Assembly (NCBI GenBank): GCA_035610835.1
Contig: CM069447.1
Span: 59,155,048-59,219,047 of the forward strand
Source: Ophiura sarsii
Taxonomy: Eukaryota; Echinodermata; Ophiuroidea; Amphilepidida; Ophiuridae
DNA length: 64,000 nt
Direction of reading: 5' to 3'
Shown: in pieces, positions 1-64,000 of the stretch
How positions within the stretch are numbered: the stretch's first letter is position 1
Layout: each line of letters starts with the position of its first letter
Position numbers and translations under genes: made by a program
The notes under the pieces: model-generated
Databases searched by the model: none
Told to the model about the DNA's origin: nothing
What the model saw: the letters and a program-made list of their open reading frames with translations, nothing else

Positions 1-1410
1 AAACCGTTTTCTGCAGAGAAAATGTTAATACAATGAAGCTCTTTTTACCCAATTTGAGTAAATTCACTACACTGACCATAACATTAAATTAAATTGTATT
101 TTCAAATAAATGTTTACATTTTTTTAATTTGTTTATGTATTGAAGTTCACCACAGTTCTTGTTTTCTTAAATTCAATTCCTTATCTGTAACTTTTACGTT
201 GGTTGCAGTGATTGTTTAACATTTCTGCTCATTTTGAGCGCTTTCTGACCACCGTGCGTTCTACGCATGCGCAGATTTTTATTCCAAGTTCAACAATTCT
301 CGATGTATTTATTGATACCCTGTCATCTATACAATAACGAATCCTGCATTTGCTGTGGTATTTCAGGAAATCCTAATTGTTTGCTATAACTATCATTTTC
401 ATTTCTTTGGATTTTCGGCATTTTGGGCTCACTGTAAACGCCTAATGTTGACCAAGATAAGATGCAGTGTATTTCAAAAAATTGTCTTTGACAGAACCTC
501 TCCATTTAGGACCTCGTTGAACATGGTCTCTGGTTTCCCGATGCAAAATGTTAGACTTGCACACTTATCCGGAACAAAGTTCTGCTCATTTCAATACACG
601 CGCTATCAAGCTAATTCAAAATTCCTGCCAAAGTGGCATGTTTTTGCACTGTCCAAATATGGGTTATTTTATGCTAATGCTATTACGTAATTATGAATAT
701 TCAGTAAATCCAGATAGTGTTAAATGATAGATTAAGGTTCATACTTTATATTGTACCCACTAAGATTTCACAGAATCACTCACGTGTGGAGAACAACAAT
801 GGTTGCAGGTATTTATTGAATGCCCCTCGTACAAATGTAAGAATGTAAGGTGTATTTCTCATGTATTGTCATAGAGCATTAACGTCTCATACTGGTTGCC
901 CTCTGCCCTGGCAAAAAGGACCCACAGGTTCAAAACATAATATCCATATTACCATTTCCATAGAGCACTAATGTGATTAGTTGCCCACTGCGCTGACAAA
1001 AAGTACCTATAGGTTTAAATCACTTCACATCACCAGTGTCACCAATAAAGCACCGTGACAAACTGGTTGCCCACTCGGTGGCAAAAAGTACCCGTTTTAA
1101 AGCATCTACATTACCATTGTCACAAACTAAACCACTTATGTGACAGACTAGTTGCCCACTGCGGTGGCAAAATGTTCCAACGGGTATAAAACACATCCAC
1201 AACCATTGTCATCATTGAAGCACTAATGTGACAGACTAGTTGCCCTCTGATTTGATTTTAAAATGAAGTTTTCACTTATTTAAGTCATCTTAGAACACTA
1301 AATGCATTAATTATTGGAGTAATCAAATAAAATATGACATTTTTGACCATTTATTACCTGTATAGTTACTTTTTTTGATGACTGTAGAATTAGGTGCCAT
1401 GGTATTCATG
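1..1410. other. Left flank of duplication unit 1, no supported gene
   Basis: No supported gene. A 111-codon plus-strand open frame at 355-690 has no recognisable domain and sits in AT-rich sequence, so I do not call it. The right half holds an 86-bp minisatellite, listed separately. The missing first exons of gene A would be expected left of this point if gene A has the layout of gene B. Confidence 0.5.
860..1255. repeat. Minisatellite, unit about 86 bp, 4-5 copies
   Basis: The word TTGCCC followed by CACTG or CTCTG recurs at about 896, 981, 1067, 1152 and 1240, giving steps of 85-88 bp. Each unit also carries a GGCAAAA-GTACC block and a GAGCACTAATGTGA-like block. Copies are diverged, so this is an old array. 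Confidence 0.8.
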
Positions 1411-4400
1411 CAATCTAGTGAAATACACTGTCGAGTACCTATTCAAGAAGGCAAGTAGATATACACCTAGCATAAAAAAGTACCGGACCAGGTGCTTTGA
1501 TGTTGGCAAATTCAAAATAGATAATCGGTACCAAAAATCCGAGATATACATTAAATGAGCAAAATTCTTCTCCGCAGTTTGATACCTCATTCAACAAAAT
1601 CAAATGGATACTTTTGAAGTTATGGCGATTTCAATGACCGCGCATAACAACAGCAAAGTTGCACTAGAAATGGTTTGACAAACATAACATTTTTCTTTCG
1701 AAAACTGTATAAGGTCGATGATGGTCGATTTTATTATTGTGGTGACCGCTTCCAAATTTCAAGCTGTTGGATCAAGTATGTAGTTGTCGTGATTTGTAAA
1801 GCTACATGATCAGCCCTATTCACTAAAGCCACACTATCATGAATAGCATTTGATTATGGAGCGCAAATAATAACATCTATAAAAGAACCGCTGTTTCATC
1901 ATTGGTCAAATAGGTTCCTTTAACGCCCAAAAAGCATAACCGGTACGCCAGAGTTTATAAATCTGTTATAGGTACACCACTTAGAAATCAATAACATAAC
2001 AAAAATATCTTCCCGAGAATTCACACACACACACGAATAATAAGTTTCTGTTTCAAATTGTTTTTACTTAAGATGTCTCTAAAACTTCAAATATAACACG
2101 TACATTATTTTCACAAATTCAAAAAGGTAAAACACTCCTCTTCATAACCATAACTGTTTGTACTAAAAATGTGAATAAAGTCTAGAAAGCAGCATGTTAT
2201 TACTGAGCTAATTCTAATATATTAAATGGCGGCTACAGGCGCCTGCCGTCATGCTGCTACAGACGCCGGTAGAGTGCAAATGGTTAAGAGGCTCTCATCA
2301 AATATTAAATTAATCATCAAGCCAAGCCACAATAACTGACTATCGGGTTATTATACTTCCATGAGTAGATTATTCAAGGTAGTGGACCTAGGCCATGAAA
2401 CCTTTAAAAGAGGCTTTCATAAAATATTCAATTAATCATCAAACCAAGCCACTATAAGGTTATACTTCCATTAGCCTAATAAGATCGAAGGTATTAGTAT
2501 TCAAACGAAATTGAAATTTATAATAAAACCACATATTTCTGGCTGGAATAGTTGCCGAGATACCGTGATCTACGACGTATATTCAATACTTAATTACAGG
2601 ATCCAAAAGTATAGATTATTTACACCTAATTATTTATACATTGAGAAAAGACAACCATGTTTCAACACACACAAAAAAGAAACGTATAGGCCTACTTATC
2701 AATTTATTTAACGTAAACAATTTTCGGAATTGGAAAGTGAGCTAATTAGCAAGTCTACCAGCAATAGCTACCAAATATTTAAGAGTAGAAACGAAACGGT
2801 TCAAGACACAACATATCACTGTTTCTTATCTCTATAAATGTCAAAGCTTTAATCCAAAAAAGTAAAGCCGTTCATTGGGTAACATCACCATATGATGTTT
2901 AATATTATTCAGATGACCGGTTTTGTTTAGATTTTCCTTTTAGCTCCATTTATTTAAGGCCAAGCAAAGAAACTGTTATTTCCCATGGAAATGGAGTGTG
3001 TTCAAATATTCACTGGATCTGAAATGTGTAAAAACACATGCGTTTGCTCAAACTCAAACCCCAAATGTTCGCAATGGTAAAAAACCTTCCTTGCTGTATC
3101 ATGAAATGTGACATTTCGTGAATCCCCAACATTACATGGTTACTTTGGCGTCCTCTTTGGGAGTGACAACCCTCTCATACTGATTTCAGGGTAAGCCAAC
3201 CATGAATTGTCCTCCTAAATTAAATAAAAACGAATTGTATATCTGTCATAAGCTGACAGGCCTTGAAATTGGAAAATCACGGGAAGAGAAGCCGGCGAGA
3301 AAGCCCGGGGGGGAGGGGTACTCGCCTAACACGGTATAATGTGATGTTCCGCTTTAATGGGTTACTTTTTTCAAAAAATCCCTAAACATGGGGTATGATG
3401 TTGTGCTTCAAAAGCCCTAAAAGTGCCCCGACTTTTCAGATCTTGGGCTTAAATATGGGTTACTATTTTCTTCAGGATAATATCGCACCAATTATAAGTG
3501 AAAATTCCAGATACAAAATCGCGCAAAAATAATTGAAATAATTTCGCTTTTTTTAAGTCCTCTTGTAAATCAGTCATTCAAATGGAATGCGGCAGAACCT
3601 TAAACATGGGTTGCATTTTGAATGGAAGTCCCTAATAATGGGCACCATTTTTTGCCAAAATGACCCTTAAAAGTGGGTATGGGTGTAGACGCTTCAGCCG
3701 CTCACTCAACGGAAACACTGACTATTACAGAAATCCTATTCATTGCGCGGAAAACGAATCGTCAGTTGTGACATGCGTAGACTTGTGCAAGTCTTTCCTG
3801 GATTCCATTTCTTTCTTTCGTTTAGTTCCCTTTCTGAAATTTGACCATTATTAATGCTGCACTATTCATCATCATCATCATCATCCTTCGGCTGCAGAGC
3901 AGGCGACCACAAGTTTCTTCCATGCACGACGGTCTTGAGCAAGAGTGACAATCCGTCGATCTTCAATCAAACCTCCATTGTCCCCTAGTAAGCGTTGTAT
4001 GTGAGATATGATGTGCAGGGACGACCAGGTCCCCTTCGGCCATGTGGGGGTGCGTAGATGGAATACTTTTTAGCAGGCTCTTCATCAGGGAGACGGAGTA
4101 TATGGCCAAGGAATCTCAGCTGGCGGCGCTTTCCACGGTGGATGAGAGTATAGATGTCCTTAAAATTGGGGGTCATCGCCTATCATCTTGTCAAGCTAGA
4201 ACCCGATAACTCGGGCTATCAAACTCTGACATCGAGTCATCGCGCTGGGGTATCATTTCAAATTGCTGTACGTCAGTAGACCGATCTTGGAACACGGATT
4301 CTCGTTTATTCTACGTAACAATCAGGGGTAATTAAGTGTTCCATATAAGTCCATCTTAGAAGGGAAGGCAAGTAGACTTTTCTTAAAGGTGTATGTTCTG

Positions 4401-4833
4401 ATCACCTTTTTTGTGGCTATGATTTGTTTATCACATCAAGATATTTTGATATCAGAGGAATCCCCATACTGTTCTCATTATGTCTGTAAAATCTAAGGGG
4501 CCAGAAATATTCCATTTAGAAATGATAGGCTAAAATGTGGAGAATTACTGCCAAATGTGGTTAAACACCCGCCAGTTTGTGTATTACCCAATCGGCACAT
4601 TTCTAGTGACTTAGTGCTTCTAAAATAAGAACCATTGGAGTATGGTTGAACACTTTCAAATTCCTCTAAAGAATTCTCTACATGTATGTGGGTGTTCATA
4701 ATATGAACAAATTGGACTCCACTTTTCCTTCTATATAGATAAACCAGATGATACCATCATGCTATGATTACTTCATAGTGACTAAGAACAATGTATAACA
4801 CTTATTTTCAATGAACTTTTTTTTCTCCACCAG
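1411..4833. other. Upstream or intronic sequence before HYR exon 1 of gene A
   Basis: Non-coding by inspection. 2075-3865 is shared with unit 2, so it predates the duplication. 3866-4158 is a LINE fragment. 4160-4190 again matches unit 2 at about 45448; the rest to 4740 is private. I see no further HYR-like or cysteine-rich exon here on either strand. Confidence 0.5.
3866..4158 (-). mobile_element. 5'-truncated LINE tail with (TGA)n 3' end
   Basis: On the minus strand the sequence codes a stretch with RQLRFLGHILRLPDEEPAKK and a following GRRGPGRP, the C-terminal pattern of several APE-type LINE reverse transcriptases (RTE-like and relatives). The 3' end on that strand is a (TGA)n run seen as TCATCATC at 3866-3885. 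Unit 2 lacks it: near 45430-45450 the two flanks are close together with a short unrelated filler. This shows an insertion after the duplication or a loss from unit 2. The fragment has no activity of its own. Confidence 0.7.
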
Positions 4834-5076
4834 ACAACAAGAATCCCGTTATCCAAGGCCTCCCTTCAAACATAACACAAAACACAGCATATGGGCTTGC
4901 AACTGCTACTGTCAGCTGGATCGAACCCACGGCGACCGATAATTCTGAAACACAGACCCTGACATGCAGCCACAGTTCTGGAGAGCCATTCTCAATAGGC
5001 GTCACTGTCGTGGAGTGCACGTCCATTGATCCATCAGGGAATGCTGAAGTACAAAGTTTCACCATAACAATTGAAG
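4834..5076 (+). CDS. HYR domain exon 1 of gene A (partial gene)
   Basis: Internal exon coding one complete hyalin-repeat domain, an Ig-like extracellular adhesion module known from hyalin and many complement- or matrix-type proteins. It is 243 bp between a CAG acceptor (4831-4833) and a GGTAAT donor, phase 1 at both ends, so it can be added or lost without frameshift. Visible hallmarks are the start D-N-K-N-P, VSWIEPTATDNS, IGVTVVECTSID and PSGN. Cysteines sit at module positions 45 and 62. The usual DNSG is DNSE here. Its unit 2 paralog at 48133-48375 differs at 11 of 81 residues. Open frames on the opposite strand are shadows. The product is presumably secreted; the first exons of this gene are not in the window. 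Confidence 0.9.
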
Positions 5077-5979
5077 GTAATAACGAAAACTGTTAATATA
5101 CAGTGTGACTCAAAAAGAAATTGTACAGGAATGAATATTTGTATTAAAAAAGACCAAACTAATTTAACAAACGAATGAAGCACGTATTCACAGAGCATGT
5201 TCTCCCGCTCATATGACTAAAATAATCACTGACATTGACCCTTGCTATCAATAATTAAGCCTGTTCTTATAAAATAACCCATTTTGGTGGCTGTCAACGG
5301 ATGGTTATTCCTTTGAAATTATCAATCTTAGTGAGAAACATAGACTACATATTGTCAGCGAGTCATTGATTGAGATTTATACCTGGGAGTTTCAAACACA
5401 CAGTTCAAACAATACACTTTTGGATTTCTAGGTAGGAACTATGACATCATAGCAATAGCTTATAGTAACAACACTCTGGACACCGCCTGAAATATGTCGA
5501 TATTTGGCTGGATATGTAATAGGTTGAAATATGGGTTGATTGATTCATTTGCGTATATCTCAACAATCCAAGCATTGAAACAGATAGCACTTGGTGAATA
5601 GTAAGAACACGCAATAATCTATGTTTGACACTTCTTTTTGAGATCTGAATTCCTTAAAACAAACAAGAAGGGACCATCTCAAATACGTTTTTATTAAGGA
5701 CAATCTGCAACGATAAACCATAGAAAAAAATAACGGATACAGAATAATGGAGGGATTTTAATTTAATAAATTGTTGTGGGATGTAAAGCAATAATAGTGT
5801 GGATTTCAAGAGGAGCTGATCATAACATTTCCTCAAACCGTTGGAATTATTTGACGATTACTTTAACAATACACATCTAGTAGCTCAAAAGATAGCAGTA
5901 ATAAGAGAGGTTGTGGCAGCCACATTTTTTTTGTATATAACCAATATATTTGTATCAATCATAAGCCTTTTTACTATAA

Positions 5980-7040
5980 GCATTTTTCCAGGTGTGGTAT
6001 GAATATGATCTCTGATTTATATAATACAAATGGTAAAATTATTCCCTTTGATGTTTGGACTAAACGTGGGGTTGCTAATAAATATTACATGAATTGGAGA
6101 AGCATTGTTGATGCTATTCCAGCTTCTTGGAAGCAAGATTTTAAAAGTGGCTTTAAACGGGACCTTTGTAAAAAAAAGGTTTCATATTGACGCACGAGAA
6201 TAATGAGTCTCACATTGACAATATGACATCCAAAATCATCTATCGTATTCTAGTCCAGAAAATTCAGGAACCTCCTACATCCCAGGTGAAATACAAAAAT
6301 GAGCTTAATGTGTTTGACAATGGATGGAGTAGTATTTACCTTATGCCGTTTAAGGCATGTCATGATGTTAGGACAAGAATTTTCCAATACAAGATTAATT
6401 TGAATTGCTTAATGACTAATAGTAGATTATTTAGGATGAAAATTGTTGACAATGTGAATTGTACTTTATGCAGTAACTTCCCTGAGACTTTAAAGCATAT
6501 TTTTTGGGATTGTGCTCATGCCATTAACATCTGGGACAAATTTAAAATATGGTTTGATTTCAACATGAATTTTAATATTGTTCTTGATTACAAGAAAATA
6601 CTGGTTGGCATTGGCAAAGGAGGAGACTGTAGTGCATTAATTAACTTATGCCTAATACTTATCAAAAAGGTTATCTATGATAGCAGATATCAAAATCGAA
6701 TACCTTCAATTCTTGCATTTAAGTATTTAATTAAGTTTCATTATAAACTTGAGAAACAGATCTCTACCAGCAACAACACAATGTATAAATTCATTGATAA
6801 ATGGACAAAATTAGACAAGTTTTGTGAGGAGTAAAAAAAACAATTGTATATAAGCTTTATTTTTAAGCTTTATTTTATACTTATTGATGTGCTTATTCAT
6901 ATAACCCAGGAGTGTATACTGTACAATGTATGTTATTATCTTTCTATTACCGTATTGTAACTGTATGTGATTTGTTTTTATGTTTTTTTGAGCGAAATAA
7001 AAACAGTAAAGAGAAGAAAAAAAAGAAAAAAAAATATGTA
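5980..7040 (+). mobile_element. 5'-truncated L1/Tx1-like LINE tail with poly-A
   Basis: The insertion carries the last third of a LINE ORF and a 3' UTR ending in GAAATAAAAACAG followed by an A-rich tract near 7010-7040, which fits a polyadenylation signal and tail. Coding begins without a start at the truncation point. It is absent from unit 2, where 48655 continues directly into sequence matching 8785. Confidence 0.7.
5999..6834 (+). pseudogene. C-terminal LINE reverse transcriptase remnant with zinc-knuckle
   Basis: Two open frames, 5999-6190 and 6187-6834, join by a frameshift at an A-run near 6170. The second contains CTLCSNFPETLKHIFWDC, that is C-x2-C-x7-H-x4-C, the zinc-binding module found C-terminal to the RT in L1/Tx1-type elements (zf-RVT-like). 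No catalytic YxDD remains because the element is 5'-truncated. It is not expected to function. Confidence 0.7.
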
Positions 7041-7099
7041 TCAGTCGAATGTTGAAAGGACTTGAATGAAGGGTGTCATGAAAGAGTTAGAAGGCTATG

Positions 7100-7560
7100 A
7101 CAAGTTAAGAGTTTGAGAGAAGATGTCCATGCACACGGCACTTGAAAGCCTGGATTCCAGCTGCTGAAATGTTGTCAACAATATCATCTGGAAGACTGTT
7201 CCATAAGGGAACAGCAGTGTGAATGACGCTTCTGTCTAAGCAGCGAGTTCTGGCTGTCGACAGAGAAAGAGCATGGACTGGCATTGATACGCTCGAACGG
7301 GTAGCACGGCGTTGGACATATGGCGTGGGAAGTAACCCTGCTAGATCTTGTGGGCAGTTTGTAGTATGCATCTTATACAAGACCGTAGCCGCTGCTACCT
7401 GTCGCCTGTGAAGCAGGCTGTCGATTTTGAGCTGTGAACGAGCAGTAGCTTCATAAACTCCAATGAATTTGATTGATGCATGCATATCTTCATTTTGATT
7501 ATCAAAATAAGTATACACGTTGATTTAAGCATTTGTCGATGTTTCTGATTCAATTTTGAA
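7100..7560 (-). mobile_element. 5'-truncated CR1/Rex1-like LINE tail
   Basis: The minus-strand frame 7105-7518 (137 codons) has LLHRRQVAAATVLYKMH, LLPTPYVQRRATRS and AVPLWNSLPDDIV followed by QAFK, the end of RT ORFs in CR1/Jockey-group LINEs. There is no RT catalytic core. It lies directly right of the L1/Tx1-like tail, within the segment missing from unit 2. Confidence 0.65.
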
Positions 7561-9374
7561 GGCACAGCAGGGTTTTTTCTGGCAAATATCATGATTTTAG
7601 CCATTTTTGACCCATTTCAAAAATAGCTGCCGTCTGCGCATGCGCATATTTTCTCTATGTTTGAATGGCCTAGGTCTGATGAATTTGAATTTTAAATGAG
7701 TCTGTACTATTTGCATGTTCCTCAGCAGTAAGCATTCCCCGGACAGTTGCCAAAACTGGTTCTTTTATTTAAATAGACATAATTTTTCATAGCAAAGGGC
7801 CCTTCGAGTGATTATATTTCCAAGATGAGTCTTAAGATGAGTAAATCTGAATATCTCGGGTATAGATATCTTTTGAATTTCAATGAATATGCCCTCTTTG
7901 CTCCTCGCTCAGACGAATAATTTCATTCATTAAAACATGCGTAACTCTTGATAGCAAGGATCAATTTCAACATACTCTTCTACTACTTCAATGCTCTTTG
8001 AAAACGTACCTCATTGGTTTGTCAAATTGCTTGGTCTATTTGGAGAAAAAAATACTAGTTTCCGTACAACTTATCTTGACTCATACTGTAGTTAAACACC
8101 ATTACCATAAAACATAAATGAATGTCGGATGAAAATGCGTTGTGATGAACATACCATATAGCACACCGAATCCAGGATTTTTTAAAAATCGATCTAAATC
8201 GAAATAGTGTTCATCATCAGAAAACCATATGGCCATGTGTTTTGAACTCGCCACGCCACCTGTCCAGATTTTTACATTTTACACCAGCTGAGATTCAAAT
8301 TAGTATATCGCAATAATTACTTGTTCTTCCCCATAAAATGTAATTTTCTGAACGGCAATCTCACAAGGAATCCAAATAGGCTATTGTAATTTAGATAGGA
8401 CTTATTGGTAACATGTTGTGATAAAGAATATAAAAAATATCGATTTTTTTTTTTCTTCTTCATATTTTGATCAAAGCTCAATAATATTTGTATACATATC
8501 CCAATCTTTAATTTTACTGTGCATACTACATGTAGTTCCTCATGCAATTACCCATCAGAACATAATGGTTGTCAAGGGTAACTTGTTGAAATATATTATA
8601 TCGGGAAGTGAATGAGCACAAACGTTTAAATATATATATATTTTGGTATGCACCCTGTCCTGATTTAAATGGCATTTTTGAATTTCCATATATGACAGCT
8701 TTCCAAAAATATATAATTTTGCTATCATCGGTTGAATACTTTTGTTGTTATAGTCATGTATGTGAAACCGATGAATTAGGGCAAGTTCAGTGTGTAGCGA
8801 ATAGGGAATAAACCAAGGACAATGCAATCGATTCATGATTACAATTGTTACATAATAGTTGACACGTTTGTTGAAACAGAATCTTATAGAAAATAAAACA
8901 ATCTATAAAATGAGAGCAAAATCATGTAAATTGAACGTATAATTGGGAACATTTGTTATATTCCCCATAGAGATTGTACACAGCACCACCGCCACAGCCG
9001 CCACCGCCACCGTCTCCACCTCTGACTTTCGAAATATAAGCAATCATATCTCAGCCAAACAGTTATAGAAATACCTGATTTATTCACAAAATGTAGCTAG
9101 CTAAATAGGCTTTCAAATGACACCTTAACCATAGCTCTACCACATTTAGCTGTAGAGTTAATAGAGAGAGATGGATTATTCGTCACCAAAAATGCAACGC
9201 CGCCACCATTTTTGAGTTAAAAAACACATGGCCATATACAATAATCAGCCAAGTAATATATAGGGTAGCAAAGGGATGTCCATATTTGTATTATTAATGA
9301 ATGTGGGTTATAGGTTATACACTAGAAACCAGAATTATTAGGACACTTGGGTATGGCGTCAACATCATCCCATA

Positions 9375-9877
9375 CAGGGTGTATTATAATGAACTATACC
9401 GAGGCAATATGATTTGTTACGGTATAAATTCAATCGATATTGTTCAAACCGTTTTCATATGTATTGCGCAAACGCCCAGCTTTCATAAGAATTTTAGATT
9501 TTTAAAATCGGATACTTTTGATGGAAAATACAGACTTTCTGGTAAAGATGGTAGATTTCAATTTTGGTCGAAATAATAAATTTAAAAATTAAAAGTAGTT
9601 AAAATACATAACATAAACTACGCATAAGAAGAAACCATTTGTTAATCAGATTTGCCGATGGCTTTTCAAGGTGTTTGAATTATTTGAGCCAACAAATTGA
9701 AAACACGTTTTTCATCAAGTCTTGACACACGAGAAAAAAAGAGATGTCTCAATGAAATTAACATAATGTAGTAAACATGTTCACCTTCATATTAAAGGTG
9801 TTTAAATTTAAAACAATAATCGTTCTGTATTTTTATGTATTTTAGAAACACGGTATAGTTCATTCTGATACACCCTG
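9375..9877. mobile_element. TA-flanked TIR element (unit 1 copy)
   Basis: The ends are inverted: CAGGGTGTATTATAATGAAC at the left and GTTCATTCTGATACACCCTG at the right, each next to a TA. The same element, with the same ends, occurs in unit 2 at 49254-50749, where another element is nested in it. It therefore predates the duplication. Length is about 503 bp with no transposase ORF. TA targets suggest a Tc1/mariner-type non-autonomous element, by inference. Confidence 0.7.
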
Positions 9878-10336
9878 TATATCAAATTTGGAGCGTAATA
9901 TTTCAACAAATATGTTGCTCAATCACTTATTATTAACAAATTCATGTTTCCTTACAACATCTGCTTCAATTCCATGGAATTGTAGAAAACATGTGCCTTC
10001 GTCAAATCCCCCATACACAATTCCCATTCGAAATAGCTCATGAATAAATAATCAACCTATAATGTCTCAAGAATATCTCAAATTCATTTAAAAAAACTTT
10101 TAAGAACTTTCCATTAATTATATTACCCTAGAATACTAACTATCTAGGGTTCAATGGATTCCCAGTGTTTTATATCAATTCGCAGCTTGCGAGGTGTCCT
10201 AATACGTTTGGTTGCTAGTGTACATCACAAAAATGATCAAGGTTTATCATGCAACACTGTTTTATACCAGCGACTATACATCACCGACGAATTGACGAAA
10301 AGAGTATCTTATGCATATATTTCAATTAACTTTCAG

Positions 10337-10579
10337 ATAGTGAGAATCCCGTTATCCAAGGCCTCCCTGTTGACATAACACAAAACACAGACAATGGCCT
10401 TGCAATTGCTAATGTCAGCTGGATCGAACCAATAGCGACTGATAATTCTGGATCACAGACACTGACATGCAGCTACAGTCCTGGAGAGCCATTCCCAATA
10501 GGCGTCACTGTCGTGGAATGCACGTCCATTGACCCATCGGGGAATGTTGACATACAGAGTTTTACTGTAACAATAAATG
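10337..10579 (+). CDS. HYR domain exon 2 of gene A
   Basis: Complete HYR module, 243 bp, phase 1-1, donor GGTAATAAC. Hallmarks are D-S-E-N-P, VSWIEPIATDNSG, FPIGVTVVECTSID and PSGN, with two cysteines at the same places as exon 1. It differs from its unit 2 paralog (51185-51427) at 6 of 81 residues. The acceptor is weaker than in unit 2: TTAACTTTCAG here against a longer TTTTTCTTCAACAG there, an 8-base loss from the pyrimidine tract. Whether this exon is spliced efficiently is unknown. Confidence 0.88.
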
Positions 10580-11394
10580 GTAATAACGAAAACAACGTAT
10601 ATGACGTCCGGGTCAAAGGTTGTACCTGACTTTCTGAAGACATATTTCCAGATTATGTTTTAAGAGTGCTTTATTTTTTCATCATCCCATTTCTGATAAC
10701 CATATAACTGGTCACATATATCAACATATCAAATATCCATTGACTTCTAATTAATATATCCATTTCCGTAAACCATTCACCATAATTAACTATAGGCTAT
10801 ATATATTCGATAATAAAACAGTTAACCCGATCATTGCATAATCAGTGCATAATATGGTGACTCTTTCGACGTTATATACGTCCATTCTTAATTTATATTC
10901 TTAAACTTCGCATTACACATGCTAAATATATGACACATGAAGTCTTCCTATCTTTGTTGGCAAAGTGAGCGCCCTCATTTTTATAAGAAATGTGTGTTTT
11001 GTTCTTTGTTTGTATAATGCTTTCCTATGTCAACCAGATGGAAAGAGCTACCAATATGTTGTCGTTTTGCATGTATATGACTGTTTTATCACGTTCTAGC
11101 CGAAATGTTTAATAGTTGCAATACCTGAAGCCTTTGATATCGTTTCTAGACCATTCTCAGCCCAAGTTATTGAATATGCACAATAATGGCTCTCGGAGAT
11201 TGTTTACACAATTTTTTTTGAAATTTTAGAGAATGTCAAATAATGTTAAAGCTAGTATGGACATCAAAGCTGTTTAAATGGCCCATATAGGCAATCTTTT
11301 AGTGTAAAGTATTGTTTTGAATATTGTCTTATAATTAACAAACCGGGATGAGAAATCACTGAATGTATATGTAATGTGTTCTGATTGATCGTAG
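10580..11394. other. Intron between HYR exons 2 and 3 of gene A
   Basis: 815 bp, AT-rich, collinear with 51428-52653 of unit 2 except for a 370 bp insertion there. No extra exon seen. Confidence 0.6.
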
Positions 11395-11628
11395 ATATCG
11401 AAAACCCAATCATCTCTGGGGCACCAAATAACCATGGCATAAGTGGTGCAGATAACTCTCCTGTTACTTGGACAGAACCTACGGCCTCAGATAATTCCGG
11501 ATTGGTGACATTGACTTCAAGCCACAGTCCGGGGGCGCAGTTACCACTTGGGGATACATTGGTAACGTACACAGCTATGGACGAAGCTGGAAATCAAGCT
11601 TCGCATGCTTTCACCATAACAATGCGAG
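11395..11628 (+). CDS. HYR domain exon 3 of gene A, cysteine-free
   Basis: Complete 78-residue HYR module, 234 bp, phase 1-1, acceptor GTAG and donor GGTATGT. Hallmarks are D-I-E-N-P, VTWTEPTASDNSG, LPLGDTLVTYTAMDEAGN. The two cysteines seen in exons 1 and 2 are replaced by Ser (position 42) and Tyr (position 59), a coordinated loss. Its unit 2 paralog (52654-52887) differs at 6 of 78 residues and has the same Ser and Tyr, so the loss predates the duplication. Confidence 0.9.
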
Positions 11629-12838
11629 GTATGTGTGTATTGTGGATATTGAATATAACGTCAATTGTCAAAAAGGGATTGCAACCCTCTCGAACATTTG
11701 TTCTTGCTAACTACATCCAAAGAGTATTGATTTAGCTAAAGATAGTCTTTTTTCAACTAAATCAATATAATGACTACCTGATAAAAATGCTATTCAGCAA
11801 AGTTATATGGAATTTCTTCCTCTTAATTACCCTACAACGAATATTAATTTGTTAAAACTAAATATAATTTGCACACAACGAATATTAATTTGTTAAAATT
11901 AAATATAATTAACACACATATCTTTGTGACCAGGAATATTAATCGAAAGAGGGCCACAGTTACAATTACTTCCTTTCCATCGTGCAGTATACCTGACCAT
12001 GCAGTTTACATGACTACAATGATGGTGATCTCGAAATCAGAGTATGCCCCTCGCCTGCGCTTCGGGGAATAGCCAGGTTCTCTAGAACACCTTGGGCCTA
12101 TAATTTGAACCCAAACCCGAATGAAAACAGTCATTATTTGATGTATACACCATAGATTGTTTTCATTTGATTAGTTTAAAAGAACCGATTTACCGCTCTA
12201 CTTTTCACCGTTATTTTGAAACGTTACGTAGAATCGGCCCAAACTATCACGATTTCCGAATTTGGGAGGGTTATACGATCTTACCGCAAACAGCTTAGTG
12301 ACGGTTGATATATGTTTCACCTTTGTTATGATGCGGTCAAAACCAGAGAGAGATTTTGGACAACAGAAATGGAAGATTACCTTAAGAATAAACACAGTAG
12401 TCCCTCCATTTACGCCTGTGTAGTGAAGAGCACTTTATAGTTCTTATGTACATCAAATAACACTTTTGTATGGTTCTGTAAAATTCGCCAAACTAACCCT
12501 TATATGTTGCATAGGGACGTTTAAGTAGTATGTTGATATCTCTTTTGGTGTGCCTTTTAAATCACATCTTATTTATATACAAGATTTTCGTCAATGCGGA
12601 TAAAATACCAGCGTGGTGGTTAAGTTGCTTTGGTGATTATTACTGTCCAATAATATTGATTATGATGATTAAGGCAAAAACCCATTGTTTCAAGTTTTGC
12701 CTTAACGTCACTTTTTAGCCTTAACGTAAACCCTATTGTTCTCTTTCTCCTTAATAACACTAATAGGCTAATAATACTACCACTACTACTAATAATAACA
12801 TTGCTCGTGCCTCCACTGTTCGTTTTAAATGTTTCCAG
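11629..12838. other. Intron before the terminal exon of gene A
   Basis: 1.21 kb. Only the first ~130 bp and the last ~10 bp look similar to unit 2; the rest has been replaced in one or both units. It holds a 41-bp tandem pair at 11834-11915 and one copy of a ~95 bp direct repeat (12300-12397; other copy at 15245-15347). Confidence 0.5.
11834..11915. repeat. 41-bp tandem duplication
   Basis: ACAACGAATATTAATTTG recurs at 11834 and 11875, followed by nearly the same AT-rich sequence. Two copies. Confidence 0.8.
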
Positions 12839-13020
12839 ATTACTACCGTGCGGATGGCCACTGTGGATCTTCATTTACGGCGCCAAATGGTGGAGAAGCC
12901 AAGTGTTTGCAAGCTTGTTGCTCTACAGGTGGATGGTGCGGGACTAGTAGTAACCATTGTGGATATTACCTCTACCGAGACTATAGATGCTGTGCAGGGC
13001 AGTCGTGTAATGCCTGTTAA
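12839..13020 (+). CDS. Terminal exon of gene A: hevein-like (type 1 chitin-binding) module
   Basis: The exon follows a TTTCCAG acceptor, is entered in phase 1 like the HYR exons, codes 60 residues (first codon split) and ends in TAA. It has ten cysteines. The core ACCSTGGWCGTSSNHC keeps the hevein spacing CC-x5-C-x6-C exactly; C1-C2 is longer than in hevein, and the tail adds a CC pair, QSC and a final NAC. Of the four residues that contact chitin oligomers in hevein (Ser19, Trp21, Trp23, Tyr30), Ser and the second Trp are present, while Trp21 is Gly and Tyr30 is His. Hevein domains are common in plants and fungi and rare in animals. The role is inferred as glycan recognition at the C-terminus of a secreted HYR protein; it could be a convergent Cys-rich fold. 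Confidence 0.75.
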
Positions 13021-13080
13021 GCAATGGATATTCAATTTAATTTAATAATTACCTGCTATTATTATGTTTAGTGCATTTAA

Positions 13081-13086
13081 AATAAA
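13081..13086 (+). terminator. Candidate polyadenylation signal of gene A
   Basis: AATAAA 61 bases after the stop codon of the hevein-like exon. The position is plausible, but the region is AT-rich, so chance occurrence is possible. Confidence 0.4.
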
Positions 13087-13164
13087 ATAAGATTTGCACG
13101 CAATATATAATTACACAAACGCATAATAAATACACACGCGCAATGGATAACCCACATGTTGCTT

Positions 13165-14631
13165 GCACAACTCTGATCCTGAAGATGTGAAGAACTTTCG
13201 ACCCGTCTCAAACTTGCCTTTCTTGTCCAAAATTCTTGAGCGTGTTGTATCTGCTCAAATGCAAGTGTATCTTGATGAAAACGAATCCATAACGATCTTC
13301 AATCTGCGTACAGGCAATTACACCGTTCGACAGAGACAGCATTAATACGTGTCCAGAATTACCTTCTTCGCGCGGTTGATGAAAACAAGGAAGCGGTTCT
13401 TATATTGTTAGATCCTTCAGCTGCGTTCGACACCATTGATCATGAATTGATGTTTGCACGGCTCACGGATAGGTACGGTGTTACTGGAATTCCCCACAAA
13501 TGGTTCAAGTCATATCTTTGTGATCGCAACCTGTCGGTTGTCATTGGACAGACCTTATCTCAGAAACATTCGCTTATCTATGGTGTACCCCAGGGATCAG
13601 TTATTGGTCCAATCCAATTTATCTTATACTCTGATCCAATCCAAGATATTTTGAAGGCTCATGGAATTGATGGAATGGTGTATGCAGATGACACACAATT
13701 GTATAAGGTGTTTGATCCTCCATCCCAGGCTGAGGCCATGGCATCAATCGAAGCTTGTGTTACTGATATCAGATCTTGGGCAACGTCAAACAAACTCAAA
13801 ATAAACGATGCAAAGACTGAGATTGTATACATCAGATCACGTTTTCATAATGACAGAGCTATTCCAAGTGTCAACATCGGGAACTCGGATATCAGACCTG
13901 TGGATGGTGTAAGAGATCTTGGTGTATTCTTTGATGGCCAGCTCATGATGTCAGATCACATTAAAAATGTGTGTCGCATGGCCCTTATTTCTTTACGGAC
14001 TCTCGGTCAATTGCGCAAGTACCTCGATCGTTCTACAACCGAGCGTTTAGTTCACGCTTTCATTTCATCGCGACTAGACTTCTTTATGGACTCCCGGATA
14101 CAGACATTTTAAAGCTCCAACGCGTACAAAACTCGGCTGCACGCCTGGTTACCGGTGCCAGAAGATGCGACCATGTGACGCCAATTTTAAAGGATCTACA
14201 TTGGTTGCCAATCAGAAAGCGAATTCTTTTTAAACTTCTCCTTGTTGTATATAAGTCCTTGCACAATCTTGCACCTACCTACATCAAACAACTCATCACA
14301 CCTTACCATCCTTCACGGACTTTAAGATCAAGATCCAAAGGGCTCCTTCAAGTACCACGTGCGGCCAGATCTGCTAAACGGACTTCATTCATTCATTCAT
14401 AAAAGGTTTATTAACATAATTCTTATAGCAGAATAACATCTGAATTGCAACAATTTTACAATAAAAAACATGTATAAATATAAAAATACCACGTGCGGCC
14501 AGACTTATGGCAGTAGAGCCTTTTTCATCGATGCACCGAAGGAATGAAATGCTCTTCCCGAACATGTCCGACGTGCTACATCAGTGCAATCCTTCAAAAC
14601 GTCATTGAAGACATATCTTTTTAATTTATGA
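13165..14631 (+). pseudogene. Broken L2-like reverse transcriptase
   Basis: RT landmarks in order: NFRPVSNLPFLSKILERV, SAAFDTIDHEL, GVPQGSVIGP, YADDTQLY (catalytic Y-A-D-D), then LQRVQNSAARLV, LHWLPIRKRI and LAPTYIKQLI. Breaks: a frameshift near 13340, another near 14080, the insertion at 14370-14486, and a Trp-to-stop change (TGA) where the family has E-W-N-A-L-P. After that stop the frame continues to TGA at 14629-14631. Not functional. Confidence 0.85.
14370..14486. mobile_element. Short insertion with 17-bp target duplication inside the L2
   Basis: TACCACGTGCGGCCAGA is present at 14353-14369 and again at 14487-14503. The 117 bp between include (TTCA)n at the left and an A-rich right end. 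It fits a short retroposed fragment (SINE or truncated LINE); the orientation is not certain. Confidence 0.65.
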
Positions 14632-14856
14632 ATTGTGCATTGTAGACTGTGTTTGTATAATACTCTCATGTATTGTACATTATATTTCATTGTGTTAATG
14701 TACTGTGGTTTTTAATGATTACTTATTTATATTTGTATGATAAGTTGTTGTTGTTGTATTTGTATAGCTTCCTTATTATGTTCTTATATTTGTTCATACA
14801 TGTATGTTATGCGCCTCTGGGTTGTGTTTACAACGTGAGGCGCATTATAAATACCC

Positions 14857-15026
<170 letters not shown>

Positions 15027-15459
15027 ATTTTCGTACGTATTTGAACGCGATTTTAAGACTTTAAACGCATCGCTTAACTTAACGCAATTATTAAATTTGT
15101 TTAAACTAAAACCGTTTATATTGAAGTTTTGTAGACAACGTGTGCTATGTTTGTCTTGCTCGTACCTGCATGACTCGCTTGTTTGAAAAGCCCGGTATTC
15201 AACAGGTGTACTAGTAGTCTTGGAAACATAGCTACACATTAGTAGTAAATGATAATTGATATCTGTTTGACTTTTGATATGATGCGGTCAAAGCCGAAGA
15301 GAGATTTTGGACAACGGACACAGAAAATTACGTTACAAATATACACATGTTTTTCGGTGTGTTTTGTTTGTATTGTATGGTCTTTGGCATACTGGAATAC
15401 TGCCAATCAGTCAAATCTTCGTTGTTACAACTCAAGCCACAGTGATGCCTCGAATGTTA

Positions 15460-15521
15460 CTCATACAATGACTATTATGTTAAAGATTTAAAAATCTTTA
15501 ACATAATAGTCACTGTATGAG
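15460..15521. repeat. 62-bp near-perfect palindrome
   Basis: Two 30-base arms (15460-15489 and 15492-15521) with one mismatch and a 2-base centre. The centre reads TTTAAAGATTT-like sequence around AAAGATTTAAAAATCTTT. It would extrude as a cruciform or fold as an RNA hairpin. Not seen in unit 2. Confidence 0.9.
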
Positions 15522-15690
15522 TTTCTTTTATGTGCAACCCTTCGGAATAGTCAATCAGGTAGTCAATGATAAAAAATATCGCTTCCAGAGACTTGTAATC
15601 CCTCTATTTCATCCAGTACATTGAAGATCCCTTAGTTCTTATGGAAGTCAAATATGACTTTTGCAGGGTTCTCAGGGGGAGGGGTAAACT

Positions 15691-17575
15691 TAATAATAAT
15701 AATAATAATATGTATTTCTTATATAGCGCAATTACATCAAAAAGAACTCAAGGCGCTTTACAAAGATACATAGCAATATATAAATATACAATATTAAAAT
15801 TCCGATAACAACAAGATAAAATACTGTATGAATATTGCACAGTTAAGTCTAAATAAGAAGAGCAAACACAGACAACGGGGATAACTGTGAAATATACATA
15901 AGTAAAAATGGGAATAGTTAAAAAGCGTGATGCACAGAACACATATTGCACAATCAGTATTGCATCAATATTAAAGCACGAAAAAGAGTGAAATGTGCAT
16001 TGCAATTACAATATTCCGAATTAACAACCTTAATACATACACACAGCAAAATAGTAAACACAGGCAAAATGTATATTAAAACACAGGGAAACCAACTGTA
16101 AAGTGAATAGAAACACAGGATGTCAACAAATATTAAAAACCGTCTAAAAAGTCGACTGTTCACAAAAACATAAATAAATGAAATCTAAAAGGTACCATGA
16201 TTGTAGGCTTTCTTAAATAAATGTGTTTTAAGCACCCTCTTGAACTGGGTAACAGATGTAGCAGACTTGATATGATCCGGAAGTTTGTTCCACAAGAGGG
16301 GAGCGGCGGCGCAAAAAGCCCTATCACTATAAAACATAGTGTTACCTCTAGAAGGGGGACAAAGTAGGTTTTTTGATGATGAACGGAGAGAACGACTGGG
16401 TTGATATGAGCAGATGAGATCTTTAATGTATGTTGGGGCTAAATCATGCAGAGCTTTAAAGGTCAGTAGCAGTATCTTGTACTCAATCCGATATTGCACT
16501 GGTAACCAATGCAATGCTTCTAGGACTGGCGTCATGTGGTCGCGATATTTAGTCCGTGAAACCAATCTTGCTGCTGAATTCTGAATACGCTGCAACTTGG
16601 CAATATCGTACTTCGGAAGGCCGAAAAGCAGGCTATTACAGCAATCCAAACGCGACGATACAAACGCGTGCACGAGACGCTCGGTTGCATTTGAGTCAAG
16701 ATACTTGCATATCTGTCCGATTTTGTAAATTGCAAATGACGCAGATTTGGTGACGCTTTTGAGATGCTTTTTCATATCAAGTCTGCTATCAAAGATGACG
16801 CCAAGATCACGGGCGGACCCAGATGGATCAATGAGAGAATCTCCGAGTTTCAAGGGTGGAAGTGGCGATGTCTTAACAAATCGTGAGCTTATATGAATGA
16901 CTTCTGTTTTGGAATCATTTAACATAAGCTTGTTACCAACAGCCCACGATTTGACATCTTGAACGCATTTTTCAAGCCTACTTACACCCTGAGACCTATT
17001 TGATCGATCGAGAATAATATACAACTGGGTATCGTCCGCGTATGTTATGTAATTTAAACCGTGGGAATTAATGATTTCACCCAGGGGAGCCGTATACATG
17101 GTGAATATAGCGGGACCAAACACCGAACCTTGTGGAACTCCCTCTTCAAGCAAACGTTCATCAGACAGCACACCGCCAATATCAATGCACTGAGTGCGAC
17201 CTCGCAGGTACGTGGTGAACCATTTCAAGGCAGTTTGGGTGATGCCATAGCGTTGACACAAGCGTTGAAGGAGGATATCATGATCGATGGTGTCAAACGC
17301 TGCCGAGAAATCAAGTAAAATCAGCACGGCTTCTTGATGCTGATCAACAGCCCGGAGGAGATCAATTTGAACACGCAACAGTGCCGTCTCAGTGCTATGA
17401 TATTTGCGGTATGCTGACTGCATAGGTGCAAACAAATCATTTTCTTGCATATAGTCATTGAGCTGTGATGACGCAATCCTTTCGATGGTCTTGAACAAGA
17501 ACTTAAGATTTGATATTGGTCTGTAATTTTTCAGTTCTTCCCGATCAATACCAGGTTTTTTCAGTAATGGTTGTC
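15691..17575 (-). mobile_element. L2-like LINE, 5'-truncated, minus strand
   Basis: The 3' end at the left is (TAA)n on the plus strand (15691-15710), preceded on the minus strand by GCGCTATATAAGAAATACAT, the typical L2 end. The 3' UTR is 15711-16184. The right edge at about 17575 is inside the coding region (LLKKPGID..), so the 5' half, including any endonuclease, is missing. Confidence 0.88.
16185..17575 (-). CDS. L2-like reverse transcriptase, uninterrupted C-terminal part
   Basis: The frame is open for about 460 codons with no stop or frameshift. Landmarks: LLKKPGIDREELKNYRPISN, SAAFDTIDHDILLQRL, EGVPQGSVFGPAIF, YADDTQLYIIL (catalytic Y-A-D-D), LGVIFDSRLDMKKH, LQRIQNSAARLVSR, LHWLPVQYRIEYKILLL, PLLWNKLPDHIK and a terminal LKTHLFKKAY. 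The intact frame suggests a fairly recent insertion next to the older broken L2 at 13.2-15.0 kb, which is in the opposite orientation. It cannot mobilise itself because the 5' part is missing. Confidence 0.88.
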
Positions 17576-18938
17576 TTGACCTGGATCTGGCTAGTCAGAG
17601 GGCATATTTTTTCCAAAGATCAGTCAACTTTATTGTTTGCAGTCTGTTAAAGAGTGTTTGGCATTTAGAATGGTTAGAATTGACCTATAGGTATGTTTTG
17701 CCTCTTACAATAGGCTAAATGAATAGCATTTCGGCGATATTTTGCTGGTTTTCATCCGTTTCCGTCACTGAATAGAATCCAGAAAAGGACAACCATTACT
17801 CAGATCAATTAACATTGAATTTGTAGCTAAGGTTCTAAGCTATAATTGTGTGATAGTTTGTAAGACTGGCTTATGTAATAATTAAGTTATGAGGTAGGAG
17901 GTAGAACTTATTGAATGACACTCGTATTATGTTATGATAATTAAACTATCTTTAGAAAAAAACGCGTCGGTGGAAATTCAAATACTAAGCTTCAAACATT
18001 TTGAACAACTGAAACGCTATTTACGTAACGATTTTTACACAACTGTTTCACTCGGGGTTATTTCGTGACAGCGCTGAAGGCTACGTGGCCTTTTATGATG
18101 CTTCCTTACTTTCGGTTTTAATCCGAGACACACAAGCTTCTACAGAAAATACCGGCTTAGCCGTCCCTTTTATTTGAAAGTCACCGGTTCAACTAAAACT
18201 TCTGCATCAATTGTATGTCGTAAATTTTCTCTAGTGAAACCATGGTTTAATTGAACCGTTTTATCAAATACCGGTCCTTACTATTTAGTGACTTAATACA
18301 AACGAAAATCGGTTAATTTGTCAACTTGATGTGAACATTTTGTGACCCATTATAAGTGGTTGGGTTTTATTGTTATGTAAATATATAAATAAATAAATAA
18401 TTGTGTAAGTGAATGTAGATAAAATTGTAAATAACAATGGATTAACAAATTCTTCCATTAAATACCTGATCGAATAAATACGCATTTTTAATTATAAATA
18501 ATAATTCGGGGATATTTATCTGTGTAATATAATTAAACAGTAACTACTGAGTATCAGCTGTTTTGAGGTAATTATGGAAAATCAAAACAAATAGTTTCAG
18601 GCCTAAAGGATGTTTACCCGAGGAGCGCCATTTTTCAATGTAACAACACTTCATTGAACAGACGACAGATGACATACAACAGGCGACAGACGACAGAGTC
18701 GATCTTTCGAGCGAAGAGTGGGGAATTTGACACGTTTTGATTAAGACCTCGCCACTATCTCAAGCAAATGACTGAGTACCTAAACAAATGATTGCTACAA
18801 ATGTGGTATCATTTAAAACAAACCACGTCACCTTTCCATCGATATATGATACAATATGAATATATTGAGACATATCCGAAAATTTGGCGACCGAACTTTT
18901 GCGATTGTCCGTCGATGTGGGTCTGCGTCAATAAACTA
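17576..18938. other. Non-coding 3' flank of gene A, partly shared with unit 2
   Basis: 17576-18130 shows nothing I recognise. From about 18130 (TACAGAAAATACCGGCTTAG) to 18935 it matches 54760-56970 of unit 2, which has a 1.5 kb insertion inside. ACGACAGA-type words repeat near 18660-18705. Confidence 0.6.
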
Positions 18939-19211
18939 CAATCATAGAAAAAAGGTGTACAAACACTGACCCTAATTGCCATGCTTATTGGACCATAACA
19001 GGCACGCTATTTGAGTCACGTGAAAATCAAAACTTGTTTCTGGTAGCCTGAAGTATCCCCTTACTCATATCCCTCCCCTTCACCACCGATCAATGTTGCG
19101 AGGCCCTGTGCTGATGGTGGGCAAATTGTGGGATTCAACATTGATCAGGGGGGAAGGGGGAATACTTTACATTACACCTACAAAGTGTTCGAACACTTTT
19201 TTCTAACATTG
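18939..19211. mobile_element. MITE with TIR around AAAGTGTTCGAACACT
   Basis: Left end CAATCATAGAAAAAAGG..AACACT and right end AGTGTTCGAACACTTTTTTC are inverted; about 273 bp. Related copies are a partial one at 25458-25660 and a longer relative at 28085-29675. It contains an internal near-palindrome around CCGATCAATGTTG..CAACATTGATCAGG. No coding. Absent from unit 2 at the collinear point near 56970. Confidence 0.7.
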
Positions 19212-19546
19212 TCTGAGGTTTCTTAAATATGCGGTATGATGTATCACGGTATTCATCATAACTTACGAACCACTGGATCGATTTCAACGAGACTTACATA
19301 TGTTTTTACTCACATAATGTGCAATACGTTATGACAAGATGGTTGCATTTGACAAATCACTTTTTAGGAAACGGTCAGTTTTATCAACTTTTTTAGCCCA
19401 TTTCAACGCATAAATACCGTTTAAAGCGATACGCATAAGAAGCACACGGTGAATGTGTATATAAATGTTGCACAAATAATTATGTAAAGTAAACAATGAT
19501 ATTACTTACAATAATTATGAACTATATAACCACATAAAGACAGTAA

Positions 19547-19936
19547 GGGAGCAGTTCCATTTATACGCGATAAATTTATCGCGACTGTATCGGGGCCTGA
19601 TATGTTTTGGACCCGATGTTTTTCAATTTGATTCGCGATAAAATAGTCATCAGGCCCCGATAAAATAGACATCGGGGCCCGATACGAGGCCTCTGCCATA
19701 CCATGGGGTATGTTTAGCAAATAGAGCGGGACATTGTTTAGCAAATACACGAGGATAATACAATTTACGTTAAACATCCATAATCAATAACATTATCTCT
19801 AATACGCTACGCGATAAATAATCCTTTGCTACTCGCAACTGTTCGCGATAAAAATCTCATCTGGGCCTGATAAAAAAACTCATCGGGGCCCGGAACATTC
19901 TCGCAATTTTTATCGCGTACAAATGGAACTGTTCCC
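19547..19936. mobile_element. PIF/Harbinger-like MITE, TAA target duplication
   Basis: GGGAGCAGTTCCATTTATAC at the left mirrors GTACAAATGGAACTGTTCCC at the right. TAA flanks both sides (19544-19546 and 19937-19939), a 3-bp target of the TWA type used by PIF/Harbinger. The 390 bp interior has repeated CGCGATAAA and CGGGGCCCGAT words, some palindromic. No transposase. Confidence 0.7.
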
Positions 19937-20121
19937 TAAAGAAATAAAGAAATACATACAAAATGGATCAGAAAATAATGGAAAGAAAGAATGAAAGAAC
20001 ATATTATATAAAGAAATAAAGAGAGATCGGATTGGCACCAATGAAAAATTGAAAGTTGAAAAAATGAATGCAATATGTAATATTATTAAACTAAATATTA
20101 AAGAAATTAATATAGACTATA

Positions 20122-20203
20122 GACGGCTGTAGGATTCGAACCCACGACATTGACGATAAAGGTAGCGATAATACAACGCGCTAACCAACTGAGCTAATCG
20201 ATC
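20122..20203 (-). tRNA. Degenerate tRNA-like sequence (tRNA pseudogene or SINE head)
   Basis: On the minus strand an A box (TAGCTCAGTTGGTTAGCGCG) and a B box (GGGTTCGAATCC) match pol III promoter consensus. The T arm pairs (GTGGG/CCTAC around TTCGAAT). The acceptor stem pairs at only 5 of 7 positions, the D stem has a mismatch, the anticodon stem is weak and the variable region is long. I therefore do not assign an amino acid and doubt it is a working tRNA gene. Confidence 0.4.
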
Positions 20204-20324
20204 GGTTAATGAAAACACATTTTCCAGAAGAATAGTAGTAAGCTCGGTGGTAAAGTATGAATATAATGGTAATGGTAAACCGTTGCCCGTTCCTCATTGA
20301 AATAACACGCAATGGAACGATTTA

Positions 20325-20608
20325 CCAGTGTTAAATAAAGAAAAAGTATATATTATATTTATTGATTGAGGGTATTAAGGACAAACATCTTCATTGACTT
20401 CAAAAAGGCCTTTGACTCAATACACAGAGGAAAAATGCTCAAGATCTTTAGAGCATACGGTATCCCAGTGTTAAATAAAGAAAAAGTATATATTATATTT
20501 ATTGATTGAGGGTATTAAGGACAAACACCTTCATTGACTTCAAAAAGGCCTTTGACTCAATACACAGAGGAAAAATGCTCAAGCTCCTTAGAGCATACGG
20601 TATCCCAG
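20325..20608. repeat. 140-bp tandem duplication at the RTE-like fragment edge
   Basis: The segment from CCAGTGTTAAATAAAG through GAGCATACGGTATCC occurs twice with a 140 bp period (20325-20464 and 20465-20604), differing at a few bases (ACATCTTC/ACACCTTC, AGATCTTTA/AGCTCCTTA). It duplicates the start of the RTE-like coding fragment. Confidence 0.9.
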
Positions 20609-20861
20609 ACGGTATTGTTAAAGCGATTGACATAATGTACAGCAACACACAAGCGGTAGTTATATCACCAGATGACGAAACTGATGCATTTGAAATTCTT
20701 GCAGGAGTGCTCCAGGGAGACACACTGGCCCCATATCTGTTCATAATTGTCCTGGACTATGTCATGAGGATGTCAATTAGTGAAGACAAAGACACGCTGG
20801 GCTTTACAGTAACACCCAGACGTAGCCGGAGACACCCTGCTAAAATCCTAACAGACCAATA
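20360..20861 (+). mobile_element. RTE-like LINE, 5' part of a split copy
   Basis: Codes FIDFKKAFDSIHRGKMLKLL, EILAGVLQGDTLAPYLF and DYVMR, which match the intact-looking element at 58.7-62.6 kb (FIDYSKAFDSIHRERMFQIL, EILAGVLQGDTLAPFLF). The frame stops where a CR1-like element is inserted at about 20862 and resumes at 24118 with FADDIALLS. The 5' part upstream of the RT palm is missing. Confidence 0.85.
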
Positions 20862-21039
20862 CGATATGCGATACGATATGATTTTATTGGCACAAAATCG
20901 CGACCCGAAGGCCGAATTACATTGTACATGAAAGTAAGGAATACATATAAAACAATTCAATACACAAATAGACAACATACTGGGCAGGAACATGGCAAAC
21001 AACAAGGGACAAGGCCAAATACAGGATATGCGAAGCAAA

Positions 21040-24000
21040 TTATGGGAGATCACTGTTGATCAACTTCACATAATAAGGAATGGGGCTTTCAGCATATCTG
21101 TTTGTGCGAGCACGAGGCTGGGTGAGTTTGGCATTGTTTCTCAATTGTCTACCATGAACCTGACCTATGCATGCAGGGAGCAACCTTTTAGTCCTACTGC
21201 ATTCGGCTAGTGACTGAGCAAACTTCAGAGAATGTTGCTCCCTCCGGGCAGACAAATAATCAAAATTACATACATCTAAAGCATTACGATAGGAAATAAA
21301 ACTAGGACCAAGGATAATTCTTAAAGCTCTCTTTTGGACTCTCTCAAGTTTTAGAGCTAGTTTGGATGTGAGGGCACAATGCCAGATGACGTCAGAATAT
21401 TCAAGCAGAGGGCGAATGTACCCCCTGTACACCGTCACTAACTCGGATGTATGAAAACCAAAACGTTTAAGAGATCGCAACATAAAAAGTCTTTTGTTGG
21501 CATTCTTGCACATGTGGTCAATTTGTGTGTCCCATTTAAGATCATCCTGTAACCAAATGCCCAAAATTTTGGCAGAGCTAGCAAAAGAAAGCTGCGATGG
21601 ACCAATTTTTAAGTCAGGATGGGGAGGGGGGTCTTGCATGAAACACATCTGCATGGCTTGGCATTTGGCAGGGTTGAGTTTGAGTTGATTAGTAACAGAC
21701 CAATCCAGAAAGCCATCAAGATCAGCTTGCAAGTTGTTACTCTCACTAGAGGAACGATTTTCGGCGAACGTAAGATCGTCCACATATTTCCAATAGTGGG
21801 AATAACAACTCTCAGCCGCATCATTGATAACTGCCTGAAAGGTTATGGGTCTAAGTTTAGTTCCTTGAGGAACACCAGCACAAAGGGGCAAATAATTGGA
21901 CACGGTTTGGTTATAGCGCACGCATTGGCGACGATCATTGAGAAAACTACATATCCATGGAACAATAGTCCCCCGGACCCCCAAGGCAATTAACTTCTGA
22001 ATAGCAATAGAATGATTTACTAGATCAAATGCCTTCGAAAAATCAGTGAGGACTACTGTTCCGATATTTTTTGGCTTGTCAGCACCCTGGAACAAGAAAT
22101 GAGTAAGATTCAAAAGATAGTGCGCAGTTGAAACACCTTGAATGTTACCGAACTGATTGATGTCAATAGAATCTTGAATATCTTGCACCACCCATTTAGC
22201 AATAAACCCTTCAGCAATTTTGGCAAATATATCTGTCAGTGATATTGGTCTCATTTTATCAATGGAGGGTGGAAATTGTTTAGGAATGGGAACAACAATT
22301 GCCGACCTCCATTGGTGTAGGACCACCCCTTCTTTAAAGGAACAATTAAGCACGTCCGTGAGTGGACTACTCAGTTCGTATGCAAACTCTTTTATGAGTT
22401 TGGGTGGAATGCCATCAGGGCCACTGGATTTGGATGTCTTAACTACCTTGAGCACATTATATACTTCCCATGGATTTAGTTCAGGGGCTACATAATTGAC
22501 AGGCAAATAGGCAGGGAGAGCAGACATATTTAAAGGTTCAATATGGGATGAAATACTGACAAACTTGGAATTGATGGCATTTGCCATATCCTTGTGATTT
22601 GTTCTGTCAATACCAGGTATATATGCATATCAAGATCAGATTTTGTTGAATTGGTCATGGATTTGATCCTTTGGTGCCATTTACGTGGCTCAGTTTTTTG
22701 CAGTTTTCTTACTCTTACAGCATTATAGTTAACTTTTGCTTGTTCAATCTTTCTTTTAACTTTATTTCTAAGTTTACGCCATTTGGTGGTGTCTTTCTTT
22801 GCAAAAGCAGTTTGGCGTTTAGTGATAAGATGCTTAATGCGTGGAGTGATCCATGGCTTATCAGATTGATGAACTTTAACATGTTTAATTGGTAAATATA
22901 AGTTCATGCCTTTGTTTAGAATAGAGTACATAGTATCAGTTTTAGCTTGAGTGCCTTTGCTCACATAGACCTCATTCCAGCTTTGATCCTGGATCCATCT
23001 ACCAAAAGATCTAATACTGGATTCACCAAAGGGGCGAATCACACAAGATTTCTTTGTGTTATCAGGGATTTTGTGCTTTGGTCTCCATAACACACAAGCA
23101 TGGTCACTCTTGCCAATTGGTGACAATGCTATGGGAGGATGGTAGTGGTCCTGAATATTGGTAAGAATAAGGTCTAATGTTGCTTGGGCCCTAGTTTTAA
23201 CTTTAACCACTTGTTTAAGATTGTTTCCACTTAGGATTGAGTTTATGTTCATTCTGTTGAAGTCTCCAGTGATACAAAAACCAATCTCAGGGTAGCAGGT
23301 GCGGATCTGATCTATGGTGTCTATTAGGTGACTTTCCAGCATGGGTTGTAATGGTGAATCCGTGACGATGTACACGGCACATATCGTCAAAGCTGACACA
23401 CCTCTGGGTAACCGATGCGGTCTAACTTCAATCCAAACACATTCTAGCTCGTCGGGAATTTGAATGTCCAATTGTTTGGAGGGGATACCGTTCTTAACAT
23501 ATATCGCGACACCTCCACCACGACGATCATCTCTACTTTTAGAAAAAAGTGTGAAGCCAGATATACTTGTTTGGTTAGTGTGCATTTGAGGGTTAAACCA
23601 AGACTCGCTAAAGACTGCTATGTCCACTTTCTTTTGGCGAAGCAGAATGTCAACTTCATCCATTTTGTTTCCCAGTGACTGGGTATTTGACATAAAAATC
23701 ACAGGTAAGTTTGTTCTCGGTCTTTGGGAAGTGACTATAGAGGGGGGAGTAGCAAGTTCTGCATTGGTGTGATACTTGATTTTACCTTCACGAGTTCCTC
23801 GTCGAGTAGGCTTACAAGGCTGAATGCCAAGAGTTTTGATAGTGGCCCAGATATTTGGAGGGAGGCGTTGGTTATTGTTAAAACTTAAAAGTTCTTCTCT
23901 GCTACAAGATGGTTTGTTTTGCTTTGGTTTCCGATACAATGCAGCAGGATGATGGGAATTTTCATGCGTGGGACCTGGATTAGGTTCAACATCGCCTGCA

Positions 24001-24117
24001 ATTAGCAATCGTACATTAAAAGTAGCTGAAGAATTGGGGTAGTAAGAAGTTCTGGGCCCAGCAAATGAATGTGAGGCATATACATATGGTTGATATACTT
24101 TAAAACATCTTCGCAGT
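21040..24117 (-). pseudogene. CR1-like polyprotein: 2A, endonuclease, RT; one frameshift
   Basis: Frame 1 runs from 24117 down to about 22610 and contains AGDVEPNPGP (2A), FMSNTQSLGNKMDEVD, the endonuclease motifs SESWFNPQ, RGGGVAIYV, ITGDFNRM and GKSDHACVLW. Frame 2 runs to 21040 with SSGPDGIPPKLIKEF, RPISLTDIFAKIAE, TDFSKAFDLVNH, LCAGVPQGTKLRPITF, YVDDLTFAE (catalytic Y-V-D-D), LGIWLQDDLKWDTQ and RVQKRALRIILG. The two overlap at 22530-22587 through one frameshift near 22615. The original reading was about 1,030 codons. The single break indicates a young copy. Confidence 0.85.
23970..24011 (-). other. 2A ribosome-skipping motif in the CR1-like ORF
   Basis: The codons read RLLIAGDVEPNPGP, matching the 2A consensus D-(V/I)-E-x-N-P-G-P preceded by G. 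In known 2A peptides the ribosome skips the bond between the last Gly and Pro, separating the upstream chain from the downstream protein. 2A motifs are reported in APE-type LINEs of sea urchins and some other animals. The location at the N-terminus, before the endonuclease, agrees with those. Activity here is inferred. Confidence 0.85.
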
Positions 24118-24845
24118 CGACACTTCGCAGACGACATTGCCTTGCTATCTAACACGCTTCAACAAGCCCAGAACTTGCTCTCTCGTGTGGAAAGTGCTGC
24201 TGCAACAGTCGGTCTCCAGATGAATGCAACCAAATTCATGACCTACAACATCAAAGGCAATGCTACACTGAACACCATTGATGGGGACCACCTAGATCAG
24301 GTCAATGACTTCCAGTACCTTGGTTCATGGGTAGACGAATCTGAAAGAGATTTTAAAATCCGCAAGGCCCTTGCCTGGAAGGCTTGCAACAAGATGCGCA
24401 CCCTCTGGAAATCTAATCTGTTAGCCTCCTTGCAGATCAGCTTCTTCCGTGCTGCTGTAGAAAGCATTCTACTTTATGGCGCAGAAGGGTGGACATTAAC
24501 AAACAGACTTGAGGCAAGACTTGACGGCTGCTATACCAGACTACTAATGATGGTATTAAACCTCAACTGGAAGGATCATCCCACAAGAGAGAAAATCTAT
24601 GCAGGGCTACCAGAAATATCAGAAATTGTTAGGCATCGACGTCTCAATTTTGCTGCCCACTGTGTAAGAAGGCTGAATGAACCAGTGTCTCAACTAGTCT
24701 TCTGGACCCCAACTCAAGGCCAACGCACTCAAGGGAGACCAAGGTTGACATACCCCACGCTGCTTAGTAAAGATGCTGGTATAAAAAACTGGCGAAAATT
24801 CATCATGGCTTCCGACCGAGGTCGACGAAAGTAAAGTAAAGTAAG
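24118..24845 (+). mobile_element. RTE-like LINE, 3' part of the split copy
   Basis: Resumes with FADDIALLSNTLQQAQNLL, then FQYLGSWVDESERDFKIRKA, FFRAAVESILLYGAEGWTLT, CYTRLLMMVLNLNWKDHPT, AAHCVRR and NWRKFIMASDRGRRK, ending at TAA near 24834, with a short (GTAAA)n 3' tail. It aligns along its length with the C-terminal half of the element at 58.7-62.6 kb but is clearly a different subfamily. Confidence 0.85.
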
Positions 24846-25457
24846 AAACGGTAAATCGTTGATTACGCGTGTCATTGTATGAAGTGAAATCGTATCGATT
24901 TACCATTGGCGCTTTACCATTGACCACATCGAGCCACGTGTATTTTATGTTTATACATACTTTGCGTCATGTTTAATAGTTGAAGTGTTATTCATTTCTT
25001 GAGACAAAATGGATTCGTATTATGGTTTTGATATGATTTATATTGAATTTATAATGCCGCAAATATAATATTTATTAAGTAACCATAATAAAACAAATAA
25101 TATAAGTGAAATAATATTAGCCAAATATAACATGCATTTTAAAATTTGAAACGCGATTTATACCTGTTGTTTGTGTCCGAAAATTGAATTTTAATATATT
25201 AATATATCATCAGGTATATCAGTGAGATGGTACAATGTTCATTATGAAAGAAATTAATAACATTAATAGGCCTAAATATTCAAGCTGAAGGTATTCATAT
25301 TCATCTATCCATGATCTATCACTACGATATGTGCATTATGTGACCGTTCTCTAAATATCTTTCGATTTAATTATTCTTTAGTGTGCTTATAGCTGTAGAC
25401 AATCCCGAAAAGCACGCGAAATTTCATTGTATTTGCTCATATATTAACAGAGTTATG

Positions 25458-25660
25458 GTTCGAACACTGACCCTAATTGCCATGCTTATTGGACCATAAC
25501 AGGCACGCTATTTGAGTCACGTGAAAATCAAAACTTGTTTCTGGCAGCCTGAAGTACCCCCTTACTCATATCCCTCCCCCTTCCCCACCGATCAATGTTG
25601 CGAGGCCCTGTGCTGATGGTGGGCAAATTGTGGGATTCAACATTGATCAGGGGGGAAGTA
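25458..25660. repeat. Partial second copy of the 18.9 kb MITE
   Basis: GTTCGAACACTGACCCTAAT to ATTGATCAGGGGGGAAG is nearly identical to about 18951-19155 in the same orientation, with both outer ends missing. Together the copies bracket a 6.3 kb block that unit 2 lacks. Confidence 0.85.
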
Positions 25661-25946
25661 CGATTTAAATTCATTCGAATAATAATACCTTCAGTGCGTA
25701 TAATCATCGCGTGCCCTAAATTCGCCGGCGTATGCGTTGTACGTATAACGCATAGTTGCCATGTACGTGTCAGCTAAAGAACGCGATTAATTCGAAGCAG
25801 GGAGTTGGTAAACAGCTGCACGCTGGATTCGCCGATTTAAAAAAGATGGAAATGCGTTGTTGTTTGATTAAAATAAATCTAAAAAACTGCGTTATTTTAT
25901 GAAATTATGAAAAAAAGATCAAAATAACCAATAAACTAAATAAGAA

Positions 25947-26135
25947 AGAGAATAAAATATAGTTTTTAGCTGTTTTGCTCTATACGATGGTCTTATAATG
26001 TATAGGCTGTACCATATTTGTGTCGTCGTGTATGCGGCGACTATACACGACTCCAAATAAATAATTATGTTACAGCCTATACGTTATAAGACCATCGTAT
26101 ATAGCAAAACAGCTAATAATTATATTTTATTCTCT
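25947..26135. repeat. Long hairpin (inverted repeat), arms about 65 bp
   Basis: AGAGAATAAAATATAG..AGCTGTTTTGCT at the left mirrors AGCAAAACAGCT..ATATTTTATTCTCT at the right. GATGGTCTTATAATGTATAG mirrors CTATACGTTATAAGACCATC further in. The loop has a smaller palindrome (GTCGTGTAT/ATACACGAC). Unit 2 has only the right arm (about 57430-57480). Confidence 0.85.
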
Positions 26136-27710
26136 AAATAGAGAATGAAGGATTGACAGTGGACGGATAGCGACACGTCATGACGGATATGTGTTAGCAC
26201 AATAGACATTAACCGATGGTTACGTTTTAAAATTCCGAGTAACTCATTATTATTATCTATTACGAGGTAGGTGCTGTAACCCAGTCACTCACTTACTCTC
26301 TCAATAAAGTGATGTAAACTTGCCTAGAAAATGGTGGTCACATCGCAGTAAACAGCTTGACAAAACGTATAATTTAGACATGTGTCGTGACTCGTGAGAT
26401 GTTGTAGACAAAGGTGAGGTCTCATCATCGGACTAGCTGCCGCAAGGAATTCTGGTACCTTCGCTGCCTTCAACTTGTTAGATGTTTAAAGTTGTACGCT
26501 TATATTTAGGGTGGAAAATTAATGGGTACACGTTACTAAGGCGACGCACACCTGTCAATTTTGAACGCCCTTATCTGAAACGGGCTCCAGCCTCCAGTTC
26601 CGGAGGTAACTGGTGGAAACTGTCATTGAATTCGTCAAATATCATCGATTACCTTATGGAAGAAACTTGGGTTATAGTTATGTATCTGCTTTGAAATTCA
26701 AGCACACTGACAAGCCACATCTTCTTTCTTCGTTTTCATTCAAAAATTCACTCGATGGAGCTCAAATACTATAAATGCTACTTCCAATAATGCTTTATAA
26801 CACAACATCTAGTTGTTCAAAGCAGAAATGATATCACCATCGATATTTTTTAAACATCCTAAATGCCCCTTTTCATGACATGTTTCTGAAATAGGTGTCC
26901 GCCTTCTAGTTTACTAGTTTATAGAGATGATTAGTTCCTCACTTTATTGAGAAAACCCACCGATGAATCGTAAAGCACAAAGCATTGCAGTCCTTTTCAA
27001 CTAAGATACTATGAAATCGTGGGAGACTTTTTCAAATGTTTGAAAATCTACGCTACCACATATCACTACATATATACCATAGTAAACGACAAAACATTCA
27101 ACTCTAGATGGCGGCGTTTTACTTTAAACTACCATTGCATGAATATCAATTGTATCGCCCTCTCGTGTTAAGTAACATATCATCTTAAAATCTGAGCTCT
27201 AGAGAGCGTCATTGTACTTAATATTCAAAATAGTAGGCTATGTAGGGGAGGGGGTGGGGGTACCGCGGCATTTTGTCCCGAAGCAATGGTTATGACGTCA
27301 TATTTGGGCACAGACGTGCGCCAGTCTGAATTTGAGTCAAATATAGGTGATGATTTCTGGTACTGGACATGTCTCTGACCAGTGTTACATCACGAACACT
27401 TACTTCGGCAATTGAATGACGTCAGTTGCAGCCTTAAGGAGGTTCCTGTTATTGATTGGTTACTTGAACTTAACTTTAACAAAGTGGTGTTGATAGACCT
27501 TAAAATATTTGCTTGTTTGGTATCGGGGTAAGGTTCTCTATATCGTTTTCTCTTTTAACGCTTGAACCTGTGGAGTAAGGTAGCCATAGTGGGTTTGGGA
27601 TAAGTAACAAATATTGTGTTTTTTGTTTCAACAGAAGGTGATATAAATGAATTCGTTTAACCACCATTAAAGAGTAAAATGTGCCATTATTATAAACAGT
27701 CCCACAATGT

Positions 27711-28062
27711 TACCATTACCTGACATACATTACAGATATTATATGAAACACATTTGTTACAAATGAGTTATCTGGATCTCAACAAAAGGCGGGGTTATGG
27801 TTTATTGTACTTGTTGCAACATTGGAACGTATCAAGCTACCTTTAAAATCCAATTAAAGCAAATGTAAAAGAATATTATATAAAATGTGTCGCATTTATG
27901 TATGAACCGTTTTAGCACCAAAGAACTTCAATGTCTTCATATCCATTAGTTGAATCAATATGCTAACTAACACTGTCACGTTTTTAACATTATTAGACGC
28001 GCATTATTGCATATTTCGATTCCGTCTACAATTCCAATCTTATAACATAATGAAAGCGTGCG
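27711..28062 (+). repeat. Direct repeat, copy 1 (pair with 31555-31938)
   Basis: Shared words in the same order include TACCATTACC, AAACACATTTGT, AACGTATC-AG-TACCTTTA, TTAGCACCAAA, CTTCATATCCATTAGTTGAA and GATTCCGTCTACAATT. About 350 bp, diverged by small indels. Confidence 0.8.
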
Positions 28063-28084
28063 TGAAAGCGCGCTACTACAATCA

Positions 28085-29675
28085 TAGACAAAAAGTGTTC
28101 GAACACTGACCCTTGTTTGCACCTTTTTGGTTGGCGGGCCAACCCGCCAACCTTATAGCATAGGATTGCATAGGATTGCACATTTAGGTCTTTCTACATA
28201 TACATGGAGGCTGCCATTTTGTTTTTAGTATATGGAAAATTGTCTAAATTATTTTGTAGTAAATTACATGTACCTATGCAGTTTATTTTAACAGTCCTGC
28301 AATCTGTGATGGAGTCAAAGCTATATTTGTTTAGCCTTGATGATTCAATCAGAGAGATGTTATTAGACTCCCAACAGAGAGACATAATAGCTTATCTTGT
28401 TTGACTAAAGAGAAATCTCCCAACTGTCCTGGGGTTGTGTAATGAGTTGTGGATGTCATATATACCTAGATTGTTCTTCAGATGGTACCCCCCCCCCCCT
28501 CCATGCACACACATCAACTTTATTGGTTCCCTGTACTATTTTTAGACTGTTGTGTTTTGATTTGGGGTGTGTTTTTTTTGTTTGAAAGATACATACACCA
28601 TATCCCTGGTATGTTGGTATGCAACAGAATGAACAGATGCTTCAGAAAATGGTTACAAAACATGATTCTTTCTCTTGGATCGCCTCCATTCCATTTCAAT
28701 AGAATTTTTTATATACTAAACAAACAAATTCTACTTCAACCATTTTACTAACGAATATTGGCCATATTAAATTGAATATAATACTAATCAAATTAATTGA
28801 ATATAATATGACATATTTCAAACTTAAATTGAATGTAAAATTTATTCATTTCTTTATTTCTATATTTACTTATTTACTTTTTATATTATTAATTATCTAC
28901 ATAATTATTAATTTATTTATTTAATCATTTTTTATTTATTAATGTTTCTCATGTTTATTTGTTTTAATTTCTTTATTTTATAAGTAATTTTTAATTTTTT
29001 AATTTTTAATATGCTTGTATTTATGTATTGATTCATTAGTTTATTGATTCATTTATTTTCGATTTAAAATTTAATTTTCGATTTATATTATTATTTATTA
29101 ACAAAATTATTCAACTATTTATTTAAAAGTATTTTTAAAAAAATGTACTCATTTATTTATTTCTACATTTATTTATGTATTGATCAAATGAATTGAATAC
29201 ATATGACATATATTTAAAACTTAAATTGAATGTTAAAACCGTGTATATCACTAAACTATGGCTGTAATTTATATTGCTTTCTAGTAATGCCATGCAAGAA
29301 TCTTGCACAATTATCATCTATGCGCTTGCTTCTTCTGCCACATAATTTTAGCAACTAAAAGCCGTATTTACAAATGTTGCTATTTTTGCTCTTTCTATTT
29401 GCCTTATATCGCAATTTCCTTTTGACCGCCAACTTTCCATTTTAATGGAATTTTTATAATTACCATATAGAAGCGTTATTAGAGTCATGTGAAAATACCA
29501 ATCTGCTAGCCTGAAAGTTCCCCTTCAATATACCCCTCCCCTCCCCCATCAATCAATGTTGCTGGGCCACGGGCTGATGTTTGGCAAGTTGGGCGACTCA
29601 TCATTGATCAGGGGAAAAGGGGGATGACTTTACATTAGGCCTACTAAGTGTTCGAACACTTTTTTCTAACATTGA
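28085..29675. mobile_element. Longer relative of the AAAGTGTTCGAACACT MITE
   Basis: Left end ATAGACAAAAAGTGTTCGAA followed by CACTGACCC; right end AAGTGTTCGAACACTTTTTT followed by CTAACATTG. The last 220 bp match the right half of the 18.9 kb MITE at lower identity. The 1.3 kb interior is AT-rich without a transposase-like frame. It may be one long element or two half-elements. Confidence 0.5.
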
Positions 29676-30263
29676 CTAGGTTAATAAACCACGAATAAGT
29701 TACGTTACATTTTTCACCTGCCCGGACCCAAGAGTAAGTTGAAGAATAAGTGGATGCTGTAACGAAATGAAAATTGTTTTTTGTAAGATGGAAGATGATA
29801 TGGATATGTCGATCAAGGGGATCAATCAAACAATCAAGCAATCAAGCAATAAGCAATCATTCAATCGAGCAATCACATGGTTTTTGCGGTTCAAGCATTT
29901 TTCCAGTATTCTTATTTCTCATTGGATTGATATTAATTGTTACAAGATTCAGTATGATTGGTAATATACATGAGAGAAAGGTTCATTGAATGTAATCCAA
30001 TGTACTCTTACTTTGATTGTGGACGTTGCTGTAAACACTGATGCCTTTATCAACACATATGACAGGTAGCGAGTGATAATCGATCGAAAACATGTCAAAG
30101 GTGATACTGCCACTCGTCACCATCACTGGAGGTAGCCCACTGTTGTCTTATTTAAAAACGCCTCATTTATACATATCTTGTATCTATCCTGCTCCGTGCC
30201 TATGACATTGGCCTCTCCCAACTCAATGATATGATTCATCTCAGCTATGCATTAGGCTACAAG

Positions 30264-30547
30264 GCCCGCTTAGCAGCGCTATAAATTCATGTAAATTGGT
30301 GCCCTAAAAACCGGCACCAAATTTAAATATTCGCCTTCCATCAAAGCTGGTTGTTATATGACATAATTCTCGTGTGCAAACAACCGGCTGCAAAATAATG
30401 GAAACTCACCCATGTAGTGAGCAAGTAGTACTGCTCGTACACGCCCCGAATTTAAATATGATTGCCTGGTTGTACACGCGCAATCCTCGCGTAGTAATTG
30501 ATAACAATAGGTTTACCAGACCGAATTAATAGCGCTCCTAAGCGGGC
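30264..30547. mobile_element. MITE with 25-bp TIR (GCCCGCTTAG..)
   Basis: GCCCGCTTAGCAGCGCTATA at the left is mirrored by TAATAGCGCTCCTAAGCGGGC at the right, with a few mismatches. 284 bp, no coding. I cannot define the target duplication. Confidence 0.65.
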
Positions 30548-31554
30548 AATTTATGTCATGGTGATGGGCCATTTGGGATATTAATTCTTTTAGGATATCA
30601 CCAGTATTAATGGGATTTACATTGAACTGCATTGATAATGGTCCTCGATACTTCTACATATCCAGTATTGTCATATTGTATGGGTTGATTCCAATAACTG
30701 TATTCTTCGTTCAATTTATGTCAACAAAAGAAGTTCGAAGTGAATATATTTAACACAATTATCAGCAGAAACTTGCTGCGACGACGACCTCACACGGCAT
30801 TCTTTCTTCTCAAGATGCGTTTCTATAACAAAATATTGTTTGATACTTATACATTGGTGGCGCTATTTAAGAATTGTAATGGGATTTTGAGTTCTCGTAG
30901 TTGATCAAACATATTTTTAAATTAAGATAAGTAAACACAATCAAATAAACGTCGTTTGAAATTTTATATAAAGATTATAGCCAAATGCAGAGTAATCAAT
31001 GAAGTCAACGACGTGGAATACAGTACATGAACCCTTTTTATGTACACCCTGTATAAGGTTAACCTCTAAAGAGTTAAAAGTACCACTAACATAAACAATT
31101 GTCAACGCTGCTAACGACAACAACAATTAGTTACTTTAGTTAGTCAAGGTGAGATTTCCTCATGATTTTTTGTTAATATCAGTAAATGAGGCACAATGCG
31201 GCAGTAGCTAATTTGGACATGATATGTCAAATTCATTTAAACACATTTAATATTCATTTACTCCATTAAATTACATCATTTATTTGTTAACATTTCAAAT
31301 GCCTAGACTTTGATGTTTTAAGACCAAGTGATTTTCAATCATCTTTAACTTTGGTTAGGAATGTGATATAACATTGATTTTGGTACCAACATTTCCATTA
31401 ACATGCATCAAGATAATTGAATAACTCAATATGCATCTCTCATTGTGCCTCATTTACTCGTGTTGGGGTCACATATTAAATGCTGGCTTTGGACATGTAG
31501 TATACTACGTTGATACTTCCTATCTGTGTTATAAAACTGTCGCATATTTAGTAG

Positions 31555-31938
31555 TACCATTACCCAGCATACATTAATGAACTTTTAATAAACACATTTG
31601 TACCGAATGCATTAGTTGGATAGGCGAGGTGGAAAATGGTTACTGGTACTGGTTCCATGTACTTACTGCAGTTGAACCAACACGCTGAAGCGTTGAAACG
31701 TATCCAGTTACCTTTACAATCCAATTACATTAAATGTAATATAATATATTAAATGTGTCGCATGTATGTATGAATCGTTTTAGCACCAAATTTTACTGAG
31801 TGAAATTTCAATTTCTTCATATCCATTAGTTGAATCAATATTTCATATTGCATTTTTGGGGATTGCGGTTTTTTATATTATGAGATGCATATGTCGATTC
31901 CGTCTACAATTTCAAATGTATTATAACGAAAGCGTGCA
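31555..31938 (+). repeat. Direct repeat, copy 2 (pair with 27711-28062)
   Basis: See copy 1. The two are 3.8 kb apart and in the same orientation, so they may mark an older, smaller duplication within the spacer. Confidence 0.8.
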
Positions 31939-32098
31939 TTACATACCAGCTGGGAACTCATACATGTTATGTGGTACGTATATGCCAACATTAATGTGTT
32001 TTCAATCGCATGAAGTAAAGGTTAGTGTACGGCCGAGCGCTCCTTACATGCCTTATGGGCGTTACTTGTAAACCTGTTCGAGTGTGTAATACAATGTA

Positions 32099-33213
32099 CA
32101 AGGTGCATCAACAAATTAGGACTCTGCTTCATGACGGTGTATACTTGTTACAATCATTATACCATGACCAATTTAGTCTCAATGTAAAGCCCATTTAATT
32201 ATTATAAAATCCTGAAAATATGAGATCAATCCGATAAGGAAAAAGAAAACTAGCATACTGCATTTACTGGTTTGAACAATGGGATTTACATGTACAGAGC
32301 CAGTAAATAACATGGTTCACGTTTCAATAAGTTACAATAATTATAAACATAGTATATAAATACTCTTCAGTCAATAGCAAATGTTAGTTTGGTAATCCAT
32401 TTAACCCTGGCACAAATCAGTGCTGGCTAATTAATCAACAAATCAGATGCATGCATATTCTGTGCACATTAAAAACATCAAATTAAACAGTTCAGAACCC
32501 ACTGTGGATGGGTCATTGAGTTACAAATTAAGAAAGTTAAGATCAATTTATAATTGCACGTGTCAAACAACAATATTTCATATTAATAGTTTGAGTGCAC
32601 ATCAATGTTGTTGCATACATAATTCATGTTTTTTGACAACCTTAATAAAAAGAGAAATCTTTTGTTTGAAAACAAAACAGCCGCCACATTGATTAATGTG
32701 TCAGATTAAATATGTCGTTGCTAAATATTGCCCCGTGTTCTTTCTGAGGAGAAAGTTCCAGTAGGAAAGCTTATTTCAGACAATCATTGCCGTCATTCGA
32801 CATGTCCACCATAACGTGCAATGCAGATATTTGCTCTATCTGGCATTTGTGCCACTGCTCTGCGAACCTTTCCTCGGTTGCAACGTTGTGCTATCACCTC
32901 TGCCCTTATGCAATTTGCTACATCTTGAAGAGTGGCAGGAGAGGTCTAATAGATTAACTATTTGTATAATTATTGTAACGTGTAAACCATGTTATTTACC
33001 GGTCTGTGCATGTAGATCAAATTGTACAAACCAGTAAATGACATGGTTTACGAAAAAGTGTGCTAGTTATCTTATTTTTCATCGGATTGGTCTCACATTT
33101 TTATGATATCTTAATACTTAATTGGGCTTTACATTGAGACAGTGATCATGGTTCAATGATTATAACAAGAATTACACCGTAATGAAACGGTCCTAACTGT
33201 TTGATACACCCTG
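32099..33213. mobile_element. TA-flanked TIR element with ~300 bp arms
   Basis: Left CAAGGTGCATCAACAAATTA and right GTTTGATACACCCTG are inverted next to TA. The similarity continues inward for roughly 300 bp (AATGTAAAGCCCA..TTAA, AGATCAATCCGAT, CATTTACTGGTTTG, TAAATAACATGGTT). 1115 bp in total. Its terminal CAGGGTGTATCA relates it to the elements at 9375-9877, 49254-50749 and 49695-50709. Confidence 0.75.
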
Positions 33214-33355
33214 TATAGTTGATAAAGAAATTACAGATTTTCTTTGATAGTAACATTGTGGAAAAATGCTATCCGTGTGATTAACCTAATAGTGTTATTT
33301 TGTCTTGTTCTGTGTGGTTTATTGTGTGTGTGGGGTGTGGGGTGTGTGCTGGGTG

Positions 33356-33470
33356 TTTGTTTGTTTGATTGGTTGGTTTGGTTAATGGTATTTGTGTGGT
33401 TTTATTTGATGTTTGTTTGTTTGATTGGTTGGTTTGGTTGATGTTGTTTGTGTGGTTTTATTTGATGGTT
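33356..33470. repeat. 56-bp GT-rich tandem repeat, two copies
   Basis: TTGATTGGTTGGTTTGGTT recurs at 33365 and 33421, followed by a similar TTGTGTGGTTTTATTTGAT. The surrounding 33300-33560 is G/T-rich; open frames across it are low-complexity artefacts. Confidence 0.85.
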
Positions 33471-34848
33471 GTTGTATTCCTTGGTTTGTTTTGTTTTGTT
33501 TTTGTGTATATTGCAAGTTGTGGTTTGTTTTGTTTTGGTTTTGTGTATATATATTTGTTTTTAATTTGAAATATGCTAATATTTTTTTTTTTTTAAAGAA
33601 TACTCACTGACGTATAATCTAACGTTTCCAGATGATGACGATTCCATTTTTTTCCCCGATCAATACGAATACACGTATCACCTAGGACCTGTCTAGGACC
33701 TATAGGTCCAACAACATTTGAATGAAGAGTGCAAATCACACACACTGGATTTGGCACGGATATTCTCTAAAACGTGTCTCGGTATTAACGTTGAGGAAAA
33801 TAGAAGTGATGATTTCAATGAGTGAACATCACTGTGACATAAAGTGTCACATTGTGGGTTTTTTTTAGAGATGGAAGTCTCATTTAATTCACGCATACCA
33901 TGTCACATTTTGAACAAATGATCCATTGGCAATCAAGTAGTTTAGTTATTCCGAAATAAGCAACATGGTTGTTATTCCGAAAATAAAATAAGGGTCGTAA
34001 TTCCGAAATTAACATTAGGTATTGGTATTGTATGTTGGTATTCCGAAGGTTTACCATTACGAATATAATAGCACATACACAGCCAATCCAGAATTCCTCA
34101 AATTTCACTTATTGTACAGCTTCAGAATGCTGTAAATTTGACATAGTAAATAACCTGATTAATTACAGCACTGTAATTATTACCCAACTTGGTGTGTGTG
34201 TGTTTAATAGTAGATGATTGTCTAAGTCGGGGTGAGTGAGAGGTGTCCTACTGTGAAAGTGGTGTGTATCTGGTGTGTAGGGTAGAGCTCTGCCATATAA
34301 ATCATCACTAAAATAGTCACTGTCGATGAGTGCTATTAATTCCTTATAGCACTCGGCAGCTAGGATCTTTATTCCAAATGCACGTCATTACGGGGCAAAA
34401 GGGGTCATTCAGATCCAGTATGTAAACCATAACATATGAAACGGGCAATCACGAGTCAAATGTATTAGGTCTTGATAGATAAAAATCTAAATAAAATTAT
34501 TGAAAATATTGAGGAAATATAGGATTGCGGTTGCATATCATTCCACTTTAACTGATTCATAAATACCCACAATTCCACACCATGTTCGTAGTCTAAAATC
34601 ACTCGGCTAAAACTAATTGCCTATACTTTTATACGGACATCATTATTAATTTCTTAATAGCATACCGCAAGAAAAACAACACACGAGTTCGGAACCTGCG
34701 ACATTGTGCCGTATTCTACACTGAGGATAAGTTATTTATGTCGTGAATTTCATCAGATGAAGGTGAACAAATCTCAACGATTTTGTTCAGGTTTTTGTGA
34801 TCCTATGATATTTATCAGCACTGTCAGTTGAACCAGGTGATATTCATC

Positions 34849-34891
34849 ATGCTGACTATGCCGTATGACATCTTACTTGTCATGTTTGCAC
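34849..34891 (+). CDS. First exon of gene B: start codon and signal peptide
   Basis: ATG at 34849 is the first Met after an in-frame stop at 34798-34800. It codes 14 residues (MLTMPYDILLVMFA) plus one base and meets a strong donor (GTAAGT at 34892). Spliced to 35169, the hydrophobic run continues as LYCSVVG, giving a typical signal peptide with a likely cut after SVVG. The fit of the hydrophobic core across the junction is the best evidence for the exon. No promoter element is evident upstream. Confidence 0.5.
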
Positions 34892-35168
34892 GTAAGTGTA
34901 CCTATAACATATAACGGTCTATTACTTAGCTTTGAACAAATAAATAAGATTGCCAACTCCGAGGTGTATTTGCAATTTGGGACGAATGTATTGGCTTTAA
35001 GGATAGTGATAGATATAATGAAAATAGTTTGTGTATTTATTGGGGTGTATATTTATTTGTTGTTGGGGTGTTTATGTTTTAATTTGCTTTATAACTATCA
35101 ATTTAATGATATATAGAAATAGTATTTAATACGACAACACTTTGTTTCTTCCATACCAATCATAATAG

Positions 35169-35441
35169 TTTATTGCTCGGTGGTTGGCCATGTGTGTATA
35201 CTTAAGGAGAGACTCGATACTACAACAGACTGGCTACGATGGTCACTACCGTCTAAGGAACGTTGTCACTGTCAGATTGTAGTGACTATTGAGAATGGCA
35301 AAGGACCAAAAAGCTGTAATCCAAATATGGAAGAAGCTACGCAAGATATATGGTTTACCGACTATTCGGATGACCTATCAAACAGATTGAACTGGAATAA
35401 AGAAAAACTTGATAAATTACTCGACAGAGATATTTTATGCG
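35169..35441 (+). CDS. Second exon of gene B: unrecognised cysteine-bearing module
   Basis: 273 bp, phase 1 at both ends. Acceptor ATAATAG follows CTTTGTTTCTTCC; donor is GGTAAGTT. After the signal peptide it codes HVCILKERLD, then LPSKERCHCQIVVTIENGK, SCNPNMEEATQDIWFTDY and an acidic/basic helix-like tail ending RDILC. Cysteines after the predicted cut: five, including a C-H-C pair. I do not recognise the family. The C-x-C, beta-like strand, N-G turn, C-N-P order faintly recalls small secreted cytokine folds, which is not enough to assign one. The ORF is far longer and less A/T-biased than chance frames nearby. Confidence 0.55.
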
Positions 35442-35639
35442 GTAAGTTCATCCTAAAGACGTATCTGGAAAGTAATTTTAAGTTTACATCGTTTTATTTT
35501 TCATTTTAAAACTAAAAAAGCTCAATCCTAGTCCAAAATATGAGGTTCAACAGATTTGCAGCAACCAGCAAAATGTGTATAGCTAACCATGATCGCAGGT
35601 TCATCATCGGTATAATAGTCAATCAGTCAATATTGAAAA

Positions 35640-36380
35640 GCTATCACTTCATTTTCAATAAATATTTTGTTTTTTATCAATGCACGAAAGAAGTTGAGTA
35701 GACTGATACATTCTTGAATTAAGTATAGTTGGTATAAAAGCTCGAACAGGGGAGAGTCTGAGGGGTGATGTGCACCCTCAGAAGTAGATTTTTTCAATTT
35801 TCGAACTCATTTGGTGCGATCTGGTGTTTACTTTTGACCAATATTGTATTGAAAGCCATTACTTCATTTTTAATAAATATGTTGTGTTGTATCAATGTAA
35901 GAAAGAAGTTGAGCATATACTGATATATTCTTGATTTAAGTATAGATGGTTTGAAAGCTCGAACAGGAGGGGGTGGGGGGGGGGGGGGGAGTCTGAGGGG
36001 GGATGTGCCCCCCTCAGAAGTAGATTTTGTTTCTTCAATTTTCGAACTCATTTGGTGCGATCTGGTGTATACTTTTGACCAACATTTTATCGAAAAGCCA
36101 CCTCTTCATTTCCAATCAATATTTTGTTTTTATCAATGTAAGAAAGAAGTTGAGCATATACAGATATTTTCTTGATTTAAGTATAGATTGTTTTAAAGCT
36201 CGAAGGGGGGGAGGGGTCTGAGGGTGATGTGCCCCGATCAGAAATGGATATTTTTATATTTTTGAACCCATTTGGTGCGATTTGGTGTGCACTTTTGGCC
36301 AATATTTGTATTTAAAAGCAATCACTTTATTTCCGATCAATATTGGCTTTTTATATAGGCCTAGTCTATGCCAGAAAGAA
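35640..36380 (+). repeat. Tandem repeat, unit 215-240 bp, about 3 copies
   Basis: GAAAGAAGTTGAG recurs at about 35686, 35901 and 36142; each copy also has AAAGCTCGAACAGG-like, GAGTCTGAGGGG, CTCAGAAGTAGATTTT and TTTGGTGCGATCTGGTGT words. A G-run (35969-35999) has expanded in one copy. Confidence 0.88.
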
Positions 36381-36514
36381 TTTATACTTCCAAAAGATCG
36401 GTTCTAGTCAACGTACGTACATGTATGTATGTGACCGACGTCAAATTAACTCCTAACTCTCTTATGTCCCTCGCATGCCTCCCCGTCCGCCTTTTTTCTC
36501 TTCCTTTTTCCCCC

Positions 36515-36838
36515 TTCCCCCCCCCCCCCCCTTTTTTTTCTTTTCCCCTTTTTTCCGTTTTTGTTGTTGTTTTTTGGTGAAGGTGAAAAATCAGGGGGTG
36601 GGATGATTACATTGACCAGCCCCCAGGTCAAAAAGTAGGGGGAATATATCCCCCATCCCCCCCCCCCCCCCCCCCCCCCCCCCTTAGCTTTCCGCCCTTG
36701 GTATTACGTACCAACGAGTGCGTTTACGAGCAGGATGACCCGTCAAAGTTAGGGTATAGGGAGGGTTATAGTAGGGTTGGGGCAACCCAACAAATATTAT
36801 AATTACTTTTACTATCATTTGGTCAAATGAGAGCAAAT

Positions 36839-36886
<48 letters not shown>

Positions 36887-36905
36887 TCTCTCTCTCTCTC
36901 TCTTC
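36515..36905 (+). repeat. Poly-C cluster, including runs of 27 and 45 C
   Basis: C-runs at about 36516-36530, 36657-36683 and 36840-36884, the last continuing into a short (TC)n. Such runs are prone to length error in assemblies, and the G-rich complement can form quadruplexes. Confidence 0.9.
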
Positions 36906-37414
36906 CCTTGTGATGTGTTACAATAAATAGCATTGGTAGACGAAACGAAGGTTAATAAGTAATAATTATAAGCACATATCGCATTATCGCACACCGGTGT
37001 ATTAATTTATCTTGAATGGTAATCTGCTAGCCGAAATTGTTCAGTCAACAGCTCTTTAAAATTGTTTTTTCAAAATGAGAAAAACTATGGCGTTACCATA
37101 ACAACCGTGCAACAATGCAAACACGCGATATCACCTGTGAAACGACCCTGCCTCTAATATCAATTTATTAAAAATATAAACAAGGATCGGGTTATATTAA
37201 ATTGACACGGCAAATTGACACACCAATACACCATACATTTGGCTAAAGAGGTGTAAGTACATTCTTTATAGAAGGTTTTCAATTACTGACGGTGCAATTA
37301 CCATTAACAATATGAAGCCATCTCTTGCACTCTTGACTGCGCAAACTTATTTCCACGACGATAAAGATGCATCAGGGATGCATTGTCACTTGAAATGCAT
37401 ACTTTACAAATGTG

Positions 37415-37514
37415 NNNNNNNNNNNNNNNNNNNNNNNNNNNNNNNNNNNNNNNNNNNNNNNNNNNNNNNNNNNNNNNNNNNNNNNNNNNNNNNNNNNNNN
37501 NNNNNNNNNNNNNN
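37415..37514. other. Assembly gap, 100 N
   Basis: Exactly 100 N, probably a gap of unknown size. Open frames crossing it are meaningless. It follows shortly after the longest poly-C runs. Confidence 1.
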
Positions 37515-38436
37515 TTGTTATAAATAAATAAATAAATAAAATGTGATTCGGTTCAATAATGAGAGAGTAAAGTGTGTTTGTTATACAGATTTTCATTTGC
37601 GCAGGTGGTTATTATATTCTCTTTTCAATTAGCCAGTACTGTTGAATCTTTGATGAATGCATTTCTTCATAAATGAATGGGTGAATACATAAAACAATAG
37701 CAAATTAAATTGATATTTGATTGATTTTTTTTTAAATATTATTAATTAAACATGGATCATGCGACTGTTCTATATATGTTTAAATTATAAAAGCATGGTT
37801 TGAGTGAAGATTTATTATCATCGCGTCCTAAATATAATCATGTTAAAATGAAGTATGGCACAAAGCATCGGCCATGTTCAGCCCGCGAAAGTGTTTTATG
37901 GTGTCAACAATTATTTTAACAACTGGAAAATGTTACTTAGAATAGAAGAAAAAGGAAAACAAGAATATAAGTGATGAATGATACTTTTGAGAGAAAATTT
38001 GATTGATTTCTTGTCTGTGCTCTCTCACTCAGTATGAGCAATTGTGGATGAAAGTGTTCTTTGAATACTTTTACGTAATCGCTCATTTCTCCGTGATAAC
38101 TGAACCGAATTTATTTTCTTCAAATAATAACCGACGGATTGAACTTTATCTTGCTGCTTGAATTGTTTTATTCCGATACGTATTGAGGAAGATACGATCA
38201 CCTGAAGGCAAGAAGGTGCGTGGTAATTTATTTTGAGAAACCCTGTAAGAGAGTTCACATTCAAATAAACTATTATTGTTGAACATTTTTGCACATTAAC
38301 ACACACACCTGTGATCAGTATGAAGTAGGTGATATTGTGTTTAATGCAGTCATGGTTAAATACACTGTCAAGTACCTATAGGCCTACAATAACTCAAGAT
38401 ATTTGTTAACCTTCAAATATAAAACAAATTCTTAAA

Positions 38437-41324
38437 TGTAATAAATATAAGAGGACCTGACGTTTCGATTCTAACAGAATCTTTATCGAAGGTAAAATGA
38501 CAGAATACAACATAACACAACATATATATAGACAGAGGAACAATAGGCAGGAAGTCAAAGTGACAGATGAATGAATAGGGGAAGATATCAAGCTAGACAG
38601 CTGATTGATGAAGTGGATAAAATAACAAAAGGATGACATAGACAAAGGGGAGATTAAAAAGTAAAAGGCAAATGGGATATAAAAATAATGGGTGAGTGAA
38701 ATCAATAATGGTGATTGATGACTACAAATAGATAATAAAATGGATGGAAATGTAAAAGGACTGAGAGAATGCATGAGAAAACAAGAAAAAACAAAGTGGG
38801 ACTAGGCCTATGGTAACAAATAATGGAAATGCACTGGAACAAGTAATGAAAATTACTGTGCATAGGAGACAATGTAGAAAATGAAAACAAAGTATCACAT
38901 AAATCAAGAAGTAAAAAATGAAAAATGGAGTGAAGAAAAAGTGGAGAAAAACAAATGGGTAAAAAATACAAATGATAGGTTAATCAGATACAAATGGAGG
39001 AGGTGGGGGGGGGGCGGGGGGTTGAGTCTAATCATTCCCTTCCTGGATGTTTAGGCCATGGGGCTGAATAGTGAGAAGACGCTTCATCCATAACTTCTCT
39101 CTACTGAGACGTACCACTTCTGAACGGCTACCTAAAGATTCAATGCCCTGTAAGATCATATCAGACATAGTGTGGTTGGGAAGGTTGAAGTGGTGTCCGA
39201 CAGGTGGCTTGTTGGTGTTAACCGTCGATCTGTGTCCATAGAAGCGCTTCTTCAGTGAGTTTTTAGTCTCACCAACATACTGGACTCCACACACTCTACA
39301 TGATAAGAGGTAAATGACATTAGATGTGGTGCAAGTGATGTGACCCTTCGTCTTGTAGGTGGCATGGGTGGTGTGGCTGGTGAAGGAATCGCCTTCCTTG
39401 ATGTGTTCCCGGCAAACGACGCACCTGCTGGTCGACTCGCACTTAGAAGTGCCATGCTGCGTGGGGAGAGAATCATCAGTTACCGGGGGATGGTAGCCCG
39501 TACTAACATATCTCGTAGGTTGCGAGGGCGTCTGTAGGCCAGGATTGGTATGTCAGGAACTGCACGACGAAGACGGTCTGATGTGTGGAGAATGTGGTGG
39601 TTAGTGTTGGTGATGTGACGCAGAGGAGGAAGGTTAGGATGAAATGTGGTAACAAGGGGAATCTTAGGGGTGGGGTCTTGGTTTCTGGGCTTCTCCTGAA
39701 GGACTGTGGCTCTCGGGAGAGAGTGGACTTTCTTGATGGCTTGCTGGACTTTGGTGGAGCTGTGACCCCTGGTAACCAGATGCTTCTTCAAATTCTGTGC
39801 ATGATATGAGAATCTAGATTCGTTAGAACAAATACGTCGGAGACGGAGAGCCTGACTATATGCTATGCCTGTCTTACAATGGCGAGGGTGGCAGCTTGAA
39901 GCATGGAGATACTGGTGCGTATCTGTAGGCTTGGTGAAGAGATCTGTAGATAGTATACCATTCTCAGCTTTCTGTATGGTTACATCAAGAAAGTGTGCCT
40001 GTTGGTGGGAGTAGTCAGAAGTGAACTTAATGGTCCTGTGAAATGAGTTCATGTGATCAATGAATGTGAGGAGACTGCTTTCATCACTGGTCTAGATAAA
40101 GAATATGTCGTCAATGTACCGCAACCAAATCCAAGGTCGACAAGGTGCTTCAGCTAGCAATTGTTCCTCCAGCCTAGACATGAAAAGACAGGCCCATGAC
40201 GGAGCCATCCTAGTACCCATAGCTGTGCCATGTACCTGCAAGTAGGTCCTGTCCATGAAAGTGAAATTGTTCTTGGTTAGGACATGGTTCATGAGGCATT
40301 CAATATCAGGTATGGGAGGACTGGAATGACCAATCTTAGCCAAAGCTGCACGGCTTGCTTCTATGCCTTCCTGATGGGGAATGTTGGTATAGAGGGACTT
40401 AACATCAAATGTGCCAATAATAGCGGTGCTTGGAACTTGGTTCTTGATGGCTTCGAGTTTCCTGAGAAAGTCTGGGGTGTCATGGATATAGGAGGGAACC
40501 TGTGAAACAAGAGGCTTGATGAAGTTATCGACAAAGAGGGATATATGCTCAGTTGGGGAGCCGTTGCCAGAGATGATGGGTCTGCCTGGGTTTCCCGGCT
40601 TATGGATCTTAGAAAGGAGGTAGAAGCGGGCAGCACTGCAATCTTTGGGAGATAGAAACTCAAAGGCCTTGTCAGAGAGCTCATGACGCTGATGCATGTC
40701 ATCCAGGGTATGCTGAATCTGTTGAGAAAATGTGTTAGTGGGATCGGAGTCAAGAACAGCATAATGAATGCGGTTGTCAAGATGACGCATGGCTTCATCA
40801 ATGTACTTCTGTCGGTCCATGACAACTACTGCTGACCCTTTGTCTGCTGGCTTGATGATGATGTCTGTCCGTAACCTGATGGAATTCAGTGCCTGGCGTT
40901 CCTCCCTAGGGATATTGTCATGAGATCTGCGGGAAACTTGCTCAGAAGTGTTAACCTGGGTGCTAACGACTTGAACATAAGTCTCAAGGGCAGGGACTCT
41001 GTTCTTGGGAGGAACCCAAGTACTCTTCTTGTAGAACGGCTCAGGTACAGTTGGTGGGGCATCAAGAAAAAATTCCTTGAGACGTATCCTCCGATAATAC
41101 TGAGTAAGGTCCTCGCTAAGCTCAACTTGATTGACATCAGGAGGAGTGGGACAGAATTTAAGGCCCCTAGAGAGAAGTTTGTGTTCAGCATCAGATAAGG
41201 TGGAAGATGAAAGGTTAATGACAGTGGATGCAGCTGGTTCTGGTTCAGGAGGAGGTGGGCGCCTGAACCGACGGTACTTGTGCCGTTTCTGCTTCTCTAA
41301 CAGGCCAGATACTTTCTTGAATTT
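38437..41324 (-). mobile_element. Penelope-like retroelement, 13-bp target duplication
   Basis: ACAAATTCTTAAA stands at 38424-38436 and again at 41325-41337. Unit 1 has a single similar site (about 2112). On the minus strand the 3' UTR ends with AGAATCGAAACGTCAGGTCC, a motif familiar from Penelope-like elements, and carries an A/G-biased stretch at 38500-39000. Coding lies at 39028-41324. The RT N-terminus is cut at the right edge, so the copy is slightly 5'-truncated. Confidence 0.88.
39028..41324 (-). pseudogene. Penelope-like RT and GIY-YIG protein, broken
   Basis: Penelope-type RT in 41324-40092: LLSRGLKFCPTPPDVN, IIKPADKGSAVVVMDR, YLLSKIHKPGNPGRPIISG, FDVKSLYTNIPHQEG, VHGTAMGTRMAPSWACLFM and RYIDDIFFI (catalytic Y-I-D-D). 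A single in-frame TAG at about 40089-40091 interrupts it. The same frame continues to 39480 (HFLDVTIQKAENGILSTDLF, TDTHQYLHASSCHP). A frameshift near 39478 leads to a Cys-containing linker (RCVVCREHI) and the GIY-YIG endonuclease: VIYLLSCRVCGVQYVGETKN, SLKKRFYGH. Two lesions only, so inactive but young. The GIY-YIG after the RT is the usual order for these elements. Confidence 0.88.
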
Positions 41325-41999
41325 ACAAATTCTTAAAAGTAAAATATACAATATTTGTACTATATGTGAATAATGTCTAAACAATTGACATGTTATTACT
41401 GATCTAATGTGCCCGGATCTATTAAATGGAATATACAAACGCCTGTCGTTATGTTGCCAAGGATGGGCTGCTAAACAGACGCCGTCGTGAGGCTCTCATC
41501 ACATATTAAATTAATCATCAAGTCAAGCCACAATAACTGACTATAGGGTTATTGTTCTTCCATGCGTAGATTAGTCAAGGTAGTGGACCTTTAAGAGGCG
41601 TTCATCAAATATTAAATTAATCATCAAGTCAAGCTACTGCGAGGTTATACTTCCATTAGCCTAATAAGATCGAAGGTATTAGTTCTCAAACGCAATTAAC
41701 AAATTATAATAAAACAACTTATTTCTGGCTGGAATATAGTTGACGAGATATCGTGTTCTATATAATATTCAATACTTAATTACAGGATCTAAAAGTATAG
41801 ATTATTTTCGGATAGGTATTTATACATTGAGAAAGGACAACGATATTTCAACACACATCAATAAACGTATAATTATCAATGTGTTTATTAACGCAGCACT
41901 TTTCGAAATTGGAGAAGCAAATCTAACAGCAATATTTAGAGGATAAACGAAACGGTTGAAGACCCAAAATATCTCTGTTTCTTATTTCTATACATTTAG

Positions 42000-44218
42000 T
42001 CCATGAGCCTGGACCCACATTTTTGCTCATCGGTACCATATTGAGGGAGTAAGGCTAACTTACTTTTTTGGAAAGGTATTAACCTCTAGTTTCAGAATAT
42101 GGCTGATAGCAAATTCAAAGCGGTAGCTTTATATGAGTTTTCAGCCATTTTCAAAATGGCCGCCAAAATGCCAACATAAAGCACACTAATAAACTTATGA
42201 TGAATTTTGGAAACTCTGTTGGATGTAAATAACGCAGTCTTGTATATATTAGACCACTAGACACTCATATCCAGAACTTTTTGCGTTGTTAACACATCAA
42301 AATCCAAGATGGCAGCCAAAATGGCCGCCAAAATGGCCGCCAAAATGGTAAAATTCCATATATTGGCATATATAAACCAACACGTATGATCAGAGTATAG
42401 TTTTAACAATGGAATGTATGTGTTAGACCATTAAAAACTCATAACTCGTATTTTTGCATTGTTAACATACTTTAAAACCAAAATGGCCGCCAAATTGATA
42501 GCCAAAAATGATCAAAAATTGTCAAAATTCCATATAATATCATAATATCAACCATAATGCATGATGAAAATATAATTTTAATGATGGGATGTATGTATTG
42601 GACTACTAGGAACGCATATACAGTATTCTTGCTTTGTTAACATAGTACAAAATCCAAAATGGCTGAAAAAATTGGCCCCTTAAATGGTTCCAGAAGTGGC
42701 TGCAAAAATTGTCAAATTCCATAAAATGGGATAATATCAACCTAAATGTATAATGAAAATATAGTTTTAATGATGGGATGTATGTATTAGACCACCAGTA
42801 AATCATATCTAGTATTTTTGCTTTGTTAACCTACTTAAAAATCCAAAATGGCCCCCAATATGACAGAACAAATTGTTGGAATTCCATAAAGTGGGCTAAT
42901 ATCACCCAAAATGTATGATGAAAGTATAGTTTTAACATTGGGGTGTATGTCTAAACAACAGCGTCGCGTATTAAGCGAACTGGCGCGTGCTAATTTGCGT
43001 GAAAAACAAAACTTTCACGGGATATGCGGCGCATGGGAATTTCGCTGATCCCCTTCGGGCAGACTTTTCCATTCCACTTTGTAGATGATCAGAATAAGGG
43101 ATTTAAATCCTTTTAAATAGGCTTTTGGGATTTCAAAATTGAAAATTTCTTTTCATGTACTGATAGATAACACTATGAAGTTTTGAAAAATGAAGAAAAG
43201 TGAAATTAGTGAAAAATACAAAATTGAGAGTGCACAGCCCCCTTAATAATTATTTTTCCTGTCGGAAACCATCATCAAAACAAAATACAATATAAAACTT
43301 TATTATCAAAAATTGAAACCAGCAAACAAAGTACAAAAATGTTTCCGACATTTTCTTAAAACTTCACAACAATTAGACCACCGATAACTCATATCCACTA
43401 TTATTTGCATTGTAATAACATACTTTAAATCCAAGATGGCCGCAAAAATGGTCTCTGTAAATGTAAAAAATAGTCTATATACATGAGTGTATGATAATCC
43501 AAAATAGATATTGTGAGAGTGTGTATTACATCAAATCCACCAAATAGTATGTTCTAAACTGGTAAGCTATTGCTTTTAGAAATAAGGCCCACATCTGTGA
43601 CAATTTTGATTCCAATCTCTTTCCAAAATGGCTGCCAGAATGGTTCAGTTGATGTTAAATGACCTAAAATGCAATTGTTTTGTATTGTAAATGACCGGTA
43701 GTATGTAATACCAATACCCCAAAATTGAATGGGACAGCATTCACTACATGTCTATGATAAAGCCTAGGGGTTGTATGTCTAGTTTGAGTATTCTAAAATA
43801 TCCAAGATGGCTGTAAAAGGTTAAAATAGCTGAAAAACAGTGTTAGTTTATTGTTAGTATTACATTAGATATGACCACATTATTATATCTACAGCTTTAA
43901 GCCATCCAGTAAATGTGTTTGTATACGTGACAAGGATGATTGAATGGTATAGACTCCATTTTGACAATGTCATGTTATTAAGATGGGCATTATAATGAAC
44001 ATTTCATTAAAATTACCTCCAAATGGCCAAAATAATTACCACGGGTGGCCACCAATTGATAAAAATATATGACCAGAATGAAAAAATGGAGTTTATACCA
44101 TTCAATCATACCTTTTCACCTACAGATACGTTTACTTGGTGGATTAAAATCTATAGATATAATCTTTTGGTCATATCTAATGTAACACTAACAATAAAAC
44201 TAATACTGTTTTCAGTTA
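42000..44218. repeat. Degenerate tandem array with AAAATGGCNGCC cores, unit 2 only
   Basis: Words like CCAAAATGGCCGCCAAAATG recur near 42165, 42310, 42480, 42655, 42845 and, more diverged, near 43435, 43625 and 43805. The first five are 145-190 bp apart and share following blocks (ATTCCATA, ATGATGAAAATATAGTTTTA, GGATGTATGT-TTAGACCA, TTTTTGC-TTGTTAAC). The block 42955-43370 is a different insertion in the array. Flanks join in unit 1 near 2830-2995. Confidence 0.8.
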
Positions 44219-44819
44219 TTCAGGAAATGGAGTGTGTGCAAATATTAACTGGATCTGTATTGTGTAAAAACACATGCGTTTGCTAAAACTCAAGCCCCCA
44301 AATGTTCGCAATGGTAAAATACCTTCATTGTTGTATCATGAAATGTAACATTTTCGCGAATTACCAACACTCCAGAGAAATGTATGTACACGGATATTCC
44401 ATGGTTACTTTTGACGTCTTCTTTGGGGTAACAACCCCCTCTGACTGATTGCAGGGTAAGCCAACCATGAATAATCGTCATAAATTAAATAAAAACGAAT
44501 TGTATATCTGTCATAAGCTGATAGGCCTTGAAATTGGAAAATCACGAGAGAAGATAAGCCGGCGAGAAAGGCCGGGGGAGGGTACTCGCCTAATGTAGTA
44601 AAATGAGATGTTCCACTCTAATGGGTTACTTTTTTGCAAACAAATCCCTAAACATGGGGTAAGACAAAATCCCTTAAAAATAATTGAAATTATTTCGTTT
44701 TTTCAACAGAAGTCCTCCTGTAAATCAGTCATGCTTATGGAATACGGCAGAACCTTGAACATGGGTTGCATTTTGAATGGAAGTCCCTAATAATAGGTAC
44801 AATTTGTTGCCAAAATGAC

Positions 44820-45240
44820 CCCTACGAATCCTTTTTTTTGTACCAATGTACCTTTTTTTGGTACCAATATGTACCTTTTTGGGATACCAATGTACCTCTT
44901 TTTGGTACCAATGTACCTTTTTTTGTTATTAATATACCTTTTTTGTGTGAAAACGCCCTCCCCCCCCCCCCCCCCTCCACCCACCCCAATTTCCCAATTT
45001 CCCGAAAAACGGCCCATTTCCCATTGTGTAAAGCGTTTTTGTAGGGCCGTTTTGGACTAAAACATGTCCTACCCCACCCCCCCTCCCCCCCCCCCCCCCC
45101 CTCCCCCCGCTCTCAAAATTGTCTGAGATGTCTAAACAAAAATTAGGGGCAACCTTTTACGATTTTTTGGGTACCAATGTACCTTTTCCGAAAAATACGC
45201 CCCCCCCCCCCCTAAAAAATTCCCTGCTTACGGGCCTGGG
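44820..45240. repeat. GTACCAATGTACCTTTTTT array with poly-C runs
   Basis: About six copies of a 22-30 bp word (GGTACCAATGTACCTTTTTT and variants) at 44840-44945, a further one near 45170, and C-runs at about 44957-44975, 45080-45102 and 45200-45213. Unit 1 has none of this: 3665 passes directly to the sequence matching 45250. Confidence 0.85.
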
Positions 45241-46514
45241 TTATTGGTTAAGACGCTTCAGCCGCTCATCCACGCGGAGATACTGACTATTATAGAAATC
45301 CTATTCATTGCGCGGAAACCAAATCGTCATTTGCGATATGCGTATAGACTTGTGTAAGTATTTCCTGGATTGAATTTCTTTCTTTCCTTTAGTTCCCTTT
45401 CTTAAATTTAACCATTATGAATGCTGCACTGGTATATATTTCCTTCAAAATTGGGGGTCATCGCCTATCATCTTGTCAGTTATTTGACAGTACAAATAGC
45501 TGGTGCAGTTGCCAAATAAACTTGCTCTTAGGGTTTTGATGGCAGAGGGGAAAGACAGGGGGTTTAAAATCTGTATAATGCGTCCGGTATTGTATAATTA
45601 TTTTTTTATGAAAAGGTGGAACCTATTTCTGGACAAAAATCGATATAAACTTGCTATAATGTAACATACGGTACTTCGGCTAAAAATCAAATCTGGCTCT
45701 ATGTAAAACAGCCAACATAAATTTTTAAAAAATGTAGTAAAATTCTAAACTAGAAAATTATAATAATGAAAACACTGACAAGTAAATGTCTGGTTGACAG
45801 TTGTATAAGATAGTGTTAAATCCGTGGGACCTTAAAAGCACAAAATTGAATATTCATGACTATAAATATCTTGCATTCATCTATACTTATATGACATTCT
45901 AAAGTCGGTGTGGCTATAAAAACTATTATTTAAAAGTCAAAGGCGGACTCGCTTGGAAACTATAAGTAGAGAACAATTATTCAAGTCTATCATAATTTGA
46001 AACTAGTGCAATTTAACATAAAATCAAATTTTACAATTTCAAGTCGTTAAATCATCTCTAGAGCAGTTTTTTGTTGAAAATTCGCACAAGTTGGCTAGAC
46101 TGTAGACAGTAGCAAGACTGTAGATTGCCTTTGGCTACTCAAGGTATATATCGAGGGTTGAGTACAACAAAGGGCTATCTGCATTTCGGTATATGAAATT
46201 ATTATTATTATTTAATGTTACTATAAATGTGGAATTGGCACGAATAATTATGCTGTTATGATGATGATCAGAGAGCAGGGGTAAAACTCCTTATTTTGCA
46301 TAATTATTGGAATTGGCCCGAATAATATGCGACCTTTATACAAATGTTATGACGATGATTCGACAACTCAGAGCTGCAGGAAAATTGAATCAGGTGTTAT
46401 TTTCCTGATTACGGCACCTACAATGCTGCATATGAAATATTAATATGCGATACATCGTTAATTTATTGGTGAGCAAAAAGTATATTATATTTTAGATAAT
46501 ACTAGTAGACCTAC

Positions 46515-46540
46515 GCCCCCCCCCCCCCCCCCCCCCCCCC
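46515..46540 (+). repeat. Poly-C run, about 26 bases
   Basis: Uninterrupted C-run inside otherwise AT-rich sequence; same class as the runs at 36.5-36.9 kb. Confidence 0.9.
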
Positions 46541-46884
46541 TTCCTCCAAAATGGACTGTCGTATCGGTTGAGATTGGCACTGTCGGTTCATTTGACAAAA
46601 GGAAACATGGGATCATGATGGTCAAAAGTACATATATAGATGGACATTTTTCGTAACCCATGTGTCCCCAAAATACAATATGTGTGGGTACAAACTTGTA
46701 TAAAGCCAAAAATGTACCTCAATCATAGCAAAAATAAATGTAAAGTATTATATTCGCGGTACCGTTTGTACAGCGATTATATTATTACATTACATTACAT
46801 TAACATGATTACTGTGATGATGAGATGAGTAGCGGAATAAATACTAATGATATTATCTACATTTATTAGAAAGTCGTACGCTGT

Positions 46885-47260
46885 AACATTATCCAAACGT
46901 ATACAACACATCGCACCAAATGTGTTCATAAATTGAAGAAAACAAATCTAATTGTGAGGGGGCACATTACATTCCCCCTCATACTCCCAATGTCCGAACT
47001 TGTCAACCATCTATACTTAAATCAAGGAAAAAATCAGTATAAAATGCTCAACTTCTTTCTTGCATTGATATAAACCAAAATATTGATTGGAAAAGAAGAG
47101 ATGGCTTTTCAATAAAATAATTGGTCAAAAGTATACACCAGATCGCACCAATTGGGTTCAACAATTGAAAACAAATCCAATTGTGAGGGGAGCATCCCCT
47201 CTCATACTCCCGTCCGCAATATTCAAATAGTTGAAACCCCCCCCTCTAAATAAATCCTTG
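46885..47260 (-). repeat. Inverted copy of the 35.6-36.4 kb tandem repeat
   Basis: On the minus strand TCAATGCAAGAAAGAAGTTG, GTGCGATCTGGTGTATACTT and GAGTATGAGGGG-like words repeat the 35.6 kb units in order, about 1.5 copies. So the same satellite-like family lies on both sides of the start of unit 2 in opposite orientation. Confidence 0.8.
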
Positions 47261-48132
47261 ATACGCGCCTAATCATCTCCACGCATAGAACAAATATTGG
47301 TGGGGACATGAATCCTGTAACGTGAGTGCACGGTTGATGAAATAGTGACGTCATAAGATCAAACTCTTTATGCAAGAAGTGAGAGTTACGGTATCGGATT
47401 TAGGAAAGTTCAAAAGTACACATCTTCGACGAAAAAACAGGACTACTTTGACAAGAGGATGGATGTTTTTAACATATTCTTGTCACATTGGTAACATGTC
47501 GCTCATTCCATTCCATTTTAGGGACATCTTAAAAAATATTGATTTTTAATCTCAACATCCGAATCACACTAAGTAAATTTCTCAGAAAGCTTTTCTAAAG
47601 TATTGATTTATTTCACACAAGAACATTTTTGACACAAAAATGTAAGTGTCGTAGCATGGGATCGCCCAATCATTGACATCCTTCGAGAGATCACAATTGG
47701 CCTGCTTTAGCCAAGCAGGCCAGTATCGTAGTTAGGAGAGAAAGTTCGATTATATGCTCAGTCAACATATCGTAGTTTATAATCTGTTTACATCTTACTG
47801 CTTATTCGACATCCAAAATGCATATTCGACGATGAGAAGTTCCATTACATATAAAAGATCAAGATAAACGTATTCACAGCTCGTCTTTAAAATGATGTAA
47901 ACAGTTTCACTAAAATAAGTTAATAATGTCCCTATGCTGTTGTACAGTGAAGCTTCCACATCCGAGGATCTTTCTCCGCTGCAATCGCAATGGCGGCCTC
48001 CTATTTGTCACATATCCATTGTAATTACTCTCGAACATATTTTCCGTATTGTTGACCATGCTATGATAACTTCATAGTGACTCAGACAAATGTATAACGC
48101 TTATTTTCAATGAACTTTTTTTTCTCAACCAG

Positions 48133-48375
48133 ACAACGAGAATCCCGTTATTCAAGGCCTTCCTTCAGACATAACACAAAACTCAGCATATGGGCTTGCA
48201 ACTGCTACTGTCAACTGGATCGAGCCCACGGCGACCGATAACTCTGGAACGCAGATCCTGACATACAGCCACAGTTCTGGAGAGCCATTCCCAATAGGCG
48301 TCACTATCGTGGAGTGCACATCTATTGATCTATCAGGGAATGCTGAAGTACAAAGTTTCACCATAACAATTCAAG
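48133..48375 (+). CDS. HYR domain exon 1 of gene B
   Basis: 243 bp, phase 1-1, acceptor CAACCAG, donor GGTAATAAC. HYR hallmarks are D-N-E-N-P, VNWIEPTATDNSG, FPIGVTIVECTSID and LSGN. The first cysteine of the pair in the paralog (position 45 in gene A) is Tyr here (ILTYSHSSG) while the second (VEC) remains, leaving one unpaired Cys. It differs from gene A exon 1 at 11 of 81 residues. Opposite-strand frames are shadows. Confidence 0.9.
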
Positions 48376-49253
48376 GTAATAACGAAAACTGTTAATCAGA
48401 GTGAGTCAAAAGGAAATTGTACAGGAATGAATATTTGTATTAAAAAAGACCAAACTAATTTAACAAACGAATGAAGCACGTATTTACAGAGCATGTTCAC
48501 CCGCTCGTATGACAAAAATAATCACTGAAATTGACCCTTGCTATCAATAATTAAGCCTGTTCTAATAAAAGAACCCATTTTTGTGGCTGCCAACGGATGT
48601 TTATTTCTTTGAAATTATCAATCTTAGTGAGAAACGTAGAATACATATTGACAGAGAGTAGGGCAAGTTCACTGTGTAGCGAATAGGGAATAAACCAATG
48701 GTAATGCAATCGATTCATGATTACAATTATTACATAATAGTTGACACGTTTGTTGAAACGGAATCTTATAGAAAATAAAACAATCTATAAAATGAGAGCA
48801 AAATCATGTTTGTACCATACAGGGATGAGGAGTTATTGTAAATTGAACATAGAATTGGGAAAATGTGTTATATTCCCCATAGAGATTGTACACAGCGCCA
48901 CCGCCCCCGCCCCTGCCACCGCCCAACCCCTGACCCTAGAAATACTTGATTTATTCACAATATTATGTAGCTAGCTAAATAGGCTTTCAAATGACACCTT
49001 AACCATTATAGTTCTACCACATTGTTGAGTTAATAAAGAGAGATGGATGATTCGTCACCAAACATGCAACGCCGCCACCATGTGTGGGTGGCGAGTTCAA
49101 AAACACATAGCCATATACAATAATGAGCCAAGTAATGTATACGGTAACACAGGGATGTTCATGTTTGTATTATTAATAAATGTGGGTTATAGGTTATACA
49201 CTAGCAACCAGAAGTATTAGGACACTTGGGTGTGGCGTCAACATCATCGCATA

Positions 49254-50749
49254 CAGGGTGTATCAGAATGAACTATACCGAAGCCATATGATTTATTACG
49301 GTATGAATTCGATCGATATTGTTCCAAAAAAACCGCCCAGCTTTCATACGAATTCTAGATTTTGAAAATCGGATATTGTTGATAGAAAATACAGACTTTC
49401 TGGTAAAGATGGTAGATTTCAATTTTGGTTGAAATCATAAATTTAAAAATTAGTAGTTAAAATACATAACATAAAATACGCATAAGAAGAAACCTTTTGT
49501 TAGTCAGATTTGCAGATTGCTTTTCAAGGTCTGTGAATTATTCGAGCTAACAACACGTTTTTTCATCGAGCCTTGCAACACGAGAACAAAAAGAGATATC
49601 TCAATGAAATTAACATATAATGTAGGAAACATGTTCACCTTCATATTGCAGGTGTTTAAATTTAAAACAATAATAAATTTGTATTTTTTATGTACAGGGT
49701 GTCTCAAAAAAAAACGTGCACGTGTTTACCCAACATAATGACCATGAAATTCTACAATGTGGTGTATCAAGTGTATACATATTGATAGACTAAACGCTTA
49801 GCTTTCATATGCCGTTTATTTCATCTAATTTTGTTTTTTCAATCCTGAGATATGATCAATTAACTAAAGCTACCTAAAATCGAAGTTGTGCCACTTTTAC
49901 AGAAAGAATGCTTAAGATAAGCATTAAAACCCTCGTCCTCCTAAACGGGAGGGGATGGTGGTCGCCGATTGCGCTAAAACGCAAAGAACAGTGACCTAGG
50001 GCATCTAGTTGATCGCTTTTACATCCCCTGCGCTCATTTTGACGAAAACAAATTGAGGGTGCCACCTTACCCGGGGGTAGGGTAAGCCGTCAAAGTCCGA
50101 TAGAAGGGGGTGGTTGCCACCTTACAATTTTTTTAAATCGCCATTTTGAAAAATATTTTAATTGTATGGTCCTGCATATTAAAGCATATGCCTATGCACT
50201 TATAAGCAAAAAAACGGGTGAAATTCCGATATTTGGAAGTTTTTTGGCGAAGATTTCTTTTTCGGCCTATTTCACTGTGTAGCGAATACGGCGGGATTTT
50301 GAGGTCGCCTATGTTTGGTGACGTCATTGTGACGTCATACGTATGATGTTTATACTTGTTTTGGTATGTATGGATATATGGAACCTCTAGCTATACCATG
50401 GTACCCAAATAAGCATACTCTGCATTTCGGATTAGATTTGTTTAGGGGGTGGTAACAACCCCAACCCCCCTCTCTGGAGTAACCCTTTCTATTCATTGCA
50501 AACTGTAAAGTGGCACAACGTCGATTTTAGGTAGCTTTAGTTAATTGGTCATATCTCAAGATTGATAAAACCAAATAAGATGAAATGAACGGCATATTAA
50601 AGCTAAGCGTTTAGTCTATCAATATGTAAACAGTTGTTACACCAAATTCTAGAAGTTCATGGTCAATAACTTTGGTAAACACGTGCACGGTTTTTATTGA
50701 GACACCCTGTATTTTAGAAACACGGTATAGTTCATTCTGATACACCCTG
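49254..50749. mobile_element. TA-flanked TIR element (unit 2 copy), interrupted
   Basis: Same ends as 9375-9877 (CAGGGTGTATCAGAATGAAC and GTTCATTCTGATACACCCTG), each next to TA. A second element of related ends is inserted at 49695-50709. Confidence 0.75.
49695..50709. mobile_element. Nested TIR element, ~205 bp arms, TA duplication proven by empty site
   Basis: Ends CAGGGTGTCTCAA and TTGAGACACCCTG; inverted similarity continues inward for about 205 bp (ACGTGCACGTGTTTACC, TATTGATAGACTAAACGCTTA, AACTAAAGCTACCTAAAATC, GTTGTGCCACTT). TA occurs at 49693-49694 and 50710-50711. Unit 1 at about 9837-9845 reads TTTTTATGTATTTTAG, the uninterrupted site with a single TA. The interior has no transposase. 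This is a post-duplication insertion. Confidence 0.88.
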
Positions 50750-51184
50750 TATATCAAATTTAAAGTGTAATATTTAAACAAACTTGTTGCTCAATCACTT
50801 CTTATTAATAAATTCATGTTTCCTACAACATCTGTTTCAATTCCATGGAATTGTAGAAAACAGGGGCCTTCGTCAAATCCTCATACCCATTTCCCATTAG
50901 AAATAGCTCATGAATAAATAATCAACCTATAATGTCTCAAGAATATCTCAAATTCATTTAAACATGCTTTTAAGAACTTTCCATTAATTATATTACCCTA
51001 GAATACCAACAATCTAACACAGTAGCCCAAGGGATTTCCCAGTGTTTTATTTCAATTTGCAGCTTGCAATGTGTCCTAATACTGTTGGTTGCTAGTGTAC
51101 ATCACAAAAATGATCGAACGACACTGACGAATTGACGAAAAGAGTATCTTATGCGTATATTTCAATTAACTTTTTCTTCAACAG

Positions 51185-51427
51185 ATAATGAGAATCCCGT
51201 TATCCAAGGCCTCCCTGTTGACATAACACAAAACACAGACAATGGCCTTGCAATTGCTAATGTCAGCTGGATCGAACCAATGGCGACTGATAATTCTGGA
51301 TCACAGACACTGACATGCAGCCACAGTTCTGGAGAACCATTCCCAATAGGCGTCACTGTCGTGGAGTGCACGTCCATTGATTCTTCAGGGAATGTTGACA
51401 TACAGAATTTCACTGTAACAATAAATG
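51185..51427 (+). CDS. HYR domain exon 2 of gene B
   Basis: 243 bp, phase 1-1, strong acceptor TTTTTCTTCAACAG, donor GGTAATAAC. Hallmarks are D-N-E-N-P, VSWIEPMATDNSG, FPIGVTVVECTSID and SSGN, with both cysteines kept (LTCSH and VECTS). 6 of 81 residues differ from gene A exon 2. Confidence 0.92.
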
Positions 51428-51449
51428 GTAATAACGAAAACAACTTTAT

Positions 51450-51817
51450 TCATTTATTCATAACAATAGGCTGAAGAGCCAAGACAAACCCAATAGTGAA
51501 CAAGCAATAAATTAAAGAGATGCCCGAATAAGATACTGTACATACACAGACCGGGATGATCCCCTACTCGTTATGAAGGAGTCTGTGACCTTTTAACGTG
51601 CTCGGGGATAGCTCTTCCGATACAGGGTCCAAAATGTATACGTGACTTCCGAACCACGGTGCGCCTATGTACATACCTACTTCAGTCTGCACGGTCTGAA
51701 GGAGGCATGGAGACGAGGCTGTTGGTGTATCGTATTGAACTCACGCTCAAACGATCCACCAACAGAACTACGGTGCGCAACAGTATTACGACTTATAGCG
51801 TAACCCCACTGAAAGTC
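51450..51817 (-). mobile_element. SINE-like or truncated LINE insertion, unit 2 only
   Basis: Unit 1 runs directly from GAAAACAAC into GTATATGACGTCCGGGTC, while unit 2 has about 370 bp between the same flanks. On the minus strand the insert ends in ATGAATAAATGAATAAAG, a simple-repeat tail. CTTTAT is found on both sides (51444-51449 and 51818-51823). No coding recognised. Confidence 0.65.
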
Positions 51818-52653
51818 CTTTATGATGTCCGGGTCAAAGGTTGTACCTGACTTTCTGAAGACATATTTCCAGATTATGTTTTTAAGAGTGCTTTATTTTT
51901 TCATCATCCCATTTCTGATAACCATTTAACTGGTCACATAAATCAACATATCAAATATCCATTGACTTCCAATTAATGTGTCCATTTCCGTAAACCATTC
52001 ACCATATTTAACTATAGGCTATATTCGATAATAAAAGAGTCAAACGATCATTGCATAATCAGAGCCTAGTATGGTGACTCTTTCAACTTTATCCATTCTT
52101 AATTTATATTCTTGAACTTCGCATTACACATGCTAAATATATTACACATGTATATAGTCTTCTTACTCGTTGTAAAGGCACATTCAATCACTTTGGCCAA
52201 GTGAGCGCCCTCATTTTTATAAGAAACGTGTGTTTTGTTGTTTGTTTGTATAATGCTTTTCTATGTCAACTAAATGAAAAGAGCTCCCAATAGTTTAGCG
52301 TTTTGCATATATATAACTGTTTTAATAACGTTCTAGCCGAAATGTTTATTAGGTGCAATACCTGAAGCCTTTGAAATCGTTGCTAGACCATTTTCAGCCC
52401 AAACGATTGTGCACAATAATGGCTCTCAGTCTCAGAGATATATATGTTTACACAATTTTTGAAATGTTAGAGAATGTCAAATATTTTTAAAACTATTATG
52501 GACATCACAGTTGTTTTACGCGTTTTAAGAATGGAAATGACCGACATAGGCAATGTATTAGTGTAAAATAATGTTTTGAAGATTGTCTTAAAATTAATAA
52601 ACCGGGATGAGAAATCACTAAATGTACTTGTAATGTGTTCTGATTGATCGTAG

Positions 52654-52887
52654 ATATCGAAAACCCAATCATCGCTGGGGCACCAAATAACCATGACGTA
52701 AGTGGCGCAGATAACTCTCCTGTTACTTGGACAGCACCTACGGCCTCAGATAATTCCGGACTGGTAACATTGACTTCAAGCCATAGTCAGGGGGCGCTGT
52801 TACCACTTGGAGATACATTGGTAACGTACACAGCTATGGACGAAGCTGGAAATCAAGCTTCTCATGCTTTTACCATAACAATGCGAG
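52654..52887 (+). CDS. HYR domain exon 3 of gene B, cysteine-free
   Basis: 234 bp, phase 1-1, acceptor GTAG, donor GGTATGT. Hallmarks are D-I-E-N-P, VTWTAPTASDNSG, LPLGDTLVTYTAMDEAGN. Ser and Tyr replace the Cys pair, as in gene A. 6 of 78 residues differ from the paralog. Confidence 0.9.
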
Positions 52888-54551
52888 GTATGTGTGTATT
52901 GTAGATGTTGGATATAACGTGAAAACGTGCATTGTCAAGAAGGGATTGCAACCCTCTCTAACATTTCATCCCCTTAAAACCAGAACTGACTATATATGTC
53001 CATTTTGGGCAAAATTAAGTTAGTACCACCATAATAGTAGTTAATCGATCCTTCTTTTATCATAATATTTCAGCACTATGAATACCGTGATCTCAGGGCA
53101 CTGGTTTAGGGAATAAAATGTAACATTGGCGGGAAATATGAAAGACAAGTGTATGGCATGCATTAAGATACATGCGTTAACAGTGTTAATATTGGCGCTA
53201 CGCTGATTCTTGTCAATTTGCGGTGCCCAGAGACCATGATGTTTATAGTACTGAAAATACATGATAAAAATGACCCACGTGTTTGATTTTTTTTCGTGAG
53301 AAAGGGATAAGACTTACAGTTTAAGTATCATAAGTTTTTTTATTTTTTTATTTTTATTATTTTTTATTATCTTTTATTGTTTATTTCTATCATAATTTTC
53401 ACATTTCACATAATTTCATCATGTTTACATTGCATTTTCGATACATGTATAACACATTTTCATATGATTTTCATCATGTTTACATTGCATATCATATACA
53501 TGTTTAGCACATTTTCATGTACTTTTCAGCATTTTTATATTTTTATATGCTTTTCGGCATGTTTACATTCATAATTTTCACATTTTATGTATAGCACATT
53601 TTCATATACAAGTACATTTTCATATGCTTTTCAGCATGTTTACATTTCATATCATGTATAGCACATTTTCATATGCTTTTCAGCATGTTTACATTTCATA
53701 TCATGTATAGCACATTTTCATATACTAGTACATTTTCATATGCTTTTCACCATGTTTACACAATTACATAACACATAACACATTTTCATGTGCTTTTCAT
53801 GTTAACATTGAATATCATTACATTTTCTTTTCAGCATTTTTATATTTTTATATGCTTTTCGGCATGTTTACACATTTGTATATGCTTTTCAGCATGTTTA
53901 CATTGCATGTCATGTTTAACACATTTTCATATGCTTTTCAGCATGTTTACACATTTTCATGCTTTTCAGCACTTTTACACATTTTCATTTCAATAACACA
54001 TTTTCATGTGCTTTTCGTGTTTACATTGGATATCATTAGGTAACGGCATGTTTACATAATTTTCAACATTACATTATATACATCATGTATCCAGTTATTT
54101 GTATATAAACTCATATTTGATTTTATTATAAGTTTTACATCATGTTTATAATATTTAATTTTGAACCCCATTCATACAAATATCTTTGGTATGCCGGTAT
54201 ACATAGACAAACAAACAATAAACAATTACATTTTTAACATCGTTTTATAAATCTCTGATTTGCAGCTCAAACAATAATAAGCTGATTAAATGTGGGTGGT
54301 TCCCGTAACGGAACTTGCTGATAACTAATTTACCAACACTTATTATTTTATTTATAGAATTGTTTATGTCTTCATCTTCTTTATTATAACCAAATAATAC
54401 ATCTGCATCTGTAAGGTTTTTTTTATTGACACAGGTCACTCACGGTTCAGAGATTTTCAATCTATTTATTGAATGCCCCTCGTACTATTACTATTATAAT
54501 AATAATACTAATAATGCTGTTCGTATTACATTCAAAATTCCACTTTTCCAG
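52888..54551. other. Intron before the terminal exon of gene B
   Basis: 1.66 kb; shares only its first ~100 bp with unit 1. Most is taken up by the 53.4-54.1 kb minisatellite. TTTATTGAATGCCCCTCGTAC near 54465 also occurs at about 813 in the left flank. Confidence 0.55.
53390..54090. repeat. Minisatellite: CATTTTCATATGCTTTTCAG and CATGTTTACAT words
   Basis: About a dozen imperfect copies of a 40-60 bp unit combining ACACATTTTCATATG, CTTTTCAGCATGTTTACATT and ATATCATGTATAG. Spacing is irregular; frames across it give repeated Phe/His/Ser strings and are not coding. Not present in unit 1. Confidence 0.85.
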
Positions 54552-54733
54552 ATTACTACCGTGCGGATGGTCACTGTGGAACTTCATACGCGGCGCCAAA
54601 TGGTGAAGAAGCCAAGTGTCTAAAGAAATGTTGCTCTACGGGTGCATGGTGCGGGAGTAGTGATCTCCATTGTGTACATTACCTCTACAGAGACTATAGA
54701 TGCTGTGTAGGGCAGTCATGTACTGCCTGTTAA
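54552..54733 (+). CDS. Terminal exon of gene B: hevein-like (type 1 chitin-binding) module
   Basis: Acceptor TTTTCCAG, phase 1 entry, 60 residues, stop TAA. All ten cysteines match gene A in position; the core is CCSTGAWCGSSDLHC with hevein spacing CC-x5-C-x6-C. Ser and the second Trp of the hevein ligand site are kept; the other two positions are Gly and His. It differs from gene A at 14 of 60 residues, a much higher rate than HYR exons 2 and 3, with changes scattered between fixed cysteines. By inference it is the glycan-recognition end of the protein. Confidence 0.75.
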
Positions 54734-55002
54734 CAATGAACCATGACATACAAGGCTTCAACAGAAAATATCGGCTTAGCCGTCCCTTTTATCTGAAAGT
54801 AACTGGTTATATCAATTTCTGCATCAATTGTATGTCGTGATTTTCTTCTAGCGAAATCATAGTTTACTTGAACAGTTTTTATCAAAAACATTTTGTGACC
54901 CATTATAAGTGGTTGTGTTTTATTGTTATGTAAATATATAAATAAATAATTGTGTAAGTGAATGTAGATACAATTGTAGATAACAATGAATTAACAAAAA
55001 TT

Positions 55003-55297
55003 CATCACGTGAGAACACGCTCTGCTGACAGTATTAATTTTGTCGTTCCTGTCACCAAGAAATCTGCGGGGATAGAGCCTTCTCGGTATAATTGGCTCCA
55101 GGTTTGTGGAATAAGTTACCTGTAGCTGTTAGAAATGCCACTAGTGTACAATGTTTTAAATCATCTGTTTCCTTAATTAGTTTCCTTTTTTATCTGCTTG
55201 GTATTTCTTTTTGCTGTTGTATTTTTTATATTTTTGCTCGCTTTGTATCCCTAGGCAAAGGCGCGGTATAAATGTTATTTATTATTATTATTATTAC
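55003..55297 (+). mobile_element. 5'-truncated L2-like LINE tail
   Basis: The sequence codes the end of an L2 RT (LWNKLPVAVRNATSVQCFKS in pieces across small frameshifts) and finishes with GGCAAAGGCGCGGTATAAAT and (TTA)n, the L2-group 3' end. Confidence 0.75.
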
Positions 55298-56230
55298 TAG
55301 CGGGACGACCGTTCTTCGAACGGGCTCCCGCTAGGAAGTAGCGCCAGACAGAAACCCCGGTGAGTAGCTATACGAACATTTGTCGCGAAATTGGTAAGAA
55401 TACAATTTGAGTTAAAATATAATGCATAGGCCTATTTCCTTACCTGGAATCGAATGTGTCCCGTCATTACCCCATATCACATTCATATGAGAAAATATAA
55501 TGCAGGCCTATAATAGTATTCTGACCTGAAAATGAAAGCTTCCCGTCATTACCAAAGCTTTATCCCATGGTTTATACTTTTAAGGAACCATACTATTTCA
55601 TTCCACCCCATGACCCTCCCTGTTACGCAATTTAATATCGCATTTCTTCTTTAACCCTCTGCCACCCAAACCACATTACTTTATAAACCCCTCGCCCCGG
55701 CCCGCCGCCTCCGCCCTCACCCGCACCCGCTCAACACCCCCAAGCTGTCCCCTGTCTTATACTTTTAACGACACTATTTCCTTCCAAATCGTGACCCTCC
55801 ATGTTAATATTACGCAATTTAGTATCACATTTCTTCATTAACCCCTTGCCTCCCAAACCTCATTACTTGATGGCCTCCCCTCGCCCCCGCCCCGTGCTTA
55901 TCTAAACACTCCAGGCCTAAATTAACCAACTCCCGTAGCGTTCTTCGTTAACCCTCTGCCTCCCAAACCTCATTACTTCATGACCTCCCTCGCCCCCGCC
56001 CGCCCTCCCCCTGCCGTCACTTTCCCGCCGTCCCCGCCCGCTCCTTTCGCCGTTGCCGCCCGCCCCGTGCTTATACACCTTCAAGGCCAAAATTAAACAA
56101 CTCCCGTAGCGCAGCGTATTTCTTCAATATTTGCCCGCCCGCGTGTGTAGGGGTGCGTGGGTGTAGTGCGTGTGAGCGTTTATTTTGCATGGCGCACTAC
56201 GACGCGTTATGTGTTACGCCCCGACTGCAT
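55298..56230. repeat. GC-rich block with internal repeats and terminal hairpin
   Basis: Starts with a hairpin (TAGCGGGA at 55298, TCCCGCTA ending 55333). Three related blocks begin near 55652, 55838 and 55950 (CTGCCTCCCAAACCTCATTA, then CCTCGCCCC-rich sequence). It contrasts sharply with its AT-rich surroundings. No open frame of note. Confidence 0.75.
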
Positions 56231-58684
56231 GGTTGCAGTACGCACAAAAAAAATAAACGAACATGGCCCGTAGAAACAGTCTCAAAAGGCCCTGGGTTTT
56301 AATCCTTTTGCTCATATCTCGATCAATTCTGTACGGTTTTCAGCCATTTATAGCTTATAACACTCACATTATAATAATCTTTTATCAGTGCAACGTTCAC
56401 GGCGTTTAGTTGCAAACTGAGAGAGCCTTTTATGGATACATACATATGGATACATAGTCACAACATAAGACAAATTATAGTATGATTATTATCAATTAAA
56501 TACCTGATCGAATAAACACGAATTTGTAATTCTAAATATAATTCGGAGATGTTTATCTGTGTAATATAATTAGAGGTTAGAGGTGGACTACTGGGTATCG
56601 GCTGTCTTGAGGTAATTGTGGAAATTCAAAAAACAAATAGTTTCAGGTCTAAAGGATGTTTACCCGAGGGGCGACATTTGTCAATGTAACAACACTGACG
56701 ACATACGATAGGCGGCAGACGACAGAGTCGATCTTTCGAGTGAATAGTATGGAATTTGACACGTTTTGATTAAGACCTCGCCACTATCTCAAACAAATGG
56801 CTGAGTACGTAAACAAATGATTGCTACAAAGTGATATAGTTTGAAACAAAACCACGTCACCTTTCCATCGATATATGATACAATGTGAATCATATGTCAA
56901 GACATATCCGAAAATTTGGCGACCGGATTTTTGGTGATCGTCCGTCGATGTGGGTCATCGTTAATAAACTAGGTACCATAACCACAAGGGAAGCACCTCT
57001 ACAGCCTCTCCTACTATATGATATATTCTTATATAGTGAGTGTGTTTTGAGATGTCATCAGGCAATTAATTTGATTGGTTTTTGATTGATTTTCAGCCGA
57101 TACGCCCATAGATTATGAGACAATGGTGTATAGTTTGGGCGGGGTTAAATTCATTCGAATTATAATACTTTCAGTGGGTATGATCATCGCGTTAGCGTGC
57201 CCTACACAAAGTCGCCGACGTATGCGTTGTGCGTATAACGCAGCGTTGCCATGTACGTGTCAGCTAAAGAACGCGATTAATTCGAAGCAGGAAGTTGGTT
57301 AACAGCTGCACGCAGGATTCGCCGATTTTATAAAGGGGGACATTTGTTGTTATTTGATTTAAATAAATCTAACAGACCGCGTTATTTTTATGATAACAGA
57401 TCAAAATAACCAATAAATTAAATAAACGAAAGACCATGGTACATAGCAAAACAGCTAAGAACTATATCTTATTCTCTAAATAAAGAATGAAGGATTGACA
57501 GTGGACGGATAACGACACGTCATGATGGATATGTGTCAGCGCAATAGACACTGACCGATGGTTAAGTCTTAAAATTCCGAGTAACTCATTATTATTATCA
57601 CTTTACGAGGTAGTAGAAATGTTGTAGATTTATCGGTGCTGTAGCCCAGTCCGTTTCGGAACGGGAGTACGTTCGGCCTGAGGGCGTACTTTTGTCATAC
57701 TGAGACATGCCGTCTATTTTTACACGAAGACGCATCAAGTGACTGGAGTCCGTCTTTGACTATGATTACTAATAAGTTCGATATCTCAATAGAGGGGAAC
57801 GGTACTGCGTTTTCAAGGGAACGGTCTCCGGTAACAATAATTTTTAAGATTGAAATCAATCCTATTTTCCAATTTTCAAACCTTAACATAAGTTTCTTAT
57901 CCAGTAAGATAAGGTTACAAATTCGTCACTTTTTAATACTATAAGGCATATTCACACTTACTCTCTCAATAAAGTGGTGTAAACTTGCCTAAATAGGTAA
58001 ATAGCTTGACAAAACGTATAATATAGACATGTGTCGTGACTCGTAAGATTTGTAGACAAAGGTGAGGTTTTATCATCGAACTAGCTGCCGCAAGGAATTA
58101 TGGGACCTTCGCTGTCTTTGACTTGTAAGATGTTTAAAGTTTTACGCTCATATTTTGGGTGGACAATTGATGGGTACACGTTACTAAGGCGACGCACAAC
58201 TTTCAATTTTGAACGCCCGTATCTAAAACGGGCTCCAGCCTCCAGAATTCCGGCGGTAAATGGTGGAAACTGTCATTAAACTCGTCAAATATCATCAATT
58301 ACCTTATGGAAGACACTTAGGTTATAATTATGTATCTGCTTTGAAATTAAAGCACACTGACAAGCCACATCTTCTTTCTTCATTTTCATTCAAAAATTCA
58401 CTCGACGGAGCTCAATAATATAAATGCTACTCGATATTTTCGACATCCTAAATGCCCCTTTTTCATGACATGTTTGACTTCACAAAAGTATTATTGCTGA
58501 AATAGGTGTCCGCCTTCTAGTTTACTAGTTTATAGAGATGATGAGTTCCTCGCTTTACTGACAAAACCCACCGATGAATCGTAGAGCACAAAGCATTGCA
58601 GTCCTTTTTAACTGAGATAATATGAAATCATCGGAGACTTTTCAAATGTTTGACAATCTACGCTACCACATATCACTACATGTA

Positions 58685-61600
58685 TCATCATCATCGGTCG
58701 TCCTTGGACGGAATATTGGAAGCAGCAGTTACAAATTTCCTCCAAGCAAGTTTATCCAACATAAGCTGTTGAACTTCATTGGGTTCAAGATCAAGGTCCT
58801 TTGAGATGCTGTCAGGATAGGTGGTGGATCTCCTGCCACGGGATGAATGGCCTTCACTTGGAGTCCAGAAAAGCACTCGGGAGACAGGTTGATCGGATGC
58901 TCGTAGGCAGTGTCCAGCAAACTGGAGCCGTCGCTTCCTTACTGAGTTAGCCAGCGGAGGAATTTCACCATACACCTCTTCATTAGTTTTGTGGTCTCTC
59001 CAACTGATGTTAAGGACTCTCCTCAGCAACTGTGTGTAGCATCCATTTATTCTGTCCTCAAAAGTCTTTGTAACTGTCCATGTCTCTGAACCATATAGTA
59101 GAATACTTTCCACGCAAGCTCGGAAAAACTTGATTTTAGTTGGCCTATCAAGTTTAGATTTCCATATCTTCTCCAGCTTGTTGCATGCAACCCAGGCTTG
59201 AGCTTTCCGGCACTTGAAATCATGGAAAGAGTCTGGTATTGACGATCCTAGGTACTTAAACTCCTTGATGTTGTCAAGTTTGGCACCACTCAGAGATGTG
59301 ACATTTGTGGAGGATGGGATGCCGACTAGCAGAGTCTTGGTTTTTCCAACATTAAGGTGCAGGCCAACACAGTTTGAAGCTTCTTCGATATGCTGTAGCA
59401 GAATTTCAGCTGACTCAATGGATGAAGACAAGAGTGCTATGTCATCAGCGAAGTCCAAATCATGAAGGCGTAGCTCTGGATGACGTCTACTCTTCCTTCT
59501 CTCAAGAACGATCCCGGTGGATTGGTTGATGTCCTTCAAGGCATGCCGCATGATGTAATCTACTACCACTATGAAGAGGAATGGAGCAAGGGTGTCTCCT
59601 TGTAGAACTCCAGCCAGAATCTCGAAAGGTTCGGTATCACCGTCTGCAGATATCACTAAGGCAGATGAATCTGTGTAGATAGCCTTGATTGCATCAATGA
59701 TGACTCCTGGAATACCATACGCATGTAGGATTTGGAACATCCGTTCACGATGGATCGAATCGAAAGCTTTTGAGTAATCTATGAATACTACTGCCAGAGG
59801 AAGATTCTTTGTCTTCATGCCTTCAATGATACGTCTCAGAGCCAGTATTTGAGAAACGGTTGATCTATGCTGTCTGAAGCCATTCTGGTTCCAACGCAGC
59901 AAGGGGTCAACAAATGGTCTTATCCTGTTTAATACCATCCTGTTGAAGAGCTTGGCTGCAATACTGGTAAGGGTGATGCCCCTGTAGTTGGTTGGTTTTG
60001 ATAGGTCCCCTTTCTTTGGGATGGGAATGATTCCACCTGTTGACCATTGCTTAGGTTTCTCTTGGTGTAGCAGAAGATTGTTGCACAGATGAAGAAGGTG
60101 GGGTTTAAAGGTGTCCGACTTCCATAGCTCAAGTGGAATGCTGTCCAGTCCTAAGGCACCTCCTAGTTTTGACTGTGAAAGCGCTTCTTCCAGATCAGCT
60201 AACGTAAACTCTGAGGTTGAAATTGGTAGTGTATCATCAACCACCTTGGAGATGGTGAAGTCTCTGTCTGGTACTGTTGGTGGTTTCCCAAGAAGAGTAG
60301 AGAAATGCTTCAACCATGAACCTTTCCTGTCATCTGGCGTTCCTGAGAGCATAGATCGCTTGCTATCCTTTCTTCCACTGATGTCGTCCACAATTTTCCA
60401 AGCAGTGCTGTGTTTGCTGGAGAGAGAAGCTTGTTGTACCTGCTCGATGCTGGACTCCAGTAATGCTTTCTCCTCTGCTATGTACGCATCTGTCAGCTTT
60501 TGTTTGGCCATGTTTTTATCCACCTTGGTTGACGAGATGTAGGCTTCTCTTGCCGCTTTTACTTTCTGGGTCTGTGATATGCTCTTGAAAGTATTCCTTG
60601 GTTTCTTGGGCAAGATTTCCTCTGCTGCCTTGATGCAGGAAGATTGGAGGAGGTCGTACTTCTCTTGGAATGGCATGGTGCTCTTCTCTTGGGCCAAAGG
60701 ATCAAAGAAGTTGGATACTTTGATGGTATATTCATCCTGGAGGTCTCTGTTGAAACAAAGTGCTTTGAAGTTCAAGGACCGTGCTGCATTAGGCGGCTTC
60801 TTCTTTGGAGCACGCAGACGTAGCTTTACCATCGCTGTGATGATTCTGTGGTCAGACCCCACTGTTACAAAGGTGTTGTATGCCTCTACATTTTGCACAG
60901 AGTTTACCCATTTCTTCCTCACCAGAATGAAGTCCAGTTGTACCAAGTTTTGCATTGAAGTCGCCACCAATCAAAACCATGTTGTGTGCGGGGATGTCTC
61001 TCATCGCATCTGAGAGGTTCTTGTAAAAGGCGATTACATCCTCTTCTTTGGAGCAGTTTGTAGGGCTGTAGCAGCACATGATGGTTGTGGCTGGATTCCC
61101 TGTGAAGGAGGCAGTAATGATCCTATCAGAGTGTTTCTTGACCTCAGTAAGACATTTCATGGTGTAGTGGCTCATCAGTAATCCTATCCCACCAGTAGCA
61201 GCTCCACTTTTATTCCTTGTTGCTGAGGATGTTACCAAGGTGTACTTTTCTGATACCTTTGTATAATCTATGTCAGCATCGTGTACCATTCGGTGTTCTT
61301 GCACGCAAATCACATCGATTTTGAATTTGCTGGCTGCTTCCGTCAATTCACCCATGTTGTGCGGTTGTCTCAGTGTCCTGGTGTTGAAAGACGCGAAACT
61401 AACTGACTTTTTGCATCTCATGAATTTCGAAATAGTTCTCCCTCGTCCATGTCTGTTCTCAGCTCCTGCCCTCCCTGAAGGGTTTAAGGCAGACGCGTCA
61501 TATGTTCCGTCTTGCGGATCAGACCTGTCAGAGGAAGTTGTTGCAGGGGCTTTAACCCTGGTGCTATAATTTGCTTCCATTATTCTTTCTTGGCTGATTT

Positions 61601-62616
61601 ACTCCATTGGTGCGCCACGCCTAGTGGAGTTTGTGCTGTGGAACAGCACAGGTTTTCTGGTGACCGTTAAGCTGATTCAACTAGTTCACAACTTCTCCGC
61701 CCTTAACTCTGGAGATCCAGACTCCAATCTTAAATTCCAGTTGTTCAGACAACCAGACTGCCTGTTGAGTCCATTGGCCGGTAACATTTATAATATTTAT
61801 AATTGTTGCGCCCTTTTGCCGTTGGAGGTTGCTCCTCTCATCCGCCCAAGGTAATGGACTACCTTTGTAATCATAGTGTTCTCCAGATATTGTTTGCTCC
61901 GCTCTGGACGCTGGGACGGGTGATCGGCCCTGAGCAGCTAAGCGGAGTTTGAACATGCCAGTCATTGATGGAGATTTGACCATGGTGGGATGTTCAGCAC
62001 CACCCTACTGATGGTTCACAGATGTTGTTGTCGACCAATCTTGCCAGTGATGGAAATGATATGGCTATGAGGTAGGGACCCACAAAAAGACCTACTCAAT
62101 CTCTATGATAGGTTAGAAGGAAAAATGTTAAAGAGAAGTAACAACACAGGTTGGCATCCACACAAGTGTAAGCCGACAAAAGAAGATGGAGGTCATTATC
62201 CGTTTGTGGACAACAACCCCCCATCTCCTGATGTCAGTGTGGCGATGCGCCGTCACCAGCACAAAGGGGATCTGTGTCCTGTACCCCAGTGTGCTATCAC
62301 CTATTACCATGACCATTGCGGGGTTCAAGCGCCTCTACCCTACACATGGGATTAAAAGCCTCCTCCCAGACAAACCAGATTTCAACAAACTACCAAGCCA
62401 ACTAACTTGGCTTACCTTTCCTAGCCAACTGTGTTGTGAAAATGAAATGAGGTAAAGAAGCTAGTAGAATAGATTGTAGAAAGGATGAGAATAAAGGATA
62501 GAGATGAGTAGGAAGGAGCACCCAAATGGAAAAAGAACCCATTTGGGAAAATCCAACACTGATGGAATGTGTTGGCAAAGGTAATTTTCAGCTCCTCGAC
62601 ACAGGGATAGTGCCTT
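58685..62616 (-). mobile_element. RTE-like LINE, near full length, 9-bp target duplication
   Basis: CTACATGTA is present at 58676-58684 and 62617-62625; unit 1 has the single site ACTACATATATACC near 27056. The 3' end at the left is (ATG)n on the minus strand, directly after the stop codon. The right 1.04 kb (61581-62616) upstream of the first Met is a 5' UTR or an unrecognised leader. Insertion postdates the duplication. Confidence 0.9.
58691..61580 (-). pseudogene. RTE-like endonuclease and reverse transcriptase, one frameshift
   Basis: Met at 61580. The APE endonuclease begins with FASFNTRTLR, then DVICVQEHRM, TGGIGLLMSH, MCCYSPTN and VLIGGDFNAKLG. A frameshift near 60930-60960 moves to the second frame, which completes it with LDFILVRKKW and VGSDHRIITAMV. 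The RT follows: PKQWSTGGIIPIPKKGD, NYRGITLTSIAAKLFNRMVL, FIDYSKAFDSIHRERMFQIL, EILAGVLQGDTLAPFLF, DFADDIALLS (catalytic F-A-D-D), FKYLGSSIPDSFHDFKCRKA, ESILLYGSETWTV, CYTQLLRRVLNISWRDH and AGHCLRA. The sole lesion is the frameshift, so the copy is young. The clade is RTE-like by the compact layout and C-terminus; the subclade is not certain. Confidence 0.88.
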
Positions 62617-62845
62617 CTACATGTATACCATAGCAAAAGACAAAGCATTCAACTCTAGATGGCAGCATTTTACTTTAAAATTACCATTGCATGAACACCA
62701 ATTGTATAGCCCTCTCGTGTTGAGTAACATATCATCTTAAAATCTGAGCACTAGAGAGCGTCATTGTACTCAATATTCAAAGACTAAATGATATGACTAA
62801 ATGATAAAACATAATCCCGTTTTCAACCTACAAAATAGTAGGCTA

Positions 62846-64000
62846 GATGCTATATGCGTGCTTATAACTATTGTGGAAAACATATATTGTAAACATTATG
62901 TCAAATACATCCGGTTGCATTGTTATACCATTTTAAAGGTGTGGTCCATTATGCGACGCACACAACGTATTTTTAATTGTCTTGACATATTTTGGAACTT
63001 TTAATTTTTGGCCCATAGCACAATAATTGCTTTTACCCGATAAATACGCGTGTCCCACACATACAATTACGGGTTTATAACTGCATCAGATCTGTAACAA
63101 ATCCCATACCTACCCAAATGATGATTTGCATTAAAATCTTCTGTACCAATATCTTTAGGGGAAAAAAATGATATCAACAATTAAATAAAATTCACTGATG
63201 AAAACTTGTTTTTGTTTGTTTGTTTGTTTGTTTGTACTTATAAGAGGTACATTGTGGGTGTAGATATGAGTATGATTTGACATTGTGGGAGTATTTCGGC
63301 ATTGTGGGCGTACCCCCACAATGAACAGTTTCCAAATGGTATATGAGGATACTGTGAGCGTGTTAAAAGCAACAACAAATATACCCCCAGAACGATTTGT
63401 TTGTTTTTTGTGTGTTATTTGTCATCTTAAAACATACACTTTGCCACCCGACTATATGAATGGCGCCATCTATCTAGTCAACTCCCACAATGTACATACA
63501 AAAATACCCCCACAGTACAAATAATTACCCCCGTAGTGCACTCCTGTACCAACAAAAAATCCAACTCCCAAAATGTATATTTATACTCATTGTGTACTCC
63601 CACAGCGCACAAACACAAATACCCCCGCAATGTAGCTGGTGCGGGTATTAGTGTTTACACGGTCACGGTACGGACACAAGCTTGGGACCTGAAGGCACCA
63701 AACTCACGCACAATGCTTGGGCCAAACTTTAAACAGTTAATAAGCTTGCTGGCTGAATAAAATAAATGTAATAAAAGACGAAAGGAAGAATGAAGTAAAA
63801 ATAAGCCTCTCCCAACAAATAAAGTTAAACATTTTGCTGTCAGGCTTATTAGATGATCATTTGAAAAATATTACATGGAGATCTGCCATGTTACCATAGG
63901 AATAGATTACGTGTTCGTCAAATGCAATCAGTGGCCGCAATGATGAGAATCACGTGGTGGGTGAACTTGCCCCGAGGGTCCCCGTTTTCCCCCAATCTGC
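62846..64000. other. Right flank beyond the duplication, no supported gene
   Basis: AT-rich. It contains (TTTG)n at about 63211-63234 and a set of CCCCCACA/ATTGTGGG-type words at 63240-63640. Nothing coding is recognised to the window end. Confidence 0.5.
63240..63640. repeat. Scattered ACTCCCACAATG / AAATACCCCC words
   Basis: GTGGGAGTATTTCGGCATTG and GTGGGCGTACCCCCACAATG stand at the left. ATACCCCCAGAACG, CTCCCACAATGTACATAC, ATACCCCCACAGTAC, TTACCCCCGTAGTGCACTCC, CTCCCACAGCGCAC and ATACCCCCGCAATG follow, spaced 25-70 bp, some inverted. A decayed repeat array. Confidence 0.7.

Follow-up and report, generated by a model that had tools for sequence, protein, structure and literature searches.

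The 64,000-nucleotide stretch of the Ophiura sarsii genome analyzed here (the window; GCA_035610835.1, contig CM069447.1, positions 59,155,048 to 59,219,047) carries a gene of six exons, termed gene B, and the four 3' exons of a second copy, gene A. No RNA families were found in the window at the Rfam gathering level. A single tRNA-Asp(atc) was called there by ARAGORN and is probably spurious.

Exon structure of gene B and its tandem partner

Gene B lies on the plus strand, and its spliced frame is open over 405 codons, with GT-AG boundaries at all five introns and every junction in phase 1, confirming the six same-strand, phase-1 exons of the preliminary description at unchanged coordinates. 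Exon 1 (34849..34891, 43 nt) provides the ATG and the start of a leader and ends at a phase-1 donor, GTAAGT, while exon 2 (35169..35441, 273 nt) provides the end of the leader and an N-terminal Cys module with five conserved Cys. HYR domains 1, 2, and 3 are encoded by exon 3 (48133..48375, 243 nt), exon 4 (51185..51427, 243 nt), and exon 5 (52654..52887, 234 nt), respectively, and exon 6 (54552..54733, 182 nt) encodes a hevein-like C-terminal module with 10 Cys and a TAA stop, with an AATAAA at 54941. The 405-aa product consequently reads, in order, as leader, Cys module, three HYR domains, and a 60-aa end. The gene model also bears out the initial proposal of a modular protein with a leader (MLTMPYDILLVMFALYCSVVGHV) that is completed only by the first splice.

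Candidates for exon 1 were sought between 32000 and 35120 as ATG-led stretches no longer than ~180 nt that end at a phase-1 donor with a score >2.5 and place 15-45 residues before CILKERL, donor scores being taken from an in-house matrix built on consensus values. The donor at 34891, with two in-frame ATGs, is the sole one in this interval with these properties. Exon 1 is therefore a predicted exon, called on signals and hydrophobicity, to which homology adds only a loose leader match with P0028, which comes from another brittle star, Amphiura filiformis. Weak donors follow HYR1 (1.31) and HYR2 (-0.69), whereas the other three score 4.26, 6.18, and 4.70, and at these two positions the donors of genes A and B are similar. 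Overall, we consider the structure of gene B as modeled to be highly probable.

Gene A is a tandem partner that repeats the four 3' exons of gene B in the same order, as had been claimed. On the plus strand, its three HYR exons lie at 4834..5076 (92.5% identical to B; dN/dS 0.49), 10337..10579 (95%; dN/dS 0.29), and 11395..11628 (94.4%; dN/dS 0.27), and its hevein-like exon and stop at 12839..13020 (85.3%, all 10 Cys kept), with an AATAAA at 13081 and a broken HYR relic upstream of the gene near 4195-4325. The 296 aligned codons of the two genes contain no stop or frameshift, and dN/dS across the shared exons is 0.43 by NG86 (dN≥dS in 3 of 2000 bootstraps) and 0.55-0.56 by YN00 and ML. The HYR exons are under purifying selection (dN/dS 0.35; dN≥dS in 3/2000 bootstraps). 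For the tail alone, dN/dS is 0.63 and not significant (dN≥dS in 378/2000 bootstraps), and its changes have no third-position bias (9, 10, and 7 by codon position). At the residue level the tail is the faster part, with 14 of 59 residues changed between copies versus 23 of 237 in the HYR exons (Fisher p=0.007). At HYR exons 1 and 3, exon identity alone is weak proof, because between the copies some of their 60-bp flanks reach 86-93% similarity, nearly the level of the exons.

The Cys module and the integrity of gene B

The Cys module had been described as new, and it has no significant match in Pfam; against the PDB, sequence searches returned three chance-level matches (E 0.58-3.4) and a profile of six rows none at E≤10. 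We dismissed as chance a match to AllG (E 0.13-0.16), and a chemokine- or NTR-like CxC module was considered as its identity with nothing found in support. The structure predicted for the module with four relatives had a mean pLDDT of 42.9, too poor for use. The module is, however, not confined to gene B. Five A. filiformis models, identified by a protein database search with residues 1-118 of P0028, share it, and in tblastn against the window all five align in frame with exon 2 (E 1.9e-13 to 2.4e-15), with 41-47% identity over the module. P0028 itself, named hyalin-like and 626 aa long, is identical to gene B at 46 of 108 positions (43%; E 1e-22, an E value for one comparison), and its module-to-HYR junction falls at the same residue. 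An alignment of five rows (the window, P0028, and P0121-P0123) has 32 invariant columns, and gene B has the family's motifs, a conserved C..C.C..C..C plus RW and WNK. The module is N-terminal in P0028, P0121, P0122, and P0123, and a putative hydrophobic leader precedes it in gene B as modeled and, on visual inspection, in P0028 and P0121, the P0122 record being partial. Across the family the module is linked to HYR, EGF, or F5/8C, and in the gene B model it runs in frame into three HYR domains. The uncharacterized proteins P0121, P0123, and P0124 have HYR as gene B does; unlike gene B, P0122-P0124 have F5/8C and P0121 and P0122 have EGF, and P0028 and P0121 carry an unclassified ~160-aa end in place of the hevein-like one. 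For that end in P0121, none of the six PDB matches obtained (E 0.082-0.87) was meaningful, and no hevein motif was found in the five relatives. In the explanation that we prefer, gene B is a member of a family whose hallmark is a Cys module at the N-terminus, joined to adhesion-type modules and to exchangeable C-terminal ones.

Intron 2 of gene B (35442..48132, plus strand) extends over 12.7 kb, is full of repeats, and contains a minus-strand reverse transcriptase (Pfam on ORFs), which we take to be of the Penelope type. An intron of this kind would suit a division into two neighboring genes, one with the leader and Cys module and another with the HYR-hevein exons, starting de novo near HYR, as would the lack of any gene A head within the window, the presence of the Cys module without HYR in P0122, and its absence from most of the listed HYR proteins (present in 5 of 124). 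However, the two parts are joined at the same residue in P0028, both are also present in P0121, P0123, and P0124, and no further coding exon of these relatives was found between them in gene B: the plus strand of the intron holds no HYR exons by the HYR profile in six frames, and tblastn with the five relatives (E≤0.05) found no HYR, EGF, or F5/8C exons in it. The few minus-strand HYR profile matches in the whole window (E 0.061 or weaker) were taken as chance. Because HYR follows the Cys module immediately in P0028, at the junction seen in gene B, the doubt over the 12.7-kb intron is largely answered; two genes are improbable, and the Cys module and HYR exons very probably form one gene spanning the large intron. 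Even less probable is that this gene is decaying or silenced. One could cite in favor of decay or silencing the Tyr at residue 44 (exon frame) of its HYR1, a position occupied by Cys in gene A, its weak donors, and the transposon ORFs on all sides, but this reading sits poorly with 405 codons free of stops and frameshifts and with the constraint signal across the shared exons.

HYR domains and the hevein-like end

The three HYR domains proposed for gene B are upheld by Pfam PF02494, which matches the product in three stretches (E 2.6e-37; 127.5 bits versus a gathering score of 21.7). The accompanying view of HYR as an adhesion domain of deuterostomes is too narrow, as many of the 120 listed matches of the HYR search (28 further matches lie beyond those listed) have bacterial or archaeal names. 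Echinoderm and hemichordate hyalin-like proteins, such as P0001 (Diadema) and P0010 (Ptychodera), carry PF02494 domains in tandem as gene B does, but apart from P0028 and P0121-P0124, none of the 119 examined among the matches listed has the Cys module. Hyalin, the sea urchin hyaline-layer protein, has only HYR domains in common with gene B. HYR, sea urchins, and positive selection are the themes of PMC5521101.

The Cys pattern of the tail, CG...C...CCS..G.CG....C, fits the hevein core, and its only significant solved relative is the chitin-binding part of amphioxus PGRP3, matched both by a profile of the two copies (PGRP3 chains 4zxm, E 4.1e-4, and 4z8i, E 5.5e-4) and by single copies (gene A, E 2.9e-4; gene B, E 1.4e-3). 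The domain is present as sequence in both PDB entries and solved only in 4z8i (PMC4610682). Plant hevein-family lectins (hevein 1t0w, pokeweed lectins C and D) have the core CCS..G.CG....C as in the gene B tail, whereas their flanks and partners are unlike gene B and their similarity is weak (E 0.02 to 0.8; hevein by profile, E 0.57). Four angiopoietin-2 rows (E 0.048-0.059), ranking above the plant lectins in the tail profile search, were read as chance Cys matches. The amphioxus domain (BbtPGRP3; PMC4610682) has in common with the tail the YRxDGxCGxxYxAP arm, the hevein Cys core, and the Ser, second Trp, and His, but it is N-terminal, ahead of the PGRP enzyme domain, whereas that of gene B is C-terminal, behind HYR, and has two extra Cys. 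Pfam matched no PGRP domain in the 405-aa product. Of the four residues that PMC4610682 maps as contacting chitin, three (Ser, second Trp, and His) are kept in the tails of both copies, and the position of PGRP3 W53 is Gly in both; chitin binding was lost in the PGRP3 W53A/W55A double mutant. The PF00187 (Chitin_bind_1) score is below the cut-off (8.4 bits for B and 13.2 for A, versus 27.8), and we therefore term the tail hevein-like rather than counting it as a member. The hevein-like end of the preliminary description thus stands as regards PGRP3 similarity and the Cys core, but not as regards membership in PF00187 or a complete chitin site, and because of these two points we treat chitin binding as hypothetical. 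The structure predicted for the tail with its paralogue (mean pLDDT 46.6) was too poor for use.

Proposed function and its implications

Among the matches listed, none of the 124 proteins examined has a hevein motif, and none has the Cys module, HYR, and a hevein motif together; blastp with the tail matched only P0107 (E 0.021 with the B tail and 0.10 with the A tail) and P0064 (E 0.13), which we took as chance. Among the open-access papers listed by literature searches, no title or abstract opening describes HYR plus hevein or the Cys module of gene B. A Cys head, three HYR domains, and a chitin-lectin-like tail seem to be newly combined here, within a small gene family.

Starting from the exons, frame, modules, family, duplication, and HYR-exon selection, all of which are shown by sequence, the explanation that we favor for the whole, with a probability of roughly 0.6, is a secreted glycan-binding adhesion or defense protein with one head and exchangeable ends. 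After removal of the leader, we infer that a product of ~380 residues would be secreted. Its three HYR domains would form an Ig-like rod, and the 10-Cys hevein-like tip may hold GlcNAc-type glycans, either microbial or from the coat on the animal's own surface. The head is rich in Cys, and its conserved Cys are odd in number; it could link chains or bind a partner, and the protein as a whole might then serve as a barrier or agglutinin that binds glycans multivalently. Within this proposal, we judge glycan binding to be evenly balanced, and an immune rather than a structural or adhesive role is tentative, at clearly less than even odds.

The strongest competitor, which we would place only somewhat short of even, is a matrix protein, structural or adhesive, of a hyalin-like coat, cuticle, or mucus, with a tip that binds the animal's own glycans and has no immune role. 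Many echinoderm and hemichordate HYR records among the matches listed are named hyalin-like, the chitin site has lost one Trp, and PMC11959729 names Hyalin as related to regeneration in a connective-tissue cluster of O. sarsii; on the other hand, the closest solved tail belongs to a bacteria-directed amidase (PMC4610682), and between copies the tail changes faster than the rest. It is also conceivable, but unlikely, that the tail is now a disulfide-rich cap or protein-protein module and no longer a glycan binder. The Gly at the W53 position in A and B and the replacement of the usual last Cys pair by four Cys after the hevein core would agree with such a change, but both copies keep the Ser, second Trp, and His, and the core Cys pattern is kept as well.

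The locus points to a new extracellular module, which phase-1 exons throughout connect with domains for adhesion and glycan binding, and it presents a hevein-like domain outside the context of amphioxus PGRP. PMC4610682 argued that amphioxus gained its plant-like chitin-binding domains by horizontal transfer, as none had been found in other chordates. Because the echinoderm copy has the same N-terminal arm as that of amphioxus, our comparison suggests an older animal origin of the hevein-like domain and points to this rather than to horizontal transfer. More speculatively, and on analogy, gene B may belong to a brittle-star-specific secreted recognition family with a shared Cys head, exon-shuffled HYR/EGF rods, and F5/8C, hevein-like, or unclassified ends, in which tandem copies change fastest at the binding end. 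Although we think it doubtful as yet, such a family could form a modular defense repertoire with a logic like that of the VCBPs, the variable-region chitin-binding proteins of amphioxus.

Gene B and the junction between its head and the HYR exons

The six exons proposed for gene B on the forward strand in the preliminary description (34849-34891, 35169-35441, 48133-48375, 51185-51427, 52654-52887, and 54552-54733) matched exactly when the window was re-examined. Once spliced, they leave 405 codons open, with a TAA stop ending at 54733; each of the five introns has GT-AG borders, and every exon junction is in phase 1. The HYR and hevein-like exons of both gene B and gene A, the copy of its four 3' exons (4834-5076, 10337-10579, 11395-11628, and 12839-13020, forward strand), are all free of stops in the coding frame before the terminal stop (8 of 8). 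For their other frames, 14 of 16 counts gave 3 to 8 stops, one gave 2, and one, the first frame of the gene A hevein-like exon, gave none. The support for exon 1 (43 nt) rests on signals: a scan of 32000-35120, for which we set the interval, the limits on length, the threshold, and the matrix ourselves, left 34891 as the sole surviving donor, with two in-frame ATGs.

The gene model was weakest at the 12.7-kb gap that separates exon 2, which encodes the Cys module, from the first HYR exon. Searching with the spliced protein returned 148 proteins at E ≤ 0.001 from 5,355 candidates, and the best 120 of these were examined. P0028, a 626-residue "hyalin-like" protein of Amphiura filiformis, had the top coverage among the matches listed (84% of the query) and is identical to the exon 2 module at 46 of 108 positions (E 1e-22). 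Its last module cysteine runs directly into HYR as YCDKEAPVI, where gene B reads LCDNENPVI, the D being the residue that the intron splits. An HYR profile search found no extra HYR exon in the intron, and tblastn matches of five A. filiformis relatives at E ≤ 0.05 were confined to exon 2 and the HYR exons.

The donors of HYR1 (48375/48376) and HYR2 (51427/51428) are weak and identical, both GTAATAAC, as they are in gene A. Reading through the HYR1 donor of gene B adds GNNENC and then a stop, so intron retention there could yield a short protein form. The 12.7-kb intron also holds an element (39028-41495, minus strand; RVT_1 29.2 bits, just under the 29.6 cut-off) that we take to be Penelope-type, with a presumably GIY-YIG-like ORF that has no Pfam match. 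Another gene B intron carries a 1015-bp element (49695-50709) flanked by TA on both sides, with CAGGGTGTCTC termini and two 210-bp inverted ends that are 90% alike; from its ends and TA target we assume it to be Tc1/mariner-like. Gene A has the empty TA site at 9838-9839, so the insertion postdates the duplication. A retroelement ORF with an endonuclease domain lies at 22530-24158 (minus strand), with GDVEPNPGP, presumably a 2A-like ribosome-skipping motif, near its start.

The Cys module and its relatives

Within a word-based search of candidates sharing words with the query and 0.55-1.75 times its length, the Cys module was found in a single brittle star species only, which makes the window likely to be ophiuroid as well. 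Residues 1-118 of P0028 retrieved five proteins at E ≤ 1 from 112 candidates, all from A. filiformis: P0028 itself (Pfam: HYR) and the uncharacterized P0121 (EGF and HYR), P0122 (EGF and F5/8C), P0123, and P0124 (both HYR and F5/8C). P0124 has a divergent module at residues 1-110 and a nearly full one at about 768-835, and is probably two adjacent tandem genes merged by annotation. Two of the five models are on 67.1-Mb contigs and three on 66.5-Mb contigs, and they may thus form two genomic clusters. P0121 and P0028 have in common an unclassified C-terminal domain of 160 residues, with no Pfam match there in either and no meaningful PDB match for P0121.

The module alignment has 32 invariant columns across five sequences; four cysteines are invariant in all six rows, the divergent P0124 copy included, and a fifth in five of six. 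This odd count suggests a free cysteine, available to a partner or to another chain. No significant relative of the module was found in Pfam or PDB sequences, and no protein near-identical to the gene B product was among the best 120 of the 148 matches. With the spliced-protein matches covered to that same depth, and within the word and length limits given above, none of the 124 proteins examined combined Cys module, HYR, and hevein motif (hevein motif in 0, Cys module in 5). Apart from the Cys module, every part of gene B is known or has known relatives, and we rate its product as one of the secreted HYR mosaic proteins, with a combination of parts that looks new.

The hevein-like end and the gene A copy

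The tail scores below the PF00187 cut-off of 27.8 bits in both copies (8.4 in gene B, 13.2 in gene A). Among sequences of solved proteins, the amphioxus peptidoglycan recognition protein PGRP3 was top for both (E 1.4e-3 for B, 2.9e-4 for A), and the stretch matched is the one named as its hevein-like chitin-binding domain in the portion of PMC4610682 drawn on here. According to that portion, the domain was solved in 4z8i, 4zxm shows the PGRP domain only and its sequence has both, and chitin is contacted by Ser51, Trp53, Trp55, and His62; chitin binding is absent from the W53A/W55A double mutant (PMC4610682). A two-copy tail profile again ranked PGRP3 first (4.1e-4), ahead of angiopoietin-2 (E 0.048-0.17), which we took as chance cysteine matches, and of pokeweed lectins and hevein (0.24-0.57); with the gene A tail alone, lectins ranked second (E 0.02 and up). 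In the HMMER alignment, the four contacts correspond to Ser, Gly, Trp, and His in both genes, and with Ser, Trp, and His retained and Gly at Trp53, the predicted chitin site appears partly kept. Beyond the core, both copies have four cysteines (RCC, SC, AC), whereas PGRP3 has two there.

Gene A lies upstream of gene B on the same strand, with no Cys module exon for it in the window; a broken HYR exon relic over two frames lies further upstream (4195-4325; profile E 3.5e-4 and 8e-3). Exon identity between the copies is 92.5% for HYR1, 95.0% for HYR2, 94.4% for HYR3, and 85.3% for the hevein-like exon, with NG86 dN/dS of 0.49, 0.29, 0.27, and 0.63, respectively. Pooled values were 0.35 for the HYR exons and 0.43 for all four, each with dN ≥ dS in 3 of 2,000 bootstraps; the hevein-like exon alone was not significant (378 of 2,000). 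YN00 and ML gave 0.55 and 0.56 for all exons. Identity in the 60-bp flanks was 92/86% for HYR1, 75/47% for HYR2, 93/69% for HYR3, and 52/36% for the hevein-like exon, so the contrast between exon and flank is clear for HYR2 and the hevein-like exon only. Replacements are denser in the tail than in the HYR exons (14/59 vs 23/237, p = 0.007). All ten tail cysteines are kept, and 6 of the 14 replacements fall in frame residues 31-42, around the putative binding loop, a clustering that hints at ligand divergence between the copies.

A common head with exchangeable ends

From its leader, we infer that the gene B product would be secreted. HYR domains are established as Ig-like adhesion modules. The tail, its aromatic platform weakened, likely binds glycans. 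Relatives in A. filiformis have the same head and other ends, among them F5/8C, which often binds glycans or lipids. For A. filiformis, PMC11310086 describes expansions of the coagulation factor and ficolin families and discusses these as immune or wound related; HYR, hyalin, and chitin each have no occurrence in its main text, so the Cys-module gene family is not named there under any of these words. The best clue to the protein's mode of action is the common head with exchangeable ends: the head may perform a task common to the family, assembly or partner binding, and the exchangeable end would pick the target, microbial or self.
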